Of a stretch of 64,000 bases of DNA, positions 1 through 64,000 are shown one piece after another (positions within the stretch are counted from its first letter, which is position 1; every line of letters begins with the position of its first letter). This DNA comes from Sulfuritalea hydrogenivorans sk43H (GTDB taxonomy: Bacteria > Pseudomonadota > Gammaproteobacteria > Burkholderiales > Rhodocyclaceae). The notes below the pieces were generated by a model. It made no database searches. It was given only the letters and a program-made list of their open reading frames with translations, and was not told the DNA's origin. The DNA lies in NCBI RefSeq assembly GCF_000828635.1, contig NZ_AP012547.1, forward strand, positions 248,001-312,000, written 5' to 3'. Both the position numbers and the translations under genes were made by a program.

Positions 1-2
1 TA

Positions 3-19
3 GTATCGTTTCAAGATAC
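3..19. promoter_or_regulatory. Palindromic operator-like site upstream of the XRE regulator
   Basis: The sequence reads GTATC, seven bases, GATAC, and ends 22 bases before the ATG of the regulator at 42. A second site with the same half-sites and the same seven-base spacing lies at 1632-1648, upstream of the minus-strand ceramidase-like gene. That the regulator binds both, and so controls itself and its convergent neighbour, is an inference. Confidence 0.45.
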
Positions 20-41
20 CGATTCCGGAATTGCGACTGTC

Positions 42-785
42 ATGAGTGCCACCGTCGATCTGATTGCCCTGCTCAAGACCGAACTCAAGGCCGCTGGCGT
101 CACCTACGCCGCGCTGGCGAAACGCCTCGGAATGGCCGAATCCAGCGTCAAGCGGATGTTCTCGAAAGGCGGCGACATGCCGCTTTCGCGCATCGACGAC
201 ATCTGCCGCATCATCAATCTCGATTTTGCCGATCTCGCTCGGCGCGTCGCCGACACCGCGCCCCTGATGCTGGAGCTGACACTGGCGCAGGAGAAGGCGG
301 TGGTCGCCGACCGCACCCTGCTGGTGGTGGCGATCTGCGTCATGAGCCAGGTGCCGGCCGAGGAAATCCTCGCCACCTACGAGCTGACCGAAGCCAAACT
401 GGTGAAGGCACTGGCGCAGCTCGATCGGATCGGCATCATCGACCTGCGCCCCGGCAACCGCTATCGGCTCAAGGTGGCGAAAGGCTTTCGCTGGCTGCCG
501 CACGGCCCGGTGATGGCGTTCTTCCGCAAGGAGGTGCTGCACGACTACTTTGCCGGGGGCTTCGACGGCGAATCGGAAATGCTGATGGTGGTGCATGGCG
601 AGATCGGTCGCGGCCTGGCCAATTCCTTCCGCGAGCGTCTGATGCGCATCGGCCAGGATTTTTCCAATCAGCATCTGGCGGACCAGAAACTGCCGCCCGA
701 CCAGCGCCGCCCCTACACCATTGTCATCGGCATGCGTTCATGGCAGATGGCGGCGCTGGCGGAATTGCATCGGCGCAAGCCTTGA
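42..785 (+). CDS. XRE-family helix-turn-helix transcriptional regulator
   Basis: A 247-residue protein with an N-terminal XRE-type helix-turn-helix at about residues 18-65 (YAALAKRLGMAESSVKRMFS is the recognition region). The remaining ~180 residues lack a motif I can name but look like a second winged-helix-like segment (about 95-145) followed by an effector or dimerisation region. It is probably a cytoplasmic DNA-binding regulator. The start is the first ATG after a palindrome at 3-19 that may be its own operator. The 3' end overlaps the convergent gene at 724-1539 by 62 bp. The regulated genes are not known; the matching palindrome at 1632 points to that neighbour. Confidence 0.8.
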   Translation: MSATVDLIALLKTELKAAGVTYAALAKRLGMAESSVKRMFSKGGDMPLSRIDDICRIINLDFADLARRVADTAPLMLELTLAQEKAVVADRTLLVVAICVMSQVPAEEILATYELTEAKLVKALAQLDRIGIIDLRPGNRYRLKVAKGFRWLPHGPVMAFFRKEVLHDYFAGGFDGESEMLMVVHGEIGRGLANSFRERLMRIGQDFSNQHLADQKLPPDQRRPYTIVIGMRSWQMAALAELHRRKP

Positions 786-1539
786 GCGGAGCCTGCACCC
801 GGTTCGCCAGGCGCCCGACGATCAGCGCCGCCGCGCCGGTGGCAAGCAGGTGCTTGAGCGTATGGCCCGTGGCGACACCCAGTGTGGCGGCGATTTCATG
901 GTCGTTGAGTTCGGCGAACTTGGCGCCTACATAGATCGTCAGGGCAGCGCCGAAGGCCAGGCGGTCGCTGGCCGGCTGCCTGTAAATCCATTGCCAGAGC
1001 GGGATCAGAAGGATGGGCAGGCCCTGCAGCAGCAAATAGGGGCGCAGGTCGCCCCGGCCCGACAAGTCCGTGAAATACCACCAGCCGACGCTGACGATGG
1101 CGACCAGCGCGAGCCAGGCAGCGGGTTCCCGACTTTCCTCGTGCCGAACATCGCCCCGGACGCCGGCCAGCAGGCCGCCGCAGGCCACCGCGATGGGCAG
1201 GCGGTCCCAGACCAGGCCGGCATTGTCGGGTGCAAGGTGATACCAGGACGAACCGAGGCCGGTCAGAAACAGTCCGATCAGGAACAGGCTGTAACCGGCC
1301 CAGCCCGACTGGATGTCCGGATGTCGCCTTGCGGGCGCGAGTTTGATCCAGCCCCAAACGGCCACCGCGGCAAATCCCAGGTTGGAGATCACGTCAGCGA
1401 AATGGGGAATGCCGAATGCAACTTTCTGATCGGCAAAGTGGTGATAACTTTCCGGCTGGGCGATGGGGCCGTGGAGCAGTGCCGCTGCCGCCAGTAAAGC
1501 GGTGACGACGACGGGAAGATGTCGATACGGAAACCTCAT
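724..1539 (-). CDS. Ceramidase-like (alkaline ceramidase/CREST superfamily) integral membrane protein
   Basis: A 271-residue multispanning membrane protein with the features of bacterial alkaline-ceramidase-like proteins: FADQKVAFGIPHFADVISN near the N terminus, GSSWYHLAPDNAGLVWDR mid-protein, and a C-terminal GHTLKHLLA histidine motif. In the CREST superfamily the conserved His, Asp and Ser residues bind zinc and cleave amide bonds of membrane lipids. The bacterial substrate is not established. The ATG at 1539 was chosen because AGGAG lies six bases upstream and a hydrophobic segment starts at once; the open frame extends to 1626. It converges on the XRE regulator with a 62-bp overlap, and a palindrome matching the regulator's upstream site lies about 93 bases before this start. 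Confidence 0.75.
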   Translation of the reverse strand: MRFPYRHLPVVVTALLAAAALLHGPIAQPESYHHFADQKVAFGIPHFADVISNLGFAAVAVWGWIKLAPARRHPDIQSGWAGYSLFLIGLFLTGLGSSWYHLAPDNAGLVWDRLPIAVACGGLLAGVRGDVRHEESREPAAWLALVAIVSVGWWYFTDLSGRGDLRPYLLLQGLPILLIPLWQWIYRQPASDRLAFGAALTIYVGAKFAELNDHEIAATLGVATGHTLKHLLATGAAALIVGRLANRVQAPLKACADAIPPAPPSAMNACR

Positions 1540-1631
1540 GGCGTTCTCCTGAGTAATGACGACCCCAGAATGCGTTCTGTCCGCGGCAAGGTAAACCAAA
1601 GCCGGCAAAGGCGCATCGCTTGCCACGCAAG

Positions 1632-1648
1632 GTATCGGTTGCCGATAC
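1632..1648. promoter_or_regulatory. Second copy of the GTATC-N7-GATAC palindrome
   Basis: GTATCGG, TTG, CCGATAC: a 7-bp perfect inverted repeat around three bases. It has the same outer half-sites and the same N7 spacing as the site at 3-19. It lies in the 153-bp spacer between the caspase gene and the ceramidase-like gene, both minus strand. It could be the binding site of the XRE regulator; this is inference from site sharing. Confidence 0.45.
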
Positions 1649-1666
1649 TGGCGTCGGCGTCCGGGA

Positions 1667-1688
1667 AGTCGGCGCTGGCGATACGGCG
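1667..1688 (+). repeat. Dispersed 22-bp repeat, copy 1
   Basis: It matches the consensus AGTCGGCGCTGGCG, two variable bases, ACGGCG (variable pair AT). It lies just beyond the stop of the caspase gene. Other copies are at 10549, 14344, 20751, 30609, 37213, 39649, 45821 and 60726. Confidence 0.7.
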
Positions 1689-1692
1689 AGTG

Positions 1693-4600
1693 CTAGGGTT
1701 TGCCGATCAGCGAAAACGGAAAATCGCGGATCGAGTCGGGCCGGATCATGTTGGCGTGCTGTTCGCCGCCGGACAGTTCCTTGACCCGGTCGGCGACCCA
1801 GAGGTTGAGCTCGTTGAGCGATATCACGCCGTCGCGGTTGAAGTCGCCGCGTCCCGAGAGGCCTTCCACCAGCGCCTTGGTAAAGGCGCCGTTGTTCCAG
1901 TCCGGGCTTTCCTGCGAGGTCTCCTGGCCGGTCGACGAGGCGAACACCACGACGCCGTTTTCGGCGCTGGTCAGTTCGTTCACCAGCCGGTTGATGTCGC
2001 CCAGCGCGCGCTTCTTGCCGGTGCCGAGCACGTTGCCGGAATGGCAGGTGTCCAGGAAGGCCAGCACCTTCGACGGCAGCGATTGCAGGGTTTCGACGAT
2101 GTCCGTATTGGATATCGCGGTGCTGCGCAGGCGACCGATATCCGAATTGTTGGGCAGGAAATAGTACTGGCTGATGCTGTCGTTGACGCCGTGGCCGGCG
2201 AAGAAAACCACGGCAATGTCGTTGGCGGTGACTTCGCGCCGCAGCCAGTCCATGCCGTCGATGATGCTCTCGCGGGTGGCCTTTTCGTCGGTCAGCAGGC
2301 GTACCTCGACGGCGCGATAAAGCTGGCCGGACTGGGTGCGCAGCGTGCGCGCAAAGTCGCCGGCGTCCTTGGCGGGATAGTCGAGCGGCGGCACGCGGGC
2401 GCTCTGGTACTTGGCGACGCCGACCACCAGCGCATACAGCCGCGGGCGCAGTTGCGCACCGACGGCAGCACTGCCGTCCGCCAGTCGTTCATGCAGGCGC
2501 ACCCTGGCCGGTTCGCCGGCGACGCCGCGACTTTCGGCGATCAGCGCGATGTCGACTTCGTCTTCGGGCAGCGGGATGAAAATCTGCCCGCTGGTTTCCT
2601 CCTTGCCGTCCTCGATCGCCAGCGCCAGCGCCGTGCCGGCCGGGCGGCCATTGACCAGCGCGCGCACGCGCACGGCCGAATCGCCGGTGGGCACGCGCAG
2701 GGCGAACGAGATTTGCGCGACGAGGCCTTCCTTGCCTTTCTTCTCCTGCGTCGAAACGATGCGGACCTGCGGCGGCAGGCGATCGCGCATGGTGCGCCCG
2801 AGCTCCAGCGCGCGGCCGACTTCGGCGTCATGCGCCATGCGGTCGGTTTGCGTCAGGCTGCGGGTGATTTCATCGGGGTTGTGAAACAGGTCGCGGAAGC
2901 GTCCGGCGCCATAGAACAGCGCTTCGTGGTGGCGGTCGCGGTTGACGTGCCAGCCGACCAGCGCCTCGCCTTCGGCCGATGCGTCGTAGTGCCCGAGCGG
3001 TGTCCAGGTGGTCCAGCTGCGTCCGGCCAGGCTGGGAAAGAAGGACAGCAGTTTCTCGCCGTCGGTCAGCCGCATCCAGCGGATCACGCCGGCCTCGTCC
3101 TGCGACAGCGCCAGCCCGGCTTCGTCGGCGATCGCCACGGCGATGCTGCGCGCCTGATTGAGGGTTTCCCAGGTGCGGCGGCACTGGCGGTCGTAGTGGA
3201 TGACGCTGCTGTCGGTGCCGATGACAAAGCCGCGCCCGCGCGGATCGATGGCCAGGTTCTGCGCCACGGCATTGCCCAGGTCGAGCGGCTTTCCGCCGCA
3301 GAGCACCTGCCGGCCGAGGCGCCAGTTGCGGACATCGGGTTCGCCGCCGACCACTGCCGGGCGCAGGATCTCGGTGTTCTTCGTCCCCGCCCATGGCAGC
3401 AGGGTGCGGCGATCGAGCGAGAACACGAAGCGCTTGCTGCCGGCATTGTCGTCGCTGTAGGCAACATTCCTGCCGTCGGGCGAAACCCACAGGCCGCCGG
3501 GGCGGTTGTCCGAATCGATGGTGGCATTTTCGACCGCCACCTTCAGCCGGTCCTGGCTGTCGAGCGTGACGACGGTGCCGGACGAGGTGCCGACATAGAT
3601 GCGCCCATCGCGTCCGCTCAGCATCGCCAGCGCATCGAGCTGGCCGATGTCCATGGCGGCGGGCGGATCGTTGCCGCCGGATGGCCACTTGTACATCCGG
3701 TTGCCGGTCATCTGCGGGTTGAGCCGCCGCCCGGCGCCGTACAGGTAGCTGCCGCCCTGCGACCAGGCGAGCACCAGTTCGCCGATGTCATTGGCCGCCA
3801 TGCCGGGCTTTTCCTGGCCGAGGCGCTGGCGCAGGGACAGGTCGCCGGTATCGAGCAGATCGACGCGCGCCGATTCCTGCAGGGAAACCGCCAGGGTGCG
3901 ACCATCGGGCGCCAGCGCGCCCTTGTGGAAGGCGCCGCCTTCCGCTTCGCGCATCCGGCTCAGTTGCAGGCCGTTGTATTGCAGCACCACGCGCTGGCAA
4001 ACGGCATACAGTTGCTGCGCGCCATCGAACTCCACCCATTGGCAGGGGGTTTCGGTTGCGGTTTCGCGCAGCAGGCCAAGGGTTTTTGCATCGTAGATGC
4101 GCACCCCGCTGGAGCCGGCGATGCGCTCCGGGCCGAGTTCGGGAACGTTGTCGGCACCGTAGGCGACGGCCAGGTAGCGACCGTTCGGCGACCAGGCGAG
4201 GTGATGGACGCGGCCCGGCAGGCCTTCGAGGGTCCGGGCCACGACCTTCTGCGCGGGATCGAAGAAGTAGACCAGGAAGGTGCTGCGCTTGAGTTGATCG
4301 CCGGGGCGCGAGAAGAAGGTCAGCCCCGAGGTGGCCAGCAGCTTGCCGTCCGGACTGTAGGCCATGGCGTAGGTGGTGCCCGCGCCGCGCCGCCCGGTCG
4401 GTGGCCGCAGCGTATCCACGGCACGGCCGGAGGCCGGATCCCACAGTCGCACCGTGCGATCGATCGACGCCGTGGCCAGTTCCTTGCCGCGCGGCGCCAG
4501 CGCCAGGGCATGGATGGCGCGCAAATGCGCCTGCGTTTCGATGCGCAGGATAGGCTCCAGCGGCACGTGCGAGTAGGCATCGAGCACGGAGCGCAGAATC

Positions 4601-4782
4601 GTTTCGCGGGATTTTGCCGCGCCGGAGGGGCCGCGGGTCAGTTCGACTTCCACCGGCACCGGCGTGTTGGCCATCGGCGCCGGTGTCGCGGCAGCCGGTT
4701 CGCCAAAGTTCGGGAAGGACAGGCCCGCGCATCCGCACAGCCCGAGCAGCATTCCCACGCCCATGATCCGCCGCATCATCAT
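1693..4782 (-). CDS. WD40-repeat/caspase-like (peptidase C14) lipoprotein with EF-hand-like loop
   Basis: About 1029 residues. The N terminus is a lipoprotein signal ending in LLGLCGCAG, so the protein is probably anchored in a periplasm-facing membrane. WD40-like repeats cover roughly residues 90-330 (IDRTVRLWD is typical), then a further beta-rich region. From about 780 comes a caspase/metacaspase domain with the catalytic pair visible: His in FFAGHG (~862) and Cys in LDTCHSGN (~913). Near ~984 DFNRDGVISLNE matches a calcium-binding EF-hand loop. The start at 4782 was preferred over 4818 because AGGAAACAGG precedes it and the signal peptide then begins properly. It is divergent from the fusion permease at 4829. 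The family suggests a regulated protease; substrate and trigger are unknown. Confidence 0.85.
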   Translation of the reverse strand: MMMRRIMGVGMLLGLCGCAGLSFPNFGEPAAATPAPMANTPVPVEVELTRGPSGAAKSRETILRSVLDAYSHVPLEPILRIETQAHLRAIHALALAPRGKELATASIDRTVRLWDPASGRAVDTLRPPTGRRGAGTTYAMAYSPDGKLLATSGLTFFSRPGDQLKRSTFLVYFFDPAQKVVARTLEGLPGRVHHLAWSPNGRYLAVAYGADNVPELGPERIAGSSGVRIYDAKTLGLLRETATETPCQWVEFDGAQQLYAVCQRVVLQYNGLQLSRMREAEGGAFHKGALAPDGRTLAVSLQESARVDLLDTGDLSLRQRLGQEKPGMAANDIGELVLAWSQGGSYLYGAGRRLNPQMTGNRMYKWPSGGNDPPAAMDIGQLDALAMLSGRDGRIYVGTSSGTVVTLDSQDRLKVAVENATIDSDNRPGGLWVSPDGRNVAYSDDNAGSKRFVFSLDRRTLLPWAGTKNTEILRPAVVGGEPDVRNWRLGRQVLCGGKPLDLGNAVAQNLAIDPRGRGFVIGTDSSVIHYDRQCRRTWETLNQARSIAVAIADEAGLALSQDEAGVIRWMRLTDGEKLLSFFPSLAGRSWTTWTPLGHYDASAEGEALVGWHVNRDRHHEALFYGAGRFRDLFHNPDEITRSLTQTDRMAHDAEVGRALELGRTMRDRLPPQVRIVSTQEKKGKEGLVAQISFALRVPTGDSAVRVRALVNGRPAGTALALAIEDGKEETSGQIFIPLPEDEVDIALIAESRGVAGEPARVRLHERLADGSAAVGAQLRPRLYALVVGVAKYQSARVPPLDYPAKDAGDFARTLRTQSGQLYRAVEVRLLTDEKATRESIIDGMDWLRREVTANDIAVVFFAGHGVNDSISQYYFLPNNSDIGRLRSTAISNTDIVETLQSLPSKVLAFLDTCHSGNVLGTGKKRALGDINRLVNELTSAENGVVVFASSTGQETSQESPDWNNGAFTKALVEGLSGRGDFNRDGVISLNELNLWVADRVKELSGGEQHANMIRPDSIRDFPFSLIGKP

Positions 4783-4828
4783 CCTGTTTCCTGAACCCTC
4801 AAGCAATTGTTTTATCATACGCCGCTAT
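4783..4828. promoter_or_regulatory. Divergent promoter region between the caspase and permease genes
   Basis: This 46-bp spacer is the only AT-rich stretch nearby and must hold or adjoin the promoters of both outward-facing genes. TATCAT/TATGAT-like hexamers occur around 4812-4818. I cannot assign a precise start site on either strand. Confidence 0.4.
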
Positions 4829-6697
4829 ATGTTGCCTGCCGCCAAAGACCCCTGGGTTGCCCGACTGCTCGCCGACCCGATTCTGGCGCTGGCATCCTAT
4901 ACCGAACTGGCGCGCCTGCTGCCTTACCTCGAGGAGCGCCGGCTGGCGCCCGGCGACATCCTTTACCATGCCGGCGACCAGGCGCAGGCGCTCTATCTGG
5001 TGTTGTCGGGCGACCTGTCGCTGACGCCTCCCGGCGGCGCGACCCAGGCCGCACCCGACGGGCGTGCCGGCGAAGAAGCCAGCGGCGAATTCGATACGCA
5101 TCTGACCACGGCCGGCACCCTCGATGGCGCTACTTTGCTGGTGTTGCCGCGCGCGCCGCTGCGGGCCTTCCTGTCCGCGCAGCCCTTGCTGCTGGCGAAC
5201 CTGACGCAGTCGCTGACGCGCATTCTGGCCGGCGGATCGCTGGCCTCCGACGCTGCGGCGAGCCCCGGCCCGGCCAAGGCTGTCGCAAGGAAGCGCAAAG
5301 CCGTGGGGGCCGGCACGGTGATCGGCTGGCTGGCGACCTTGCTGGCCCCCGCGCTGGTGCTCTACATGGCGCCGCAGTGGAACCTGGCGCCGCATGCCGG
5401 ACATTTCCTGGCGATCTTTTCCGCCACGGTCATGATGTGGGTGTTCAATCTGGTGGACGAATACGTCCCCGGCGTTTTTGCCGTGCTGACCACGCTGGCG
5501 ATGGGACTGGTGCCGATACCGGTGATGCTGTCGGGCCTGGCATCGGACGGTTTCCTGCTGGCCATGAGCGTGCTCGGTCTGGCAACGGTCATTGTCGCTT
5601 CCGGACTCAGCTACCGGCTGCTCCTGCTGCTCTTGCTGAAGCTGCCGAATACGCCTTTCTGGCACAACTGCGGCCTGCTGCTCACCGGCTTTATGCTGAC
5701 GCCGCTGGTGCCCTCGATCAATGGTCGCGTCGCCCTGCTGACGCCCTTCTACCGCGACATGCTGGAAACCCTGCGCCTCGATTTCAAGAGTCCGTCGGCC
5801 AACCGGCTGGCGGTGTCGACCTTCGTCGGCGCCGGCTTGCTCTCGGCGGTCTTCCTCAGCAGCAAGTCGGTCAACTTCGTGGTGTTCGGCCTGCTCTCCG
5901 ACCAGGCGCAGGATCAGTTTCAGTGGCTGGAGTGGCTGAAGGCGTCCGCCGGTGCCGCCGCGGCTTTGCTGCTGACGTATTTCCTGGCGTCCGCCCTGTA
6001 CTTTCGCAAGCTGCCCCCGGCCGCCTTGTCCAAACCGCAGGTGGCCGCACAGCTGAGCCTGCTGGGGCGGATGAAGGATCGCGAATGGGCCGCGTTCGGC
6101 GGCGTGCTGCTGTTCATGCTGGGCGTTGCCACCACCAGCGTGCACGCGATCCAGCCGCCCTGGCTCGGCCTGGCGATTCTGTATGGCCTGCTCCTGTTCG
6201 GTTCGCTGACCAAGGAGGAGTTCCGCGAAAAAATCGACTGGCCCTTCCTGCTGTATCTGGCCGGCATCGTCGGCCTCACCGCCGCGCTGAATCATCTCGG
6301 GCTGACGCGCCTGCTGGCGGAGAAACTGCCCGAACTGGGCGACATCATGCGCGGCAGTTTCCCGTTGTTCGTGCTGTTGCTGGCGGGGCTGATTTTCGTC
6401 ATCCGCCTGGCGGTGCCGATCAGCGCCACCATCGTCATCCTGGCGACGCTGTTCATGCCGGTCGCCGAGGCGCACGGCGTCAATCCCTGGGTGGTCGGCT
6501 TCGTGATCCTGGTGCTGGGCGAGATGTGGTTTTTCCCCTACCAGTGCTCCTATTACCAGCAGTTCCAGCAGCTCACCCGCCACTGCGAGTTCTATGACGA
6601 AAAGAGCTTCCTGCGTTTCAACTGGCTGTCCAACGGACTCAAGCTGGCATCGGTGTATGCCTCGATTCCCTGGTGGAAGATGCTCGGATTGCTATGA
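4829..6697 (+). CDS. Cyclic-nucleotide-binding domain fused to SLC13/DASS-type permease
   Basis: 622 residues. The first ~120 residues resemble a cyclic-nucleotide-binding (CRP-like) beta-roll (LYHAGDQAQALYLVLSGDLS). From ~165 onward there are about ten or more hydrophobic segments like those of divalent anion:sodium symporters (SLC13 family). The substrate is not evident; sulfate or dicarboxylates would be usual for the family. The fusion suggests transport gated or tuned by a cytoplasmic nucleotide. The ATG at 4829 gives an N terminus that starts just before the cNMP-like domain; an upstream open frame runs back into the divergent caspase gene and is unlikely. It is followed by the leader element at 6713-6809 and a binding-protein gene in the same direction. 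Confidence 0.75.
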   Translation: MLPAAKDPWVARLLADPILALASYTELARLLPYLEERRLAPGDILYHAGDQAQALYLVLSGDLSLTPPGGATQAAPDGRAGEEASGEFDTHLTTAGTLDGATLLVLPRAPLRAFLSAQPLLLANLTQSLTRILAGGSLASDAAASPGPAKAVARKRKAVGAGTVIGWLATLLAPALVLYMAPQWNLAPHAGHFLAIFSATVMMWVFNLVDEYVPGVFAVLTTLAMGLVPIPVMLSGLASDGFLLAMSVLGLATVIVASGLSYRLLLLLLLKLPNTPFWHNCGLLLTGFMLTPLVPSINGRVALLTPFYRDMLETLRLDFKSPSANRLAVSTFVGAGLLSAVFLSSKSVNFVVFGLLSDQAQDQFQWLEWLKASAGAAAALLLTYFLASALYFRKLPPAALSKPQVAAQLSLLGRMKDREWAAFGGVLLFMLGVATTSVHAIQPPWLGLAILYGLLLFGSLTKEEFREKIDWPFLLYLAGIVGLTAALNHLGLTRLLAEKLPELGDIMRGSFPLFVLLLAGLIFVIRLAVPISATIVILATLFMPVAEAHGVNPWVVGFVILVLGEMWFFPYQCSYYQQFQQLTRHCEFYDEKSFLRFNWLSNGLKLASVYASIPWWKMLGLL

Positions 6698-6712
6698 GGA
6701 CTATCTCCCCGC

Positions 6713-6809
6713 CCCTCTTTCCAGGAAAGAGGGTGACCACGGTTCAGCCGCTGACGCGGCTTCCGCAGCGTACACTCCCGCCTTCTTGGGGCGGCCCGGC
6801 GGAGGCGGC
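6713..6809 (+). promoter_or_regulatory. Structured leader element (hairpins A, B, C), copy 1
   Basis: Hairpin A: CCCTCTTT/AAAGAGGG (6713-6733). A conserved linker TGACCACGGTTC follows. Hairpin B: AGCCGC, tgac, GCGGCT (6746-6761), then TCCG. Hairpin C: arm CCGCCTTC (6778-6785), loop TTGGGGCGGCCCGGC (6786-6800), arm GGAGGCGG (6801-6808), 8 bp including one G-U pair. The ATG of the next gene is at 6810, so the purine-rich 3' arm is also the likely ribosome binding site. Matching copies precede 17370 and, on the minus strand, 20358 and 21852. Confidence 0.7.
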
Positions 6810-7838
6810 ATGAATCGCCTGCGCCTGGTCCTGATCAGCCTGTTCCTCGCCGCCTCGATCGCGGTGGTGGTTGCCTACAACCTGCACAAGCCGCGCGTGC
6901 TGGTGCTGCAAAGCTACGACCTGACCTACCCGTGGACGCGCGAAGTGACGGTCGGCGTGCGTCGCGTGCTGGACGAGCATTCGCATTTCGCCGTGCGCTG
7001 GTTCTACATGGACACCAAGCGTCATCCGGAGAAAGAGTTCAAGCAGAAAATGGGGTTCGCGGCGCGCCAGTCGATCGACCGCTGGAAGCCGGACGTCATC
7101 ATTGCCGTGGACGACGACGCGCAGGAATTCGTCACCCGGCATTACGTCAATCATCCGCAAATCAGGATCGTCTTCGCCGGGGTCAATGGCAGCATCGAGC
7201 CCTACGGCTTCGCGGGTGCCGGCAACGTGACCGGAATTCTCGAGCGCAAGGATTTGCACGCGCTGAAGGAAGCGCTGCTGGCCCTGCGCTGGCAACGGCC
7301 TGCTGCAGGCCCGCTGCGGCTGGTACATATCGGCGACAGGTCGAGTTCGGTCGAGCACGACGACCATCACATGCGCGAGTTCGACTGGAAGCCCCTGGTC
7401 AATCTTCCGGCGCGCAGGCCGGCCAGCTTCGATGACTGGAAAAAGGCGGTACTCGAAGTGCAGGACAAGACCGATTTCATCCTCACCACCAACTACCGCA
7501 GGCTCAGCCGCGATGCCGCGAACCGTGCCCTGGTGCCGCCGGAGGAAGTGGTGGCGTGGACGGTCGCCAACAGCCGCGTGCCGGTCGTGGGCACCAACGG
7601 CTTCTTTGTCGAAGACGGCGGCGAACTGGCGATCGGAACTTCGCCCTACGAGCAGGGCGAAGTCGCCGCGCGCATGGCGATCAGGCTGCTCGGCGGAACC
7701 GGTGCCGGTGACATTCCGCACGCCAGCTCGCGCCAGTTCGTGGTCTATATGCGCAGCGCCAGGCTGCACCGGCGCGGCATGGAATTGCCCCCGCTGTATG
7801 AGGCGTTTGCGCGGGCCACCAACAACGACTTGCCTTAA
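6810..7838 (+). CDS. ABC transporter substrate-binding protein-like (PF04392-type) protein, membrane anchored
   Basis: 342 residues. An N-terminal hydrophobic segment (residues ~4-22) without an obvious cleavage site is followed by a periplasmic-binding fold beginning RVLVLQSYDLTYPWTREV, the type seen in PF04392 binding proteins and in sensory domains of some two-component proteins. No permease or ATPase genes lie beside it, so it may act as a sensor or orphan binding protein. The ATG at 6810 sits directly after the structured leader; the longer upstream open frame overlaps the preceding gene and is not credible. The ligand is unknown. Confidence 0.65.
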   Translation: MNRLRLVLISLFLAASIAVVVAYNLHKPRVLVLQSYDLTYPWTREVTVGVRRVLDEHSHFAVRWFYMDTKRHPEKEFKQKMGFAARQSIDRWKPDVIIAVDDDAQEFVTRHYVNHPQIRIVFAGVNGSIEPYGFAGAGNVTGILERKDLHALKEALLALRWQRPAAGPLRLVHIGDRSSSVEHDDHHMREFDWKPLVNLPARRPASFDDWKKAVLEVQDKTDFILTTNYRRLSRDAANRALVPPEEVVAWTVANSRVPVVGTNGFFVEDGGELAIGTSPYEQGEVAARMAIRLLGGTGAGDIPHASSRQFVVYMRSARLHRRGMELPPLYEAFARATNNDLP

Positions 7839-7875
7839 TGCGATACTGGCAGACGGTCAACCAAGGAGGAATCAA

Positions 7876-9546
7876 ATGAACAAGCCGTGGCTCAAGCACT
7901 ATCCGGTCGGCGTGCCGGAGGAAATCGACCCGACCCAGTACGAGACCGTGGCCCGGGTGCTCGAAGAGGCGATGCAGAAATACGCCGCACGCACCGCCTT
8001 TATCTGCATGGGCAAGTCGATCACCTACGCGCAGATCGACACCGCCTCGCGCGGCCTGGGTGCCTGGCTGCAGTCGCGCGGCATCGCCCCCGGCGGGCGC
8101 GTCGCGATCATGATGCCCAACATCATGCAGTACCCGGTCGCTGTCGCCGCGATCCTGCGTGCCGGCTACGTGGTGGTGAACGTCAATCCGCTCTATACGC
8201 CGCGCGAACTGGAGCACCAGCTCAAGGACAGCGGCGCCGAGGCCATCGTCATCATCGAGAACTTCGCCACGACGCTGGAAAAGGTCATTGCCAACACGCC
8301 CGTCAAGCACGTGGTGGTGGCAGCGATGGGCGATCTGCTGGGCGGCTTCAAGGGCACGCTGGTCAATTTCGTCGTGCGTCGCGTCAAGAAAATGGTGCCC
8401 GAGTTCTCGCTGCCGGGTTCGCTGCGCTTCAACGACGCCGTGGCCCAGGGCTCCGGCATGACGCTGAAAACCGTGCCGCGCACCCGCGACGACGTCGCTT
8501 TCCTGCAATACACGGGAGGCACCACCGGCGTGTCGAAAGGCGCCACCCTGCTCAACCGCAACATCGTCGCCAACATGCTGCAAGTCGAGGAATGGATGCA
8601 GCCGGCGATCAACACGCACACCGACGAGCAGCACAACTTTGTCTGCGCCCTGCCCCTGTATCACATCTTCGCGTTGACGGTCTGCAACATGATCGGCATG
8701 CGCACCGGCTCTTGCAACCTGCTGATCCCCAATCCGCGCGACATCCCCGGTTTCGTCAAGGAATTGTCGACCTTCAAGTTCAATGTGTTTCCCTGCCTCA
8801 ACACGCTGTTCAATGCGCTGGCCAACAACCCCGAGTTTGCCAAGCTCGACTTCTCGACGCTGAAGATCAGTCTCGGCGGCGGCATGGCCACGCAACGGCC
8901 GGTGGCCGAGAAGTGGATGGCGCTGACCGGCAGCGCGATTGTCGAGGGCTACGGGCTCTCGGAAACCTCGCCGGTGGCGACCTGCAACGTCTCCACCCTC
9001 AAGGGATTTACCGGCACCATTGGTTTGCCCGTGTCATCCACCGAGATCGCGATCCGCGACGACAATGGCGCCAATGTCCCGCTGGGCGAGTCTGGCGAAA
9101 TCTGCATCCGCGGTCCGCAGGTGATGGCCGGCTACTGGCAGCGCCCCGACGAGACGGCGAACGTGATGACGGCCGACGGCTTCTTCAAGTCGGGCGACGT
9201 CGGCATCATGGACGAGACCGGCGCCACGCGCATCGTCGACCGCAAGAAGGACATGGTGCTGGTCTCGGGCTTCAACGTCTATCCGAGCGAGATCGAGGAG
9301 GTCGCCATGAAGTGCCCCGGTGTCATGGAGGCCGCGGTGATCGGTGTGCCCGACGAGCATTCGGGCGAGGTGCCGAAGATATTCATCGTCAAGAAGGACC
9401 CGGCGCTGACCGAGCAGGTCGTGCAGGACTTTCTCAAGGAGAACCTCACTGGCTACAAGCGGCCGAAATATGTCGAATTCCGCGCCGATTTGCCGAAGAC
9501 GCCGGTGGGCAAGATCCTGAGGCGCGAGCTGCGGCCGAAGAGCTGA
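7876..9546 (+). CDS. fadD: Long-chain fatty acid-CoA ligase
   Basis: 556 residues, the usual length for FadD. This AMP-forming enzyme activates free fatty acids with ATP and CoA at the inner membrane for beta-oxidation or lipid synthesis. The nucleotide-binding motif YTGGTTGVSKGA is at ~211, the adenylate motif EGYGLSETSP at ~360, DGFFKSGDVG and the hinge DRKKDMVLVSGFNVYP at ~455, and the C-terminal catalytic lysine is in PKTPVGKILRRELR. AAGGAGG lies upstream of the ATG at 7876. It stands 37 bp after the binding-protein gene and may be cotranscribed with it. Confidence 0.92.
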   Translation: MNKPWLKHYPVGVPEEIDPTQYETVARVLEEAMQKYAARTAFICMGKSITYAQIDTASRGLGAWLQSRGIAPGGRVAIMMPNIMQYPVAVAAILRAGYVVVNVNPLYTPRELEHQLKDSGAEAIVIIENFATTLEKVIANTPVKHVVVAAMGDLLGGFKGTLVNFVVRRVKKMVPEFSLPGSLRFNDAVAQGSGMTLKTVPRTRDDVAFLQYTGGTTGVSKGATLLNRNIVANMLQVEEWMQPAINTHTDEQHNFVCALPLYHIFALTVCNMIGMRTGSCNLLIPNPRDIPGFVKELSTFKFNVFPCLNTLFNALANNPEFAKLDFSTLKISLGGGMATQRPVAEKWMALTGSAIVEGYGLSETSPVATCNVSTLKGFTGTIGLPVSSTEIAIRDDNGANVPLGESGEICIRGPQVMAGYWQRPDETANVMTADGFFKSGDVGIMDETGATRIVDRKKDMVLVSGFNVYPSEIEEVAMKCPGVMEAAVIGVPDEHSGEVPKIFIVKKDPALTEQVVQDFLKENLTGYKRPKYVEFRADLPKTPVGKILRRELRPKS

Positions 9547-9623
9547 CGCCCCGCCCCCGGCCGCGCCGTCCGGCGGCCGGGGGCTCTTGTGACAGAATCG
9601 ACCCATTGACCATGGAATCCGCA

Positions 9624-10301
9624 ATGCGCTCAGTCTTCGCCCTGCTTGCCGGCCTGCTGCTGGCCACCGCCGCCAACGCCCTGTCCCTCGCCGACATTTC
9701 AGGCAGGGATGCCAATGGCGGCCTCAAGGAGGCGCTGACGCAGGGCGCCGCCAAGGCAGTCGATGTGCTGGGGCGGCAGGATGGATTCCTCGGCAATCCG
9801 AAAGTCAGGATCCCGCTGCCCGAAAGCGTGCAGAAGGTCGAGGGCCTGATGCGCGGGCTCGGCATGGGCAAGCAGGCCGATGAACTGCTCACCGCCATGA
9901 ATCGCGCCGCCGAAGCCGCGGTACCGCAGGCCAAAGTGCTGCTGGTGAATTCGATCAAGCAAATGTCGGTGGAGGATGCCAAGTCCATCCTGTCCGGCGG
10001 CGAGGATTCGGCGACCCAGTACTTTCGCCGTACTACCTCCGGGCCTCTGGCGGAAAAGTTCAAGCCCGTGGTGCAGAAGGCCATCGCCCGTGTCAAACTG
10101 GCGGAGAAATATGATCAGTTCGCCGGCAAGGCCGCGAAGTTCGGCCTGGTCCGCGAGCAGGATGCCCATCTGGAAAATTACGTTACGCAAAAGGCGCTGG
10201 ATGGCCTTTACCTGATGATCGCCGAGGAAGAAAAGGCGATCCGCAAGAACCCCGCTGAGGCAGTCGGCAAATTGGCGAAAAAGGTGTTCGGCGCACTTTA
10301 A
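9624..10301 (+). CDS. DUF4197 family exported protein
   Basis: 225 residues with a clear signal peptide (RSVFALLAGLLLATAANA) and then an alpha-helical, charged body matching the DUF4197 family: GLKEALTQGAAKAVDVLG near the start and KALDGLYLMIAEEEKAIRKN at the end. The function of this family is not known; the protein is probably periplasmic. The ATG at 9624 gives the neatest signal peptide, with GGA eight to ten bases upstream; an in-frame ATG at 9612 is possible. It lies 77 bp downstream of fadD and is followed after 14 bp by a small gene. Confidence 0.8.
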   Translation: MRSVFALLAGLLLATAANALSLADISGRDANGGLKEALTQGAAKAVDVLGRQDGFLGNPKVRIPLPESVQKVEGLMRGLGMGKQADELLTAMNRAAEAAVPQAKVLLVNSIKQMSVEDAKSILSGGEDSATQYFRRTTSGPLAEKFKPVVQKAIARVKLAEKYDQFAGKAAKFGLVREQDAHLENYVTQKALDGLYLMIAEEEKAIRKNPAEAVGKLAKKVFGAL

Positions 10302-10315
10302 GAGTGGAATTGAAA

Positions 10316-10540
10316 ATGAAAATTGATTTGCGCACCATCTACCGCTTTCAGCCGATGGAATATTCCGGCGGCTTGCCGACCGGCGGCGACGTGTATTACG
10401 AATGCGAATGCGGCGACATCGTCAGCTCGGTCAGCTTCGTCAAGGCGGCCTGCAAGTGTGGCAACGTGACGGGCGCTCAGGGAGCCGTCACGATTCAATC
10501 GCCGGAGAAGGTGAAACCGCTGCGCGGCAAGCTGCGCTGA
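10316..10540 (+). CDS. Small conserved-looking hypothetical protein with Cys pairs
   Basis: 74 residues. The middle holds ECECGDIVSS and later ACKCG, two C-x-C pairs about 20 residues apart that could bind a metal in a zinc-ribbon-like fold. The C terminus is basic. I do not recognise a family. The ATG at 10316 is preferred; a GTG at 10304 in frame would add four residues. It lies 14 bp after the DUF4197 gene. A copy of the 22-bp repeat follows its stop codon. Confidence 0.55.
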   Translation: MKIDLRTIYRFQPMEYSGGLPTGGDVYYECECGDIVSSVSFVKAACKCGNVTGAQGAVTIQSPEKVKPLRGKLR

Positions 10541-10548
10541 ATCCTGAC

Positions 10549-10570
10549 AGTCGGCGCTGGCGGTACGGCG
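10549..10570 (+). repeat. Dispersed 22-bp repeat, copy 2
   Basis: Full match to the consensus (variable pair GT). It lies in the 48-bp spacer before the rep helicase gene. Confidence 0.75.
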
Positions 10571-10588
10571 CCGTCGGTACGTCCATCC

Positions 10589-12568
10589 ATGGTTAAACTG
10601 AACGCGGCTCAACTCGAGGCTGTGCGCCATCTCGACGGCCCGCTGCTGGTGCTGGCCGGCGCCGGCTCGGGGAAGACGCGCGTCATCACGCACAAGATCG
10701 CCTGGCTGGTCGACGACTACGGCGTCAAGCCCTCGCAGATCGCCGCGATCACCTTCACCAACAAGGCGGCGAAGGAGATGAAGGAGCGCGTCGGCAAGCT
10801 GATCGGCGGCCGCGCCGAAGGCCTGACCGTCAGCACCTTTCACGCGCTCGGCGTGCGCATCCTGCGCCAGGAGGCGGCATCGGTCGGGCTCAAGCCCGGA
10901 TTTTCGATTCTCGATGCGGCCGACACCACGGCCCTGTTTCAGGAACTCGCGGGCAATATCGACAAGGGCCGGCTGCGCGCCCTGCAATCGCGCATCTCGC
11001 TGTGGAAGAACATGCTCGTCGATCCGGCAGCCGCGCTGCAGGATGCGGCGGACGAGATCGAGGCAACCGCGGCGAAGCTCTACGTCGACTACGAACGCAC
11101 CCTGCGTGCCTACCAGGCGGTGGACTTTGACGACCTGATCCGCCTGCCGGTGACGCTGTTCGCTGAGCACGACGCGGTCGCGCAACGCTGGCGCAGCCGC
11201 ATCTGGCACTTGCTGGTGGACGAATACCAGGACACCAATCGCTGCCAGTACCGCCTGGTCCAATTGCTGACGCAAGGGCGCGATTCCTTCACCGCGGTCG
11301 GCGACGACGACCAGTCGATCTACGCCTGGCGCGGCGCCGACAGCGAGAACCTGCGCCTGTTGAAGGACGACTACCCGGCCCTGAAAGTGATCAAGCTGGA
11401 GCAGAACTACCGCTCCACCTCGCGCATCCTGCACGCCGCCAACACGCTGATCGCGAACAACCCCAAGCTGTTCGAGAAGAAGCTGTGGTCCGAACACGGG
11501 CAGGGTGATGCGATCCACATCCAGACCTGCCGCGACGGCGAGCACGAAGCGGAATGGGTTGGCTCGCGCCTGTCCGCGCATCGCTTCGAGCGGCGCACGA
11601 AATTTTCCGACTACGCCATCCTCTATCGCGGCAACCACCAGGCGCGCGTGATCGAGCAGCAGTTGCGCGCGCAGCGGATTCCCTACGTGATCTCCGGCGG
11701 CCAGTCCTTCTTCGACCGCGCCGAAATCAAGGACATCACCTGCTACCTGCGCCTGCTGGCCAACCAGGACGACGATCCGGCCTTCATCCGCGCCGTGACC
11801 ACGCCCAAGCGCGGAATCGGCGGCACCACGCTGGAAGGTCTCGGCCGTGCAGCCGGGCGCAGCCACCAGAGCCTGTTCGCAGGCATTTACGCTCCGGGTC
11901 TGGATGCCGACCTCAATACCAAGCAGCGCACGGCACTGCGCGAATTCGGCGACTTCATCAATCGCATCGAGGCGCGCGCGGCCAAAGAGCCGGCCGGCCA
12001 GGTGCTCAACGACCTCATCCGCGCCATCGGCTACGAGAGCTGGCTGTTCGAGTCGCTCGACGTGCGCGAGGCCGAAACCAAGTGGGCCAACGTCTGCGAC
12101 TTCGTCGAGTGGCTGGGCCGCAAGGGCGAGGAGGAGGGCAAGACCCTGCTCGAACTGGCGCAGTCCGTGGCATTGCTGTCGATGCTGGACAAGGGCGACG
12201 AAGAACAGGACGCCGTGCAGCTGGCTACCCTGCACGCGGCCAAGGGCCTCGAATTCCGCCACGTGTTCCTGGTCGGCGTCGAGGAGGGCCTGCTGCCACA
12301 TCGCGACTCGATCGAACCGGCCAAGCTGGAAGAGGAGCGCCGCCTGATGTACGTCGGCATCACGCGGGCGCAGGCCAGCCTGACCGTGACCTGGTGCGAG
12401 AAGCGCAAGCAGGGGCGGGAATCCATGCCGCGCGAGCCTTCGCGTTTCATTGTCGAAATGGGCGAAGCGGCGCAGAAAGCCTCGGAACAAAGGAACACGG
12501 TACCCGATGCCGATACCGCCCGCGCCAAGGCGAGCGCCTTGCGGGCCATGCTTGCCGCAAAGCGTTAG
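10589..12568 (+). CDS. rep: ATP-dependent DNA helicase Rep (UvrD/Rep superfamily 1A)
   Basis: 659 residues, close to E. coli Rep. A 3'-5' single-strand DNA translocase that helps replication forks past bound proteins. All superfamily-1 motifs are present: Walker A GAGSGKT (~28), AITFTNKAAKEM (Ia), LLVDEYQDTN (Walker B, ~210), VGDDDQSIYAWRGA (III), EQNYRS (IV), LATLHAAKGLEF (V) and YVGITRAQ (VI). A perfect palindromic terminator follows the stop. The start is the ATG at 10589 with the sequence MVKLNAAQLEAV, typical of the family. Confidence 0.95.
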   Translation: MVKLNAAQLEAVRHLDGPLLVLAGAGSGKTRVITHKIAWLVDDYGVKPSQIAAITFTNKAAKEMKERVGKLIGGRAEGLTVSTFHALGVRILRQEAASVGLKPGFSILDAADTTALFQELAGNIDKGRLRALQSRISLWKNMLVDPAAALQDAADEIEATAAKLYVDYERTLRAYQAVDFDDLIRLPVTLFAEHDAVAQRWRSRIWHLLVDEYQDTNRCQYRLVQLLTQGRDSFTAVGDDDQSIYAWRGADSENLRLLKDDYPALKVIKLEQNYRSTSRILHAANTLIANNPKLFEKKLWSEHGQGDAIHIQTCRDGEHEAEWVGSRLSAHRFERRTKFSDYAILYRGNHQARVIEQQLRAQRIPYVISGGQSFFDRAEIKDITCYLRLLANQDDDPAFIRAVTTPKRGIGGTTLEGLGRAAGRSHQSLFAGIYAPGLDADLNTKQRTALREFGDFINRIEARAAKEPAGQVLNDLIRAIGYESWLFESLDVREAETKWANVCDFVEWLGRKGEEEGKTLLELAQSVALLSMLDKGDEEQDAVQLATLHAAKGLEFRHVFLVGVEEGLLPHRDSIEPAKLEEERRLMYVGITRAQASLTVTWCEKRKQGRESMPREPSRFIVEMGEAAQKASEQRNTVPDADTARAKASALRAMLAAKR

Positions 12569-12592
12569 CCTTGTGAATGTCGTCCGGAAAGC

Positions 12593-12618
12593 AAAAGGGA
12601 CCGCATGCGGTCCCTTTT
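12593..12618. terminator. Bidirectional intrinsic terminator
   Basis: A perfect 26-bp palindrome: AAAAGGGACCGC, AT, GCGGTCCCTTTT. It has A and T runs at its outer ends, so it can act on both strands. It lies between the convergent rep and cytochrome genes. Confidence 0.85.
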
Positions 12619-12639
12619 GTCTCGTGTGGCGCGGCCGTA

Positions 12640-13077
12640 TTATTTGGCTGCCGGTTCCTTGAAGCTGGCGCCGGACTTGTTCGCCATATACACAATGGTG
12701 CGAGCCAGTTCGGTGTCGTTGGCGTCCGAGCCGCCCTTGGGCGGCATGGCATTCTTGCCCGCGGTGGCCGACTTCAGCAAGCCGTCGAGCCCCAGCGCGA
12801 TGCGCGGCGCCCAGGCGCCCTTGTCGCCCAGCTTGGGTGCGTTGGCGACGCCGGCGTCATGGCAGGCGGCACAGCTTGCCTTGTAGATCTGCTCGCCGCT
12901 CCGATTGCCCGCCGCGGCACCGGCTGCTGCGGCAGCGATCTCGACGCGGGCCACCGGGGCGATGCGGTTGTTGGCGGCTTCCTCGTCGCCTTTGGGCCGG
13001 CCGCCCATGGCAAGCGCGGTGACGGATACCGTGAGTGCTCCCACGGCAGCGAGGGTGCGGATAGTCAAATGGAACAT
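12640..13077 (-). CDS. Periplasmic cytochrome c5-like monoheme protein
   Basis: 145 residues with a signal peptide (HLTIRTLAAVGALTVSVTALA), an Ala-rich linker and a class I cytochrome domain. The haem site is SCAACH, and the likely axial methionine lies in KNAMPPKGG, the pattern of the c5 family. It should be a soluble periplasmic electron carrier. The ATG at 13077 has GGAAAG upstream; 13101 is an in-frame alternative. It converges on rep with a shared terminator, and its partner enzymes are not evident from the neighbours. Confidence 0.82.
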   Translation of the reverse strand: MFHLTIRTLAAVGALTVSVTALAMGGRPKGDEEAANNRIAPVARVEIAAAAAGAAAGNRSGEQIYKASCAACHDAGVANAPKLGDKGAWAPRIALGLDGLLKSATAGKNAMPPKGGSDANDTELARTIVYMANKSGASFKEPAAK

Positions 13078-13140
13078 GGGCGGGCTTTCCGGAATAGTCA
13101 TACGAAGCATTGGATTATAGTGGATTCGCTGGCCCCGCAA

Positions 13141-13169
13141 TGGACGCCGGCACCTGAACGCGCTATGCT
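13141..13169 (+). promoter_or_regulatory. Candidate sigma-70 promoter for the tRNA-Arg gene
   Basis: TGGACG (-35-like, 13141-13146) and TATGCT (-10-like, 13164-13169) are separated by 17 bases. The -10 lies about 12 bases before the mature tRNA end. Each hexamer matches the consensus at four of six positions. Confidence 0.4.
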
Positions 13170-13181
13170 TCGCCCCCTCGC

Positions 13182-13257
13182 GCGCTCGTAGCTCAATGGA
13201 TAGAGTACTGGCCTCCGAAGCCAGGGGTTGTGGGTTCGATCCCCGCCGAGCGCGCCA
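13182..13257 (+). tRNA. tRNA-Arg (anticodon CCG)
   Basis: 76 bases folding as a standard cloverleaf. The acceptor arms GCGCTCG and CGAGCGC pair fully, with discriminator G and an encoded CCA. The anticodon stem is CTGGC/GCCAG with loop CTCCGAA, giving CCG. The T-loop is GTTCGAT. It decodes CGG codons. Confidence 0.97.
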
Positions 13258-13270
13258 CTTCCCTTTCGTC

Positions 13271-14704
13271 CTATTCGCGAATCGCCTGAAACCTTGCCAG
13301 GGTGCGCGCCCGCGCTTCAGCGTGGTCGACCACCGGCGCCGGATAGTCCGCGCCGATGCGGACGCCGCAGGCGGCTTGTTCCGCGGCGCTCATCTTCCAC
13401 GGTGCGTGGATGAACTTCTGAGGCACGCGGGCAAGCTCGGGCACGTAGCGACGGATGAAGCGGCCCTCCGTGTCGAACTTTTCGGACTGCGTGACCGGAT
13501 TGAAAATGCGGAACCAGGGTTGCGCGTCGCAACCCGTGGAAGCAGCCCACTGCCAGCCGCCGTTGTTGGCGGCGAGATCGAAGTCGAGCAGCTTTTCGGC
13601 GAACCAGGCTTCGCCCTGCCGCCAGTCGAGGCCGAGGTCCTTGGTCAGGAATGACGCGACGATCATGCGCAGGCGGTTGTGCATCCAGCCCGTGGCAACC
13701 AGCTGGCGCATCGCGGCATCCACCAGTGGGTAGCCGGTGCGGCCCGCGCGCCAGGCATCGAGCAGATCGGGCGCGTCGTCCCAGCGCAGGGCGTCGAACG
13801 CCGGCTTGAAGCACTGCGTCGCGACGCGCGGCTGATGCCAGAGGATGGCGTGGTAGAAGTCGCGCCAGATCAGCTCGGAGAGCCAGGTCGACGCGCCCCT
13901 TCCCGCCTGTGCATGCGCGTAGGCGGCCAGCTGGCGAATCGAGATCGTGCCGAAACGCAGGTGCGGCGAAAGGCCGGAGGTGCCCCCGATGGCCGGGAAA
14001 TCGCGTGTCGCGGCGTAGTCGTCGATGCGCTCGATGAAGTCGCGGAACAGTGCTTGCGCACCACTCATGCCGGTGGGCACACCCAGCGCGGCCAGATCGG
14101 TCGCTTCGAAACCCAGGTCGCGCAGCGTCGGCAGCGGAGCGTCGTCGCGCGGTGGCGCAAGGTGGGATGCATAGTCCTCGATCGGCCATGAGCGCAGGGC
14201 GGTCGGATCGAGCCGCTTCAGCCAGGCATTCTTGTAAGGCGTAAATACCGAGAAAGGCGTGCCGCCTTGCGTCATCACCTCGCTGCGATCGAAAATCACC
14301 TGATCCTTGAAATCATGAAAGTTATGCGAAGCGGTATCCCCGGGGACGGCGCTGGCGGTACGGCGTTTGACCTCCGCGTCGCGGGCGATGGCCGCCGGTT
14401 CGTAGTCGCGATTGGCATAAACGGCGCTGACGCCAAGCTCGGCGGCGAGCCGGGGAATTTCGACGAGCGGATCGCCATGGCGCACGATCAGTGCGCCGCC
14501 CATTGCGCGCAGCGCGGCGTCGACCTCCTCCACTGCGCGCAGGATGAATTCGACGCGCCGGTCGCGGCGCGGCAGCGCATCGAGGATAGTCGTGTCAAAG
14601 ACGAAGACGCAATGCACCCGCGGGTGCGCTCGCAACGCCTGATGCAGCGCGGCGTGGTCGTAGGTGCGCAGATCGCGGCGGAACCAGACGAGGGCGGCGG
14701 ACAT
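13271..14704 (-). CDS. phrB: Deoxyribodipyrimidine photolyase
   Basis: 477 residues, the length of class I CPD photolyases. It uses FAD and blue light to split pyrimidine dimers. The N-terminal antenna-binding fold starts [16 protein letters not shown]. The FAD-binding half shows [29 protein letters not shown], and [20 protein letters not shown], which includes the tryptophan-rich FAD-binding core. The start ATG at 14704 matches the family N terminus. A copy of the 22-bp repeat (14344-14365) lies inside the gene, read as RRTASAV. It is divergent from algH. Confidence 0.93.
14344..14365 (+). repeat. Dispersed 22-bp repeat, copy 3 (two mismatches)
   Basis: It matches 20 of the 22 consensus positions (variable pair GT; the first and third bases differ). 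It lies inside phrB, where the opposite strand encodes RRTASAV, a different reading frame from the copies in ilvD and yggT. Confidence 0.5.
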
Positions 14705-14745
14705 GGGGGATGGACGCGGGGATACTCGGGAACGGACTGACAGAT

Positions 14746-14751
14746 TACAAT
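14746..14751 (+). promoter_or_regulatory. Candidate -10 box for the algH-ruvX-pyrR-pyrB operon
   Basis: TACAAT lies 12 bases before the algH ATG, so the transcript would have a very short leader. No strong -35 is visible at the right distance. Confidence 0.35.
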
Positions 14752-14763
14752 AGCGCCACATTC

Positions 14764-15336
14764 ATGGACACCGTCAGTCTCGCCAACCACTTTCTGATCG
14801 CCATGCCCGCCATGGCCGACCCGAATTTTTCCCGCACACTGACCTATATCTGCGAACACAACGCGGACGGCGCGATCGGCATCATCGTCAATCGCCCGAT
14901 GGACATGAGCCTTGCCGGCCTGTTCGATCGTGTCAGCATTCCCCTCGAAAACGAGCAGACCGAGGCGCGCTTCGCCGGCCTCCCGGTGTATTTCGGCGGC
15001 CCGGTGCAAACCGACCGCGGCTTCGTCCTGCATCGACCGGCGGGGCACTGGCAGTCTTCGCTCAGTGTCAGCGACGACATCGCCCTGACCAGTTCGCGCG
15101 ACATCCTGCAATCCATGGGTAGCACCGGCGAACCGGCCGAGGTGCTGGTCAGCCTCGGCTATGCCGGCTGGACCGCTGGGCAACTGGAATGGGAGCTGTC
15201 GCAGAACGCCTGGCTGACGGTCGCCGCCGAGGCCGGCATCATTTTCGACATGCCGGCCGAAGAGCGGTTGCCGGCCGCGATGCAGTTGCTCGGCATCGAT
15301 TTCGCCAATCTTTCCGAAGTGGCCGGACATGCCTGA
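14764..15336 (+). CDS. algH: UPF0301 protein YqgE/AlgH
   Basis: 190 residues of the YqgE/AlgH family, with the conserved opening [20 protein letters not shown] and [16 protein letters not shown]. The molecular role of this family is not firmly known; in Pseudomonas it was linked to alginate regulation. The start at 14764 matches the family N terminus. It overlaps ruvX by 8 bp, and the pair is almost always adjacent in proteobacteria, which supports both calls. It heads an operon running into pyrimidine synthesis genes. Confidence 0.92.
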
Positions 15337-15796
15337 CGGCTCCGTGCTCGCCTTCGATTTCGGGACAAAGCGCATCGGCGTCGCCATCGGCGTGGTAATG
15401 GATACCCGGCTCGACGCCGGACGCTTCGGCCCCGCGCGCGCCCTGACGGTGATCGACAGCGAGAGCAACGACGCCCGCTTCGCGGCGGTTGCCAGCCTGA
15501 TCGCGGAGTGGCAGCCGGTGCGCCTGCTGGTGGGCCGGCCCTTGAACGAAGACGGCACCCCGCACGACATGACGGCACGCTGCGAGCGCTTCGCCAACCA
15601 GTTGCGCGGGCGCTTTCGCCTGCCGGTGGATGAAGTCGACGAGCGCTTCAGCTCGACCGAAGCCGATGCCGGCCTGCGCGAACGCGGGCTTTCCTGGCAG
15701 CAGCGCAAGACGCAGATCGATGCCGAGGCCGCACTCATCATTCTCCAAAGCTGGTTCGATGCCCATGCCCACGCCACAAACCATGCACCTGCCTGA
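15329..15796 (+). CDS. ruvX: Putative pre-16S rRNA nuclease / Holliday junction resolvase RuvX (YqgF)
   Basis: 155 residues with an RNase H-like fold: [15 protein letters not shown] holds the first catalytic Asp, [10 protein letters not shown] the second acidic site, and [17 protein letters not shown] the C-terminal acidic motif. The family processes the 5' end of 16S rRNA and has been proposed as a junction resolvase. It overlaps both neighbours (algH by 8 bp, pyrR by about 14 bp), indicating tight translational coupling. Confidence 0.92.
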
Positions 15797-16280
15797 CGCC
15801 GAAGCGCTCTGCGCCGCCCTCGCCGATGCCATGCGGGCCCACGTCGATCCCGCGAGGACCGCGCTGGTCGGCATCCACACCGGCGGCGTCTGGGTCGCCG
15901 AGCGGCTGCATGCGGCGCTCGGCCTCAACATTCCGTCCGGCTCGATCGACGTTTCCTTCTACCGCGATGACTACAACCAGCGCGGCCTGCACGCCAACGC
16001 CAAGACTTCGCAGATTCCCTTCGATGTCGAGGGCGCGCACATCGTCATCGTCGACGACGTGCTCTACACCGGACGCACCATTCGCGCCGCGATGAACGAA
16101 CTGTTCGACTATGGCCGGCCGGCAAAGATCGACCTGGCGGTACTGACCGATCGCGGTGGCCGCGAACTGCCCATTGCGCCGACTTTCTGTCCGCATTCGC
16201 TGAACCTGCCCGTTGCGCAGATGCTGGCGCTGGAGCGGGTCGAAGGCGGCAAACTTTCCTTCCGGCTGATGGAGAAATGA
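15783..16280 (+). CDS. pyrR: Bifunctional pyrimidine operon regulator / uracil phosphoribosyltransferase
   Basis: 165 residues of the PyrR family. The PRPP-binding signature [16 protein letters not shown] is complete, and [14 protein letters not shown] is the usual N-terminal loop. In some bacteria PyrR binds pyr mRNA to cause attenuation; in this lineage an enzymatic role is as likely. The start at 15783 follows the family pattern HLPDAEAL; in-frame ATGs at 15765 and 15759 are also possible. It overlaps the end of ruvX and its own end overlaps pyrB by 4 bp. Confidence 0.9.
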
Positions 16281-17254
16281 GCGCGATGAACACCGGCGGC
16301 AATCCGCAACTCAACAGCCACGGCGAATTGCAGCATCTGCTGACCATCGAGGGCCTGCCGCGCGACGTGCTGACGCGCATCCTCGATACCGCGGCGCCGT
16401 TTTCCGAGGTCGCCGAGCGCGAAGTGAAGAAGGTGCCGCTGCTGCGCGGCAAGAGCGTGTTCAACCTGTTCTTCGAGAATTCGACGCGCACCCGCACCAC
16501 CTTCGAGATCGCGGCCAAGCGGCTTTCCGCCGACGTCATCAACCTCAACATCAGCACCTCCTCGGCGAACAAGGGCGAGACCCTGCTCGACACGGCGGAC
16601 AACCTCGCCGCGATGCAGGCCGACATGTTCGTCGTGCGCCACGCCTCGAGCGGCGCGCCCTACCTGATCGCGCAGCACCTGGCTGCCACCGGGCGCGACC
16701 ACATCCACGTGGTGAACGCCGGCGACGGCCGCCATGCGCATCCGACGCAGGGCCTGCTCGACATGTACACCATCCGCCACTACAAGCAGGATTTCAGCCA
16801 GCTCACCATCGCCATCGTCGGCGACGTGCTGCATTCGCGCGTGGCGCGCAGCCAGATCCACGCCCTGACCACCCTGGGCGTGCCCGAAGTGCGCGTCATC
16901 GCACCGAAGACCCTGCTGCCGACCGGCATCGAACGCCTCGGCGTGCGGGTGTTCAACGACATGCGCGAGGGCCTGCGCGGGGTCGATGTAGTCATGATGC
17001 TGCGCCTGCAGAACGAGCGCATGCAGGGCGCGCTGCTGCCCTCGACGCAGGAGTATTTCAAGTCCTGGGGCCTGACGCCGGAAAAGCTCCAACTGGCCAA
17101 GCCCGATGCCATCGTGATGCATCCGGGGCCGATGAACCGCGGCGTCGAGATCGACTCGGCGGTGGCCGATGGCGGCCAGGCCGTGATCCTGCCGCAGGTC
17201 ACCTTCGGCATCGCGGTGCGCATGGCGGTGATGGCCATGCTGGCGGGGAACTGA
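16277..17254 (+). CDS. pyrB: Aspartate carbamoyltransferase catalytic subunit
   Basis: 325 residues. It condenses carbamoyl phosphate with aspartate, the committed step of UMP synthesis. The carbamoyl-phosphate motif [13 protein letters not shown] is at ~72 and [12 protein letters not shown] at ~154. This longer ATCase class normally assembles with a dihydroorotase-like partner, here the non-catalytic protein encoded next. The gap to that partner holds a structured leader element, so expression of the second subunit may be set separately from pyrB. Confidence 0.95.
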
Positions 17255-17272
17255 TGAGTACCTTCCCCCCAT

Positions 17273-17369
17273 CCCCCTTCCCGTGGAAGGGGGTGACTTT
17301 GGTTCGCGGGCTATGCCCGCTCCGTAGTGTTGGTTGGCTGCCTCCTTGGGGCGGCCCGGCGGAGGCAGC
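17273..17369 (+). promoter_or_regulatory. Structured leader element (hairpins A, B, C), copy 2
   Basis: Hairpin A: CCCCCTTCC, cgt, GGAAGGGGG (17273-17293). Linker TGACTTTGGTTC. Hairpin B: GCGGGC, tat, GCCCGC (17306-17320), then TCCG. Hairpin C: GCTGCCTCC (17337-17345), loop TTGGGGCGGCCCGGC, GGAGGCAGC (17361-17369), a perfect 9-bp stem that ends at the ATG. It lies between pyrB and pyrC'. Stem sequences differ from copy 1 but remain paired. Confidence 0.75.
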
Positions 17370-18653
17370 ATGAAAATCCATATCAAGAACGGTCGCCTGA
17401 TCGACCCGGCGAGCAAGACCGACAAGGCGCTCGACCTGTTCATCGCTGCCGGTCGCATAGTCGGCGTTGGCGCCGCGCCGGCCGGATTCGAGGCCAACAG
17501 CGTGCTCGATGCGACGGGGTGCATCGTCTGTCCGGGGCTGATCGATCTGGCTGCAAGGCTGCGCGAACCGGGCTTTGAATACCGCGCCACGCTTGAATCC
17601 GAAATGGCCGCCGCGGCTGCCGGCGGCGTGACTCGACTGGCCTGCCCGCCGGATACCGATCCGGTGCTGGACGAGCCGGGGCTGGTGGAAATGCTGACGC
17701 ACCGGGCGCGCTTGCCCGAGTTTGCCCACGTCCATCCGGTGGGCGCCCTCACCGTGCAACTCGAAGGCAAGGCGCTGACCGAAATGGCGGAGCTGGCCGA
17801 AGCCGGCTGTGTCGCATTCGGCCAGGCCAATCGCGCGATCGTCGATACGCAGGTGCTGCTGCGCGCCATGATGTACGCGGCGACTTTCGACTTCCCGGTC
17901 TGGTTGCAGGCGCAGGACCCCTTCCTGGCTCGCAAGGGCGTCGCCCACGACGGCGAAGTTGCGGCGCGCCTCGGGCTGGCCGGCATTCCGGTGGCGGCGG
18001 AAACCATCGCCCTGGCGACCATATTGCATCTGGCGCGCGAGACCGGCGCGCGGGTGCACGTGACCCGCATTTCGTCGGCTGCCGGCGTCGACATGATCGT
18101 CGCCGCGCGCGCCGCCGGCATCGCGGTGACCTGCGACGTGGCGATCCATCACCTGCACCTCTGCGAGATGGACATCGGCTTCTTCAACGCCCACGCCCGG
18201 CTCGATCCGCCGCTGCGCTCCACGGGCGATCGCGATGCCTTGCGCGCAGGCCTGGCCTCGGGCGCGATCAACGCGCTGTGTTCCGACCACACGCCGGTCG
18301 ATGACGACGGCAAGCAGATGCCCTTCGACGAAGCCGAAGTCGGTGCCACCGGACTCGAACTGCTGCTGCCGCTGACCCTCAAGTGGGCGCAGGAAATGAA
18401 GCTGCCGCTGCTGACGGCGCTGGCCCGCGTTACCTCCGATCCGGCGCGCATTCTCGGCGTCAAGGCCGGCAATCTGGCGCCGGGCGCCGCCGCCGACATC
18501 TGCGTGTTCGATCCGGCGGCCGGGTTCAAGGCCAGTCGCGAAAATCTTCGCAGCCAGGGCAAGAACACGCCCTTCCTCGGCCAGGAGTTTTCCGGTCGCG
18601 TGCGCTATACCCTGATCGACGGCCACCTGGCTTTCGACGGCACGCTGGGCTGA
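17370..18653 (+). CDS. pyrX: Dihydroorotase-like protein lacking catalytic His pair (PyrC'/PyrX)
   Basis: 427 residues of the amidohydrolase fold. Active dihydroorotases carry H-x-H after GLIDL for zinc binding; here it reads GLIDLAARLREPG, so both histidines are replaced by Ala and Arg-side residues and zinc cannot bind there. NALCSDHTPVD is kept. In Pseudomonas and relatives such inactive homologues are structural partners required for ATCase holoenzyme. A separate active pyrC is expected elsewhere in the genome. The ATG at 17370 directly follows the leader hairpin. A 239-bp inverted-repeat element begins at the stop codon. Confidence 0.88.
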   Translation: MKIHIKNGRLIDPASKTDKALDLFIAAGRIVGVGAAPAGFEANSVLDATGCIVCPGLIDLAARLREPGFEYRATLESEMAAAAAGGVTRLACPPDTDPVLDEPGLVEMLTHRARLPEFAHVHPVGALTVQLEGKALTEMAELAEAGCVAFGQANRAIVDTQVLLRAMMYAATFDFPVWLQAQDPFLARKGVAHDGEVAARLGLAGIPVAAETIALATILHLARETGARVHVTRISSAAGVDMIVAARAAGIAVTCDVAIHHLHLCEMDIGFFNAHARLDPPLRSTGDRDALRAGLASGAINALCSDHTPVDDDGKQMPFDEAEVGATGLELLLPLTLKWAQEMKLPLLTALARVTSDPARILGVKAGNLAPGAAADICVFDPAAGFKASRENLRSQGKNTPFLGQEFSGRVRYTLIDGHLAFDGTLG

Positions 18654-18891
18654 GAGCTTGTGAATAAATCTACTGCGCGCGCCGGATCGGGGTTTGGGCG
18701 GTGCTCTTCCACGGCCCGCTTTGCACAGCGGGCCGGCTGCGGCGGCGCAAAGCATGCTTTGCGAAACCCCGCCTCGCCCTCATGTACAGAGACGTACATT
18801 CCGGTAGCTGCGCTCCGGCCGCACCCCGCTGCGGCCACGCGGCTACGCCCCGAAGGAAGTCCCCTTGGGGGACGATTTCTTCACAAGCTCT
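18653..18891. repeat. Inverted-repeat-bounded, hairpin-rich intergenic element
   Basis: The ends are 18-bp inverted repeats with one mismatch (AGAGCTTGTGAATAAATC at 18653 and its complement ending 18891). Inside are several hairpins: GGCCCGCT, ttgcac, AGCGGGCC (18713-18734); CGCAAAGC, AT, GCTTTGCG (18746-18763); and a GTAC-flanked pair near 18783-18796. No coding sequence is credible. The section 18708-18769 is related, with paired base changes, to the complement of 21955-22021. It may be a MITE-like element or a structured RNA; it also covers the whole spacer after pyrC'. Confidence 0.65.
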
Positions 18892-18912
18892 GAGTTCCCA
18901 CGCGCGGCCTAC

Positions 18913-20049
18913 CTAGCGATAGCGCTCCGGCAGCACTTGGGGCGCGATCACCTGTTGCGTGGCGTGCTCGATGCTGTGCAGCATGGCCATTTCACGCGGC
19001 GCGACCAGCAGGATCGCGGTAGCTCCGCGTTTGGCCTTGTCCAGATGCGCGATCCGGCGCACATGGGATGCGGCGTCGCAGGGCATGTCGTAGCTGATGA
19101 CGTGGGTCAGGCGCGTGGCATCGAGTCCTTCGACCGCCAGATCGGTGCCGACCACGATGTCGATCGCTCCGTTCCTGAAGCGATCGAACGCCTGCGTGCG
19201 TTGCTTGCGCGGCGAGTCGGCGCCGAGTGCTTCCGCCGCATAGCCGCGCGCTCGCAGCTTTTCGGTCAGCTTCAGGGCGGTGGCTTTGCCGCGAACGAAC
19301 ACGACAGCCGCGTCGAAACCCGGCTCCACTTCGAAAATGCGCGTCAATGCATTGAGCTTCGCCGCGCTGTCCACCTGCCAGTAGCGCAGCCGGGCCGGAG
19401 GGGCCACCGCCGATTTTTCCGTTCCCCTTACCTTCACGGGCTTGCGCAAGCGTCGCTGCACGAGTTGGCGCAGGCGCACGGGCAGGGTTCCGGAGAAGAT
19501 CGCGATCTGGCTTCGGGCGTCGGTGTGATCGAGAAGCCGCTCGATATCGTCGATGAAGCCTTCGCGCAGCATCGCATCGGCTTCGTCGAGCACCAGGCGC
19601 CCGATCCCGTCGAGGCTCAGGGAACTGTTATCGACATGATGCGCGACCCGGCGCGGCGTGCCCACCACCACATGGGTTCCGCGCTTCAACTGGCGCAACT
19701 GGATCGACGAGCTCTGGTGATAGATCGGCAGCACATGAAAGTTCGGGAGATATTTTCCGTAGTCCTGAAAGACCTCCGCGACATGCAGCGAGGTTTCGTC
19801 TGAGGGCGTCAGTACCAGCACCTGGGGTTGCCCACGGTCGATATCCAGGGTTTCCAGCAGCGGCAGCACGAAGGCCATGGTCCGCCCGGTGCCGGTGTCG
19901 GCATGGGCGAGCAGGTCACGGCCGGCCAGCAGCGACGGAATGCACGCGACCTGGAGATGCGACGGTATGTCGTGGCCGGATTCCTTCAGCCTTCGCATCA
20001 GCGGGGCGGAGAATTCAAATTGATCGAATCGTTCAATGCGGGATGTCAT
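18913..20049 (-). CDS. Degenerate DEAD-box RNA helicase-like protein, probably inactive as an ATPase
   Basis: 378 residues with both RecA-like domains of a DEAD-box helicase, but several catalytic motifs are altered. Walker A is TGTGRT instead of TGTGKT (codon CGG), motif Ia PTREL is PSDET, motif III SAT is SGT, motif V ARGLD is VEGLD, and motif VI HRIGRTGR is RRIAHLDK, removing the arginine finger. LDEADAML is intact. The frame is full length without stops, and there is no C-terminal extension, so it looks maintained rather than decayed. It might bind RNA without unwinding it. It is the last gene before the yggU block on the same strand. Confidence 0.8.
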   Translation of the reverse strand: MTSRIERFDQFEFSAPLMRRLKESGHDIPSHLQVACIPSLLAGRDLLAHADTGTGRTMAFVLPLLETLDIDRGQPQVLVLTPSDETSLHVAEVFQDYGKYLPNFHVLPIYHQSSSIQLRQLKRGTHVVVGTPRRVAHHVDNSSLSLDGIGRLVLDEADAMLREGFIDDIERLLDHTDARSQIAIFSGTLPVRLRQLVQRRLRKPVKVRGTEKSAVAPPARLRYWQVDSAAKLNALTRIFEVEPGFDAAVVFVRGKATALKLTEKLRARGYAAEALGADSPRKQRTQAFDRFRNGAIDIVVGTDLAVEGLDATRLTHVISYDMPCDAASHVRRIAHLDKAKRGATAILLVAPREMAMLHSIEHATQQVIAPQVLPERYR

Positions 20050-20064
20050 GCCGGGAACGCCGAA

Positions 20065-20358
20065 TCAGTGATGAATCGGGAATGCCCCGGCGACCGATGT
20101 CCGGTCGACACCGCATACGCGCACCCGCTTGGCGCGGGACGACTCGCCGCTGACCAGGCTGACCGCCGCCCTGGCGACACCCAGCCGATCGGCGAGAAAC
20201 GCGATCAGGCAGGCATTGGCCTTGCCATCCACCGGCGGCGCGGCGAGCCGGATTTTCAGTGCTTCGCCGTGGAGTCCAACCGCTTCGGTTTTTTTCGCGC
20301 CGGGCTGGATGTGCAAGCGCAGCGTCACGCCCTGATCGTCGGCGGTCAGCCAGGTCAT
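20065..20358 (-). CDS. yggU: DUF167 family protein YggU
   Basis: 97 residues of the small DUF167/UPF0235 family, whose signature is present: LRLHIQPGAKKTEAVGLHGE and APPVDGKANACLIAFLA. Function is unknown. It is found with yggT, proC and yggS in many proteobacteria, as here. Its ATG follows immediately after hairpin C of a structured leader that fills the gap from yggT. Confidence 0.9.
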   Translation of the reverse strand: MTWLTADDQGVTLRLHIQPGAKKTEAVGLHGEALKIRLAAPPVDGKANACLIAFLADRLGVARAAVSLVSGESSRAKRVRVCGVDRTSVAGAFPIHH

Positions 20359-20445
20359 GATCTGCCGCCGGGCCGCCCCAAGGCAGATCCGTCAAAAGCT
20401 TGCGAGCGCAGCGAACCGCGATCACCCCTTCTCATGGAGAAGGGG
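20359..20445 (-). promoter_or_regulatory. Structured leader element, copy 3
   Basis: Read on the minus strand: hairpin A CCCCTTCTC, cat, GAGAAGGGG (20425-20445); linker TGATCGCGGTTC; a less regular B region (GCTGCGCTCGCAAGC); hairpin C GATCTGCC, loop TTGGGGCGGCCCGGC, GGCAGATC (20359-20389), a perfect 8-bp stem. The ATG of yggU abuts the last stem base. The stem has no sequence in common with copies 1 and 2 beyond two or three bases, but the 15-base loop is identical. Confidence 0.75.
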
Positions 20446-20461
20446 CTGGGGGTTAAGTCGT

Positions 20462-21040
20462 TCATTGCACGAGCATCATCGGCAGCACGCCGTTGCGCAG
20501 GCTGGCGACGACGAACAGGGCGATTTGCAGCACCAGCAGCAGCGCCAGCGGCGAGAGGTCCACGCCGCCCACCGGCGGTATGACCCGGCGGAAGGGCCGC
20601 AGCAACGGCCGCGTCAGCGTGTTGAACACATCGGCCAGCGGTGCATGGGGGTTCACCCAGGAAAACACCGCCGACACCAGCACGGCGCCCATCACCAGAT
20701 ACAGGCTGATTTTCGCCACCTCCAGCAGCGCCAGCAGGGCAACCACGAGAGTCGGCGCTGGCGACACGGCGAGCAGTACCCCGGAAAAGCCCAGCGCGAT
20801 GCCCTGATAGGCCACCTGCCACAGCCAGGCCAGCAGCAGGCTCGCCATGTCCAGGCCGAACAGGCCGGGAACCATGCGGCGCAGCGGACGCACCATCCAG
20901 TCGGTGACGGCCACGATGAACTGCCCGAGCGGATTGCGGAATGGCGTGCGCGCCCATTGCATGGCGAACCGCACCAGCAGCGCCAGCGTCAGGAAGCCGC
21001 AAACGGTGTCGAGGACAAACAGGACTATCTGCGCCAGCAT
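20462..21040 (-). CDS. yggT: YggT family membrane protein
   Basis: 192 residues with two YggT repeats, each a pair of membrane segments with the R-x-x-x-P pattern: NPLGQFIVAVTDWMVRPLRR in the first half and NTLTRPLLRPFRRVIPPVGG in the second. Role unclear; homologues influence osmotic stress resistance and plastid/cell division factors. Its start overlaps the proC stop by one base (TGATG), so the two are translationally coupled. A 22-bp repeat copy lies inside the gene, read as AVSPAPT. Confidence 0.88.
   Translation of the reverse strand: MLAQIVLFVLDTVCGFLTLALLVRFAMQWARTPFRNPLGQFIVAVTDWMVRPLRRMVPGLFGLDMASLLLAWLWQVAYQGIALGFSGVLLAVSPAPTLVVALLALLEVAKISLYLVMGAVLVSAVFSWVNPHAPLADVFNTLTRPLLRPFRRVIPPVGGVDLSPLALLLVLQIALFVVASLRNGVLPMMLVQ
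20751..20772 (+). repeat. Dispersed 22-bp repeat, copy 4
   Basis: Full consensus match (variable pair AC), embedded in yggT, where the opposite strand encodes VSPAPT. The same peptide arises from the copy at 39649. Confidence 0.7.
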
Positions 21041-21852
21041 CAGTCTTTACCCAGCATGTCGCCGAGTTCCCGGCCGCGCGCTTCGGCGGCAAGGATGCCT
21101 TGCTCGATGGCGCCGGCAATGTCGTTGGCGCCGAAGGACAGCAGCGCTGCCTCGGTGGTGCCGCCCTTGGAGGTGACGCGCTCGCGCAAGGTCGAGATCG
21201 ACTCGCTGCTCTGCTCCGCCAGCCGGGCGGCGCCGAGAAAGGTTTCAACCGCCAGTTGGCGTGCGCTGCCCGGAGCAAAACCCAGATTGAGCGCGGCGGC
21301 CTCCATGGCTTCGAGAAAATAGAACACATAGGCCGGCCCGCTGCCGGAAACGGCGGTGACGGCATCCATTTTCGTTTCGTCATCGATCCATACCGTGCTG
21401 CCGACCGCCTTGAGAATCCTTTCCGCCGCGGTGCGTCCCTCCAGGTCCACGCTCGGGTCGGCGCACAGGCCGGTAATGCCGGCGCCGATCAGGGCCGGCG
21501 TGTTGGGCATGGTACGCACCACTTTGCGGTAATTGCCCAGCCAGCGCGAAATGTCGGCCATGCGCAGGCCGGCAGCGATGCTCACCACCAGTTGGTCGGT
21601 GAGCTTGCCGCGAATCGGGGCGACGGCTTCCCTGAGTTGCTGCGGCTTCACGGCGAGAATCAGGATCTCGCAGTTGAGCGCCGCGGCATCGACCGCGGCC
21701 GCGCAGCGCACGCCGAAGGTTTCGGCAAGCCTGTCGCGGGATTCCTGGAACGGCTCCACCACTTGTATGGCGGCAGCGGAAAAGCCCTGCTTGCGCAGGC
21801 CGCCGATCAGGGCCACGGCCATGTTGCCGCCGCCGATGAAGGTGATTTTCAT
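21040..21852 (-). CDS. proC: Pyrroline-5-carboxylate reductase
   Basis: 270 residues. It catalyses the final NAD(P)H-dependent step of proline synthesis. The Rossmann motif FIGGGNMAVALIGGL opens the protein, RTMPNTPALIGAG is the P5C-site loop, and GSGPAYVFYFLEAM plus SKGGTTEAAL are the C-terminal family signatures. The ATG at 21852 fits the family N terminus and lies six bases after a leader hairpin. It precedes yggT with a one-base overlap. Confidence 0.95.
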   Translation of the reverse strand: MKITFIGGGNMAVALIGGLRKQGFSAAAIQVVEPFQESRDRLAETFGVRCAAAVDAAALNCEILILAVKPQQLREAVAPIRGKLTDQLVVSIAAGLRMADISRWLGNYRKVVRTMPNTPALIGAGITGLCADPSVDLEGRTAAERILKAVGSTVWIDDETKMDAVTAVSGSGPAYVFYFLEAMEAAALNLGFAPGSARQLAVETFLGAARLAEQSSESISTLRERVTSKGGTTEAALLSFGANDIAGAIEQGILAAEARGRELGDMLGKD

Positions 21853-21858
21853 GTCGAT

Positions 21859-21949
21859 GTCGTCTCCGCGGGGCCGCCCCAAGGAGACGACCAGCCAATG
21901 AATCGGAGCAAGCGCAGCTTGCGAACCGTAGTCATCCCCTTCCTTGGGG
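21859..21949 (-). promoter_or_regulatory. Structured leader element, copy 4
   Basis: On the minus strand: a short hairpin A (CCCC/GGGG near 21936-21949), linker TGACTACGGTTC, hairpin B GCAAGC, tgc, GCTTGC (21908-21922), TCCG, then hairpin C GTCGTCTCC, loop TTGGGGCGGCCCCGC, GGAGACGAC (21859-21891), a perfect 9-bp stem. The loop differs from the other copies by one base. The proC ATG is six bases further on. Confidence 0.75.
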
Positions 21950-21954
21950 CGAAG

Positions 21955-22021
21955 GCAGGGTTTCGCGGAGCACTGCTCCGTGCTGCCGCAGCCGGCTGGC
22001 TGTGCAAAGCCAGCCGTGGGA
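21955..22021. repeat. Second hairpin-rich repeat related to 18708-18769
   Basis: Two hairpins: CGGAGCA, c, TGCTCCG (21966-21980) and GGCTGGCT, gtgcaa, AGCCAGCC (21994-22015). The complement aligns with the element at 18708-18769, with shared flanks (CTTCC..ACGG, CCGGCTGCGGC, GCGAAACCC). Stem bases that differ do so in pairs, so the structure is conserved better than the sequence. It lies between yggS and proC. Confidence 0.6.
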
Positions 22022-22044
22022 AGGGGGTTGGGGGGTAGGTCATA

Positions 22045-22731
22045 TCAATTCCGTTGTCCGAAGATTGCCGTGCCGACGCGCACGATGGTGGCGCCCTCCA
22101 TTATCGCCGCTTCCAGATCGTGGCTCATGCCCATCGACAGGGTATCGAGCTCGATGTCCAGCGCATCGCGCAGCCGGCGCAGGACGGCGAACGGCTCGCG
22201 CTGCCGCGCCGGATCGTCACTGGGCTCGGGAATGGCCATCAGGCCGCGCAGCCTGAGTCGCGGCAAGGCGGCTATCGCATGCGCCAGCGCGGGAACTTCC
22301 GCTGGCGAACAGCCGCCTTTCGACGCCTCGCCGGAGACATTCACCTGCAGGCATATCTGTAGCGGTGCCCTGTCCGGCGGGCGCTGCGCGGAGAGCCGTT
22401 CGGCGATCTTGAGGCGATCCACCGAGTGCACCCAGGCGAAGTTTTCCGCCACCGGCCGTGTCTTGTTGCTTTGCAGCGGCCCGATGAAATGCCATTCCAG
22501 GCCCGGTTCGGCATCCAGGCCGGCCAGTTCCGCTTTCTTGTCGATGGCTTCCTGCACGTAGTTCTCGCCAAATGCGCGCTGCCCCGCGACGGCGGCTTCC
22601 CTCACGCTGGCGGCGGGCCAGGTCTTGGAAACGGCCAGCAATCGCACCGCTTCCAGCGGCCGACCGGCGGCGATGCAGGCAGCGGCAATGCGTGCACGCA
22701 CAGCTTGCAAGTTGGCGGCGATTGTTGTCAT
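22045..22731 (-). CDS. yggS: YggS-family pyridoxal phosphate homeostasis protein
   Basis: 228 residues of the PLP-binding alanine-racemase-like fold. The PLP lysine is in LLAVSKTW, and FGENYVQEA, HFIGPLQSNKT and SMGMSHDLEAAIMEGATIVR are the family signatures. It is a cytosolic PLP carrier affecting vitamin B6 and amino acid pools. It is divergent from pilT across 46 bp, and heads the yggS-proC-yggT-yggU block. Confidence 0.94.
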   Translation of the reverse strand: MTTIAANLQAVRARIAAACIAAGRPLEAVRLLAVSKTWPAASVREAAVAGQRAFGENYVQEAIDKKAELAGLDAEPGLEWHFIGPLQSNKTRPVAENFAWVHSVDRLKIAERLSAQRPPDRAPLQICLQVNVSGEASKGGCSPAEVPALAHAIAALPRLRLRGLMAIPEPSDDPARQREPFAVLRRLRDALDIELDTLSMGMSHDLEAAIMEGATIVRVGTAIFGQRN

Positions 22732-22777
22732 ATAGCGTTTTCAAAGTATATCGCACCCCCTCTACAGGAAAGCGCTC

Positions 22778-23821
22778 ATGGACATCACCGAACTGCTCAC
22801 CTTCGTCGTCAAGAACAAGGCGTCCGATTTGCATCTGTCCTCAGGCATGCCGCCGATGATCCGCGTCCATGGCGACGTACGGCGCATCAACCTGCCGGCC
22901 ATGGAGCACAAGGATGTGCATGCCATGATCTATGACATCATGAACGACGGGCAACGAAAGTCCTACGAGGAAAATCTCGAGTGCGACTTTTCGTTCGCGG
23001 TGCCGAACCTGGCGCGCTTCCGCGTCAATGCCTTTGTCCAGAACCGCGGCGCGGCGGCGGTGATGCGGACCATTCCGTCGAAAATCCTTTCGCTGGAGGA
23101 ACTCAAGGCGCCGAAAATCTTTGAAGAACTGGCCGACTATCCGCGCGGCCTGGTGCTGGTGACGGGGCCGACCGGTTCGGGAAAGTCGACCACGCTGGCC
23201 GCGATGGTCAATCACAAGAACGAGAGCGAATACGGCCACATCCTCACCGTCGAGGACCCGATCGAATTCGTGCACGAATCCAAGAAGTGCCTGATCAACC
23301 AGCGCGAGGTCGGTCCGCATACCCTGTCCTTCAACAACGCCCTGCGCTCGGCCTTGCGCGAAGACCCGGACGTGATCCTGGTCGGCGAAATGCGCGACCT
23401 GGAAACCATCCGCCTCGCCATGTCCGGCGCCGAAACCGGCCACCTGGTGTTCGGCACGCTGCACACTTCGTCGGCGGCGAAAACCATCGACCGGATCATC
23501 GACGTCTTCCCCGCCGCGGAAAAGGAAATGATCCGCGCCATGCTGTCGGAATCGCTGCGGGCGGTGATCTCGCAGACCCTGTGCAAGACCATGGACGGCA
23601 CCGGCCGCGTTGCTGCGCACGAGATCATGGTCGGCACGCCGGCCATCCGCAACCTGATTCGCGAGGCCAAGGTGGCGCAGATGTATTCGGCGATCCAGAC
23701 CGGCCAGCAGTTCGGCATGCAGACGCTGGACCAGAACCTGCAGGACCTGGTGAAGAGAAAGGTCATCGCTCCGAGCGAGGCGCGCGCCAAGGCCGCCAAC
23801 AAAGACAACTTCCCCGGCTAA
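22778..23821 (+). CDS. pilT: Type IV pilus retraction ATPase PilT
   Basis: 347 residues, the usual PilT size. A hexameric cytoplasmic motor that disassembles type IV pili for twitching and DNA uptake. Walker A GPTGSGKST (~130), the Asp box TVEDPIEFVHE, Walker B ILVGEMRD, the His box and the retraction-specific AIRNLIREAK are all present. The last codons and stop lie inside a long hairpin. pilU follows on the same strand. Confidence 0.96.
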   Translation: MDITELLTFVVKNKASDLHLSSGMPPMIRVHGDVRRINLPAMEHKDVHAMIYDIMNDGQRKSYEENLECDFSFAVPNLARFRVNAFVQNRGAAAVMRTIPSKILSLEELKAPKIFEELADYPRGLVLVTGPTGSGKSTTLAAMVNHKNESEYGHILTVEDPIEFVHESKKCLINQREVGPHTLSFNNALRSALREDPDVILVGEMRDLETIRLAMSGAETGHLVFGTLHTSSAAKTIDRIIDVFPAAEKEMIRAMLSESLRAVISQTLCKTMDGTGRVAAHEIMVGTPAIRNLIREAKVAQMYSAIQTGQQFGMQTLDQNLQDLVKRKVIAPSEARAKAANKDNFPG

Positions 23822-23840
23822 AGCCGGGGAGGTTGTCTTT
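23801..23840 (+). terminator. Long hairpin spanning the pilT stop codon
   Basis: Arms AAAGACAAC-T-TCCCCGGC (23801-23818) and GCCGGGGA-G-GTTGTCTTT (23823-23840) pair over 17 bp plus a T-G wobble, and the loop is the TAA stop plus one base. The tail is only moderately U-rich, so it may be a weak terminator or an mRNA 3'-end stabiliser between pilT and pilU. Confidence 0.6.
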
Positions 23841-23870
23841 GTGGCAAATTAGACGCCCGCCCCCTCCCGG

Positions 23871-23920
23871 CCTCCCCCTCGCGGGGGAGGTGACCAAGTT
23901 AGTTCGCCGCAGCGCGGCTC
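23871..23920 (+). repeat. Truncated leader element (hairpins A and B only)
   Basis: Hairpin A CCTCCCCC, tcgc, GGGGGAGG (23871-23890); linker TGACCAAGTTAGTTC; hairpin B GCCGC, agc, GCGGC (23906-23918). Hairpin C with the 15-base loop is absent; pilU instead starts after AGGTAGAAA. It shows the A-B part can exist without C. Confidence 0.55.
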
Positions 23921-23942
23921 AATATTGAAGTCGAGGTAGAAA

Positions 23943-25079
23943 ATGGAACGCGATGAAGGCCTGAAGTTCATGTACCAGCTTCTGACGATGATGATGCAGA
24001 AGAAGGGCTCCGACTTGTTCATTACCTCCGGCTTCCCGCCGGCGATGAAGATCGACGGCAAGATGACGCCGGCGACCACCCAGCCCTTGTCGTCGCAGCA
24101 CACGCAGGAGCTGGCGCGCGCGATCATGAACGACAAGCAGGCCGCCGAGTTCGAGGCGACCAAGGAATGCAACTTCGCGATCTCCCCCGCCAGTATCGGC
24201 CGCTTCCGCGTCAATGCCTTCGTCCAGCAGGGCCGCGTCGGCATGATCCTGCGCACCATCAACGTGGCGATTCCGGAAATGGAAGACCTCAAGCTGCCGC
24301 CGGTACTCAAGGACGTGGTGATGACCAAGCGCGGCCTGGTGTTGTTCGTCGGCGGCACGGGTTCCGGCAAGTCGACCTCGTTGGCGGCCATGATCGGCTA
24401 TCGCAACCAGAACAGTTACGGCCACATCATCACCATCGAAGACCCGGTCGAATATGTTCACGACCATCGCAATTGCGTGATTACCCAGCGCGAGGTCGGC
24501 GTCGATACCGACTCATGGGAAATCGCGCTGAAGAACACCCTGCGCCAGGCGCCCGACGTCATCCTGATCGGTGAAATCCGCGACCGGGAAGTGATGGAGC
24601 ACGCCATCGCCTTTGCCGAAACCGGCCATCTGGCGATGGGCACGCTGCACGCCAACAACGCCAACCAGGCGATCGATCGCATCATCAACTTCTTCCCGGA
24701 AGAGCGTCGGCCGCAGCTGTTGATGGATCTCTCGCTCAACCTCAAGGCCATCGTCTCGCAGCGCCTGATCCCTGTGAAGGAAGGCAAGGGCCGCGCGGCG
24801 GCGGTGGAGATATTGCTCAATTCCCCGCTGATTGCCGACCTGATCTTCAAGGGCGAAATTCACGAGGTCAAGGAGATCATGAAGAAGTCCAGGGAACTCG
24901 GCATGAAGACCTTCGACATGGCGCTCTTCGACCTCTTCGAGGAAGGTCGCATCAGTTACGACGATGCCCTGCGTTTTGCCGATTCGATGAACGAAGTGCG
25001 GCTCATGATCAAGCTGCACAGCAAGCAGTCGCAGGAGATGGATCGCAACAGCGGCATCCAGCACCTCGACATCGTCTAG
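23943..25079 (+). CDS. pilU: Type IV pilus accessory retraction ATPase PilU
   Basis: 378 residues. A PilT paralogue with Walker A GGTGSGKST, ITIEDPVEYVHDH and ILIGEIRDREVMEHA. PilU works with PilT to increase retraction force. It ends with the extended C terminus typical of PilU and lacks the PilT AIRNLIRE motif. The start ATG has GAGGTAGAAA upstream. It converges on the chemoreceptor gene with 7 bp between stops. Confidence 0.94.
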   Translation: MERDEGLKFMYQLLTMMMQKKGSDLFITSGFPPAMKIDGKMTPATTQPLSSQHTQELARAIMNDKQAAEFEATKECNFAISPASIGRFRVNAFVQQGRVGMILRTINVAIPEMEDLKLPPVLKDVVMTKRGLVLFVGGTGSGKSTSLAAMIGYRNQNSYGHIITIEDPVEYVHDHRNCVITQREVGVDTDSWEIALKNTLRQAPDVILIGEIRDREVMEHAIAFAETGHLAMGTLHANNANQAIDRIINFFPEERRPQLLMDLSLNLKAIVSQRLIPVKEGKGRAAAVEILLNSPLIADLIFKGEIHEVKEIMKKSRELGMKTFDMALFDLFEEGRISYDDALRFADSMNEVRLMIKLHSKQSQEMDRNSGIQHLDIV

Positions 25080-25086
25080 AACCGCT

Positions 25087-26565
25087 TCAGAACAGCTCCA
25101 CTCCCTGCGCCTGGTGGCGCTGGTCGACCATCTCGCCGAGCAGGGTGAACACCTGGTCGCTGGCCGCCTCGGCGGCACGGAATTTCTCGAGGATGCAGTG
25201 CCGGTTGGAGGCGCTGCGCTCCCAGTCCTTTGCAGCCAGCGCCATCGCATCCCGCATGTTTTCATGCAGCGCGGCATGCGGTTCCCTGATCTTGCCGAAA
25301 GCGGGTACCGAGGCATAGCCATTGTGCGACTGCTGGTCGTACCATTTGCCGAAGCGGCAGTCATGCATGTCGACATCCACCACCGAGTGCGATTCCTTCG
25401 AGTCGCCGCCGGTGATGACGCCGATGTAGGCGTTCTGCTTGTAGAACAGCATGTCCACCTTGGCCAGCGAGATGAAGCTGACATCGTGCACGAAGGTGAT
25501 ACGGTCCATGGCCTGGCGCGCTGACTGCGCCATGGCGATGAAGCGTTGTTCCGCTCCCGACGCCTGTGCCCGCGAGTCTTGCGCCATGTCGCGCACGGTT
25601 TCCGAGTCGGCCAGCATCCTGCCGGCATCCTCGCGCAGCTTGTGCATTGCCGTCGAAATCTCGCGCGAGGCGGTCTTGCTCTTTTCCGCCAGCTTGCGCA
25701 CTTCGTCGGCCACCACGGCGAAGCCGCGACCCTGCTCGCCGGCACGCGCCGCCTCGATCGCGGCATTCAGTGCCAGCAGGTTGGTCTGGTCGGCAATCTC
25801 GGAAATGACGCTGACCGAGCGACTGACTTCCTCGGAGAGCTGATTGAAGTTGCCCAGTGCGGTGCTGTTCTGGTTGACGCTGTCGGTGATGGTGTTTAGC
25901 GCATTCACCACCTGGATCACCTGGTCCTGGCTGGCCTCGGCGTTGGCGACGTTTTGCCGCGCCAGGTCAGACAGAAGAGAGGTTGATTCGGAAATGCCGC
26001 GCATGTCCTTCTGGTTCATGCGCAGGTTCTTCAGCAGGTTCTCCGAATTCAACTGGCCGAGTGCCGAGAGTAGCTTGTTGCGTTGTTCGAAGCGCGCGTT
26101 CTGGGCGATGGCTTCCAGCGAAACATTGGTGCGCTCCAGCGCCTCGTGGAACACGCCGTGCAGGCCCGCCGGATAGGCTCGGCGGTGGAAGCGGCCCTCG
26201 GCGGCGCAAGCCAGCACCGTGCGCTGCTCGCGAAAGCACGTCTCCAGCTGGTCCAGCATGTCGTTGAAGTCCCAGCAAATCGCGGACAACTCCTGACTGT
26301 CTGTAATGCGCGTGACGCGGCGCCCGACCCGTCCAGCGGCGACGTCGGCCATGATGCCGGCAATGTCTTCCAGCGGCTGCAGGGCGCCGCGCAGCCGGCC
26401 GAGGAAGACCAGGCTGCTGGCAATCCCGACTGCGAGAAGCCCGGCTGCGGCCAGTCCGGCGCCCGGCCCGGCCGCGGCGATCGCGAGGATCAGTCCGGCA
26501 AACAGAAGGGCATTGAGCAGGCCGAGCTGGAAGCGCGCCCTAGAGAGAAAGGATGAACTCATCAT
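25087..26565 (-). CDS. Methyl-accepting chemotaxis protein with C-terminal CZB (zinc-binding) domain
   Basis: 492 residues. Two hydrophobic stretches near the N terminus (about 12-55) have little between them, so there is almost no periplasmic sensor. The signalling hairpin is clear: [20 protein letters not shown] with [18 protein letters not shown]. The last ~150 residues carry a chemoreceptor zinc-binding domain ([16 protein letters not shown] and [10 protein letters not shown] supply His/Cys ligands), associated with zinc and hypochlorite or redox sensing. Its start overlaps the stop of the upstream PAS gene by 26 bp, suggesting that PAS protein is its sensory partner. Confidence 0.9.
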
Positions 26566-27019
26566 AGCCTGTGCCTTTTTGCGTCAGTACGTTGTTCAGC
26601 CATGCCAGCGATGCATCGCTGGCGTCGCGCGGCCCCGCCTGCTGTTCCTCGGCCAGCATCGCGCGGTATACGTCGGCCATCGCATCGACCGCGCCGCGCT
26701 TGGGCTGCCGGCGTACCGAAAAGTAGCCGGTGGCGCGGCGCTGATCGTCGTAGTCGGGGGTGACGTTGGCAAACACCCAGTAAAAACTTCCGTCCTTCGC
26801 CATGTTCTTGACATAGGCGAAGCACTCCTTTTCGGCACCGATCGTGTCCCAGAGGAACTTGAACACCCCGCGCGGCATGTCCGGATGGCGAATGATGTTG
26901 TGCTGGGCGCCGAGCAGTTCCGCCGCCGTGTATCCGGAGAATTCGACGAAGATGCGGTTGCCGTAGGTGATGCGCCCCTTCAAGTCGGTCTTGGAGACGA
27001 TGAAGTCCTCCTCGCGCAT
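26540..27019 (-). CDS. Aer-type PAS domain sensor protein
   Basis: 159 residues: one PAS domain of the aerotaxis type. [37 protein letters not shown] and [13 protein letters not shown] are close to the FAD-binding PAS domain of Aer. It has no transducer region, so signalling would need a partner, most simply the overlapping chemoreceptor downstream. FAD binding is likely but not shown by sequence alone. GGGAG lies seven bases before the ATG at 27019. Confidence 0.82.
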
Positions 27020-27054
27020 CAGTTTCTCCCTGCCGACCGGTTGGATCCGTTGCT

Positions 27055-28230
27055 TCAAGATGCAGAATCTCCTGTAAGAGCATTGCGCCGCAATGATCCG
27101 GCGACAATTTGAATATTGTACAGGCGGCATTCGAGCGCGCCGTTGTAGAGCGGGATCTTGCGCGAGGTCTGCAACCGGATCAGTTTGGGCAGTTGCGTGT
27201 CGGCGGAGAGGAACCAGCAGCTCCAGCCGGCGAAGCGCTGCTTGAGGGCATCGCCCAGTTTCGGATAGAAGGCCGCCAGTTCCTCTTCGCTGCCGAGCCG
27301 TTCGCCATAGGGCGGATTGGCCACCATGACGCCCGCTGGTGCCGGCGCCGGGCGTGTCAGCAGATCGGCCTGCTGCAGCGTGACCAGATCGTCGAGCCCG
27401 GCCCCGGCCAGATTCTGCCGCGTGCGGGCGACCGCATCGGCGGCAATGTCGCTGCCGAACAGCGGCAAGGCCGTCGCCTCGCGGCGGCGCTCTGCGGCTT
27501 CGCGCTGCAGCTTGCGCCAGAGGCCGGCATCGAAGGATTTGAGATGCTCGAAGCCGAAGTCGCCCGGTTCGCGTGACAGCCCCGGCGCGTCGTCGAGGCA
27601 CATCTGCGCCGCTTCGAGCAGGAAGGTGCCGCTGCCGCACATCGGATCGAGCAACGGTGTGCCCGGCTGCCAGCCGGAAAGGCGCAGGATGCCGGCGGCA
27701 AGGTTTTCCTTGAGCGGCGCGCCGACCTTGGCCAGCTTGTGGCCGCGCATGTAGAGCGGTTCGCCGGAGGTGTCGAGATAGAGCGTGGCCTGCTGCTCGG
27801 TGACGAACAGGTGGATGCGCACTTCCGGGTGCTTCGTATTGACGCTGGGCCGCCGTCCGGTTTCGGCGCGGAAGCGGTCGCAGACCGCGTCCTTGACCTT
27901 CAGCGTGATGAACTCGATGCTCTTCAGCGGCGAACGGATCGCCGTGACATAGACGCGAATCGAGCGATCGACGGAGAACAGCTTCGACCAGTCGACGTCG
28001 TAGGCCAGTTGATAGACCTCGGCTTCGCTGCGATAGCCGCCGCGCGCGACGCGCCACAAGACCCGCGTCGCAATGCGCGATTCGAGGTTGATGCGGTAGC
28101 CGGTTTCAGTGCTGCCGTTGCAGCCGACGCCGCCCGGCACGGTGGCAATGTCCTTGCCGCCGGCGGCGGCGAGGTCTTCGGCAAGCAGCGCCTCGAGCCC
28201 GCGCGGGCAGGTGGTGAAATAGTGGTTCAT
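27055..28230 (-). CDS. rlmL: THUMP-domain RNA methyltransferase (RlmL-type, 23S rRNA G2445)
   Basis: 391 residues with an N-terminal THUMP domain (about 45-155; VRIHLFVTEQQATLYLDTSG) and a class I SAM-dependent methyltransferase. LLDPMCGSGTFLLEAAQM binds SAM and VMVANPPYGERLG is the NPPY catalytic motif. It matches the N-terminal RlmL half of E. coli RlmKL; the RlmK half is absent, as is common outside enterics. It follows hemJ by two bases. Confidence 0.88.
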   Translation of the reverse strand: MNHYFTTCPRGLEALLAEDLAAAGGKDIATVPGGVGCNGSTETGYRINLESRIATRVLWRVARGGYRSEAEVYQLAYDVDWSKLFSVDRSIRVYVTAIRSPLKSIEFITLKVKDAVCDRFRAETGRRPSVNTKHPEVRIHLFVTEQQATLYLDTSGEPLYMRGHKLAKVGAPLKENLAAGILRLSGWQPGTPLLDPMCGSGTFLLEAAQMCLDDAPGLSREPGDFGFEHLKSFDAGLWRKLQREAAERRREATALPLFGSDIAADAVARTRQNLAGAGLDDLVTLQQADLLTRPAPAPAGVMVANPPYGERLGSEEELAAFYPKLGDALKQRFAGWSCWFLSADTQLPKLIRLQTSRKIPLYNGALECRLYNIQIVAGSLRRNALTGDSAS

Positions 28231-28232
28231 GC

Positions 28233-28649
28233 TCAGAAGGGTTTCACCACGACAAGAATGCAGATGACGATCAGTGCCAGCACCGGTACTTCGTTGAAGA
28301 AGCGGAACCACAGGTGCGTCTTGATCGAGGTGCCGCTGGAAAATTCGGCGAGCAGCATGCCGCACCAGACGTGGTAGCCGGCGAGGCCGATCACCAGCGC
28401 CGTCTTGGCATGCAGCCAGCCGCCGCTGAAGCCGAAGCCGAACCAGAGCCAGAGTCCCAGCGCGACCGCCAGTACGCCGATCGGCGTGACGAAGCGAAAC
28501 AGCTTCCTCGCCATCAGCAGCAGGCGCTCGCGTTCGGCGGTGCTCTCGGCCGGCACCATGGCGAGGTTGACAAATATGCGCGGCAGGTAGAAAAGTCCGG
28601 CGAACCAGCTCACCACGAAGACGATGTGAAAGGCTTTTATCCAGAGCAT
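28233..28649 (-). CDS. hemJ: HemJ/CopD-like membrane protein (putative protoporphyrinogen IX oxidase)
   Basis: 138 residues with four membrane segments. The opening LWIKAFHIVFVVSWFAGLFY and the histidine and arginine positions match HemJ (UPF0093), which oxidises protoporphyrinogen IX in bacteria lacking HemG/HemY. A CopD-like role cannot be excluded. GGGGAGG precedes the ATG at 28649. It overlaps the upstream epimerase gene by 13 bp and is nearly joined to rlmL. Confidence 0.78.
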   Translation of the reverse strand: MLWIKAFHIVFVVSWFAGLFYLPRIFVNLAMVPAESTAERERLLLMARKLFRFVTPIGVLAVALGLWLWFGFGFSGGWLHAKTALVIGLAGYHVWCGMLLAEFSSGTSIKTHLWFRFFNEVPVLALIVICILVVVKPF

Positions 28650-29527
28650 GATGCCTCCCCAATGACGGCTGCTGAAATTCCTTCTGTTACCGTCGGGTAG
28701 CGCAGCCGCAGCCGCAACTCCCGTTTCATCCGCGTGTTGTCGAGCCGCCGCGATTCCGTCATGAACGACCATTGCATCGGCGGCACGGCGCGGCGGACTT
28801 CCTCGCGCGGCAGGCGCGGCGCGCGCGGCAGCGCAAAGGCATCGGCCAGCGCGTCGAACCATTCGCCCATCGCCAGCGACGAATCGTCGTTGATGTTATA
28901 GACGCGGTTGGCCCGTCCGTGCGCCAGAGCCGCGATGCAGGCGCGGCCGAGGTCATCGGCATGGATATGGTTGGTGTGGCTGTCCTCGTTGTGCAGCATG
29001 AGTGGCAGGCCTTTGTGCAGGCGTTCCAGCGGCAGCCGGTCGCCGGCATAGATGCCCGGTGCACGCAAAATGCTGACGCGACACAACCCCCGCTCGTCGC
29101 GCCCGAACCGGCGCAGGCGCCGCTCGGCATCCACTCGCCGTGCCGCCCGCGCCGACTGTGCCGCGGGGCTGCGCGTCTCGCTCACCCGGGCACCGCCGCA
29201 ATCGCCATAGACGCCGCTGGTGCTGATGTAGACAAGCTGCCGTGGTAGACTTTTCCCGCGCTGCAGGATGGCAAGCAGATTCCGTGTTCGCGTGTCCCCC
29301 GTGCCCTGCGGCGGCGGTGGCGCGCTGTGGATCACCGCGTCGGAGATGCCGGCCAGTCGCGTCAAGGTGTCGGGCTGGTCGAGGTCGCCCTCGATCTGCG
29401 TGATGCCCAGCGCTGCCAGTTGCGGGTCGCGGCTTCGCACCAGTGCCAGCACCTGCCAGCGCTGCACAAGCCGCGGCAGCGCGCGGCGCATGACATCGCC
29501 GCAACCAATGATCAGCAATCTACGCAT
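28637..29527 (-). CDS. NAD-dependent epimerase/dehydratase family protein (YeeZ-like)
   Basis: 296 residues, an extended SDR with Rossmann motif LLIIGCGDVMRRALPRL. The usual YxxxK is not obvious, as in YeeZ-like atypical members. It contains YISTSGVYGDCGG and NHIHADDLGRACIAAL, typical of the epimerase family. The substrate is unknown. It is divergent from the reductase at 29542 with only 14 bp between starts, so their promoters must overlap coding sequence. Confidence 0.8.
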   Translation of the reverse strand: MRRLLIIGCGDVMRRALPRLVQRWQVLALVRSRDPQLAALGITQIEGDLDQPDTLTRLAGISDAVIHSAPPPPQGTGDTRTRNLLAILQRGKSLPRQLVYISTSGVYGDCGGARVSETRSPAAQSARAARRVDAERRLRRFGRDERGLCRVSILRAPGIYAGDRLPLERLHKGLPLMLHNEDSHTNHIHADDLGRACIAALAHGRANRVYNINDDSSLAMGEWFDALADAFALPRAPRLPREEVRRAVPPMQWSFMTESRRLDNTRMKRELRLRLRYPTVTEGISAAVIGEASCSG

Positions 29528-29541
29528 CGGACAATTATCGC

Positions 29542-30588
29542 ATGGCCTCACTTGCCCCATTTCGCGTCACCCTTCAGCCCAGTGGGCACAGCTTCACCAC
29601 CGACGGCAGCGACTCGGTATTGCAGGCGGCCCTCGATGCCGGGCTGACCCTGCCCTACGGTTGTCGCAACGGCGCCTGCGGCGCCTGCAAGGGCAAGGTC
29701 ATCGACGGCCTGGTGGATCACGGTGCCGCACAGGAGCATGCCTTGTCCACCGCCGATCGCGCCGGCGGGCTGGCGCTGTTCTGCTGCGCCAAGCCGCTCT
29801 CCGACCTGGTGCTCGAATGCCGCGAGGTGGGTACGGCGAAAGATATCCCGGTCAAGATCATGCCCTGCCGGGTGCAGAAGATGGAGCGTGTGGCGGACGA
29901 CGTGATCGTGCTGAGCCTAAAGCTGCCGGTCAACGAGCGTTTGCAGTTCCTGGCCGGCCAGTACATCGAGTTCCTGCTCAAGGACGGCAAGCGCCGCGCG
30001 TTCTCGATCGCCAATGCGCCGCATGACGATGGCTTTCTGCAACTGCATGTGCGCCTGATCGCCGGCGGCGAGTTCACCGGCCATGTCTTCGGCGGCATGA
30101 AGGAAAAGGACATCCTGCGCTTCCAGGGACCCTACGGCAGCTTCTTCCTGCGCGAGGAATCGAGCAAGCCGGTGATCCTGCTGGCTGGCGGCACCGGCTT
30201 CGCGCCGATCAAGGCGCTGGTCGAGCATGCCATTCACAACCACATCGTGCGGCCCATGGAAATCTACTGGGGCGCGCGCAACAAGGCCGGTCTCTACCTG
30301 CCCGATCTGCCCGAAAGCTGGGCGGCGGCGCACGACCACATTCGCTACATGCCGGTGTTGTCCGACGCGACGGCGCAGGACGCATGGAACGGGCGCACGG
30401 GGCTGGTCCATCGTGCCGTGCTGGAAGACCACGTGGACCTTTCCACCTATCAGGTCTATGCCTGCGGCGCGCCGGCCATGATCGATGCCGCGCGTGCCGA
30501 ATTTCTTGCGCGGGGCCTGCCGGCCGAGGAGTTTTTCGCCGATGCGTTTACGTTTGCGCCGCCCGCAGCCGCGGCCGCTCTCGCGTAA
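29542..30588 (+). CDS. 2Fe-2S ferredoxin/FAD/NAD(P)H reductase (CDP-6-deoxy-delta-3,4-glucoseen reductase-like)
   Basis: 348 residues: plant-type [2Fe-2S] domain first (GCRNGACGACKG, then FCCAKPL), followed by a ferredoxin-NADP reductase module with RRAFSIANAP (FAD) and LLAGGTGFAPIKALVEHA (NAD(P)H). It passes electrons from NAD(P)H to an iron-sulfur partner; the exact acceptor is unknown. The family is common in betaproteobacteria and usually annotated after the AscD-type sugar reductase, though sugar genes are absent here. It is followed by a 22-bp repeat copy. Confidence 0.85.
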   Translation: MASLAPFRVTLQPSGHSFTTDGSDSVLQAALDAGLTLPYGCRNGACGACKGKVIDGLVDHGAAQEHALSTADRAGGLALFCCAKPLSDLVLECREVGTAKDIPVKIMPCRVQKMERVADDVIVLSLKLPVNERLQFLAGQYIEFLLKDGKRRAFSIANAPHDDGFLQLHVRLIAGGEFTGHVFGGMKEKDILRFQGPYGSFFLREESSKPVILLAGGTGFAPIKALVEHAIHNHIVRPMEIYWGARNKAGLYLPDLPESWAAAHDHIRYMPVLSDATAQDAWNGRTGLVHRAVLEDHVDLSTYQVYACGAPAMIDAARAEFLARGLPAEEFFADAFTFAPPAAAAALA

Positions 30589-30608
30589 CGGAACTTGCGG
30601 CGCTGATT

Positions 30609-30630
30609 CGCCGTAGCGCCAGCGCCGACT
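30609..30630 (-). repeat. Dispersed 22-bp repeat, copy 5
   Basis: Full consensus match on the minus strand (variable pair CT). It occupies the 48-bp spacer between the convergent reductase and livF genes. Confidence 0.75.
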
Positions 30631-30636
30631 CCTGAA

Positions 30637-31350
30637 CTATTCGCCCAGATAGGCGGCACGCACGCGCGAATCGGCGAGCAGCGCGGCGGAGCTGTCGGCC
30701 AGGGTGATGAGGCCGCTTTCCATCACGTAACCGCGGGAGCAGACTTCCAGCGCGAGTCGGGCATTCTGCTCGACCAGCAGGATGGTCATGCCTTCCGCGG
30801 CGACGGCGCGAATCACTTCAAACACTTTCTCCACCATCAGCGGCGCGAGGCCCATCGAGGGCTCGTCGAGCAGCAGGAGCTTGGGACGGCCCATCAGCGC
30901 ACGGCCGATCGCCAGCATCTGCTGTTCGCCGCCGGACAGCGTCCCCGCCACTTGCGCCTTGCGTTCCTTGAGGCGCGGCAGCAGGGCGAAGACGCGCTCG
31001 AAGTCGTCGGCGATGCCGGTCGCATCGCGGCGGTGGTAGGCGCCCATCGCCAGGTTTTCGGCGACCGTCAGGCGGGCGAAAATGCCGCGGCCTTCGGGCA
31101 CCAGCGCCAGCCCTCTGCCGATCAAGTCGTGGCTCGGCACGGCTTCGATGCGTTCGGTCCGGTAATGAATCTCGCCGCTCGACGGAATCATGCGCGCCAG
31201 GGCCTTGAGCGTCGAGGTTTTGCCCGCCCCGTTGGCGCCGATCAGGCAGACGATCTCGTTTTCCTCGACAGCGAAGGAAATGCCCTTGACGGCGGAAATT
31301 CCACCGTAGCGGACGTGAAGATTCAACGCCTCAAGCAGCGCTAGTGCCAA
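30637..31350 (-). CDS. livF: Branched-chain amino acid ABC transporter ATP-binding protein LivF
   Basis: 237 residues. Walker A GANGAGKTS, signature LSGGEQQML and Walker B LLLLDEPSMGL are complete. The start is taken as TTG at 31350, inside the end of livG with GAGG upstream, giving the usual ...LLEALNLHVRYGG opening. It powers high-affinity uptake of branched-chain amino acids or similar compounds together with LivG, LivM, LivH and the binding lipoprotein. Confidence 0.93.
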   Translation of the reverse strand: MALALLEALNLHVRYGGISAVKGISFAVEENEIVCLIGANGAGKTSTLKALARMIPSSGEIHYRTERIEAVPSHDLIGRGLALVPEGRGIFARLTVAENLAMGAYHRRDATGIADDFERVFALLPRLKERKAQVAGTLSGGEQQMLAIGRALMGRPKLLLLDEPSMGLAPLMVEKVFEVIRAVAAEGMTILLVEQNARLALEVCSRGYVMESGLITLADSSAALLADSRVRAAYLGE

Positions 31351-32101
31351 GGTAGGCCTCGATGACTTTCGGATTGGCGCGTACCGCCTCGGGTACGTCC
31401 TCGGCGATCTTCTCGCCGTAGTCGAGCACGGCAACGCGGTCGCACAGGCCCATCACCAGCTTGACGTCGTGCTCGATCAGCAGCACCGTCAGGCCGTCGC
31501 GGCGCAAGCCTTCGATCAGGTCACGCAGTGCCCCGGTCTCGGTGGCGTTCATGCCGGCGGCGGGTTCGTCGAGCGCCAGCAGTTTCGGATCGGTGGCCAG
31601 GGCGCGGGCGATTTCGAGGCGTCGCTGGTCGCCGTAGCAAAGATTCCGCGCCAGGTCGTCGGCGCGATCGGCTATGCCGACGTAATGCAGCAGCTCGTCC
31701 GCGCGGCGACGGATCGCGGCTTCCTCGACGCGCTCGGCGCGGGTGCGCAGGATGGCGCCGAACACCCCGGCACGGGTGCGCACGTGGCGACCGACCATGA
31801 CGTTTTCCAGCGCGGTCATGTTGGCGAAGAGGCGGATGTTCTGGAAGGTGCGCGCGATGCCGGCGGCGGCCACGACATGCGGGGATTCCAGATCGAGCGG
31901 CGCGCCGGCGAACAGGACCTCGCCGCCATCGCGCGGGTAAAGTCCGGTGAACACGTTGAACAGCGTGGTCTTGCCGGCGCCGTTGGGCCCGATCAGGCCG
32001 TAGATTTCACCCGTGTTGATGGTCAGCGAAACGTCCTTGAGCGCCTGCACGCCGCCGAAGCGCTTGCCGATGTTGCGGGCTTCGAGCAGGATTCCGGTCA
32101 T
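31331..32101 (-). CDS. livG: Branched-chain amino acid ABC transporter ATP-binding protein LivG
   Basis: 256 residues with [18 protein letters not shown] (Walker A), NLCYGDQRRLEIARAL (signature variant YGDQRR typical of LivG) and LLALDEPAAGMN. It overlaps livM by 4 bp and livF by 20 bp, so translation is coupled. Confidence 0.95.
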   Translation of the reverse strand: MTGILLEARNIGKRFGGVQALKDVSLTINTGEIYGLIGPNGAGKTTLFNVFTGLYPRDGGEVLFAGAPLDLESPHVVAAAGIARTFQNIRLFANMTALENVMVGRHVRTRAGVFGAILRTRAERVEEAAIRRRADELLHYVGIADRADDLARNLCYGDQRRLEIARALATDPKLLALDEPAAGMNATETGALRDLIEGLRRDGLTVLLIEHDVKLVMGLCDRVAVLDYGEKIAEDVPEAVRANPKVIEAYLGTSAA

Positions 32102-33150
32102 GCGCGGTTCTCGTTCATCTCGCGGCGATGACGGGTTTCCGGCCAGAGGCCGGCGGGGCGGAAGCGCATGGTCAGCACCAGCGCCACGCCGAACACCAGC
32201 ATGCGCAGCACCTCCGGATCAACCAGCAGCTTGCCGAACAGGGCGCGCTGCGCCGGTTCGACCGTATAGCGCAGCAGTTCGGGCACGAAGGAGAGCAGCA
32301 GCGCGCCGGCGATCACGCCCCAGATGTTGCCCATGCCGCCCAGCACCACCATCGCCAGCACCATGATCGACTCGTTGAGGACGAAGCTTTCCGGGCTGAC
32401 GAAGGTCTGCATCGCGGCGAACATGCCGCCGGCGATGCCGCCGAAGGAGGCGCCCATGGCAAAGGCCAGCAGCTTGATGTTGCGCGTGTTGATGCCGCTG
32501 GCCTTGGCGGCGATTTCGTCTTCGCGGATGGCGACCCAGGCGCGGCCGATGCGCGAATCCTGCAGGCGGCGGTTGATCACGATCACGGCCAGCAGCACCA
32601 GCAGCAGGAAATAGTAGTACTTGATCGGCCCGCTGAAGGCGAGCCCGGCCAGCGTGTCGGTGCTGGAAAAATTCACCGGCCCGATCTGGAACGGGTCGAT
32701 GCGGTTGATGCCCTTCGGGCCATTGGTCAGGTTCACCGGCGCCGAGAGGTTGTTCATGAAAATGCGCACGATCTCGCCGAAGCCCAGCGTGACAATGGCG
32801 AGGTAGTCGCCGCGCAGGCGCAAGGTGGGCGCACCGAGAATGACGCCAGCGACGCAGGCCACGGCGGCGCCGATCGGCAGGATGACCCAGAACGGCAGAT
32901 GCAGGCCGAAATGCGGCGATGCCAGCAGCGCATAGACATAGGCGCCGACGGCATAGAACGCCACGTAGCCGAGATCGAGCAGGCCGGCGTAGCCGACCAC
33001 GATGTTGAGGCCCAGCGACAGCAGCACGAACAGCACGGCGAAATTGGTGATGCGCACCCAGGCCGTGCCGGCCGAGGCGAGAACGAAGGGCAGGGCGATC
33101 AGCGCGACGGCGATCAGGGCCAGGCCAATGCGGTCGCGCGGCGTTTTCAT
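32098..33150 (-). CDS. livM: Branched-chain amino acid ABC transporter permease LivM
   Basis: 350 residues with about nine membrane segments and the family motifs NIVVGYAGLLDLGYVAFYAVG and GAPTLRLRGDYLAIVTLGFGE. The start ATG at 33150 gives a short basic N terminus before the first helix. The 106-bp gap to livH holds a large inverted repeat. Confidence 0.93.
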   Translation of the reverse strand: MKTPRDRIGLALIAVALIALPFVLASAGTAWVRITNFAVLFVLLSLGLNIVVGYAGLLDLGYVAFYAVGAYVYALLASPHFGLHLPFWVILPIGAAVACVAGVILGAPTLRLRGDYLAIVTLGFGEIVRIFMNNLSAPVNLTNGPKGINRIDPFQIGPVNFSSTDTLAGLAFSGPIKYYYFLLLVLLAVIVINRRLQDSRIGRAWVAIREDEIAAKASGINTRNIKLLAFAMGASFGGIAGGMFAAMQTFVSPESFVLNESIMVLAMVVLGGMGNIWGVIAGALLLSFVPELLRYTVEPAQRALFGKLLVDPEVLRMLVFGVALVLTMRFRPAGLWPETRHRREMNENRA

Positions 33151-33163
33151 GCAGACGGTTCTT

Positions 33164-33248
33164 TCGACGCAAAGACGCAAAGGCGCAAAGAAGGACAACG
33201 ACATGTATTGCCCTTGAACTCCTTTACGCCTTTGCGTCTTTGCGTCGA
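33164..33248. repeat. Large inverted repeat with GACGCAAAG units
   Basis: 27-bp arms (33164-33190 and 33222-33248) differ at one base and enclose 31 bases. Each arm is built from tandem GACGCAAAG/GGCGCAAAG units. It sits between livH and livM on the transcribed strand. Repeats of this kind are widely scattered in proteobacterial genomes; it may act as an mRNA processing or stability signal. Confidence 0.8.
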
Positions 33249-33256
33249 GATGCCTT

Positions 33257-34243
33257 TCATGCCCGCTCCGAAACGCGTTCGCCGAGCAGGCCGGAGGGAC
33301 GGAACACCAGCACCAGGATCAGCATCAGGAAGGCGAACACATCCTGATAGTTGCTGCCGAACAGCACGAAGTTGCCGCCGTCGGCGCAGTGTCCGGCGAG
33401 TACTCCGCTGGCAATCGGCCAGTGGCACAGGTCGGTCAGCTCGCCGACGTAGCCGGTGCCGAGCGCTTCCACCAGTCCGAGCAGGATGCCGCCGAGCATG
33501 GCGCCGGCGATGTTGCCGATGCCGCCCAGCACCGCCGCGGAGAAGGCCTTGAGGCCGAGGCTGAAGCCCATCGTGTAGTGGGCGATGCCGTAGTAGCTGC
33601 CGTACATGACGCCGGCCACGGCACCGAGGCCGGCGCCGACGACAAAGGTGGCGGCGATCACGCGGTTGGCATTGACGCCCATCAGGCCGGCGACATGGAC
33701 GTTCTCGGCCGTGGCGCGAATCGCGATGCCGAAGCGTGTGCGATAGATGAACCAGGAGAGTCCGGCCATCATCGACAATGACAAAAGAATGATGGCGACC
33801 TGCACGCTGCTGATCGCCGCGCCGCCGATGGCGAACACGCGGTTGTCGATGATCTGCGGAAAGGCCAGCGGATTGCGGCCCCAGACCAGCAGGGCCAGGT
33901 GTTGCAGGATGATCGACATGCCGATCGCGGTGATCAGCGGCGCCAGTCGTGGCGCGTGGCGCAACGGGCGGTAGGCGACGCGTTCCAGCAGATAGCCCAT
34001 CAGCATGCAGGCCGGAATGGCGGCCAGCACGCCCGCCAGGACGATTGCCAGCGGCGGCAGGCTGCTGCCCGCCAGCGAGGTGATGATCGAAAACGCCACC
34101 ATGGCGCCGATCATCACCACTTCGCCGTGGGCGAAATTGATCAGCTGGATCACCCCATAGACCATCGTGTAACCGAGGGCGACGACCGCATAGACGCTGC
34201 CGGTGGTGAGGCCGTTGATGATCTGCTGAAGCAGGATGTCCAT
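33257..34243 (-). CDS. livH: Branched-chain amino acid ABC transporter permease LivH
   Basis: 328 residues, slightly longer than usual because of a hydrophilic insertion near residues 275-300 (TDLCHWPIASGVLAGHCADG) before the last helix. The opening LQQIINGLTTGSVYAVVALG and VIQLINFAHGEVVMIGAM are family signatures. It is preceded on the transcript by a terminator-like hairpin after the binding-protein gene. Confidence 0.93.
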   Translation of the reverse strand: MDILLQQIINGLTTGSVYAVVALGYTMVYGVIQLINFAHGEVVMIGAMVAFSIITSLAGSSLPPLAIVLAGVLAAIPACMLMGYLLERVAYRPLRHAPRLAPLITAIGMSIILQHLALLVWGRNPLAFPQIIDNRVFAIGGAAISSVQVAIILLSLSMMAGLSWFIYRTRFGIAIRATAENVHVAGLMGVNANRVIAATFVVGAGLGAVAGVMYGSYYGIAHYTMGFSLGLKAFSAAVLGGIGNIAGAMLGGILLGLVEALGTGYVGELTDLCHWPIASGVLAGHCADGGNFVLFGSNYQDVFAFLMLILVLVFRPSGLLGERVSERA

Positions 34244-34267
34244 TGCGGGTCAGTGTGCGCGAGGCTG

Positions 34268-34300
34268 AAAAAAAGGGAAGTCGCCGGATGGCGACTTCCC
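34268..34300 (-). terminator. Intrinsic terminator/attenuator between the binding-protein gene and livH
   Basis: On the minus strand GGGAAGTCGCC, atcc, GGCGACTTCCC is followed by seven T residues, a textbook rho-independent terminator. Because livH-M-G-F lie downstream on the same strand, partial read-through would give more binding protein than permease. Confidence 0.85.
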
Positions 34301-34319
34301 CTTTCTGGCCCGGTGCGGC

Positions 34320-35702
34320 TTACTTCTTTGGTGCAGCCGGAGCTGCCGGAGCTGCCGGCGCAGGGGCCGCAGCGGGTGCCGCCGGTGCAGCGGGAGCCGC
34401 AGCAGCGGGAGCCGCCGGCGCCGCTGTCGCAGCCGGAGCAGCCACCGGTGCAGCGCCAGCGGCAGCCGGTGCGGGTGCCGCCGGCGCAGCAGGCGCGGTA
34501 GCCTGCGCATACTCGTCCAGCGTCATCGACTTGCCGCTCTTGAGGATGGCAATCGGCGTGATCTTGCCTTCCTTCAAGGTGAAGATCGTCATCTCGGCGT
34601 CCTTGCGGTCGCCCTTCTCGTCGAACTGGATGTTGCCGCTGGCACCGGTGTAGTCGCTGGCGGCAAGCGCCGGCAGGTACTTCGCCGGATCGGGCGAATC
34701 GGCCTTCTTCATGGCGGCGATCAGCAGGTTGGCGGCGTCGTAGGTGAAGGGCGAGTAGAGGATGGGTTCGACCTTGAACTTGGCCTTGTAGGCGTCGAGG
34801 AACTTCTTGCCCGCGGCCTGGACCGGAATGCCGGCCTGCGAGCAGAGCAGGCCTTCGGCGGCCGGGCCGGCGAGCTCGGCCATCTTGTCGGTACAGGCGC
34901 CGTCGCCGAAGGCGAATACCGCTGTCATCTTCAGTTCGCGCGCCTGCTTCAGGAGCGGGCCGCCGGTGGCGTCCATGCCGCCGTAGAACACGGCGTCGGG
35001 CTTCTTGCCCTTGACCTTGGTCAGCACGGCTTTCCAGTCGACCGTCTTGTCGGTGCCCTTCTCGCGCGGCAGCACCTTGATGCCGGCGGCCTTGAAGGTC
35101 TTCTCGACTTCGTTGGCGAGGCCTTCGCCGTAGGCGGTGGCGTCGTCGATCACGGCCACGGTCTTGGGCTTGTTCTGGCTGGCCAGATAGTTGGCGATGG
35201 CAGGGCCCTGCTGGTCGTCGCGGCCGACGACGCGGAACACGCCCTTGAAGCCCTGCTCGGTCAGCGCCGGATTGGTGGCGGAGCCGGAAATCATCGGCAG
35301 GTTGGCGGTGTTGTAGATGGCCGAGGCGGGAATGGTGGTACCGGAATTCAGATGACCGACGACGCCGGCGACCTTGGCGTCGACCAGCTTCTGCGCCACG
35401 GTGTTGCCGACCTTCGGATCGGACTGGTCGTCTTCCGACATCAGTTCGAACTTGACCTTCTTGCCACCCAGGCTGACGCCAGCCGCGTTGGCTTCGTCGA
35501 TGGCAAGGCGCGCGCCGTTCTCGTTGTCCTTGCCCAGGTGCGCGATGCCGCCGGTGAGCGGGGCGACGCTGCCGATCTTGACCACCATGGGCGGCGGAGG
35601 CGCCTGCACGGGCGGCGGGGGAGGCGGTTCTTCCTTGCCGCAACCCATCAGGGCAACGGCGGCGATTACGGAAAGCGACAGGGCATTCTTGGGCACATTC
35701 AT
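34320..35702 (-). CDS. livK: Branched-chain amino acid ABC transporter substrate-binding lipoprotein with Ala/Pro-rich tail
   Basis: 460 residues. The lipobox is VALMGCGKEE, followed by a poly-proline stretch, then a Leu/Ile/Val-binding fold (VKIGSVAPLTGGIAHLGKDN; LPMISGSATNPALTEQGF). From about residue 395 the protein ends in some 65 residues made almost only of Ala and Pro, ending PAAPKK. Such a tail is absent from ordinary LivK proteins and looks like a flexible wall- or periplasm-spanning linker. The ligand cannot be read from sequence. Confidence 0.88.
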   Translation of the reverse strand: MNVPKNALSLSVIAAVALMGCGKEEPPPPPPVQAPPPPMVVKIGSVAPLTGGIAHLGKDNENGARLAIDEANAAGVSLGGKKVKFELMSEDDQSDPKVGNTVAQKLVDAKVAGVVGHLNSGTTIPASAIYNTANLPMISGSATNPALTEQGFKGVFRVVGRDDQQGPAIANYLASQNKPKTVAVIDDATAYGEGLANEVEKTFKAAGIKVLPREKGTDKTVDWKAVLTKVKGKKPDAVFYGGMDATGGPLLKQARELKMTAVFAFGDGACTDKMAELAGPAAEGLLCSQAGIPVQAAGKKFLDAYKAKFKVEPILYSPFTYDAANLLIAAMKKADSPDPAKYLPALAASDYTGASGNIQFDEKGDRKDAEMTIFTLKEGKITPIAILKSGKSMTLDEYAQATAPAAPAAPAPAAAGAAPVAAPAATAAPAAPAAAAPAAPAAPAAAPAPAAPAAPAAPKK

Positions 35703-35824
35703 GGTGTTGCTCCGTTCAGGTCGGGGGGGATGATCAGCTCATGCGGCGGATGGGAAATCAGCCGGGTGGATTCTTGCCTTCTGCTCCGGACTTGTCAATG
35801 CTGTCCCGGCTTTGCAGGCAAACA

Positions 35825-35859
35825 AAAGGCCGGTTCCGCACTTGGCGGAACCGGCCTTT
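35825..35859 (-). terminator. Intrinsic terminator of the cytochrome c gene
   Basis: Perfect 15-bp arms AAAGGCCGGTTCCGC / GCGGAACCGGCCTTT around five bases, followed on the minus strand by a T-rich tail. It lies 19 bases after the stop at 35878. Confidence 0.85.
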
Positions 35860-35877
35860 CAGGATGCGGAAACGGAA

Positions 35878-36186
35878 TTACTTGGCGCCGGCGAGAATCC
35901 ACTTGACCAGGGTCTTCACGTCCTCGTCCTTGATGGCGGCATTCGGCGGCATCGGGATCTGACCCCAGACGCCCTTGCCACCGGCCTTGACCTTGGCAAC
36001 CAGGGCAGCTTCGTCAGCGGCCTTGTACTTCTTGGCGACTTCCTGATAGGCGGGGCCGACCAGCTTCTTGTCGACAGCGTGGCACGCCATGCAGCCACTC
36101 TTGGTGGCGAGGTCCTTGTTGGCGAGGGCCGGAGCCGAAGCCAGAACGCCGGCAGCAACCAGCGCGGAGATCAATACCGATTTCAT
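35878..36186 (-). CDS. Periplasmic class I cytochrome c (c551/c552-like)
   Basis: 102 residues with a signal peptide (KSVLISALVAAGVLASAPALA). One haem site is GCMACH, and the likely axial Met is in GQIPMPPN, the c551/c552 pattern. It is a small soluble electron donor, often for nitrite reductase or cytochrome peroxidase; the partner here is not shown. It sits alone between a DUF255 gene and the liv operon with its own terminator. Confidence 0.9.
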   Translation of the reverse strand: MKSVLISALVAAGVLASAPALANKDLATKSGCMACHAVDKKLVGPAYQEVAKKYKAADEAALVAKVKAGGKGVWGQIPMPPNAAIKDEDVKTLVKWILAGAK

Positions 36187-36281
36187 GTTGAATTCCTTGT
36201 TAAGTGGATAAGAATGAATGAACAACGCAAGCCGACGCGCATGTTACCGGATTCAGGGCGCGCTGAGAATCCGCGACATCT

Positions 36282-38261
36282 TCAAACCAACTCCTCCAGA
36301 TTTTCTGTCGGGGCTGAGCAAGTAACGCCGCGACACACCCAGGCGTTGACATGCCCGGTTTCGGGTTTGGCCAGGGTGACGGGCAGGCCCTGAATTCCGT
36401 TCGGCAGGGCCAGCACAAGCCGCTGCGGCATGGCGCCAAGGGCGTGCTGCCACTCCCGCATCTGCGCGACGGGGCCTCTCAGGATAATGATTTCCGGCGG
36501 AGTGAGTGCTTCTTCAAGGGCCCGCAGCAGACTGCCGAATCCGGTGGCCGAGCGGTGGATTTGCGGCCAGTAGAGCCGCAGGGTTTTCTCGGCCGCCTCC
36601 AGATAGCGGCTGTCGCCAAGCAGGTGTCCGAGCCGCTGCAGGGCATGCGCGGCGACGCCGTTGCCGGACGGCGTGGCATTGTCGTGGCCGGATTTGGGGC
36701 GATGGATCAGGGCTTCGTGGTCGTGGGCGGTGAAGAAGAAGCCGCCGGCGTCGCGGTCTTCGAAGCGGGCCAGCAGGGTGTCGGCCAGTTCGACGGCGAA
36801 TGCCAGGTCGTCGCGGCGGAATTCGGCCTGCATCAGTTCCAGCAGTGCCGCGAGCAGGAAGGCGTGATCGTCGAGATAGGCGTCGAGATGGGCGCGGCCG
36901 TCCTTGGCCGTTGCCAGCAAACGCCCGTCCCGCCACATTGTGCGACGAATGAAATCCATCGCCCGCTGCGCCGATGCCAGCCACTCGCCGCGTTCGAAGA
37001 CGCGTGCGGCATGGGCCATGCCTTCGATCATCAGCGCGTTCCAGCTGGTCAGCACCTTGTCGTCGCGGCCGGGGCGGATGCGCTGCTCGCGCGCGGCGAA
37101 GAGTTTTCGGCGCGCCGTCGCAAGCAGCGGGATGTCTTCGTCGCGCAGCGGCGCGGCGATCTTCGCATGCCAATGCCGGCCTTCGAAATTCGGCGGGCCG
37201 TCGAAGCCCCAGCGCCGTAGCGCCAGCGCCGACTCTTGCGGGGTCAGCAGCGCCTTCACCTCGTCACGATCCCATACGTAGTACTTGCCTTCCTCGCCTT
37301 CGGAGTCCGCGTCGAGAGAGGAAAAATAGCCGCCCTCGGGCGCCTGCATTTCACGCAGCACCCAGCTTGCGGTTTCTTCGACGATGCGGGCATGGAGCGG
37401 ATCGCCGGTCTGCGCCCAGGCATCGGCGCAGAGCGCGAGCAGCGGGCCGTTGTCGTAGAGCATTTTTTCGAAATGCGGAATCTCCCAGCGCTCATCCACG
37501 CTGTAGCGGCTGAAGCCGCCGCCGATCTGATCGTAGATGCCGCCCTCGCTCATGCGCGTCAGCGTGGTCAGCGCCATCCGGCGCGAAGCCGCATCGCCGC
37601 GACGCAGGAGGAAGGCCAGGTCGGTCGGATGCGGGAACTTCGGCGCGCCGCCGAAGCCGCCGTGAGCCGGGTCGAAAGCGTGAGCCAGGGATTGTTCGGC
37701 GTCGGCCAGCGGCTTCGGGTCGAAGTCGGCGGCGGCCTCTGTTGCCGGCACCGTGCCGGCCAGGGCCCGGCGCAGCTCGGCATTCTGCGATTCGATGTCG
37801 CCGCGGCGGCCCTGGAAGGTTTCTGCCACGCGTTCGCAGAGGTCGGCAAAGCCCGGCAGGCCATAGCGCGGCTCGCGGGGGAAGTAGGTGCCGCCGAAGA
37901 AGGGCGTGCCGTCCGGGGCGAGGAACATGGTCAGCGGCCAGCCGCCGGTGCGCTGGGTCAGCATCTGGTGTGCGGTCTGGTAGATCTGGTCGAGGTCAGG
38001 GCGCTCCTCGCGGTCGACCTTGATATTCACGAACAGGCGATTCATCACCGCGGCCACGTCCGCGTTCTCGAAGGATTCGTGCGCCATGACGTGGCACCAG
38101 TGGCAGGCGGAATAGCCGATCGACAGCAGGATCGGCCGGTTTTCCCGGCGGGCCAGGGCGAGCGACGTCTCATCCCAGGGCTGCCAGTGGACGGGATTTT
38201 CGGCGTGCTGGAGCAGGTAAGGCGAGGTTTCGGCGGCGAGCCGATTGACAAGCGTTGACAT
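36282..38261 (-). CDS. Thioredoxin-domain DUF255 protein (YyaL/SPATA20 family)
   Basis: 659 residues. An N-terminal thioredoxin-like domain ([40 protein letters not shown]) is followed by an (alpha/alpha)6 barrel like cellobiose-2-epimerases. The family is widespread and of unknown function. The ATG at 38261 is preceded directly by eight T residues that form the tail of a terminator hairpin, and GAGG in that hairpin's arm is the only visible ribosome site. A 22-bp repeat lies inside, encoding ESALALRR. Confidence 0.88.
37213..37234 (-). repeat. Dispersed 22-bp repeat, copy 6
   Basis: Full consensus match (variable pair CT) inside the DUF255 gene, encoding ESALALRR on the coding strand. Confidence 0.65.
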
Positions 38262-38289
38262 AAAAAAAAGGCCTCACAACGGAGGCCTT
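38262..38289 (-). terminator. Terminator of cheYZ overlapping the ribosome site of the next gene
   Basis: Minus strand: AAGGCCTC, cgttgt, GAGGCCTT, then a T run ending at the ATG (38261) of the DUF255 gene. It lies 35 bases after the cheZ stop. The 3' arm contains GAGG, ten bases before the ATG, so the same bases may serve as Shine-Dalgarno. Confidence 0.75.
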
Positions 38290-38323
38290 GATAATACCCG
38301 ATAAAAATACTCGGATATAACCT

Positions 38324-38881
38324 TTACGGCATCAGGTCCTTGAGCAGGCTATCGACTTCGTTCTGCGACAGACGCCCTTCTTCGGTCGGGCCGCCGCCTT
38401 CGGTAACGATGATGGCGCCGACCAGCGCCTTCAGGGCATGGCGAATCGACTGCCCGGCCAGATCCTGAAATTCCTGCGCGACGATGATGTTGGTGAGATG
38501 GCCGCCGAGTTCCTTGAGCGAGGCTTCGATGTCCTTGCGACTCCAGTCGCGGCCCAGGCTGTCGGACATCCGGGTCACCACCAGCTTGGCGCTTTCCGCC
38601 TCGATCAGCGATTTGGTGGCGGCTTCCGCCGTCATGCGTTCGACGTTGCCGAGGATGGTCGAGACATCCTTGGGGTTGCCGCTGCGTTTCTTGCTGAGCC
38701 CCTTGGCCGCCTTGTTGAGTTCCTTCGCCAGCGACTTGAGTTCCGACAGTACGGCGCCCGTGGCGCGGGTTGCCGTCGGCCGGCGTACGGCCGCTTTGGC
38801 TGCGGGTTTGCGGGGAGTAGCGGTGCGGGCTGCGGGCTTCTTGATGCTGCTGCTCTTGCCGGGCGTCTTTTTTGCAGCCAT
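38324..38881 (-). CDS. cheZ: CheZ-like CheY-phosphate phosphatase
   Basis: 185 residues. EFQDLAGQSIRHALKAL matches the CheZ catalytic helix, whose D-x-x-x-Q pair (here DLAGQ) activates the water, and the C-terminal NEVDSLLKDLM resembles the CheY-binding helix. The first ~45 residues are a Lys/Ala/Arg-rich tail (KKPAARTATPRKPAAKAAVR) not found in E. coli CheZ. It follows cheY by two bases. It would dephosphorylate CheY-P at receptor or motor sites. Confidence 0.85.
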   Translation of the reverse strand: MAAKKTPGKSSSIKKPAARTATPRKPAAKAAVRRPTATRATGAVLSELKSLAKELNKAAKGLSKKRSGNPKDVSTILGNVERMTAEAATKSLIEAESAKLVVTRMSDSLGRDWSRKDIEASLKELGGHLTNIIVAQEFQDLAGQSIRHALKALVGAIIVTEGGGPTEEGRLSQNEVDSLLKDLMP

Positions 38882-38883
38882 GT

Positions 38884-39276
38884 TCAGATCCCCATTTTTT
38901 CAAAGATTTTGTCGAGTTTCTCTTGCAGCGTGGCGGCCGTGAAGGGCTTGACGATATAGCCGGAGGCCCCGGCCTGTGCCGCGGCGATGATGTTTTCCTT
39001 TTTCGCTTCGGCGGTGATCATGAGAAAGGGCAGAGTCTTGAGTTTGGCGTCGGCGCGCACGTTCTGCAGCAGCGTGAGCCCGTCCATGTTGGGCATGTTC
39101 CAGTCGGAAACGACGAACTCGAAATTGCCTTCGCGCAGCTTGGTCAGCGCCACGGCCCCATCCTCGGCTTCGTCGACGTTGGTGAAGCCGAGTTCTTTCA
39201 GGAGGTTGCGCACAATGCGGCGCATGGTCGAAAAGTCGTCGACCACCAGAAACTTGAGTGAGGTGCGATCGGGCAT
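38884..39276 (-). CDS. cheY: Chemotaxis response regulator CheY
   Basis: 130 residues: a single receiver domain. [18 protein letters not shown] has the acidic pair, [13 protein letters not shown] the phosphoacceptor Asp, MITAEA the Thr-site, and [12 protein letters not shown] the Lys. It is nearly identical in layout to enteric CheY and switches flagellar rotation. cheY-cheZ form a two-gene unit here without cheA/W, which must lie elsewhere. Confidence 0.95.
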
Positions 39277-39360
39277 GGTTTTGTCCGTGCGGATATCTGA
39301 TAGGACGCACTATGCCTTAAGCGGATAGGGGCTAAAACCGCGAATACGGGCGGGAACTCC

Positions 39361-39786
39361 CTAGCTATCTCCGAGCAGACCATGCCACCAGCGCTTCCGG
39401 TTTTCGGGTGCCGGTCGGGACGCAGGGATTGCGTCGGGCTCTACGCGGCTCATGATCCAGCCCGGCCCCGGCGGGTTTTTCGAGGAGCCGCAGGAGGAAC
39501 CCAGGTTGTTCGGATCGTAAATCTTGATCAGCCGCGGGCTTTCGAGATCGTCGGCGTAGACGATGCCGCAGTAGGATTCATGGTGTTCCGCGCGCAACAG
39601 GGCGTCGATGCGTGCGATGAAGGCGGTGATGGCGGCAGCGTCGCATAAAGTCGGCGCTGGCGAGACGCCGACCGCCAGCAGATACCAGCCGGCGGCTGGA
39701 TCGATGCGCTTCCAGAACTCCGTCAACTGGTCCCAGCCCATCACCGACCAGAGCCGGCCGGTGTCGAGGCGCTGGAATTCGGTCAT
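39361..39786 (-). CDS. Hypothetical protein
   Basis: 141 residues, no signal peptide or membrane segment. It contains WDQLTEFWKRIDPAAGWYLL, an aromatic-rich start, and ends with a basic WW pair. I do not recognise a family. A 22-bp repeat lies inside and encodes VSPAPT. It is the last gene of the minus-strand sulfur cluster but need not belong to it functionally. Confidence 0.6.
   Translation of the reverse strand: MTEFQRLDTGRLWSVMGWDQLTEFWKRIDPAAGWYLLAVGVSPAPTLCDAAAITAFIARIDALLRAEHHESYCGIVYADDLESPRLIKIYDPNNLGSSCGSSKNPPGPGWIMSRVEPDAIPASRPAPENRKRWWHGLLGDS
39649..39670 (+). repeat. Dispersed 22-bp repeat, copy 7 (one mismatch)
   Basis: It matches the consensus except ACGCCG for ACGGCG (variable pair AG). 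It is inside the hypothetical gene, whose strand encodes VSPAPT there. Confidence 0.6.
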
Positions 39787-39833
39787 GAAACCACCGCTTC
39801 GGACTCGCTATGCACGGAAAGACGAGTCGGGGT

Positions 39834-40256
39834 TCAGTAGTTCAAGGTCCTTACGTTCGGCTGCAACATGTAGGCCGCGACATCGGCCGGCTTGGCAACG
39901 CCGATGCCCTCGATAAGGTCGGTCGGCTTCAGGTCGCTATTGGGCAGGAACAAGGCACATACCTCGACCTTGGCGCCGGCCTTCATCAGGCCTTGCAGCA
40001 TTTCCTTGGGCGACTTGTTCGCCGGCTTGAGCATTGCCGACTCCCTGTCCTTGACCGCCAGTTGGCCGCCGTCGCTGCAAAGCAGGATCCGGACCGCGGC
40101 TTTTTGCGCCACGGCCTGGTTGGCCAGGACCAGAGCAACACCCTGGGTTTGCGTCACGCCGGAGTTGATGCCGATGAGCAGTTCAGCCGGGCTTTGGGCC
40201 TGAACAGGCAGCGCGCAGGCGAGGCCGAGTGCGAGGGCGAGGGAAAGTTTATGCAT
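39834..40256 (-). CDS. Exported DsrE-like family protein
   Basis: 140 residues with a signal peptide (HKLSLALALGLACALPVQA) and a DsrE/F-like fold: LLIGINSGVTQTQGVALVLA, RILLCSDGG and VEVCALFLPNSDL. DsrE-like proteins carry sulfur on a cysteine; here Cys occurs in ILLCSDGG and VEVCALF. A periplasmic role in sulfur transfer fits the rhodanese and YeeE/YedE genes upstream but is inferred. Confidence 0.8.
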   Translation of the reverse strand: MHKLSLALALGLACALPVQAQSPAELLIGINSGVTQTQGVALVLANQAVAQKAAVRILLCSDGGQLAVKDRESAMLKPANKSPKEMLQGLMKAGAKVEVCALFLPNSDLKPTDLIEGIGVAKPADVAAYMLQPNVRTLNY

Positions 40257-40322
40257 TGCTATTCTCCGGTGACTTGCTGCGGGTTGCCCGCCGGCAGGGT
40301 GCCGGCCGGCGGTCATTGCAGT

Positions 40323-41483
40323 CTATTTCTTCGCCGTCATGGTGTAGCTGCCGTCGGCATTGAACTTGACGTCGGCATCGAGGAAGGACGCCTGCACCTT
40401 GCCGCCGAGCAGCTTGACGGTGTCGAAGGCCTCGCCTGAGCGTGCGCCGGTGCCGCAGACGAAGACCACCGGCTTGTCGGTCGGCAGCGTGGCGATCTTC
40501 TTTTCCAGTTCGTTCATCGGAATGTTGACCGAGCCTTTGATCATGCCGGAGGCGACTTCCTTCGGATCACGCACATCGACCAGCATTACCGAACCCGGGT
40601 TGGCCTTCCACACGGCCTGGAAGGAGTCGACCGTGACCGAACCCTTTTCCTTGCCCGGCACCAGCGCCGCCGAACTTGTTGTCGCGCCGGCTGCCGCGCC
40701 TGCGGGGGCGCCTGCGGCCGCTGGCGCACCATGCATCTTTTCCCACTCCGGATAGCCGGGCGGATAGGTCAGCACGTTCGTGTAGCCGGCCTTCTTCGCT
40801 TTTTCCGCCGAGTTGTCGGAGAGCACGCACTCAAGTCCACCGCAGTAGTAGATCAGCGGCGTCGCCTTGTCGGCGGGCAGCTTGTCGACGTTCTTGTCGA
40901 ACTCGGTGTCGGAAATGTTGATCGCGGTCGGGATCATGCCTTTGTCGGCCACGCGTTTCGGCCGCGCGTCGATCAGAACATACGGCGCCTTGTCCTCCAT
41001 CAGCTTCTTGATGTACGCGGCGGATACCGAAATCTGGGCACCCTTGGCTTTCCACTCGGGCGAACCGGCCGGGTACACCTTGATGTTGGTGTAGCCGAGC
41101 TTTTCGGCCTTGAAGGCCGAGTTGTGGCTCAGCATGCATTCCAGTCCGCCGCAATAGAACAGCAGCAGCGTCGCCTTGTCGGCCGGCAGCTTGTCGACCA
41201 GCTTGTCGAACTGGCTGTCGGGAATGTTGATCGCGCCGGGGATGTGGCCGGGGTCGTACTGGCGCGCTGCCGGACGCGAATCGATGATCATCACGCCCTT
41301 CTTCGGCGGAATGCTGACGTTCTGGCGCATGAAGTCGAAATCGACCAGTGCCTTGTTGTACCAGCCGTCCCTGGGCTGGATCGTCGCTGCGTCGGCGGCA
41401 AAGGCCGTCACCGGATAGACCAGAGGCGCAGCGGCCAGGCTGGCCATGACGGCGACGAACAGGGTGAGTTGTTTCGCTTTCAT
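40323..41483 (-). CDS. Periplasmic protein with three tandem rhodanese domains
   Basis: 386 residues with a signal peptide ending near VTAFA. Domains 1 and 2 are similar to each other, each with an active-site loop YCGGLECMLS or YCGGLECVLS; the catalytic Cys in rhodaneses sits in this loop. Domain 3, after an Ala/Gly linker, has VCGTGARSGEA, the ordinary six-residue loop. The protein would move sulfane sulfur in the periplasm. It begins 9 bp after the YeeE/YedE stop, so it is cotranscribed with that transporter. Confidence 0.9.
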   Translation of the reverse strand: MKAKQLTLFVAVMASLAAAPLVYPVTAFAADAATIQPRDGWYNKALVDFDFMRQNVSIPPKKGVMIIDSRPAARQYDPGHIPGAINIPDSQFDKLVDKLPADKATLLLFYCGGLECMLSHNSAFKAEKLGYTNIKVYPAGSPEWKAKGAQISVSAAYIKKLMEDKAPYVLIDARPKRVADKGMIPTAINISDTEFDKNVDKLPADKATPLIYYCGGLECVLSDNSAEKAKKAGYTNVLTYPPGYPEWEKMHGAPAAAGAPAGAAAGATTSSAALVPGKEKGSVTVDSFQAVWKANPGSVMLVDVRDPKEVASGMIKGSVNIPMNELEKKIATLPTDKPVVFVCGTGARSGEAFDTVKLLGGKVQASFLDADVKFNADGSYTMTAKK

Positions 41484-41492
41484 GATGATCTC

Positions 41493-42737
41493 CTAAAGCA
41501 GGGTAAATCTTTCGGTGGACTCGTTATAGCGCACCAGGGCATACCAGAGCAAGAGCAGGCCGCCGCCGATCAGCAGCGTCCAGCCCCAGCTGCCGAGCAT
41601 TTCGGGAAGGTAGGCCTGGAAGCCGACTTTGGTCATCTCCCAGGTTTCGACGTTGGTTTCGTCGATGGACGTCAGGCCGAGCCTTCTTAGCAGGGCACTG
41701 GCGGTGGACCCCATCCAGGAGAAGAAGAACATCGTCACCCACAGCTTGATGTGCCCTTCGCCCATGCGCCACAGCGAGCCGGAGGCGCAACCGCCGGCGA
41801 ACACCATGCCGATGCCGAAGATGACGCCGCCTGCGAGCGAGCCGATCCAGAAGGTCGGCGGGATGGCGAGGTAGGGGTCGAGCACCTTCTTCTGGAACAG
41901 CAGCGCGGCGATCGGCATGCCGATCGCCAGCGCGAGGATCACCGCCTTGGTCATGTCGCCTTCGGCGGTCATGAAGGGTTCGCGGAAGGCGCGCGCGAAG
42001 CACAGGCGCGAACGGTGCATGATGAAGCCGATGGCAAAGCCGGCAATGACGATCACGGCGCGGGCGACAAGCTTTTCGTCGCTGGAGCCATACCACTGCG
42101 TGGCCCAGATCAGGACGCCGACCACCACGGCGAGGCCGAGCAGGGGAAAGCGGCTGGTGGCACCCTCGGGAATCTCCAGTGCGGGCGGCGCCTGCATGCC
42201 CCACTCGATGTGGTCCAGGGTCCACAGCAGCAGCTTGAGGCCGATCGCGGCGCCGACCAGCAGGCCCAGCCACATCGCCCAGCCGGCGGGCGACGAATGC
42301 AGCACCGGATTGAAGAAGCCGCCGGTGGTGCAGCCGCCGGCCAGCGCGGCGCCCAGCCCCAGCATGCTGCCGCCGAGCGCGGCCCAGAGGTATTCGAGCG
42401 GTGGCGGACGATTGGGGCTGAACTGGCGCGACAGCAGTGCCGCGCTGAAGGCGCCGAGCACCAGCATGATGTTCATCAGCGACATGCGGTGCATCAGGAA
42501 GCCTTCGGTCTGTTGCGGCACGCCGAGCACCGGGCCGAGCCCGATCAGGTTGTTGAACCAGTCGCCCCAGAACTTGACGCCGCCGAACACGCCCCAGACC
42601 AGGCCGGAGAGCATCAGGCCGATGATGACCAGCACCAGCAGCATGGCGCCGACGAAAGGCGACCATTCCTCGACGAAGATGGTCTGGTAATCCGCCTTGA
42701 AACCGCTGCGCCAGGCGGGGGTGTTTTCGTCGCTCAT
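41493..42737 (-). CDS. YeeE/YedE family thiosulfate/sulfur-compound transporter
   Basis: 414 residues with about ten membrane helices and two internally homologous halves. Conserved cysteine motifs are ALAGGCTTGGFFNP in the first half and FAGGCASGSLWRMGEGH in the second, the sulfur-relay sites seen in thiosulfate importers of this family. CGE-type cofactors are not needed. It is placed between the cytochrome and rhodanese genes, consistent with sulfur substrate uptake or efflux. Confidence 0.9.
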   Translation of the reverse strand: MSDENTPAWRSGFKADYQTIFVEEWSPFVGAMLLVLVIIGLMLSGLVWGVFGGVKFWGDWFNNLIGLGPVLGVPQQTEGFLMHRMSLMNIMLVLGAFSAALLSRQFSPNRPPPLEYLWAALGGSMLGLGAALAGGCTTGGFFNPVLHSSPAGWAMWLGLLVGAAIGLKLLLWTLDHIEWGMQAPPALEIPEGATSRFPLLGLAVVVGVLIWATQWYGSSDEKLVARAVIVIAGFAIGFIMHRSRLCFARAFREPFMTAEGDMTKAVILALAIGMPIAALLFQKKVLDPYLAIPPTFWIGSLAGGVIFGIGMVFAGGCASGSLWRMGEGHIKLWVTMFFFSWMGSTASALLRRLGLTSIDETNVETWEMTKVGFQAYLPEMLGSWGWTLLIGGGLLLLWYALVRYNESTERFTLL

Positions 42738-42815
42738 TGCGCTCTCCTTGGTCTTCGGGTACGCGCAAACGCCTCGCCGGAACGGCGACGCGCCCGCGTC
42801 AACCCGTGAGGTCTG

Positions 42816-43202
42816 TCAGTTGCAGCTGGCCGGCGCGTCGCCGTCCTTGGCGCCTTTGGTCAGGAAGGCCGCGACGTCGTCGAGCAATTCCTGATCCGCA
42901 ACGTCGGCGAATTTTTCGGCGGCCTTGTTGCCCGACTTGATGCTGGCGCGATAAGCCTTGCTGACATACTGCTTGACCGTGTCCTTGCCCTTGGCGTGCT
43001 TGTCGGCCTTGAGGTAAGCCGCCCATTCCGCCTTGGTCTTGGAACTCGGGTTGATGGTGCCGACCGGCTGTACCGCGTGGCAGGAGGTGCACACGCTGCG
43101 GTAGTAGACGCGGCCGCGTTTCCAGTCTGCGTCATAGGCGAAGGCCGAAGAGGCGAGGATGGACAGTACGGCGCCGGCGGCGAGGGTGGTAGTGAGTTTC
43201 AT
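42816..43202 (-). CDS. Periplasmic monohaem cytochrome c
   Basis: 128 residues with signal peptide (KLTTTLAAGAVLSILASSAFA) and one haem site VCTSCHAVQ. The start at 43202 is used because AAGGAG then has normal spacing; the ATG at 43208 is too close. It is probably the soluble partner for the octaheme cytochrome and cytochrome b of this cluster. Confidence 0.88.
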   Translation of the reverse strand: MKLTTTLAAGAVLSILASSAFAYDADWKRGRVYYRSVCTSCHAVQPVGTINPSSKTKAEWAAYLKADKHAKGKDTVKQYVSKAYRASIKSGNKAAEKFADVADQELLDDVAAFLTKGAKDGDAPASCN

Positions 43203-43296
43203 GGTCATGCTCCTTGATGGATTCGGACTGCCTGATTTTATTGAAGGCCACCGAAACGTTGATCCAGGCCTTGTATCGATATCCAAAATTCTTTGA

Positions 43297-43893
43297 TCAA
43301 TCGACCTCTTCCCAGCCGGTGATCATGGCCTTGATGTGGGCCGTGGGCGTATGTCCGGCGGTGGTCAGGTAAACGTGGGCGATGAGGAAGGCCAGCATCA
43401 TGAAGGCGCCGGCGATGTGGCCGTTGGCGACCCATTCCAGCGACAGCTTGCCGAGGCCCCAGGCCGCCCACTTGTCGTAGAACAGGTAGAGCACGCCGGT
43501 GACCCAGATCAGCGGGCCGACGCAAATCAGGATGGCGAGGTAGGCCAGCCGCTGCAGCGGATTGTGCTTGCGCAATTGCGTCAGCTTGAACGGGTGCGGC
43601 TCGTTCCTGAAAATGCCGACCGAGTAGTAATGGACCATCGCCAGGACCTTCTCGGTGGTCGGGATGTACTGCTTCCATTCGCCGGTGGTGAAGTGCCAGA
43701 AGATCGCGAACACCCACAGCCCGATCAGCGACCATGCCGCGATGGTGTGGTAGGCCACCGCCTTTTCGAAGCCGAAGATCGTATAGGTGCCGTGGATGTC
43801 GAAGGCGGTCAGCATCAGGAAGATGATCAGACCGGCCTGCGACCAGTGCCAGAAGCGCTCGAAGCGCTTGAAGACGTAGATACGTTCAGCCAT
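43297..43893 (-). CDS. Cytochrome b561-like membrane subunit
   Basis: 198 residues with four membrane helices and candidate haem b histidines in RFWHWSQAG, AYHTIAAWS, AIFWHFTTGEW and GHIAGAFMM..AHVYL. It resembles the cytochrome b subunits of hydrogenases, formate dehydrogenases and thiosulfate reductases, which link the quinone pool to periplasmic redox enzymes. AAGGAG precedes the ATG at 43893. It follows the octaheme cytochrome gene and likely exchanges electrons with it. Confidence 0.88.
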   Translation of the reverse strand: MAERIYVFKRFERFWHWSQAGLIIFLMLTAFDIHGTYTIFGFEKAVAYHTIAAWSLIGLWVFAIFWHFTTGEWKQYIPTTEKVLAMVHYYSVGIFRNEPHPFKLTQLRKHNPLQRLAYLAILICVGPLIWVTGVLYLFYDKWAAWGLGKLSLEWVANGHIAGAFMMLAFLIAHVYLTTAGHTPTAHIKAMITGWEEVD

Positions 43894-43908
43894 TTCAGTT
43901 CTCCTTGC

Positions 43909-43937
43909 GGTGTCCGCCCGGCCGCCCGAAGGGCACC
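43909..43937 (-). repeat. Diverged relative of leader hairpin C before the cytochrome b gene
   Basis: On the minus strand GGTGCCC, loop TTCGGGCGGCCGGGC, GGACACC: seven-base arms with one mismatch and a 15-base loop that differs from the leader-element loop at two positions. Upstream a CCCCC/GGGGG hairpin (43943-43955) takes the place of hairpin A. Here the AAGGAG ribosome site lies outside the hairpin. Confidence 0.45.
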
Positions 43938-43980
43938 GAACGCCCCCTCGGGGGGCAGCGAACATAGTGAGCGTGGGGGT

Positions 43981-45600
43981 TCATGAGTGATGTTTGCGGC
44001 TGGACACGATGCGCATGGCGCCGTGGCCGAATACGCCGAGCAGGGTCAGGAAGACGATGCTCCAGCCGGCGGTGTCCAGCAGCTTGTTGTTGTCGCGAAC
44101 CGGGATGTAAATGCCCTGGATGCCTGCCAGCCGGCCATTCTTGCTGTGGCATTCGGCGCAGCCCAGTGCCTTTTCCTTGGGTGCGACCATGTGCGTGATC
44201 GGCCAGGACATCTCGGTCTTGATGAAGTCGAACTTGCCCGAATACGGCGCCCCCGAGTCCTTCATGCCGACCGGAATCGCCTTGTCCCAATCGAGGTTCT
44301 TCCAGAAGCCGGTGTCGTCGTTGCCGGCCGTGTGCGGCGTGATCAGCGACTTGTTCACCGGGTCGTAGGGCTGCGCGCCGCGGAACACCTTCATCGGCCA
44401 GATCATCGACTTGCCGTCGCTCGGGCTGCCGCCCATCTTGTTGATCGGCGTGCGCTGCTCGGACTTCTCGATCTTGTCGCTGAGCAGCGTGTATTGGACG
44501 TTGCCGTTGAACCAGGCGTATTCGGGCTTGACGTTCTCGGCCAGGGTGAAGTCTCCCTTGCGCGATTCGTAGGTGATGCGACCCTTGGCATCCTTCAGCA
44601 CGATGTGCTTGCCGTCCTTGTCGCGCTTGCCGGCGGTGGACCAGTCCCAGGTCATCTTGGTGGCGATGCCGCCGCGGGCGTAGGTCGGGATATGGCAGGT
44701 CTGGCAGGCGATCTTGGTCGCGTGCTGGTTCAGCCTGGCTTCCTTCTTGTGCGGCGCGTTGTCGTGGCAGGCGACGCAGGTGGCAGGGTTGCCGCTGCCG
44801 GCCTTGCCGCGCACCTGCACGCCCTTGTCGTCCTTGGCGGTCGGCGTGTAGCGGCTGCCGGCGACGTCGTGGCTGGAGGTCTTGTGGCAGGTGCCGCAGG
44901 TGAAGTCGAGCCCCTCGGCGTCCATGTGCACATCGATGTCCTTGGTCGGCGCCGCCAGTGAGCTGTCCATGTCGCCATGCTTGACGCCGTCGCCGCCGCC
45001 GCCGTTGAAGTGGCAGGCGCCGCAGGTATCGCGGCTGGTCTTGCCGACCTTCTGCGCGATCTTCGACAGATCGATGCCCTTGATGATCTTGCCCGAGCCC
45101 GGCGGGAATTCGGTGTCCTTGGTTACCGGGTTGCCGGCAAAGCCTGGCGGTTTCTTGTAATTGCCGCTGGTGTCATGGCAGGCCAGGCAATCGACGTTTT
45201 CTTCGGACTTGAAGTCGAAGTTCGCATCCTTCCAGCCGTAGCCGACGTGGCAACTGGTGCAGGAGGCGTAGTTGGAAGCGATGGAAATGCAGAAGTTATT
45301 GACCACCGTCTTCTTGCCCAGCGTCTGTTTGGTCTCGGGATTCAGGTACTCCCATTTCCAGTGCTTGGTGCGGTGAATCTGGCCGGCCGCCTCGGTGTGG
45401 CAGGCGAGACAGGCCTTGGTGACTTCGGGACCGGAGTTGAAGACCTTCTGCAGTTCCTTGAACTTGGTGTGGTCGGCCGTGGTCGTCAGCTTGAGCGGCT
45501 TGGCTTCCGGTTTCGCTTCATCTGCGAGAACGGGGCCGGTGGCGGCCAGCCAGCCGGCGCTGCACAAAACCAAGGCTATCTGAGTGAATGAATGACGCAT
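43981..45600 (-). CDS. otr: Octaheme c-type cytochrome, tetrathionate reductase (OTR) family
   Basis: 539 residues with a signal peptide (TQIALVLCSAGWLAATGPVLA) and eight CxxCH sites: CLACH, CTSCH, CLACH, CGACH, CGTCH, CVACH, CQTCH, CAECH. A C-terminal hydrophobic helix (AGWSIVFLTLLGVFGHGAM) anchors it in the membrane. Family members, studied in Shewanella, reduce tetrathionate, nitrite and hydroxylamine in vitro; the physiological substrate is unresolved. Neighbouring sulfur genes favour a sulfur oxyanion. An FNR-like box overlaps the ilvD stop upstream. Confidence 0.93.
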   Translation of the reverse strand: MRHSFTQIALVLCSAGWLAATGPVLADEAKPEAKPLKLTTTADHTKFKELQKVFNSGPEVTKACLACHTEAAGQIHRTKHWKWEYLNPETKQTLGKKTVVNNFCISIASNYASCTSCHVGYGWKDANFDFKSEENVDCLACHDTSGNYKKPPGFAGNPVTKDTEFPPGSGKIIKGIDLSKIAQKVGKTSRDTCGACHFNGGGGDGVKHGDMDSSLAAPTKDIDVHMDAEGLDFTCGTCHKTSSHDVAGSRYTPTAKDDKGVQVRGKAGSGNPATCVACHDNAPHKKEARLNQHATKIACQTCHIPTYARGGIATKMTWDWSTAGKRDKDGKHIVLKDAKGRITYESRKGDFTLAENVKPEYAWFNGNVQYTLLSDKIEKSEQRTPINKMGGSPSDGKSMIWPMKVFRGAQPYDPVNKSLITPHTAGNDDTGFWKNLDWDKAIPVGMKDSGAPYSGKFDFIKTEMSWPITHMVAPKEKALGCAECHSKNGRLAGIQGIYIPVRDNNKLLDTAGWSIVFLTLLGVFGHGAMRIVSSRKHHS

Positions 45601-45668
45601 GAGACACCTCCATCGGCTGCATAACGAATCTTATGACGATCATTATTAGCTTATATACTGATGGAGAT

Positions 45669-45682
45669 TTGATGCAGGTCAA
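45669..45682 (-). promoter_or_regulatory. FNR/Anr-like box upstream of the octaheme cytochrome gene
   Basis: Minus strand TTGACCTGCATCAA: matches the FNR consensus TTGAT-N4-ATCAA except at one base. Its centre is about 40 bases from a plausible start, given a TAATAA-like -10 at 45643-45648, the spacing of class II FNR promoters. It overlaps the ilvD stop codon. It predicts oxygen-responsive induction of the whole cluster. Confidence 0.6.
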
Positions 45683-47526
45683 GAAAGCTGCGATATATCC
45701 CTTACCGCGCCGGTGTCGGCCGAGGTGGTCATCGCCGCATAGGCTTTCAGCGCGGCCGAGACTTCGCGCTGCCGATTGACCGGCTTCCAGGCTGCCGTAC
45801 CGCGGGCTTCCATCGCAGTTCGCCGTGCCGCCAGCGCCGACTCCTGGACCGCGAGATGGATGCGGCGGTTGGGGATGTCGATCTCGATGGTGTCGCCCTC
45901 TTCGACCAGGCCGATGGCGCCGCCCGCCGCCGCTTCCGGCGAGGCGTGGCCGATGGAAAGCCCCGAGGTGCCGCCGGAGAAGCGGCCGTCGGTCAGCAGG
46001 GCACAGGCCTTGCCCAGCCCCTTGGACTTGAGATACGAGGTCGGGTAGAGCATCTCCTGCATGCCGGGGCCGCCCTTCGGGCCTTCATAGACCACGATCA
46101 CGATGTCGCCGGCGACGATCTGGTCGGCAAGGATCTTCTCCACGGCTTCTTCCTGCGACTGGCAAACGCGGGCGCGGCCGGTGAATTTGAGGTTGGCATC
46201 ATCGACGCCGGCGGTCTTGACCACACAGCCTTTCTCCGCGATGTTGCCGAACAGCACGGCGAGGCCGCCGTCCTGCGAATAGGCGTGGGCCTTGTCGTGG
46301 ATGCAGCCGTTGACGCGATCGAGATCGAGCTTCGGGTAGCGGCGGTTTTGCGAGAAGGCGACCTGCGTCGGCACGCCGCCAGGCGCGGCGCGGTAGAAGT
46401 GGTGTACGGCCGGTGAGTTGTTGCGCTTGACGTCGCAGCAGTCGAGCGCCTCGCCCATGCTCGGATACAGCACGGTCGGGCAATCGCGGTTGATCAGGCC
46501 GGCGCGGTCGAGTTCGCCGAGGATGGCCATGATGCCGCCGGCGCGATGCACGTCTTCCATGTGGTACTTCTGCGTTGCCGGCGCCACCTTGGCCAGGCAG
46601 GGCACCTTGCGCGACATGCGGTCGATGTCGGCCAGGGTGAAGTTGACGCCGGCCTCCTGCGCCGCAGCCAGGAGGTGCAGCACGGTGTTGGTCGAGCCGC
46701 CCATGGCGATGTCGAGCGCGATGGCATTTTCGAAGGCGGCAAAGCTGGCGATCGAGCGCGGCAGCACCGAAGCGTCGTCCTCCACGTACCAGCGCCGGCA
46801 AAGGTCGACGGCGACGCGGCCGGCCTTGAGGAACAGCATTTCGCGGTCGGCATGGGTCGCCAGCAGCGAGCCGTTGCCCGGCAGCGACAGGCCGAGCGCC
46901 TCGGTCAGACAGTTCATCGAGTTGGCGGTGAACATGCCGGAGCAGGAACCGCAGGTGGGGCAGGCCGAGCGTTCCATGCTGGCCACTTCGGCGTCGCTGT
47001 TCTTGTCGTCGGCGGATTCGATCATCGCGTCGATCAGGTCGACCATGCGGTACTCGCCGTGCCATTTGACCTTGCCCGCCTCCATCGGCCCGCCGGAAAC
47101 GAACACGGTCGGGATGTTGAGGCGCAAGGACGCCATCAGCATGCCCGGAGTGATCTTGTCGCAGTTCGAAATGCAGACCATTGCATCGGCGCAATGGCCG
47201 TTCACCATGTATTCGACCGAGTCGGCGATCAGTTCGCGCGACGGCAGGCTGTAGAGCATGCCGCCGTGGCCCATGGCGATGCCGTCGTCGATCGCGATGG
47301 TGTTGAATTCCTTGGCCACGCCGCCCGCCGCTTCGATCTCGCGCGCCACCAGCTGGCCCATGTCCTTCAGATGCACATGGCCCGGCACGAACTGGGTGAA
47401 GGAATTGACCACGGCGATGATCGGCTTGCCGAAATCGCCATCCTTCATGCCGGTGGCGCGCCACAGCGCGCGGGCGCCGGCCATGTTGCGGCCGTGGGTG
47501 GAAGTGCGGGAACGATAGGCGGGCAT
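45679..47526 (-). CDS. ilvD: Dihydroxy-acid dehydratase
   Basis: 615 residues, as usual. It dehydrates 2,3-dihydroxy acids in valine, isoleucine and leucine synthesis and carries an Fe-S cluster. The cluster cysteines are in [12 protein letters not shown], and [33 protein letters not shown] is the C-terminal signature. The ATG at 47526 matches the family N terminus [21 protein letters not shown] 22-bp repeat lies near the 3' end, encoding ESALAARR, which also fits the family here. It is divergent from an exported hydrolase. Confidence 0.95.
45821..45842 (-). repeat. Dispersed 22-bp repeat, copy 8
   Basis: Full consensus match (variable pair GC) inside ilvD. The encoded ESALAARR resembles E. 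coli IlvD at this place (DAELAARR), so this copy alone could be coincidental. Confidence 0.5.
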
Positions 47527-47607
47527 GGGAAGCTCCAGCGGTAAGGGCGGGGTAAGGGCGGCGGTGCCGCGATAGAATCGCAAATTCTAGCTGAACCCCC
47601 GCCAGAC

Positions 47608-48417
47608 ATGCGCCGTCTTCTTCCATTGCTGTTTGTCCTTTCTACCGGTTGGGTCTTCGCCCAGGGGCCGGCCATGCCGGCCCGGGATGCCGACGAACTG
47701 CTGGTCCGGGCGGGAGCCAATTCGCCCCGCGTGCCGGAAGCCGAGCGCCTCGGCGCGCGCGTCAAACGTACGCGCGACGGGCGCAGCTTCGCACTGGTCT
47801 GGCGGCCGGTGGGCGAGTCACGCGGCTGGATCGTCACGCTGCACGGCAGCGGCAGCTGGGCCCATGACGAGATCGTGCTCTGGCAGCCTTTCGCGCAGCA
47901 GCGCCAGCTCGGCATCATTGCCCTGCAGTGGTGGTTCGGCGGGGGCCAGCAGAGTGCCGACTATTACGCGCCGCCCGAGATGCGGCGCGAGATCGAAGCG
48001 CTGATGACGGCTGTCGGTGCCCGTGCCGAGAACACCCTGTTGCACGGTTTCTCGCGCGGCGCGGCGAATCTCTACGCGCTGGTGGCAATGGATGGCCGCA
48101 CGCCGCGCCCCCTGTTTCGCAGCGTGATCGCCAATGCCGGAGGCATGTCCGCCGACTTCCCCATGAATCGTGACATCGCGGGCGGCCGCTTCGGTCCCGC
48201 GCCGTTTTCCAATACGCGGTGGTGGCTCTACTGCGGCGGCGGCGATCCCAATCCCGAGCGCGACGGTTGTCCCGCCATGCGCCGCAGCCAGCGCTGGCTG
48301 CAGGACCGGGGAGCGCAGGTCGAGTTGACGGAAGACCCCGGCGGCGACCACGGCGGCTTCCATCGCCGCGGCCAGAACGTCGATCGCGCACTCGACTGGC
48401 TTCTCGGCGCACGCTGA
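47608..48417 (+). CDS. Exported alpha/beta hydrolase
   Basis: 269 residues with a signal peptide ([17 protein letters not shown]). TLHGSGSW is the oxyanion-hole region and [15 protein letters not shown] contains the nucleophile Ser in GFSRGA; DHGGFH near the C terminus supplies the His. The substrate is unknown; esterase or lipase-type chemistry in the periplasm is likely. Its TGA overlaps the lgt start (TGATG), so the two are coupled. Confidence 0.82.
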
Positions 48418-49205
48418 TGCTGATCCATCCGCAGTTCGATCCCATCGCCGTTTCCATCGGCCCGCTGGCCGTGCGCTGGTACGGCCTCATGTACCTGGCC
48501 GGCTTCGTCGCCTTCCTCTGGCTCGGCAAGCGACGCGCGCAATCGCAGCCCTGGCACGGCATGAGCGCGCAAGACATCGATGACCTGCTGTTCTACGGCG
48601 TGCTCGGCGTGGTGCTCGGCGGGCGGCTGGGGCAGGTACTGTTTTACGAGCCGGGCTATTACCTCGCCCATCCGCTGGAAATCCTCGCGGTATGGAAAGG
48701 CGGCATGGCCTTCCACGGCGGCATGCTCGGCGTGTTCGTGGCGATGGCGCTGTTTGCCCGAAAGACCGGCCGGACATTTTTTCAGGTGACCGATTTCATC
48801 GCCCCGTTGGTGCCGCTGGGCCTGATGGCCGGTCGCATCGGCAATTTCATCAATGGCGAATTGTGGGGTCGGGTCGCCGACGCCACGCTTCCCTGGGCGA
48901 TGGTTTTCCCGCGGGTCGACAGCCTGCCGCGTCATCCGTCGCCCTTGTATCAGGCGGCCGGCGAGGGCCTGCTGCTGTTCGTCATCCTCTGGCTGTTTTC
49001 CGCGCGCCAGCGCGCGACGGGCGCGGTTTCGGGGATGTTCCTGATCGGCTACGGCGTGCTGCGCTTCGTCGCCGAATATTTCCGCGAGCCGGATCACGGC
49101 ATCTTCGGCCTGTCCTACGTGGTCAGCATGGGGCAGTGGCTGTCGCTGCCGATGGTTCTGGTCGGGCTCTGGCTGCTGCTGAGGAAACCGGCGACGCCGC
49201 TATAG
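48417..49205 (+). CDS. lgt: Prolipoprotein diacylglyceryl transferase
   Basis: 262 residues, seven helices. It adds diacylglycerol to the lipobox cysteine of prolipoproteins, required for all lipoproteins such as the caspase and LivK proteins in this window. The signature is [17 protein letters not shown], and [13 protein letters not shown] and [19 protein letters not shown] are conserved. It starts on the TGATG overlap with the upstream hydrolase and converges on the SDR gene, overlapping it by 6 bp. Confidence 0.96.
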
Positions 49206-49961
49206 ATCGAGCCCGCGCGGTTTTCTTCCGCCGCGCGCGAAGATGGCGTCGAACACGGGGTTGGGCAACAGGCGCATCAGCTTGGCGACGATGCCCATCT
49301 GCCAGGGAATGACCGTGTAGCTGGTGCCGCGCTCGATGGCGCGGGAGAAACGGCGGGCGGCTTTGTCGGCCGGAAGGATGAAGGGCATCGGGTAGCTGTT
49401 CACCGCCGTCATCGGCGTGGCGATGTAGCCGGGGGCGATGGTGACCACCTTGACGCCGCTGCCGCGCAATTCGACGCGCAGCGATTCCAGGAAGGTGATG
49501 GCGGCGGCCTTCGACGCCGAGTAGGCGCCGGCCCCAGGCAAACCGCGAATCCCCGCCACCGAGGCGATGCCGACCAGGCGGCCGCTGCCGCGCGCCTTCA
49601 TGGCCCCGATGAAGGGTTGCAGGGTCTGCGCCATGCCCATCACGTTGGTCTGGAAGACGCGGTTAAGGGCCGGCAGGTCGTCGGCTTCGTCTGCCAGCGT
49701 GCCGACGGAAACCCCGGCGTTGGCGATGACGATGTCCGGCACGCCATGGTGCGCGATGAAATCGGCGGCGGCGGCTTGCAGCGCGGCCGCGTCGGCGACA
49801 TCCAGCGGGTAGCAGGCATGCTCGCCGGGAAGGCCCGCAATCAATTCGGAAAGTCGGTGCTGGCGGCGCGCCGCCAATCCCAGTGTGGCGCCCATCGCCG
49901 CATAGTGGCGGGCCAGCGCCTCGCCGATGCCGCTCGATGCGCCGGTGATGAAAACGCGCAC
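49200..49961 (-). CDS. Short-chain dehydrogenase/reductase
   Basis: 253 residues of a classical [19 protein letters not shown] binds NAD(P)H, ANAGVS stabilises the fold, and the catalytic Ser and YSASK are in [21 protein letters not shown] basic C terminus ([11 protein letters not shown]) may contact a membrane. The substrate is unknown. It is 10 bp after dsbA on the same strand, a common arrangement in this lineage. Confidence 0.88.
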
Positions 49962-49971
49962 GGGGCGGGGG

Positions 49972-50613
49972 CTACTTGCGGCCCGCTTCGGCGCGGACGC
50001 GCGCGATCAACTGGTCGATGTTGGCCAGCATTTCGTCGTAGCTGCCTGTTGTCAGCGCCAGATAGCGGCCTTGCACCATCACGCCGGGGACGCCGGTCAG
50101 GCCTGACGCCTTGGTCAGTTCGCGGGCCTGGAACACACGGGTTTGCACGCCGAAGGACGACCAGACCTCGCTGAACTTCTTAAGGTCGACACCTTTGCCG
50201 GCAATCCATTCGAACAGGACTTTGTCGTTGTCCAGGCGCCGTCGCTCAGAGTGCATTCCGTGGAATACCTCAATGTGCATTTTCTCCAGCTGGCCCATGG
50301 CTTCCAGCGTGTAATAGAGCCGGGCGCCGGGCAGCCATCTGTTGTCGGGGAATATCGTCGGCACGCGGCGGAAGCTGACATCGGCGGGCAGCTTCTTCAC
50401 CCATGCCGTCAGCTTCGGCTCGAAGTCGAAGCAGTGCGGGCAGCCATACCAGAAGAATTCGGTGACTTCTATCCTGTCCCGCTCGGTCGCCAGCGGTGGA
50501 TTGATGGTGCGAAAGTCGCGTCCTTCCAGCAGCTCCGCGGCGCCGGCGCCCGACGCGACGCACAAGCCCAGCGTCGCCAGGACTGCAACCAGAACCCTGC
50601 GCCATGCCCTCAT
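49972..50613 (-). CDS. dsbA: Periplasmic thiol:disulfide oxidoreductase DsbA
   Basis: 213 residues with a signal peptide (VLVAVLATLGLCVASGAGA) and thioredoxin fold. The active site is FFWYGCPHCFDFEP (CPHC, as in DsbA), and GVPGVMVQG holds the cis-proline. It introduces disulfides into exported proteins and needs DsbB elsewhere. It follows the SPOR gene by 9 bp. Confidence 0.93.
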   Translation of the reverse strand: MRAWRRVLVAVLATLGLCVASGAGAAELLEGRDFRTINPPLATERDRIEVTEFFWYGCPHCFDFEPKLTAWVKKLPADVSFRRVPTIFPDNRWLPGARLYYTLEAMGQLEKMHIEVFHGMHSERRRLDNDKVLFEWIAGKGVDLKKFSEVWSSFGVQTRVFQARELTKASGLTGVPGVMVQGRYLALTTGSYDEMLANIDQLIARVRAEAGRK

Positions 50614-50622
50614 CGCCGACTC

Positions 50623-51291
50623 CTATTCCTTCTGCTTGATGACGGTGCCCTGCACTCCATTCTGCGACAACAAGGCGCGGGCCCGGTTCATTTCATCGGG
50701 AGTGCGGAAGGGCCCGACACGCACGCGATGCATGGTGCCCTTCTCGGGAATGCTGACTTCCTGCACGCCGGCCTCAAGACCGGTGAGCGCAAGCTTGGCT
50801 TTGAGGTTGTCGGCATCGGCGGCCTTCTGGAAGGCGCCGACCTGGAGGAAATAGATTTCCGTCGATACGGGCTTGGCGTCGACCACGGGTGCGACGGGCG
50901 TTGCCGGCGTCACGGAAACCGCGGGAGCGGGCACGGCAGCGCCGGGGGCGGCCGGCTGCTTGCCTTCGAGAATGTTGTAGAACTCGAAACGCTGCTTGTC
51001 GGAGGGCTTGTCGCCGGGCTTGCCAGGCAGCGGCGCGGGAGTTTGCGGGGTGCCGGCTGTCCCGGGCGTCGCAGCCTTGCCCGACTCCGCTTTCGGTGCG
51101 CCTTCGTATTTGTTCTGGAACGGCAGCGGCGACTTGTTGAGGTACCAGACCACGCCGAAGGCGATCGAGACGCCGACCACGAGGCCGACGAAAATTCCGA
51201 GCAGGGTGCCGCCGCCGCTTTTCTTCTGCGGCGCCCGCTTGTTCGACGCCGCGCGCAAGGTCTTCTCCGAGTTCCTGTCGAATTTGCTCAT
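50623..51291 (-). CDS. SPOR-domain membrane protein (FtsN-like)
   Basis: 222 residues: a basic cytoplasmic start, one membrane helix (LLGIFVGLVVGVSIAFGVVW, about 32-51), a Pro/Ala/Thr-rich linker, and a C-terminal SPOR domain (about 145-222; IYFLQVGAFQKAADADNLKA, RVGPF). SPOR domains bind denuded peptidoglycan at division sites, so this may be the FtsN equivalent. It lies 13 bp after argS, as in many betaproteobacteria. Confidence 0.88.
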   Translation of the reverse strand: MSKFDRNSEKTLRAASNKRAPQKKSGGGTLLGIFVGLVVGVSIAFGVVWYLNKSPLPFQNKYEGAPKAESGKAATPGTAGTPQTPAPLPGKPGDKPSDKQRFEFYNILEGKQPAAPGAAVPAPAVSVTPATPVAPVVDAKPVSTEIYFLQVGAFQKAADADNLKAKLALTGLEAGVQEVSIPEKGTMHRVRVGPFRTPDEMNRARALLSQNGVQGTVIKQKE

Positions 51292-51304
51292 ATCATTCCT
51301 GGAA

Positions 51305-53074
51305 TCACATGCTCACCGGTTGCGAAACCCCCAGCAGGGAAAGGCCGTTCTGCAGCACCTGCCGCGTTGCCAAAGCCAGCGCCAGGCGGGCCTGGCGCAG
51401 TGCCTGATCGTCTACCAGCACCCGCTCGGCGTTGTACCAGCTGTGGAAATCGCCGGCCAGGTCCTTGAGGTAGAAGGCCAGCGCATGCGGCGCATAGTCG
51501 CGCGCGGCCTGCTGAATCAGTTCGGGGAACTCGGCCAGCCGCGCGCAGAGCGCGGTTTCCCGCTCATGCAGCAGCGGCGCCAGATCGGTAGCGGCCAGTG
51601 TCGACTGGTCGCCATCCCATTGCGCCAGCACCGAGCAGATGCGGGCGTGGGCGTACTGCACGTAGTACACCGGGTTGTCGTTGCTTTCCGACTTCGCCAG
51701 GTCGAGATCGAAATCCAGCGCCTGGTCGCATTTGCGCAGCATGTAGAAGAAGCGGCAGGCGTCGTTGCCGACTTCCGCGCGCAGCTGGCGCAGCGTCACG
51801 TATTCGCCGGAGCGGGTGGACATCGAGGCCTTCTGGCCGTCGCGGAACAGGCTGACGAATTGCACCAGCGCCACGTCGAGCCGATTGGCATCGGCTCCCG
51901 ATGCGTTGAGCGCGCCCTTGACGCGCGGGATGTAGCCGTGATGGTCGGCGCCCCAGACGTCGATTACCTTGTCGAAGCCGCGCTCGAACTTGTTCAGGTG
52001 ATAGGCGATGTCGGAGGCGAAATAGGTGAAGAGGCCGTTATCGCGCTGGACCACGCGGTCTTTTTCGTCGCCGAAGGCCGTCGAAGCGAACCACTTGGCG
52101 CCGTCCTGCAGGTAGATGTGGCCGGATTGTTCCAGCGCCGCGACCGCGCGCGCCACCATGCCGGTGTCGTAGAGGCTGCGTTCGGAGAACCAGACGTCGA
52201 AATGCACGCCGAATTCTTCCAGGTCGGCGCGGCAATCCGCCAGCTGCTCCGACAGCACATGGCTATGGACATAGGTCCAGTCTTCGCCCAGCAGGTCCTT
52301 GCCGGCGAGGATCAGTCCGTCGAGGCGGGCTTCGATGTCGTCTGTCTCGGGCACGCAGGCCAGCACCGCTTCGGCCGGATGCACGTAGCGGTCGCCGTGG
52401 GCCTGCTTGATCTGCTCCGCCATTTCGCGCACGTAGCCACCCTGATAGGCATTGGGCGGGAAGGGCACCGGTTCGTCGAACAGTTCCAGGTAACGCAACC
52501 AGGCGGATACCGCAAGGATGTCCATCTGCCGTCCGGCATCATTGACATAGTACTCGCGCGTCACCTCGTAGCCGGCGAAGGCCAGCAGCGAGGCCAGGCT
52601 GGCGCCATACGCCGCGCCACGGCCGTGGCCGACGTGCAGCGGGCCGGTGGGGTTGGCGGAAACGAACTCGACCTGCAGCTTGAGCCGGCTGGCCGGGCCG
52701 CGACCGAACTCGTGTCCCGCCGCGAGTACCGCGCCGACCACGGCGGTGCGGGCCGCCGCCGACAGGGTGAAGTTGATGAAGCCGGCGCCGGCGATCTCGA
52801 CCTTGACCACGGCGGAGGAGGGCGGCAATTCGCGCACCAGGCGCTCGGCAATCTGGCGCGGGTTGGTCTTCAGCTCGCGTGCCATCTGCATCGCCAGGTT
52901 GCTGGCGAAATCGCCGTGGCTGGCCTGCTTGGGACGTTCGAGGAGGATTTCGGCGCCAAGCTGTTCGGGCGCCACGCTGCCCAGCGCGGCGCGCAGGAGG
53001 CCGGCAAGGTGCTGGCGGACGTCGAGGGCGGTGCGGTCGGGTGCGCTGGGTGCGGCCATATCGTAAGTGGGCAT
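51305..53074 (-). CDS. argS: Arginine-tRNA ligase
   Basis: 589 residues. The class I signatures are HVGHGRGAAYG (HIGH motif, with the third position changed) and QKASMSTRSG (KMSKS-like KxSxS region, usual for ArgRS). The N-terminal additional domain and C-terminal DALR anticodon domain (AHARICSVL) are present. The start ATG at 53074 matches related sequences. It is divergent from ubiB across 57 bp. A tRNA-Arg(CCG) lies far upstream at 13182. Confidence 0.95.
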   Translation of the reverse strand: MPTYDMAAPSAPDRTALDVRQHLAGLLRAALGSVAPEQLGAEILLERPKQASHGDFASNLAMQMARELKTNPRQIAERLVRELPPSSAVVKVEIAGAGFINFTLSAAARTAVVGAVLAAGHEFGRGPASRLKLQVEFVSANPTGPLHVGHGRGAAYGASLASLLAFAGYEVTREYYVNDAGRQMDILAVSAWLRYLELFDEPVPFPPNAYQGGYVREMAEQIKQAHGDRYVHPAEAVLACVPETDDIEARLDGLILAGKDLLGEDWTYVHSHVLSEQLADCRADLEEFGVHFDVWFSERSLYDTGMVARAVAALEQSGHIYLQDGAKWFASTAFGDEKDRVVQRDNGLFTYFASDIAYHLNKFERGFDKVIDVWGADHHGYIPRVKGALNASGADANRLDVALVQFVSLFRDGQKASMSTRSGEYVTLRQLRAEVGNDACRFFYMLRKCDQALDFDLDLAKSESNDNPVYYVQYAHARICSVLAQWDGDQSTLAATDLAPLLHERETALCARLAEFPELIQQAARDYAPHALAFYLKDLAGDFHSWYNAERVLVDDQALRQARLALALATRQVLQNGLSLLGVSQPVSM

Positions 53075-53131
53075 GGGTGTTTCGCTGGGCCGTGAATTAT
53101 ACTTCCCGATTCTCGTCCGTCCCAAGCCTCC

Positions 53132-54682
53132 GTGCGCATCTTCCGCCTGATCCGTATCGCCCGCGTTGCCTATCTTTACGGCCTCGACAAGCTGATCCTA
53201 GATCACGAGCTCGGGGGCGGCTTCCGGGTGCGCCTGCTTCAGGCGGTGCAGCGGCTGATGTTCTGGCGCGACTATTCGGAGCAGATGCGGGCACCGCGCG
53301 CCGTGCGCCTGCGCCAGGCACTCGAAGCCCTCGGGCCGATCTTCGTCAAGTTCGGCCAGTTGCTGTCGACCCGGCGCGACCTGCTGCCGCTGGACATCGC
53401 CGACGAGCTGGCGAAGCTGCAGGATCGCGTGCCGCCCTTTCCGTCGGACCTCGCCATCGCCGAACTGGAGAAGGCCTATGGCAAACCGGTGGATCAGGTC
53501 TTCAAGGAATTCGACCGGGCGCCGGTTGCCTCGGCGTCCGTGGCGCAGGTGCATTTCGCGGTGCTCCCGGACGGCCGCGAAGTCGCGGTGAAAATCCTGC
53601 GGCCCGGCATCCAGCCGGTGATCGAGCACGACATCGCCCTGCTGCAGGTCGCCGCCAGCCTGCTCGAAACGCTCTGGGCCGATGGCCGCCGGCTCAAGCC
53701 GCGCGAGGTGGTCGCCGAGTTCGACAAATACCTGCACTACGAACTGGACCTGATGCGCGAAGCCGCCAACTGCTCGCAACTGCGGCGCAACTTCGAAGGT
53801 TCCGACCTGCTGATCCTGCCCGAGGTGCATTGGGACTGGTGCACGCAAAGCGTGATGGTCATGGAGCGCATGCACGGCACGACGATTTCGCAGATCGACG
53901 TGCTGCGCGAGAAGGGCGTCGACATTCCGCGCCTGGCCCGCGCCGGCGTCGAAATCTTTTTCACCCAGGTGTTCCGCGACGGTTTCTTCCACGCCGACAT
54001 GCATCCCGGCAACATCTTTGTCGCCACCGAGGAGCCGCGCAAAGGGCAGTACATCGCGCTTGACTTCGGCATCGTCGGCACCCTGTCGGATGAGGACAAG
54101 AACTACCTGGCGCGGAATTTCCTCGCCTTCTTCCAGCGTGACTACAAGCGTGTCGCCGAGGTGCACATCGAGTCCGGCTGGGCGCCCAAGGGCACGCGCG
54201 TCGACGAGTTCGAAGCGGCGATCCGCTCCGTCTGCGAACCTTTCTTCGACCGGCCGCTCAAGGAAATTTCCCTGGGCCGCGTGCTGCTGCGCCTGTTCCA
54301 GACCTCGCGCCAGTTCAACGTCGAAATCCAGCCGCAGCTGGTGCTGCTGCAGAAGACCCTGCTCAACGTCGAAGGCCTCGGCCGCGAACTCGACCCCGAA
54401 CTCGATTTGTGGAAGACGGCCCTGCCCTACCTCGAACGCTGGATGAGCGAACAGCTGGGCTGGCTGGCGCTGGAAAACAACATCAAGCGCGAGGCGGCGA
54501 GCTGGGCCAAGCTGCTGCCGACCCTGCCGCGGCTGGTGCATCAGGCGCTCGTGGCCACCGCGACCCCGGCGCCCAACCTGGAGCTGGAGAGCCTGGCCGC
54601 GGAAATACGCGGCATGCGCCAGCTGCTTTGGCTGGCGTTCGCCGTCGCTGCCTTTGCGCTGGGTTTCGCGATCATTCAATAA
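53132..54682 (+). CDS. ubiB: UbiB family ubiquinone biosynthesis kinase-like protein
   Basis: 516 residues of the ABC1/ADCK atypical kinase-like family. [14 protein letters not shown] contains the KxGQ motif that is specific to Ubi[13 protein letters not shown] is the A-rich loop; [13 protein letters not shown] and ALDFGIVG are the catalytic and metal-binding motifs. Two C-terminal helices anchor it. It is required for ubiquinone synthesis. The start is GTG; no strong ribosome site is visible. Confidence 0.92.
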
Positions 54683-54694
54683 GGAGGATTCCGG

Positions 54695-56191
54695 ATGCTG
54701 GTCTGGTTCGTCGTGCTCTATCTGATGGTGTCGGTCGGCATCGGATTGTTCGCCGCCACCCGCGTCCATAACGCCAGGGATTTCGCCGTCGCCGGCCGCA
54801 GCCTGCCGCTGCCGGTGGTGACCGCCACGGTGTTCGCCACCTGGTTCGGCGCCGAGGCGGTGTTCGGCGTCTCCGCCACCTTCGTCAAGGACGGCCTCGG
54901 CGGCGTGGTGGCCGATCCCTTCGGCTCCTCGATGTGCCTGATCATCGCCGGCATCATTTTCTCGCGCTACCTCTACAAGCTCAACATCATCACGCTGGGC
55001 GACTTCTACCGCATGCGCTACAACCGCACCGTGGAAGTCGTTACCACGGTCTGCATCGTGCTCTCCTACCTGGGCTGGGTGGCGGCGCAGATCAAGGCGC
55101 TGGGGCTGATCTTCTTCGTCGTCACCGACGGCGCCGTCTCGCAGAACGCCGGCATGATCCTCGGCGCGGCGATCGTGCTGACCTACACGGTGTTCGGCGG
55201 CATGTTCTCGGTGGCGATCCTCGATTTCGTGCAGATGGCGGTGTCGATGGGCGGCCTGCTGTTCATCGCCTGGACGGTCAGCGGCAAAGTCGGCGGTGGC
55301 GCCACGGCGGTGTTCGACCACGCGGCGGCCGCCGGCAAGCTGGATTTCTTTCCGCCGCCCGATCCCTGGCTGTGGCTCACCTTCCTTGGCACCTGGATGA
55401 CCATGATGCTGGGCTCCATTCCGCAGCAGGACGTGTTCCAGCGCATCACCTCGGCGAAGACGGCGAACATCGCACTGTGGGGCTCGGTGCTCGGCGCCTC
55501 GATCTATTTCTGCTTCACTTTCGTGCCGATGTTCATCGCCTACTCGGCGACGCTGATCGATCCGGCGCTGTTTACCGAGCTGCTGGCCAAGGACACGCAA
55601 CTGGTTCTGCCGACACTGGTCTTGCAGCACACGCCGCTGTTCGCCCAGGTGCTGTTCTTCGGCGCCGTGCTGTCGGCGATCATGAGTTGTTCCTCGGCGA
55701 CGTTGCTGGCGCCTTCCGTGACCTTCGCCGAGAACGTGATCCGGGGCTTTTACCCCAGCATGGGCGACCACCAGTTCCTGCGTGTCATGCGCGGCTGCCT
55801 GGTGGTGTTCACCTGCATCGTGCTCGGTTTCGCGCTGAAGTCGGAGGCCTCGATCTTCAAGATGGTGGAGAACGCCTACAAGGTGACCCTGGCCGGCGCC
55901 TTCGTGCCGCTGGCCGCCGGCATCTTCTGGCGCCATGCGACGACGCAGGGCGCGCTGGCGGCGACCTTCGGCGGCCTCGTGTCGTGGGTGCTGATCGAAG
56001 TCATGATCGGCGAAGCCAGCCCGGTGCCGCCGCAACTGATCGGGCTCGGCGTGTCGATCCTCGGCATGCTGGCCGGCTCGCTGCTGCCGCAATGGGTCGG
56101 TCACCGGCTGCCGGGACACGACCCGCACGCGATCCTGCATCACCATGCCGCCGCGCAAACGCATCATGCCGAGCCGGAACACAAGCATTAG
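54695..56191 (+). CDS. Sodium:solute symporter family protein
   Basis: 498 residues with about 13 hydrophobic segments of the SSS family (RNAR..FAVAGRSLPLPVV motif region and GAEAVFGVSATFVKDGLGG). The substrate is not deducible; the C-terminal tail is His-rich (HHHAAAQTHHAEPEHKH). AAGGAGG precedes the ATG. It lies 12 bp after ubiB and 9 bp before the J-like protease gene, so they form one unit. Confidence 0.85.
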   Translation: MLVWFVVLYLMVSVGIGLFAATRVHNARDFAVAGRSLPLPVVTATVFATWFGAEAVFGVSATFVKDGLGGVVADPFGSSMCLIIAGIIFSRYLYKLNIITLGDFYRMRYNRTVEVVTTVCIVLSYLGWVAAQIKALGLIFFVVTDGAVSQNAGMILGAAIVLTYTVFGGMFSVAILDFVQMAVSMGGLLFIAWTVSGKVGGGATAVFDHAAAAGKLDFFPPPDPWLWLTFLGTWMTMMLGSIPQQDVFQRITSAKTANIALWGSVLGASIYFCFTFVPMFIAYSATLIDPALFTELLAKDTQLVLPTLVLQHTPLFAQVLFFGAVLSAIMSCSSATLLAPSVTFAENVIRGFYPSMGDHQFLRVMRGCLVVFTCIVLGFALKSEASIFKMVENAYKVTLAGAFVPLAAGIFWRHATTQGALAATFGGLVSWVLIEVMIGEASPVPPQLIGLGVSILGMLAGSLLPQWVGHRLPGHDPHAILHHHAAAQTHHAEPEHKH

Positions 56192-56200
56192 GCCGATGAC

Positions 56201-57331
56201 ATGGCTGAAAAACAGTCGCTCTACGAACTTCTCGGGCTCACTGACAAGGCTTCGCCCCAGGATATTCGAGATGCCTTCGAGGCCCGGCGACGCGAGCTGG
56301 AGGCCGAGCCGGACGGCGAGGAACGGCGCAATCGCCTGAGTTTTCTGCAGCACGCGCGCGATGCGCTGAGCGATCCGCGCCAGCGGGCGCTGTATGACCG
56401 CCGCAGCCGCGACCAGCGAACTGCCGTGGCGGTGGCGCCCAGACCCGCGCGCTCGCTGTGGCCGGTTTTTGCCATGATCCTGCTGGCAGGCGCCGCCTGG
56501 CCGGCCTGGCGCTACCTCGCAGCGGACCAGCCGCAGCCGGTTGTCAAGGCGCCGCCTGCCAGGGCCGTGCCGCCGACGCCGGTGATCGAGCTGCGCTTCG
56601 AAGAGGACATTGCGGCCCTGCTGCCCCCCGCGCCCGTGAATGTTCCCGCGGGCAATGCCGTCAAACCGGAGACCGCGCGGCAGTCCTCGGGAGCCCTTCA
56701 GCCGGGTGAGCGGAAAATCGTTTTTTCGGGACCCGATGCCGCCGTCCTGGCAAAGCTCTCGGAATCGACCTATCTGATCGTGGGCGCGGTGGGCCTCGGC
56801 ACCGGCGTGGCGATCGAACCCGACAAGTTGCTGACCAACTGCCACGTAATCGCCCCCAACGTGCTGAAGGGGCCGATCGAGGCCATCAATCCGCTGACGC
56901 AGGAGAAGACCCGGATCGTCGCCGCGGCCTTCCTGGTCAGGGAGGATGCCTGCGTCGTCCATGCGCCGGGCCTCAACGGCAAACCGGTTGCATTCGGCGA
57001 CACGAGGCAGTTGGCGCGAGGGACGCGCATTTTCAACATCGGCTTCGCCAAGGGCCGCCTGACGGCTTCCAGCGGCTCCTTCCTCGGCATCATCAATCGC
57101 GTCGGGCAGAACTATCTGGTCTCCTCGAATTACTGCGACCACGGCGTTTCAGGCGGCCCGCTGGTCGACGAAGAAGGCCGGCTGGTGGGCCTGACGTCAG
57201 GCGGGCCGGCGGATCGCAGCGTCTGTCTTTCGCTTACGGCGGAGACGGCGCGCACCGTGCTGGGGCAAACCCTGATCGTGATCGATGCCTTCCCGCCCAA
57301 CTACATGAGCAATCTGACGCGGCGCTGGTAG
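56201..57331 (+). CDS. DnaJ-like domain fused to a trypsin-like serine protease
   Basis: 376 residues. Residues 1-75 resemble a J domain (LYELLGLTDKASPQDIRDAF; ARDALSDPRQRALYDRR), but the HPD tripeptide needed to stimulate DnaK is absent. A membrane helix is at about 88-108. From ~185 a trypsin-like protease follows with visible His (TNCHV, ~212), Asp (REDACVV, ~247) and Ser (GVSGGPL, ~316). The J-like end would be cytoplasmic and the protease periplasmic. I do not know of a characterised homologue. Confidence 0.78.
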   Translation: MAEKQSLYELLGLTDKASPQDIRDAFEARRRELEAEPDGEERRNRLSFLQHARDALSDPRQRALYDRRSRDQRTAVAVAPRPARSLWPVFAMILLAGAAWPAWRYLAADQPQPVVKAPPARAVPPTPVIELRFEEDIAALLPPAPVNVPAGNAVKPETARQSSGALQPGERKIVFSGPDAAVLAKLSESTYLIVGAVGLGTGVAIEPDKLLTNCHVIAPNVLKGPIEAINPLTQEKTRIVAAAFLVREDACVVHAPGLNGKPVAFGDTRQLARGTRIFNIGFAKGRLTASSGSFLGIINRVGQNYLVSSNYCDHGVSGGPLVDEEGRLVGLTSGGPADRSVCLSLTAETARTVLGQTLIVIDAFPPNYMSNLTRRW

Positions 57332-57371
57332 TCCTTGTCCGCACGCCGCGAAGCCGGCAGAATCGGAACCC

Positions 57372-58439
57372 GTGGCACACGGCGCACGAACCTATCTGAC
57401 GCTCTACCTGACCAGCGGTTACGTGCTGCTGATCGTCTATGCCAGCTTGTATCCCCTTGCCGGCTGGCACGATAGCGGCGGTGATCCGCTGGCCTTCCTC
57501 GGCGCGGCATGGCCGCGCTACACCACCGGCTTCGACCTGGCGACCAACGTGATTGCCTACTTGCCCTTCGGCTTTTTTTGCACGGCGGCCCTGCGCCATC
57601 GCCTGGCGCCGCTTTCTGCGTGGTTTGCGGCGATTCTGTTCGGCGCCGGCCTGAGCTTTGCCATGGAACTGCTGCAGAACTACCTGCCCAGCCGCGTGCC
57701 TTCCAACCTGGATTTGGCCTGCAATACGGCGGGCGCCCTGCTCGGCGGCGTGTTCGGTGGGCGTTGGGGCGCGCATGCCCTGGATGAGGGACGGCTGGCA
57801 CGCTGGCGCCGGCGCGTGATGATGCAGGCCTACGGCGCTGACGTCGGGGTGCTGCTGATCGCGGCCTGGCTGATGACCCAGCTCTCGCCGGAGACCCTGC
57901 TGTTCGGCAGCGGCAACCTGCGCCAGATGCTCGACCTGCCGCCGGTGCAGCCCTTTCTGCCGGAGCGCTTTGTCAGGCTCGAAACCGCCATCGCCGCTTC
58001 GGGCCTGCTGGCAGCGGGACTGATTGCCACCCTGCTGCTGCGCCGGAACGCCCGGCTGCTGACAGCTTGCTTGCTGCTCGCAGCCCTGCTGATCAAGACC
58101 CTGGCGCATGCGCTGCTGATGGGGCCGGCGGCGGCCACGACCTGGGTTACACCGGGCAACAGCATCGGCATTGCCGTCGGGCTGGCATTGTGGTGGAGCG
58201 CGTCCTTCCTGGCCATTCCGCTGCAACGCGCGGTGGCGGCGGTGGCGCTGCTGTTTGCCACCGTCATGGTTAATATCGCTCCGGAGAATCCCTATCTGCT
58301 CAATACGCTGCAGATCTGGAATCCCGGCCAGTTCCTGAGTTTCAACGGCCTCACGCGCCTGATCTGCTCGCTGTGGCCTTTCCTTGTCCTGCCCTGGCTG
58401 ATGATCTACCGTCCGGAGAAACATGCGCTCAATTACTGA
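57372..58439 (+). CDS. VanZ-family membrane protein
   Basis: 355 residues with eight to nine hydrophobic helices. The VanZ signature is DLATNVIAYLPFGFFCTAAL, and MELLQNYLPSRVPSNLDLACNTAGA is highly conserved. Function in this family is uncertain; VanZ confers teicoplanin tolerance in enterococci. It starts with GTG and its stop overlaps the following gene. Confidence 0.83.
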   Translation: MAHGARTYLTLYLTSGYVLLIVYASLYPLAGWHDSGGDPLAFLGAAWPRYTTGFDLATNVIAYLPFGFFCTAALRHRLAPLSAWFAAILFGAGLSFAMELLQNYLPSRVPSNLDLACNTAGALLGGVFGGRWGAHALDEGRLARWRRRVMMQAYGADVGVLLIAAWLMTQLSPETLLFGSGNLRQMLDLPPVQPFLPERFVRLETAIAASGLLAAGLIATLLLRRNARLLTACLLLAALLIKTLAHALLMGPAAATTWVTPGNSIGIAVGLALWWSASFLAIPLQRAVAAVALLFATVMVNIAPENPYLLNTLQIWNPGQFLSFNGLTRLICSLWPFLVLPWLMIYRPEKHALNY

Positions 58440-58746
58440 CATGACCACCCTGCGCGACGCGCTGCGCGACTTTTGCGCCGCACGCGACTGGCATCGCTAT
58501 CACACCCCGAAGAACCTCGTCATGGCGCTCAGCGTCGAAGCCGCCGAACTGGTCGAGCATTTCCAGTGGGCGACGCCCGAGGAAAGTCTCGCCCTGGCCC
58601 CGGAAAAACGCGCCGAGGTCGCCGATGAAATCGCCGACGTGCTGATCTACCTGACCGAACTGGCCGATGTGCTCGGCATCGACCCGATCGCCGCGGCGCG
58701 CGAGAAGATCGTCAAGAACGCGGTCAAATATCCGCCGCCCCTATAA
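58423..58746 (+). CDS. MazG-like nucleotide pyrophosphohydrolase (all-alpha NTP-PPase)
   Basis: 107 residues. The EExxE-type metal site is ALSVEAAELVEHFQWA and DEIADVLIYLTELAD, as in dCTPase/RS21-C6-like enzymes that clean up non-canonical or excess dNTPs. GGAG lies four bases before the ATG at 58423; the ATG at 58441 is an alternative. Confidence 0.88.
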   Translation: MRSITDMTTLRDALRDFCAARDWHRYHTPKNLVMALSVEAAELVEHFQWATPEESLALAPEKRAEVADEIADVLIYLTELADVLGIDPIAAAREKIVKNAVKYPPPL

Positions 58747-58747
58747 T
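58742..58747 (+). promoter_or_regulatory. Consensus -10 box before the ferredoxin gene
   Basis: TATAAT overlaps the stop codon of the NTP-PPase gene, 25 bases before the ATG at 58772. No good -35 is visible. It suggests an internal promoter. Confidence 0.45.
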
Positions 58748-58771
58748 CGTTTTTTGTCCGAATCCAGCCCC

Positions 58772-59083
58772 ATGAGCCATTTCAAACATCACGTCTTCTT
58801 CTGCACCAACCAGCGCGCGACCGGCGAAGCCTGCTGCAACAACCACGGCGCCAGCGACATGCGCGCCTACGCCAAGGACAAGGTCAAGGCGCTCGGCGCC
58901 AAAGTGCCGGGCAAGGTGCGCATCAACGCCGCCGGCTGCCTCGATCGTTGCGAACAGGGGCCGGTGCTGGTGATCTACCCCGAGGCGGTCTGGTACACCT
59001 ACGTGGACCGGGAAGACATCGACGAGATCATCGACCAGCATCTGGTCAATGGCCGTGTCGTCGAGCGCCTCAAGGTGGATTGA
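58772..59083 (+). CDS. Thioredoxin-like [2Fe-2S] ferredoxin
   Basis: 103 residues of the thioredoxin-like ferredoxin family. The four cluster cysteines are visible: HVFFCTNQR, ACCNNHG, and AAGCLDRCEQGP. It carries electrons or acts as a redox sensor in the cytoplasm. The ATG at 58772 follows a T-rich spacer. It lies 3 bp before the hydrolase gene. Confidence 0.88.
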   Translation: MSHFKHHVFFCTNQRATGEACCNNHGASDMRAYAKDKVKALGAKVPGKVRINAAGCLDRCEQGPVLVIYPEAVWYTYVDREDIDEIIDQHLVNGRVVERLKVD

Positions 59084-59086
59084 ATC

Positions 59087-59743
59087 GTGTCGCGGCACGA
59101 GCGCATCCTGGTCGACGGGCCGGACGGCAAGATAGAGGTATTCGTCGAAGGCCATGAGAATCCGCAGGGCATCGCGCTGATCGCCCATCCGCATCCGCTG
59201 TTCGGAGGCACTGCCGACAACAAGGTGGTGACCACGCTGGCGCGCGCCTTTCGCGAGCGCGGCTGCATCACGCTGCGGCCCAGTTTTCGCGGCGTCGGCG
59301 GCAGCGAGGGCGAGCATGACCACGGCGATGCCGAGACCGACGACGTGCTGGCGGTGCACGCCTGGGCGCGTGAACGCTATGCCGACGTGCTGACCGCGTC
59401 AGGCGCGCCGCTACCCGTTTATCTGGCGGGATTCTCCTTCGGCGCGTATGTCACCACGCGCCTCGCCAAGCGCCTGGCCGCGGCCGGTGATCCGGCCAAG
59501 TGGCTGGTGCTGGTCGGTACCGCCGCCGGTTTCGTCGAAGGCGCGCGCAGCTACGAGACCGCGGCCGTGACTGCCGACACACTGGTGATCCACGGCTCGG
59601 AAGACACGACCGTGCGCCTCGATAACGTACTGGCCTGGGCGCAGCCGCTGGAAATTCCCGTCGTCGTGATCCCCGGCGCCGACCACTTCTTCCACCGCCG
59701 CCTGCACCTGATCCGCGACATCATCCATCGCGCCTGGCATTGA
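59087..59743 (+). CDS. Cytoplasmic alpha/beta hydrolase
   Basis: 218 residues. [13 protein letters not shown] is the oxyanion region, [16 protein letters not shown] has the Ser nucleophile in GFSFGA, and IPGADHFFH the His. This HPHPxxGG type is widespread in proteobacteria; substrate unknown. The start is GTG at 59087. It ends 7 bp before the ABC ATPase gene. Confidence 0.82.
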
Positions 59744-59750
59744 GCGAAAG

Positions 59751-60662
<912 letters not shown>

Positions 60663-61000
60663 GCTCGATGCGACTCGCCTTGGCATCGCACCTCGATCTG
60701 AACCGGTTCAAAGTGGCGATACAAAAGTCGGCGCTGGCGGCACGGCGGCAATCGATGGTGGACGTCGATTTGCCAGATAAGTATCCTGAATGTAGATGCC
60801 GATGACGTGACGACCGAAGCCTGCCGAATCCAGCCCTGCTCGATGTGCCAGCCCTCCTGATCCCGCAGAAACTGCATACACGACAATATGACGCCCGAGC
60901 ACCCAAGAACCTCCCTCGAAAACAACCCGTTCGAAAAGTGTTCCGGGATATGCGACTGTCGCATATTCCGTTTACTCGCCGTTTCGTCGGCGACATCACG
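60663..61000. other. Non-coding spacer with no recognised gene
   Basis: Between nodI and the integron cassette. It contains a 22-bp repeat copy (60726-60747) and a perfect 12-bp palindrome TGAACCGGTTCA (60699-60710). Open frames on both strands are low-complexity in codon use and match nothing I recognise. Base composition becomes less G+C-rich toward the cassette. Confidence 0.5.
60726..60747 (+). repeat. Dispersed 22-bp repeat, copy 9
   Basis: Full consensus match (variable pair GC) in the nodI-cassette spacer. A degenerate relative with three changes lies at 61800-61821. Confidence 0.7.
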
Positions 61001-61017
61001 TTAGCACCACTATCCAT

Positions 61018-61692
61018 ATGAACTTTGAGCGGCAGAAACTCGTTACGCGCGCATTCGGTCAATTGGCCACATTGATTATTCTAGGTTCGCCGCTCGTGAA
61101 AGCCTATGGGGCCAACAACGCAACATTTCCCGCGGGCTACGAGTGGGTAGTCGGCGCCTATGAAGGGCGCGTCGGAAACAACACAAGGCACGCAACCATA
61201 CGCATCCAATGCAATTCCTCAAGAGAATGTCAATTTGTGTATGAGGTCGTTGCTCCAGACACCAAACCGATGGTGAACACCTACAGTTACCGCAATGCGG
61301 CTCCGGCAGCAACATTGAAATATGCCAGGAACGCTCTGTCCTATGCACGCGACATGCTGCGCAAAGGGTCCAAGCCGTTTCCAGGCACTGACGATGAGGC
61401 TTTCAGAGAGAAAGCACTGACTTTTCTCGAATCAAATGCGGATATTGAGCAATGCATTGACCCGAATCCCGCGACAGATGGGCGCGATGACGCCTACTAC
61501 CTCCTTTGCAAACCTTCTTCCTCTCCTTTTGGTTCGAAAACCATCTTGCTTTTTGCGACGGTCCTCAGTGGCTGTCAGCCAGCATTCTGTCGCTACGTAA
61601 TTCTGCCGTTGCATCCGGCTGCGCGGTCCGATGGTGGTGCTAACCCATCAGTGCAGGGGACGCTGCGCGATAAAGCCGCGCAGCGCCCCTGA
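61018..61692 (+). CDS. Hypothetical exported protein carried by the integron cassette
   Basis: 224 residues with a likely signal peptide (AFGQLATLIILGSPLVKAYG). The body has cysteines at CNSSRECQF, IEQCIDP, LLCKPS and a C-terminal GCQPAFCRYVILPL. The last ~25 residues (PSVQGTLRDKAAQRP) are read from the attC site, common for cassette genes, and may not belong to the native fold. No function is recognised. Codon use and lower G+C differ from the neighbours. Confidence 0.6.
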   Translation: MNFERQKLVTRAFGQLATLIILGSPLVKAYGANNATFPAGYEWVVGAYEGRVGNNTRHATIRIQCNSSRECQFVYEVVAPDTKPMVNTYSYRNAAPAATLKYARNALSYARDMLRKGSKPFPGTDDEAFREKALTFLESNADIEQCIDPNPATDGRDDAYYLLCKPSSSPFGSKTILLFATVLSGCQPAFCRYVILPLHPAARSDGGANPSVQGTLRDKAAQRP

Positions 61693-61701
61693 CCTTGAAC
61701 G
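61636..61701 (+). other. attC recombination site of the cassette
   Basis: Outer arm GGTGCTAAC (61636-61644); inner stem CAGGGG, extra A, CGCTGCGC, nine-base loop, GCGCAGCG, CCCCTG. The unpaired A is the extrahelical base that directs IntI to the bottom strand. It ends AACG at 61701, followed by TT of the insertion point. R' and R'' deviate from the 7-base consensus at two positions but pair perfectly with each other. Confidence 0.8.
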
Positions 61702-61840
61702 TTGAAGCTGTAAAAACCCCTTTTCGAGCCGCAAATTCCCCTCCGAATGGTGCGATTGTCATCGCGCCATTTGTCATTTCATCGTCGTAGTTCCCGAATC
61801 GCCGTGCCGCCAGCCCCAGCTCTTGAGCAATGCATGCCGT

Positions 61841-61859
61841 TGATACCAAATTGGTATCA
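61841..61859. promoter_or_regulatory. HigA operator: perfect 19-bp palindrome
   Basis: TGATACCAAATTGGTATCA, nine bases each side of a central A. It lies 14 bases before the likely higB start and overlaps an upstream ATG. Antitoxin binding would block transcription of higBA; the TATCAT and nearby sequence may be the -10. Confidence 0.75.
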
Positions 61860-61873
61860 TGCTAAAGTGGCGC

Positions 61874-62167
61874 ATGCGGATCATTGCCCTTTCCACCTTG
61901 CGGACCTTCTGGCAAACGCACCCGGAAGTGGAAACACCTTTGCGGGCTTGGTATGCCCTGGCGAGCCGGGCGCACTGGAAGACGCCGGCCGACATCAAGG
62001 CGGCGTATCGCAACGCAAGCTTTGTCGCCGATCGCCGGGTGGTGTTCAACATCAAGGGCAATGACTACCGGCTGGTGGTGGCGGTTCGCTACGATCGGGG
62101 GCTGATGTATGTCCGTTTCGTCGGCAGTCATCGGCAATACGACAGGATAGACGTGGAAACGATTTAG
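61874..62167 (+). CDS. higB: HigB-type mRNA interferase toxin
   Basis: 97 residues from the ATG at 61874 (an ATG at 61859 inside the operator would give 102). It is a RelE-fold ribosome-dependent endonuclease of the HigB_toxin family: LRTFWQTHPEVETPLRAWY, FNIKGNDYRLVVAVRYD and VRFVGSHRQYDRI are typical. It precedes its antitoxin gene, the usual higBA order. Confidence 0.88.
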   Translation: MRIIALSTLRTFWQTHPEVETPLRAWYALASRAHWKTPADIKAAYRNASFVADRRVVFNIKGNDYRLVVAVRYDRGLMYVRFVGSHRQYDRIDVETI

Positions 62168-62176
62168 GAGACCGAC

Positions 62177-62569
62177 ATGGAACTCAAGCCCATCCGAACC
62201 AAAAAGGAATACCAGACGGCGCTGGCCGAGGTCGAGCGCCTGTGGGATGCGCCGGCGAAGTCGGCCGCGTCGGACCGGCTCGACGTGCTGACGATGCTGG
62301 TCGAGCGCTATGAGCGGCAGCACTTTCCGATTGCCGATCCCGATCCTATCGAGTTCCTCGGCCATGTCATGGACAGTCGCGATCTGACGCGCAAAGATAT
62401 GGAAGCCTACATCGGGCCGCGCGGCCGTGTCGCCGATATCCTGAACCGCACCCGGCCGCTGACCCTGGAAATGATCCGGCGTCTGGCGGATGGACTGCAG
62501 TTGCCGGCCGAGGTATTGATCAAGCCCTACCGGTTGCGGCGGGAAGCCGGGGAACTGGCGGCGGCCTAA
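62177..62569 (+). CDS. higA: HigA-type antitoxin with helix-turn-helix
   Basis: 130 residues. The C-terminal half carries an XRE-like DNA-binding domain (MDSRDLTRKDMEAYIGPRGR; RLADGLQLPAEVLIKPY), and the N-terminal part pairs with the toxin. AGGAG lies before the ATG. It should bind the palindrome at 61841 and neutralise HigB. Confidence 0.88.
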   Translation: MELKPIRTKKEYQTALAEVERLWDAPAKSAASDRLDVLTMLVERYERQHFPIADPDPIEFLGHVMDSRDLTRKDMEAYIGPRGRVADILNRTRPLTLEMIRRLADGLQLPAEVLIKPYRLRREAGELAAA

Positions 62570-62599
62570 GCCGTCCGACTGCCTGATACGACACCTTCC

Positions 62600-63382
62600 G
62601 TGAGCGCACAACTCCTCCTGCCCCAACTCTCGCTGCGCGCCTTCGCCGTCTGGCGGCGCAATTTCCTGGTCTGGAAGAAGCTGGCGATCCCGTCGCTGCT
62701 GGGCAATCTGGCCGATCCGATGATTTATCTGTTCGGCCTCGGCTACGGCTTGGGCGGGCTGCTGCCGCAGATCAACGGCGTGTCCTACATCGCCTTTCTG
62801 GCCAGCGGCACGGTGTGCGCCTCGACCATGAACGCCGCCTCGTTCGAAGCGCTGTATTCGGCCTTCTCGCGCATGCACGTGCAGCGCACCTGGGAGGCGA
62901 TCATGAACGCGCCGGTGACGCTGGAGGATGTGATGGCCGGCGAGCTGCTCTGGGCGGCGGCCAAGGCGACGCTTTCCGGCATGGCGATCCTGGTGGTGAT
63001 CTCGCTGCTCGGTTTCGTCGCTTCGCCGCTGGCGCTGTGGGCGCTGCCGGTGATCTTCCTCACCGGGTTGGCTTTTGCCGCGCTCGGCCTGATCGTCACC
63101 GCACTGGCGCCGTCCTACGATTTCTTCATGTACTACTTCACGCTGTTCATCACGCCGATGGTGCTGCTGTGCGGCGTGTTTTTCCCGCCCGAGCAGCTGC
63201 CGCCGCTGGTGCAGGCGGTGGCGGCCTGGCTGCCGTTGACGCACGCGGTGGCGCTGGTGCGGCCGCTGTTGTTCGGCGAGATTCCGGCCGGCATCGTCGG
63301 CCACCTCGCGGCCCTGCTGGCGGTGGCGCTGGCCGCCTTCTGGATCGCGCTGACGCTGATCCGGCGCCGTCTGCTGAAGTAA
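62600..63382 (+). CDS. nodJ: NodJ-type ABC-2 exporter permease
   Basis: 260 residues with six membrane helices of the ABC-2 family; GNLADPMIYLFGLGYGLG and FFPPEQLPPLVQAVAAWLPL are typical of NodJ. It starts at GTG 62600 and is the expected partner of the ATPase at 59751. thiS follows after 9 bp. Confidence 0.86.
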   Translation: MSAQLLLPQLSLRAFAVWRRNFLVWKKLAIPSLLGNLADPMIYLFGLGYGLGGLLPQINGVSYIAFLASGTVCASTMNAASFEALYSAFSRMHVQRTWEAIMNAPVTLEDVMAGELLWAAAKATLSGMAILVVISLLGFVASPLALWALPVIFLTGLAFAALGLIVTALAPSYDFFMYYFTLFITPMVLLCGVFFPPEQLPPLVQAVAAWLPLTHAVALVRPLLFGEIPAGIVGHLAALLAVALAAFWIALTLIRRRLLK

Positions 63383-63391
63383 AATTGCCCC

Positions 63392-63592
63392 ATGGACATC
63401 ATTGTTAACGGCGAGCCGCAGCGGCTGGCGGAACCCATGACGGTAGCCATGCTGCTCGAAGCCCGCGGACTGGCCGGCAAGCGCGTGGCCGTCGAAAGAA
63501 ACGGCGAGATCGTGCCGAAGAGCCGACACGCCGAAACGGCACTGGCGAGCGGTGACCGGATCGAAATTGTCGTCGCCGTCGGCGGCGGCTGA
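63392..63592 (+). CDS. thiS: Sulfur carrier protein ThiS
   Basis: 66 residues of the ubiquitin-like fold ending in Gly-Gly (VVAVGGG), which is adenylated and thiocarboxylated to donate sulfur to the thiazole of thiamine. TAAAAT overlapping the nodJ stop lies 8-13 bases before the ATG and might be a -10 for a nearly leaderless transcript; no THI box is visible. Confidence 0.93.
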   Translation: MDIIVNGEPQRLAEPMTVAMLLEARGLAGKRVAVERNGEIVPKSRHAETALASGDRIEIVVAVGGG

Positions 63593-63613
63593 GTTTTTTC
63601 AGAAAGCAAAGTC

Positions 63614-64000
63614 ATGAGCTCAGATTCTCTCGTCATCGCCGGGAAGGCCTATAACTCCCGCCTGCTGGTCGGCACCGGCAAGTACAAGGATTTCGCGCAG
63701 ACCCGCGAAGCCATCGATGCCTCGGGCGCCGAGATCATCACGGTCGCCATCCGCCGCACCAACATCGGCCAGGAGCCGGGCCAGCCCTCGCTGCTGGAAG
63801 TACTGCCACCCGCGAAGTTCACCATTCTGCCCAACACGGCCGGCTGCTACACGGCAGACGACGCGGTGCGCACCCTGCGCCTCGGGCGCGAACTGCTCGA
63901 CGGCCACGCGCTGTGCAAGCTCGAAGTGCTGGGCGATCCGCAGACCCTGTTCCCCAACATGCCGGAGACCCTCAAGGCCGCGGCGACCCTGGTCAAGGAT
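63614..64000 (+). CDS. thiG: Thiazole synthase ThiG (5' part, continues past the window)
   Basis: 129 codons are visible before the window ends. [20 protein letters not shown] opens the TIM barrel and [16 protein letters not shown] contains the Schiff-base lysine. It joins ThiS thiocarboxylate, dehydroglycine and DXP into the thiazole. It starts 21 bp after thiS; thiamine genes likely continue beyond 64000. Confidence 0.9.

Follow-up and report, generated by a model that had tools for sequence, protein, structure and literature searches.

The four structured leaders found in a 64,000-nucleotide stretch of the Sulfuritalea hydrogenivorans sk43H genome (the window) are probably copies of a mobile element that is non-autonomous, rich in palindromes and most often 112 bp long. 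Its 3' hairpin recurs in a shorter repeat that is similar to the Beta-proteobacterial repeat element (BRE); no mobilising enzyme was found for the element. In comparisons of genome sequences, a given junction is filled in some close relatives and empty in others; the copies read in the genus are placed nearly all between co-directional genes, mostly flush with a stop and a start codon, and have one commonest spacing whichever way they are oriented. The initial annotation had offered a translation switch, an RNA processing site or a mobile repeat landing at start codons; the last fits best, and the other two are unsupported as the cause of the conservation, since antisense copies, whose transcript contains the loop's complement, retain stem and loop all the same, and the right-arm Shine-Dalgarno motif is found mostly in sense copies.

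Architecture of the window copies

The common architecture noted for the four leaders was recovered at the positions claimed: each consists of hairpin A, a TGAY-N3-GGTTC linker, hairpin B and hairpin C, the last with loop TTGGGGCGGCCCGGC in the window copies and the variant TTGGGGCGGCCCCGC in the proC copy. With up to two mismatches, the 17-mer used for searching had five matches in the window (0.18 expected), four of which are the reported copies. In the window, the element extends from the stop codon of one gene to 0-7 nt before the next start. The 3' arm had been said to end 0-6 bases from ATG; the 8-bp right arm does lie beside the ATG, at a slightly wider distance of 0-7 nt.

Copy 1 (6698..6809, plus strand, 112 bp) runs from ATGA at 6694-6697, the stop of a DASS-like transporter gene, to the ATG at 6810, and its hairpin C (6778..6808, plus) has arms at 6778-6785 and 6801-6808, the latter being GGAGGCGG with a Shine-Dalgarno-like GGAGG, around a loop at 6786-6800. 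Copy 2 (17258..17369, plus, 112 bp) lies between the pyrB stop TGA at 17252-17254, within TGATGA, and the pyrC ATG at 17370, with hairpin C at 17338..17368 (plus; arms GCTGCCTCC/GGAGGCAGC) and a ninth pair between 17337 and 17369. Copy 3 (20359..20461, minus, 103 bp) connects the yggT stop (20462-20464) to the DUF167/yggU ATG at 20358 and has hairpin C at 20359..20389 (minus; arms GATCTGCC/GGCAGATC). Copy 4 (21853..22044, minus), at the yggS-proC junction, has hairpin C at 21860..21890 (minus; arms GTCGTCTCC/GGAGACGAC, loop TTGGGGCGGCCCCGC) and reaches 192 bp with an extra palindromic module nested in the hairpin-A loop, at 21946..22016 (minus; bounds approximate). Similar modules are found in L014, L146 and L157; palindromes of this kind (CTGGCTTTGCACAGCCAG, CGGAGCAGTGCTCCG or similar) in hairpin A were seen in these three loci, the window and L105, as if one element had been inserted into another.

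Distribution and placement in the genome and the genus

The TTGGGGCGGCCC core has 30 exact matches in the 3,802,648-base genome, and the reversed-pattern control has one. With up to one mismatch, 38 matches were placed in context, with gene ends from a home-made, simple codon-usage caller trained on the window; 34 are intergenic and four were called inside genes, of which two (L284, L288) have the look of chance matches and the other two, L287 (minus) and L009, have paired arms, L009 looking by eye like a miscalled antisense copy. All 34 intergenic copies lie between co-directional genes, as had been stated for the window (naive chance 6e-5 to 7e-4), 24 being sense to the operon (two in tandem at one junction) and 10 antisense. 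The proposed placement at start codons holds for sense copies, in which the right arm is beside the start codon; antisense copies have that end at the stop codon of the upstream gene, and their left end faces the start.

A covariance model, the search proposed in the initial annotation, was built from 22 copies of S. hydrogenivorans and gave many dispersed matches in the genome and its relatives, with at least 9 to at least 93 per genome in all 31 genus genomes, S. hydrogenivorans included (E-values rough), and at least 1,314 in sum. Eighty copies of the relatives, high-scoring ones among these at least 1,314, leaving aside the S. hydrogenivorans matches and some near contig ends or at loci already read, comprise 65 sense, 14 antisense and one called divergent (L332), so that 79 of the 80 are co-directional. 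Antisense copies make up 24 of 112 long-type genus copies, these 112 being what remains of 114 once L332 (-+ call) and a sense copy for which no start was found are dropped; for per-locus counts, each of 82 clusters (61 sense, 21 antisense) is represented by its first copy. Arms like CGCCGTCC/GGACGGCG are common to several antisense copies (L300, L317, L325, L341, L347, L362 and others), as if there were orientation-specific subfamilies, some of these copies being mutual orthologues.

Filled and empty junctions

At pyrB-pyrC, 29 genomes with both genes readable (S. hydrogenivorans included) comprise seven with the element, 16 with an empty junction of 4-16 nt and six with other inserts, a 30th locus (L162) being cut off and outside the count. 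The empty junctions of L158 and L159 read TGAACC-ATGA-AAAT and TGAACC-ATGA-AGAT, and the filled one of L157 reads TGAACC-ATGA-[element]-ATGA-AAAT. The six other inserts (L137, L156, L140, L145, L148, L149) are of three kinds, and the junction is an insertion hot spot. One kind is a 174-bp repeat and another a repeat of 147 bp whose inverted ends read CGTGAA[TG]AAATC; the third, of 1030 bp, contains an open frame of about 260 codons, the product of which may resemble a restriction enzyme. Six of the seven orthologous pyrC copies keep the same stem. The copy of L157 differs in its left flank from those of S. hydrogenivorans, L136, L147, L150 and L151, as though inserted independently at the same ATGA, but agrees with them in stem C and in the hairpin B arms, an agreement that the mobile-element account does not explain.

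At yggT-yggU, the 21 readable relatives include 12 with a bare ATGA overlap, five with GTGA, one with TGATGA and three in which the copy is degraded, composite or a remnant. S. hydrogenivorans, L108 and L110 have the element at yggS-proC, where the flanks point to GATATGA/GACATGA as a duplicated target. Another upstream module with the same 3' end occupies this junction in L105 and L109; a module (..CCCGCGCCAGCGCGG) joined to the 3' end CGGCCCGGCGG was seen at yggU and proC in L095, L105 and L109. An origin of the arms from the target was considered and rejected, as the empty proC, pyrC and yggU sites that were read lack the whole right arm (at proC, five bases agree).

Stop and start codon are most often 112 nt apart, whichever the orientation (20 of 82 sense and 9 of 23 antisense copies), with 115 nt next (16 sense, 6 antisense). 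Such equal spacing is expected if ATGA is duplicated, and is not if the element brings its own stop or start codon. ATGA stands at the fixed left and right places in 26 and 21 of the 61 sense loci, and TCAT in 7 and 9 of the 21 antisense loci; near both ends, within a few bases, they occur in 28 of 61 and 8 of 21. Similarity of the flanks beyond the ATGA core is weak (p = 0.018; the 31 of 34 S. hydrogenivorans copies that are flush).

Insertion at random, with survival only at junctions where both genes are spared, would need no target preference at all. It would agree with the gathering of other repeats at pyrB-pyrC, where insertions are tolerated, and with the presence of ATGA or TCAT at both fixed places in just 13 of the 61 sense and 4 of the 21 antisense loci. 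It is nevertheless an unlikely account, because convergent, divergent and mid-spacer places should be tolerated too, yet are hardly used by the long-type genus copies, only 34 of the 415 ATGA/TCAT sites of the window are wholly intergenic, and the spacing is equal in both orientations. Empty sites often are overlapping stop and start codons, a candidate for a definable target of a mobile repeat; overlapping ATGA and TGATG gene pairs are described as sites of termination-reinitiation coupling (PMC6728339, in the part of the text available).

Hairpin structure and covariation

In an alignment of 22 S. hydrogenivorans copies (A2), 93.0% of the cells pair, compared with 75.6% after shuffling and 50-59% after sliding, a score favoured by the derivation of the structure from A2 itself. 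Double-change cells number 108, compared with 33.9 shuffled and 16-26 slid, and the shuffle figures overstate significance, since related sequences are not independent. Two-sided changes were found at 18 of 26 pairs and, in hairpin C, at all 8, around a nearly invariant loop, so the claim that structure is kept as sequence drifts is borne out genome-wide. Covariation is well above both controls and placement relative to start and stop codons is non-random, so that the refuting outcome named in the initial annotation did not occur.

In 179 distinct arm pairs of other genomes, each of 8 stem C positions is paired in 75-97% of cases, pairs 1-2 not being free, since most of these loci were fetched with a pattern fixing the first two bases of the right arm. 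In the 28 arm pairs of S. hydrogenivorans the range is 68-93%, and in both sets pairing is at chance level by pair 10. Sets with one copy per genus locus (57 sense and 19 antisense arm pairs) have the same stem C pairing, with a ninth pair, several positions of the antisense set being too uniform for testing covariation. Of the fetched copies, 53 of 65 in sense and 9 of 14 in antisense orientation have the exact loop.

G-U pairs occupy only 19 of 572 cells in A2, and there are 108 double changes to 15 one-side changes, figures that seem to fit a constraint on DNA, or a one-step template-switch correction, better than slow compensation in RNA. Template switching would correct quasi-palindromes by changing both arms in one step, and stem C would then pair without any selection. 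The cell counts are what this process would leave behind; it is still improbable as the source of the stem, as pairs 3-8 include all four Watson-Crick types and pairing stops sharply after pair 8-9, like a defined functional length (both in the 179 arm pairs), and the arms are stable at the orthologous pyrC site.

Single-sequence folds, which are weak evidence, were uneven among eight sequences (z from -0.33 to -3.48), two of which (L015, L029) were folded as hairpin C and gene start only. Stem C is in the minimum-energy fold of six and missing in L019 and in copy 1 of the window (L004; hairpin C at 6778..6808). Where hairpin C folds, the loop is paired too, as TTGGG/CCCGG around GCGG with a bulged C.

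A cis-acting switch, in which hairpin C hides the Shine-Dalgarno sequence and the start codon and is opened by a factor, by temperature or by processing, is quite unlikely. In its favour are the GGAGG in the 3' arm of sense copies, which the minimum-energy fold pairs in L015 and in copy 2 of the window (L005), the retention of stem pairs 1, 2 and 4-8 in 51-55 of 57 distinct sense arm pairs, and the common stem of six of the seven pyrC orthologues. However, antisense copies keep stem and loop too, and the fold of L004 and L019 has no hairpin C. Pair 3 is C-A in 11 of the 57 sense arm pairs, with the A completing the right-arm GGAGG, as if the ribosome site outranked the pairing. The downstream genes give the impression of having no evident common pathway, and the comparison with Rfam 15, another of the checks proposed at the outset, gave no match over the element, either in the window at the gathering score or in five loci at E<=1. 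Covariation at start codons need not mean a riboregulator. A match to the ZMP/ZTP riboswitch (RF01750), unrelated to the element, was seen in L267 at 2814-2901.

Related repeats in other genera

In evenly drawn samples, the exact 17-mer was found in 4 of 274 class genomes and 37 of 399 order genomes, compared with model matches in every one of the 31 genus genomes, and some single matches (e.g., L033, L074, L080) look like chance. The matches listed (at least 120 stretches) include Hydrogenophaga, Variovorax, Polaromonas, Achromobacter, Bordetella, Sulfuritalea and others. At least three upstream modules were found on one hairpin C, which is all that the long type, that of the window, shares with a short type. 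The eight long-type sites of other genera include one convergent and one inside an open reading frame. Placement of the short type is looser: its 103 sites or arrays comprise 41 ++, 10 --, 18 convergent, 3 divergent, 5 without one neighbour and 26 in open reading frames, the last calls being unreliable since the element's own frames are often open. In G107, of another genus (L048), two short-type copies lie in frame within one cobyric acid synthase gene, at about 780-870 and 1440-1525 (NCBIfam E 4.9e-148 for the cobQ product). The short type was found in seven plasmid records and in no phage record, and plasmid records gave no match of the S. hydrogenivorans type.

The short type resembles BRE (Hot et al. 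2011), an identity inferred from the description and not from aligned sequences. According to the available part of that account (PMC3110155), the function of BRE was left open and its mobility was suspected by the authors. Short units measure 70-98 nt (mean 79, 80 units) and BREs 75-91; tandem arrays, a mostly intergenic position with some copies in genes, and hosts such as Bordetella, Polaromonas, Rhodoferax and Delftia, among the matches listed, are likewise common to both (PMC3110155). In contrast, the window copies are of the long type, 103-112 bp without the nested module, and are not in tandem; short units average 77% G+C and Bordetella BREs 69%, and the hairpin covariation, the stop/start target and the Shine-Dalgarno ends described here are absent from the available part of the BRE account (PMC3110155). 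BRE copies are described beside lexA in three Bordetella species, and none was found in 3.2 kb around lexA of one Bordetella (genomosp. 4, L294), a weak check given that no BRE context is conserved in B. avium (PMC3110155, from the same portion). The phrase "Beta-proteobacterial repeat element" led to no further paper in a literature search whose reach excluded most subscription papers. For BRE, whose function has been open since 2011, the present observations provide testable ideas.

MITE-like repeats (ERIC, RUP, Correia/NEMIS, YPAL) and Rickettsia palindromic elements are also small, dispersed, non-autonomous and highly base-paired, with filled and empty sites and some in-frame copies in genes, according to the accessible text of a review (PMC2229807), in which the term "start codon" does not occur. 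The element described here differs from them in being GC-rich and in having neither terminal inverted repeats nor TA termini (PMC2229807). Inspection of A2 revealed no terminal inverted repeats, the left end being like GACNACCNTCCCCCC and the right arm variable. For the putative target-site duplication, one clean set of filled and empty sites was observed, at pyrC. REP palindromes are likewise hairpins of variable stem dispersed in intergenic DNA; the hairpins in A2, however, do not consistently carry a GTAG or CGTC tag at their base (PMC3733652, in its available part).

Element ends and translation initiation

The right arm carries a Shine-Dalgarno motif (GGAG, GAGG or AGGA) at 46 of the 61 sense loci and 3 of the 21 antisense loci (p = 1e-6), and the left end carries one on the reverse strand at 8 of the 21 antisense and 4 of the 61 sense loci (p = 0.0014). 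A strict motif within 18 nt of the called start was found in only 9 of 24 antisense copies, and G-rich runs in most. In other genera, the right-arm motif occurs in 18 of 53 copies near a start and 5 of 127 far from one (p = 3e-7); in S. hydrogenivorans alone, the numbers are 14 of 19 and 3 of 8 (p = 0.10). T-rich left arms have the opposite distribution in short- and other-type copies of other genera (2 of 53 near, 28 of 127 far), and the arms thus match local use with their pairing mostly kept. Hairpin and loop are kept in both orientations and the right-arm motif is largely confined to sense copies, which argues for a constraint acting on the element itself, with its ends probably recruited as ribosome-binding sites. 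The two orientations offer a natural experiment, in which features that serve the element (hairpin, loop) may be told from those that serve the host (Shine-Dalgarno motif).

A T-rich left arm following a GC hairpin is terminator-like, and its prevalence far from starts is among the arguments for an RNA processing, termination or stability element of polycistronic mRNA, selected at operon junctions. Long-type genus copies are almost confined to co-directional junctions, short-type sites with a called left neighbour have a co-directional gene upstream in 62 of 75 cases, 45 of the 59 short-type ++ or +- sites are within 70 nt, and Northern blots of a BRE region in Bordetella detected RNAs of about 80 and 200 nt, according to the available part of the report (PMC3110155). 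Such selection as the origin of the element is somewhat unlikely, given its patchy occurrence even among congeners, its two orientations and the unrelated repeats at the same junction; a role in processing or termination may be a secondary use of a mobile element.

For the mobile element preferred here, the following course is indicated. The element would enter overlapping stop and start codons (ATGA, TGATG) and leave ATGA on both sides, so that both reading frames would survive. The downstream gene's ribosome-binding site would come to lie about 112 nt further upstream, and a Shine-Dalgarno motif in the element end facing the start codon would replace it. Translation of the downstream gene would presumably pass from coupled re-initiation to independent initiation, which, if true, would explain how coupled operon genes become uncoupled. 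Hairpin C, with its near-constant apex and varying paired arms, would be kept for a candidate trans-acting enzyme that recognises the folded strand. More tentatively, it is proposed that these repeats may belong to a class of mobile DNA with relatives across the Burkholderiales, in which the enzyme reads a folded hairpin and inserts the element into overlapping stop and start codons with both genes intact, and each end can become a ribosome-binding site, uncoupling the pair.

Candidate mobilising enzyme

A RAYT (Y1) transposase was considered as the mobiliser and rejected for lack of association, the gene being present in 23 of 37 genomes with the 17-mer and 220 of 362 without it. The flanks of 15 Y1 genes, searched with partial motifs, contained no copy of the element. 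A RAYT may nonetheless act on the element in trans. The S. hydrogenivorans genome has a single Y1/RAYT-like gene (L120, 3250496-3250822), flanked by GGGGACAG-type repeats that, by eye, are unrelated to the element.
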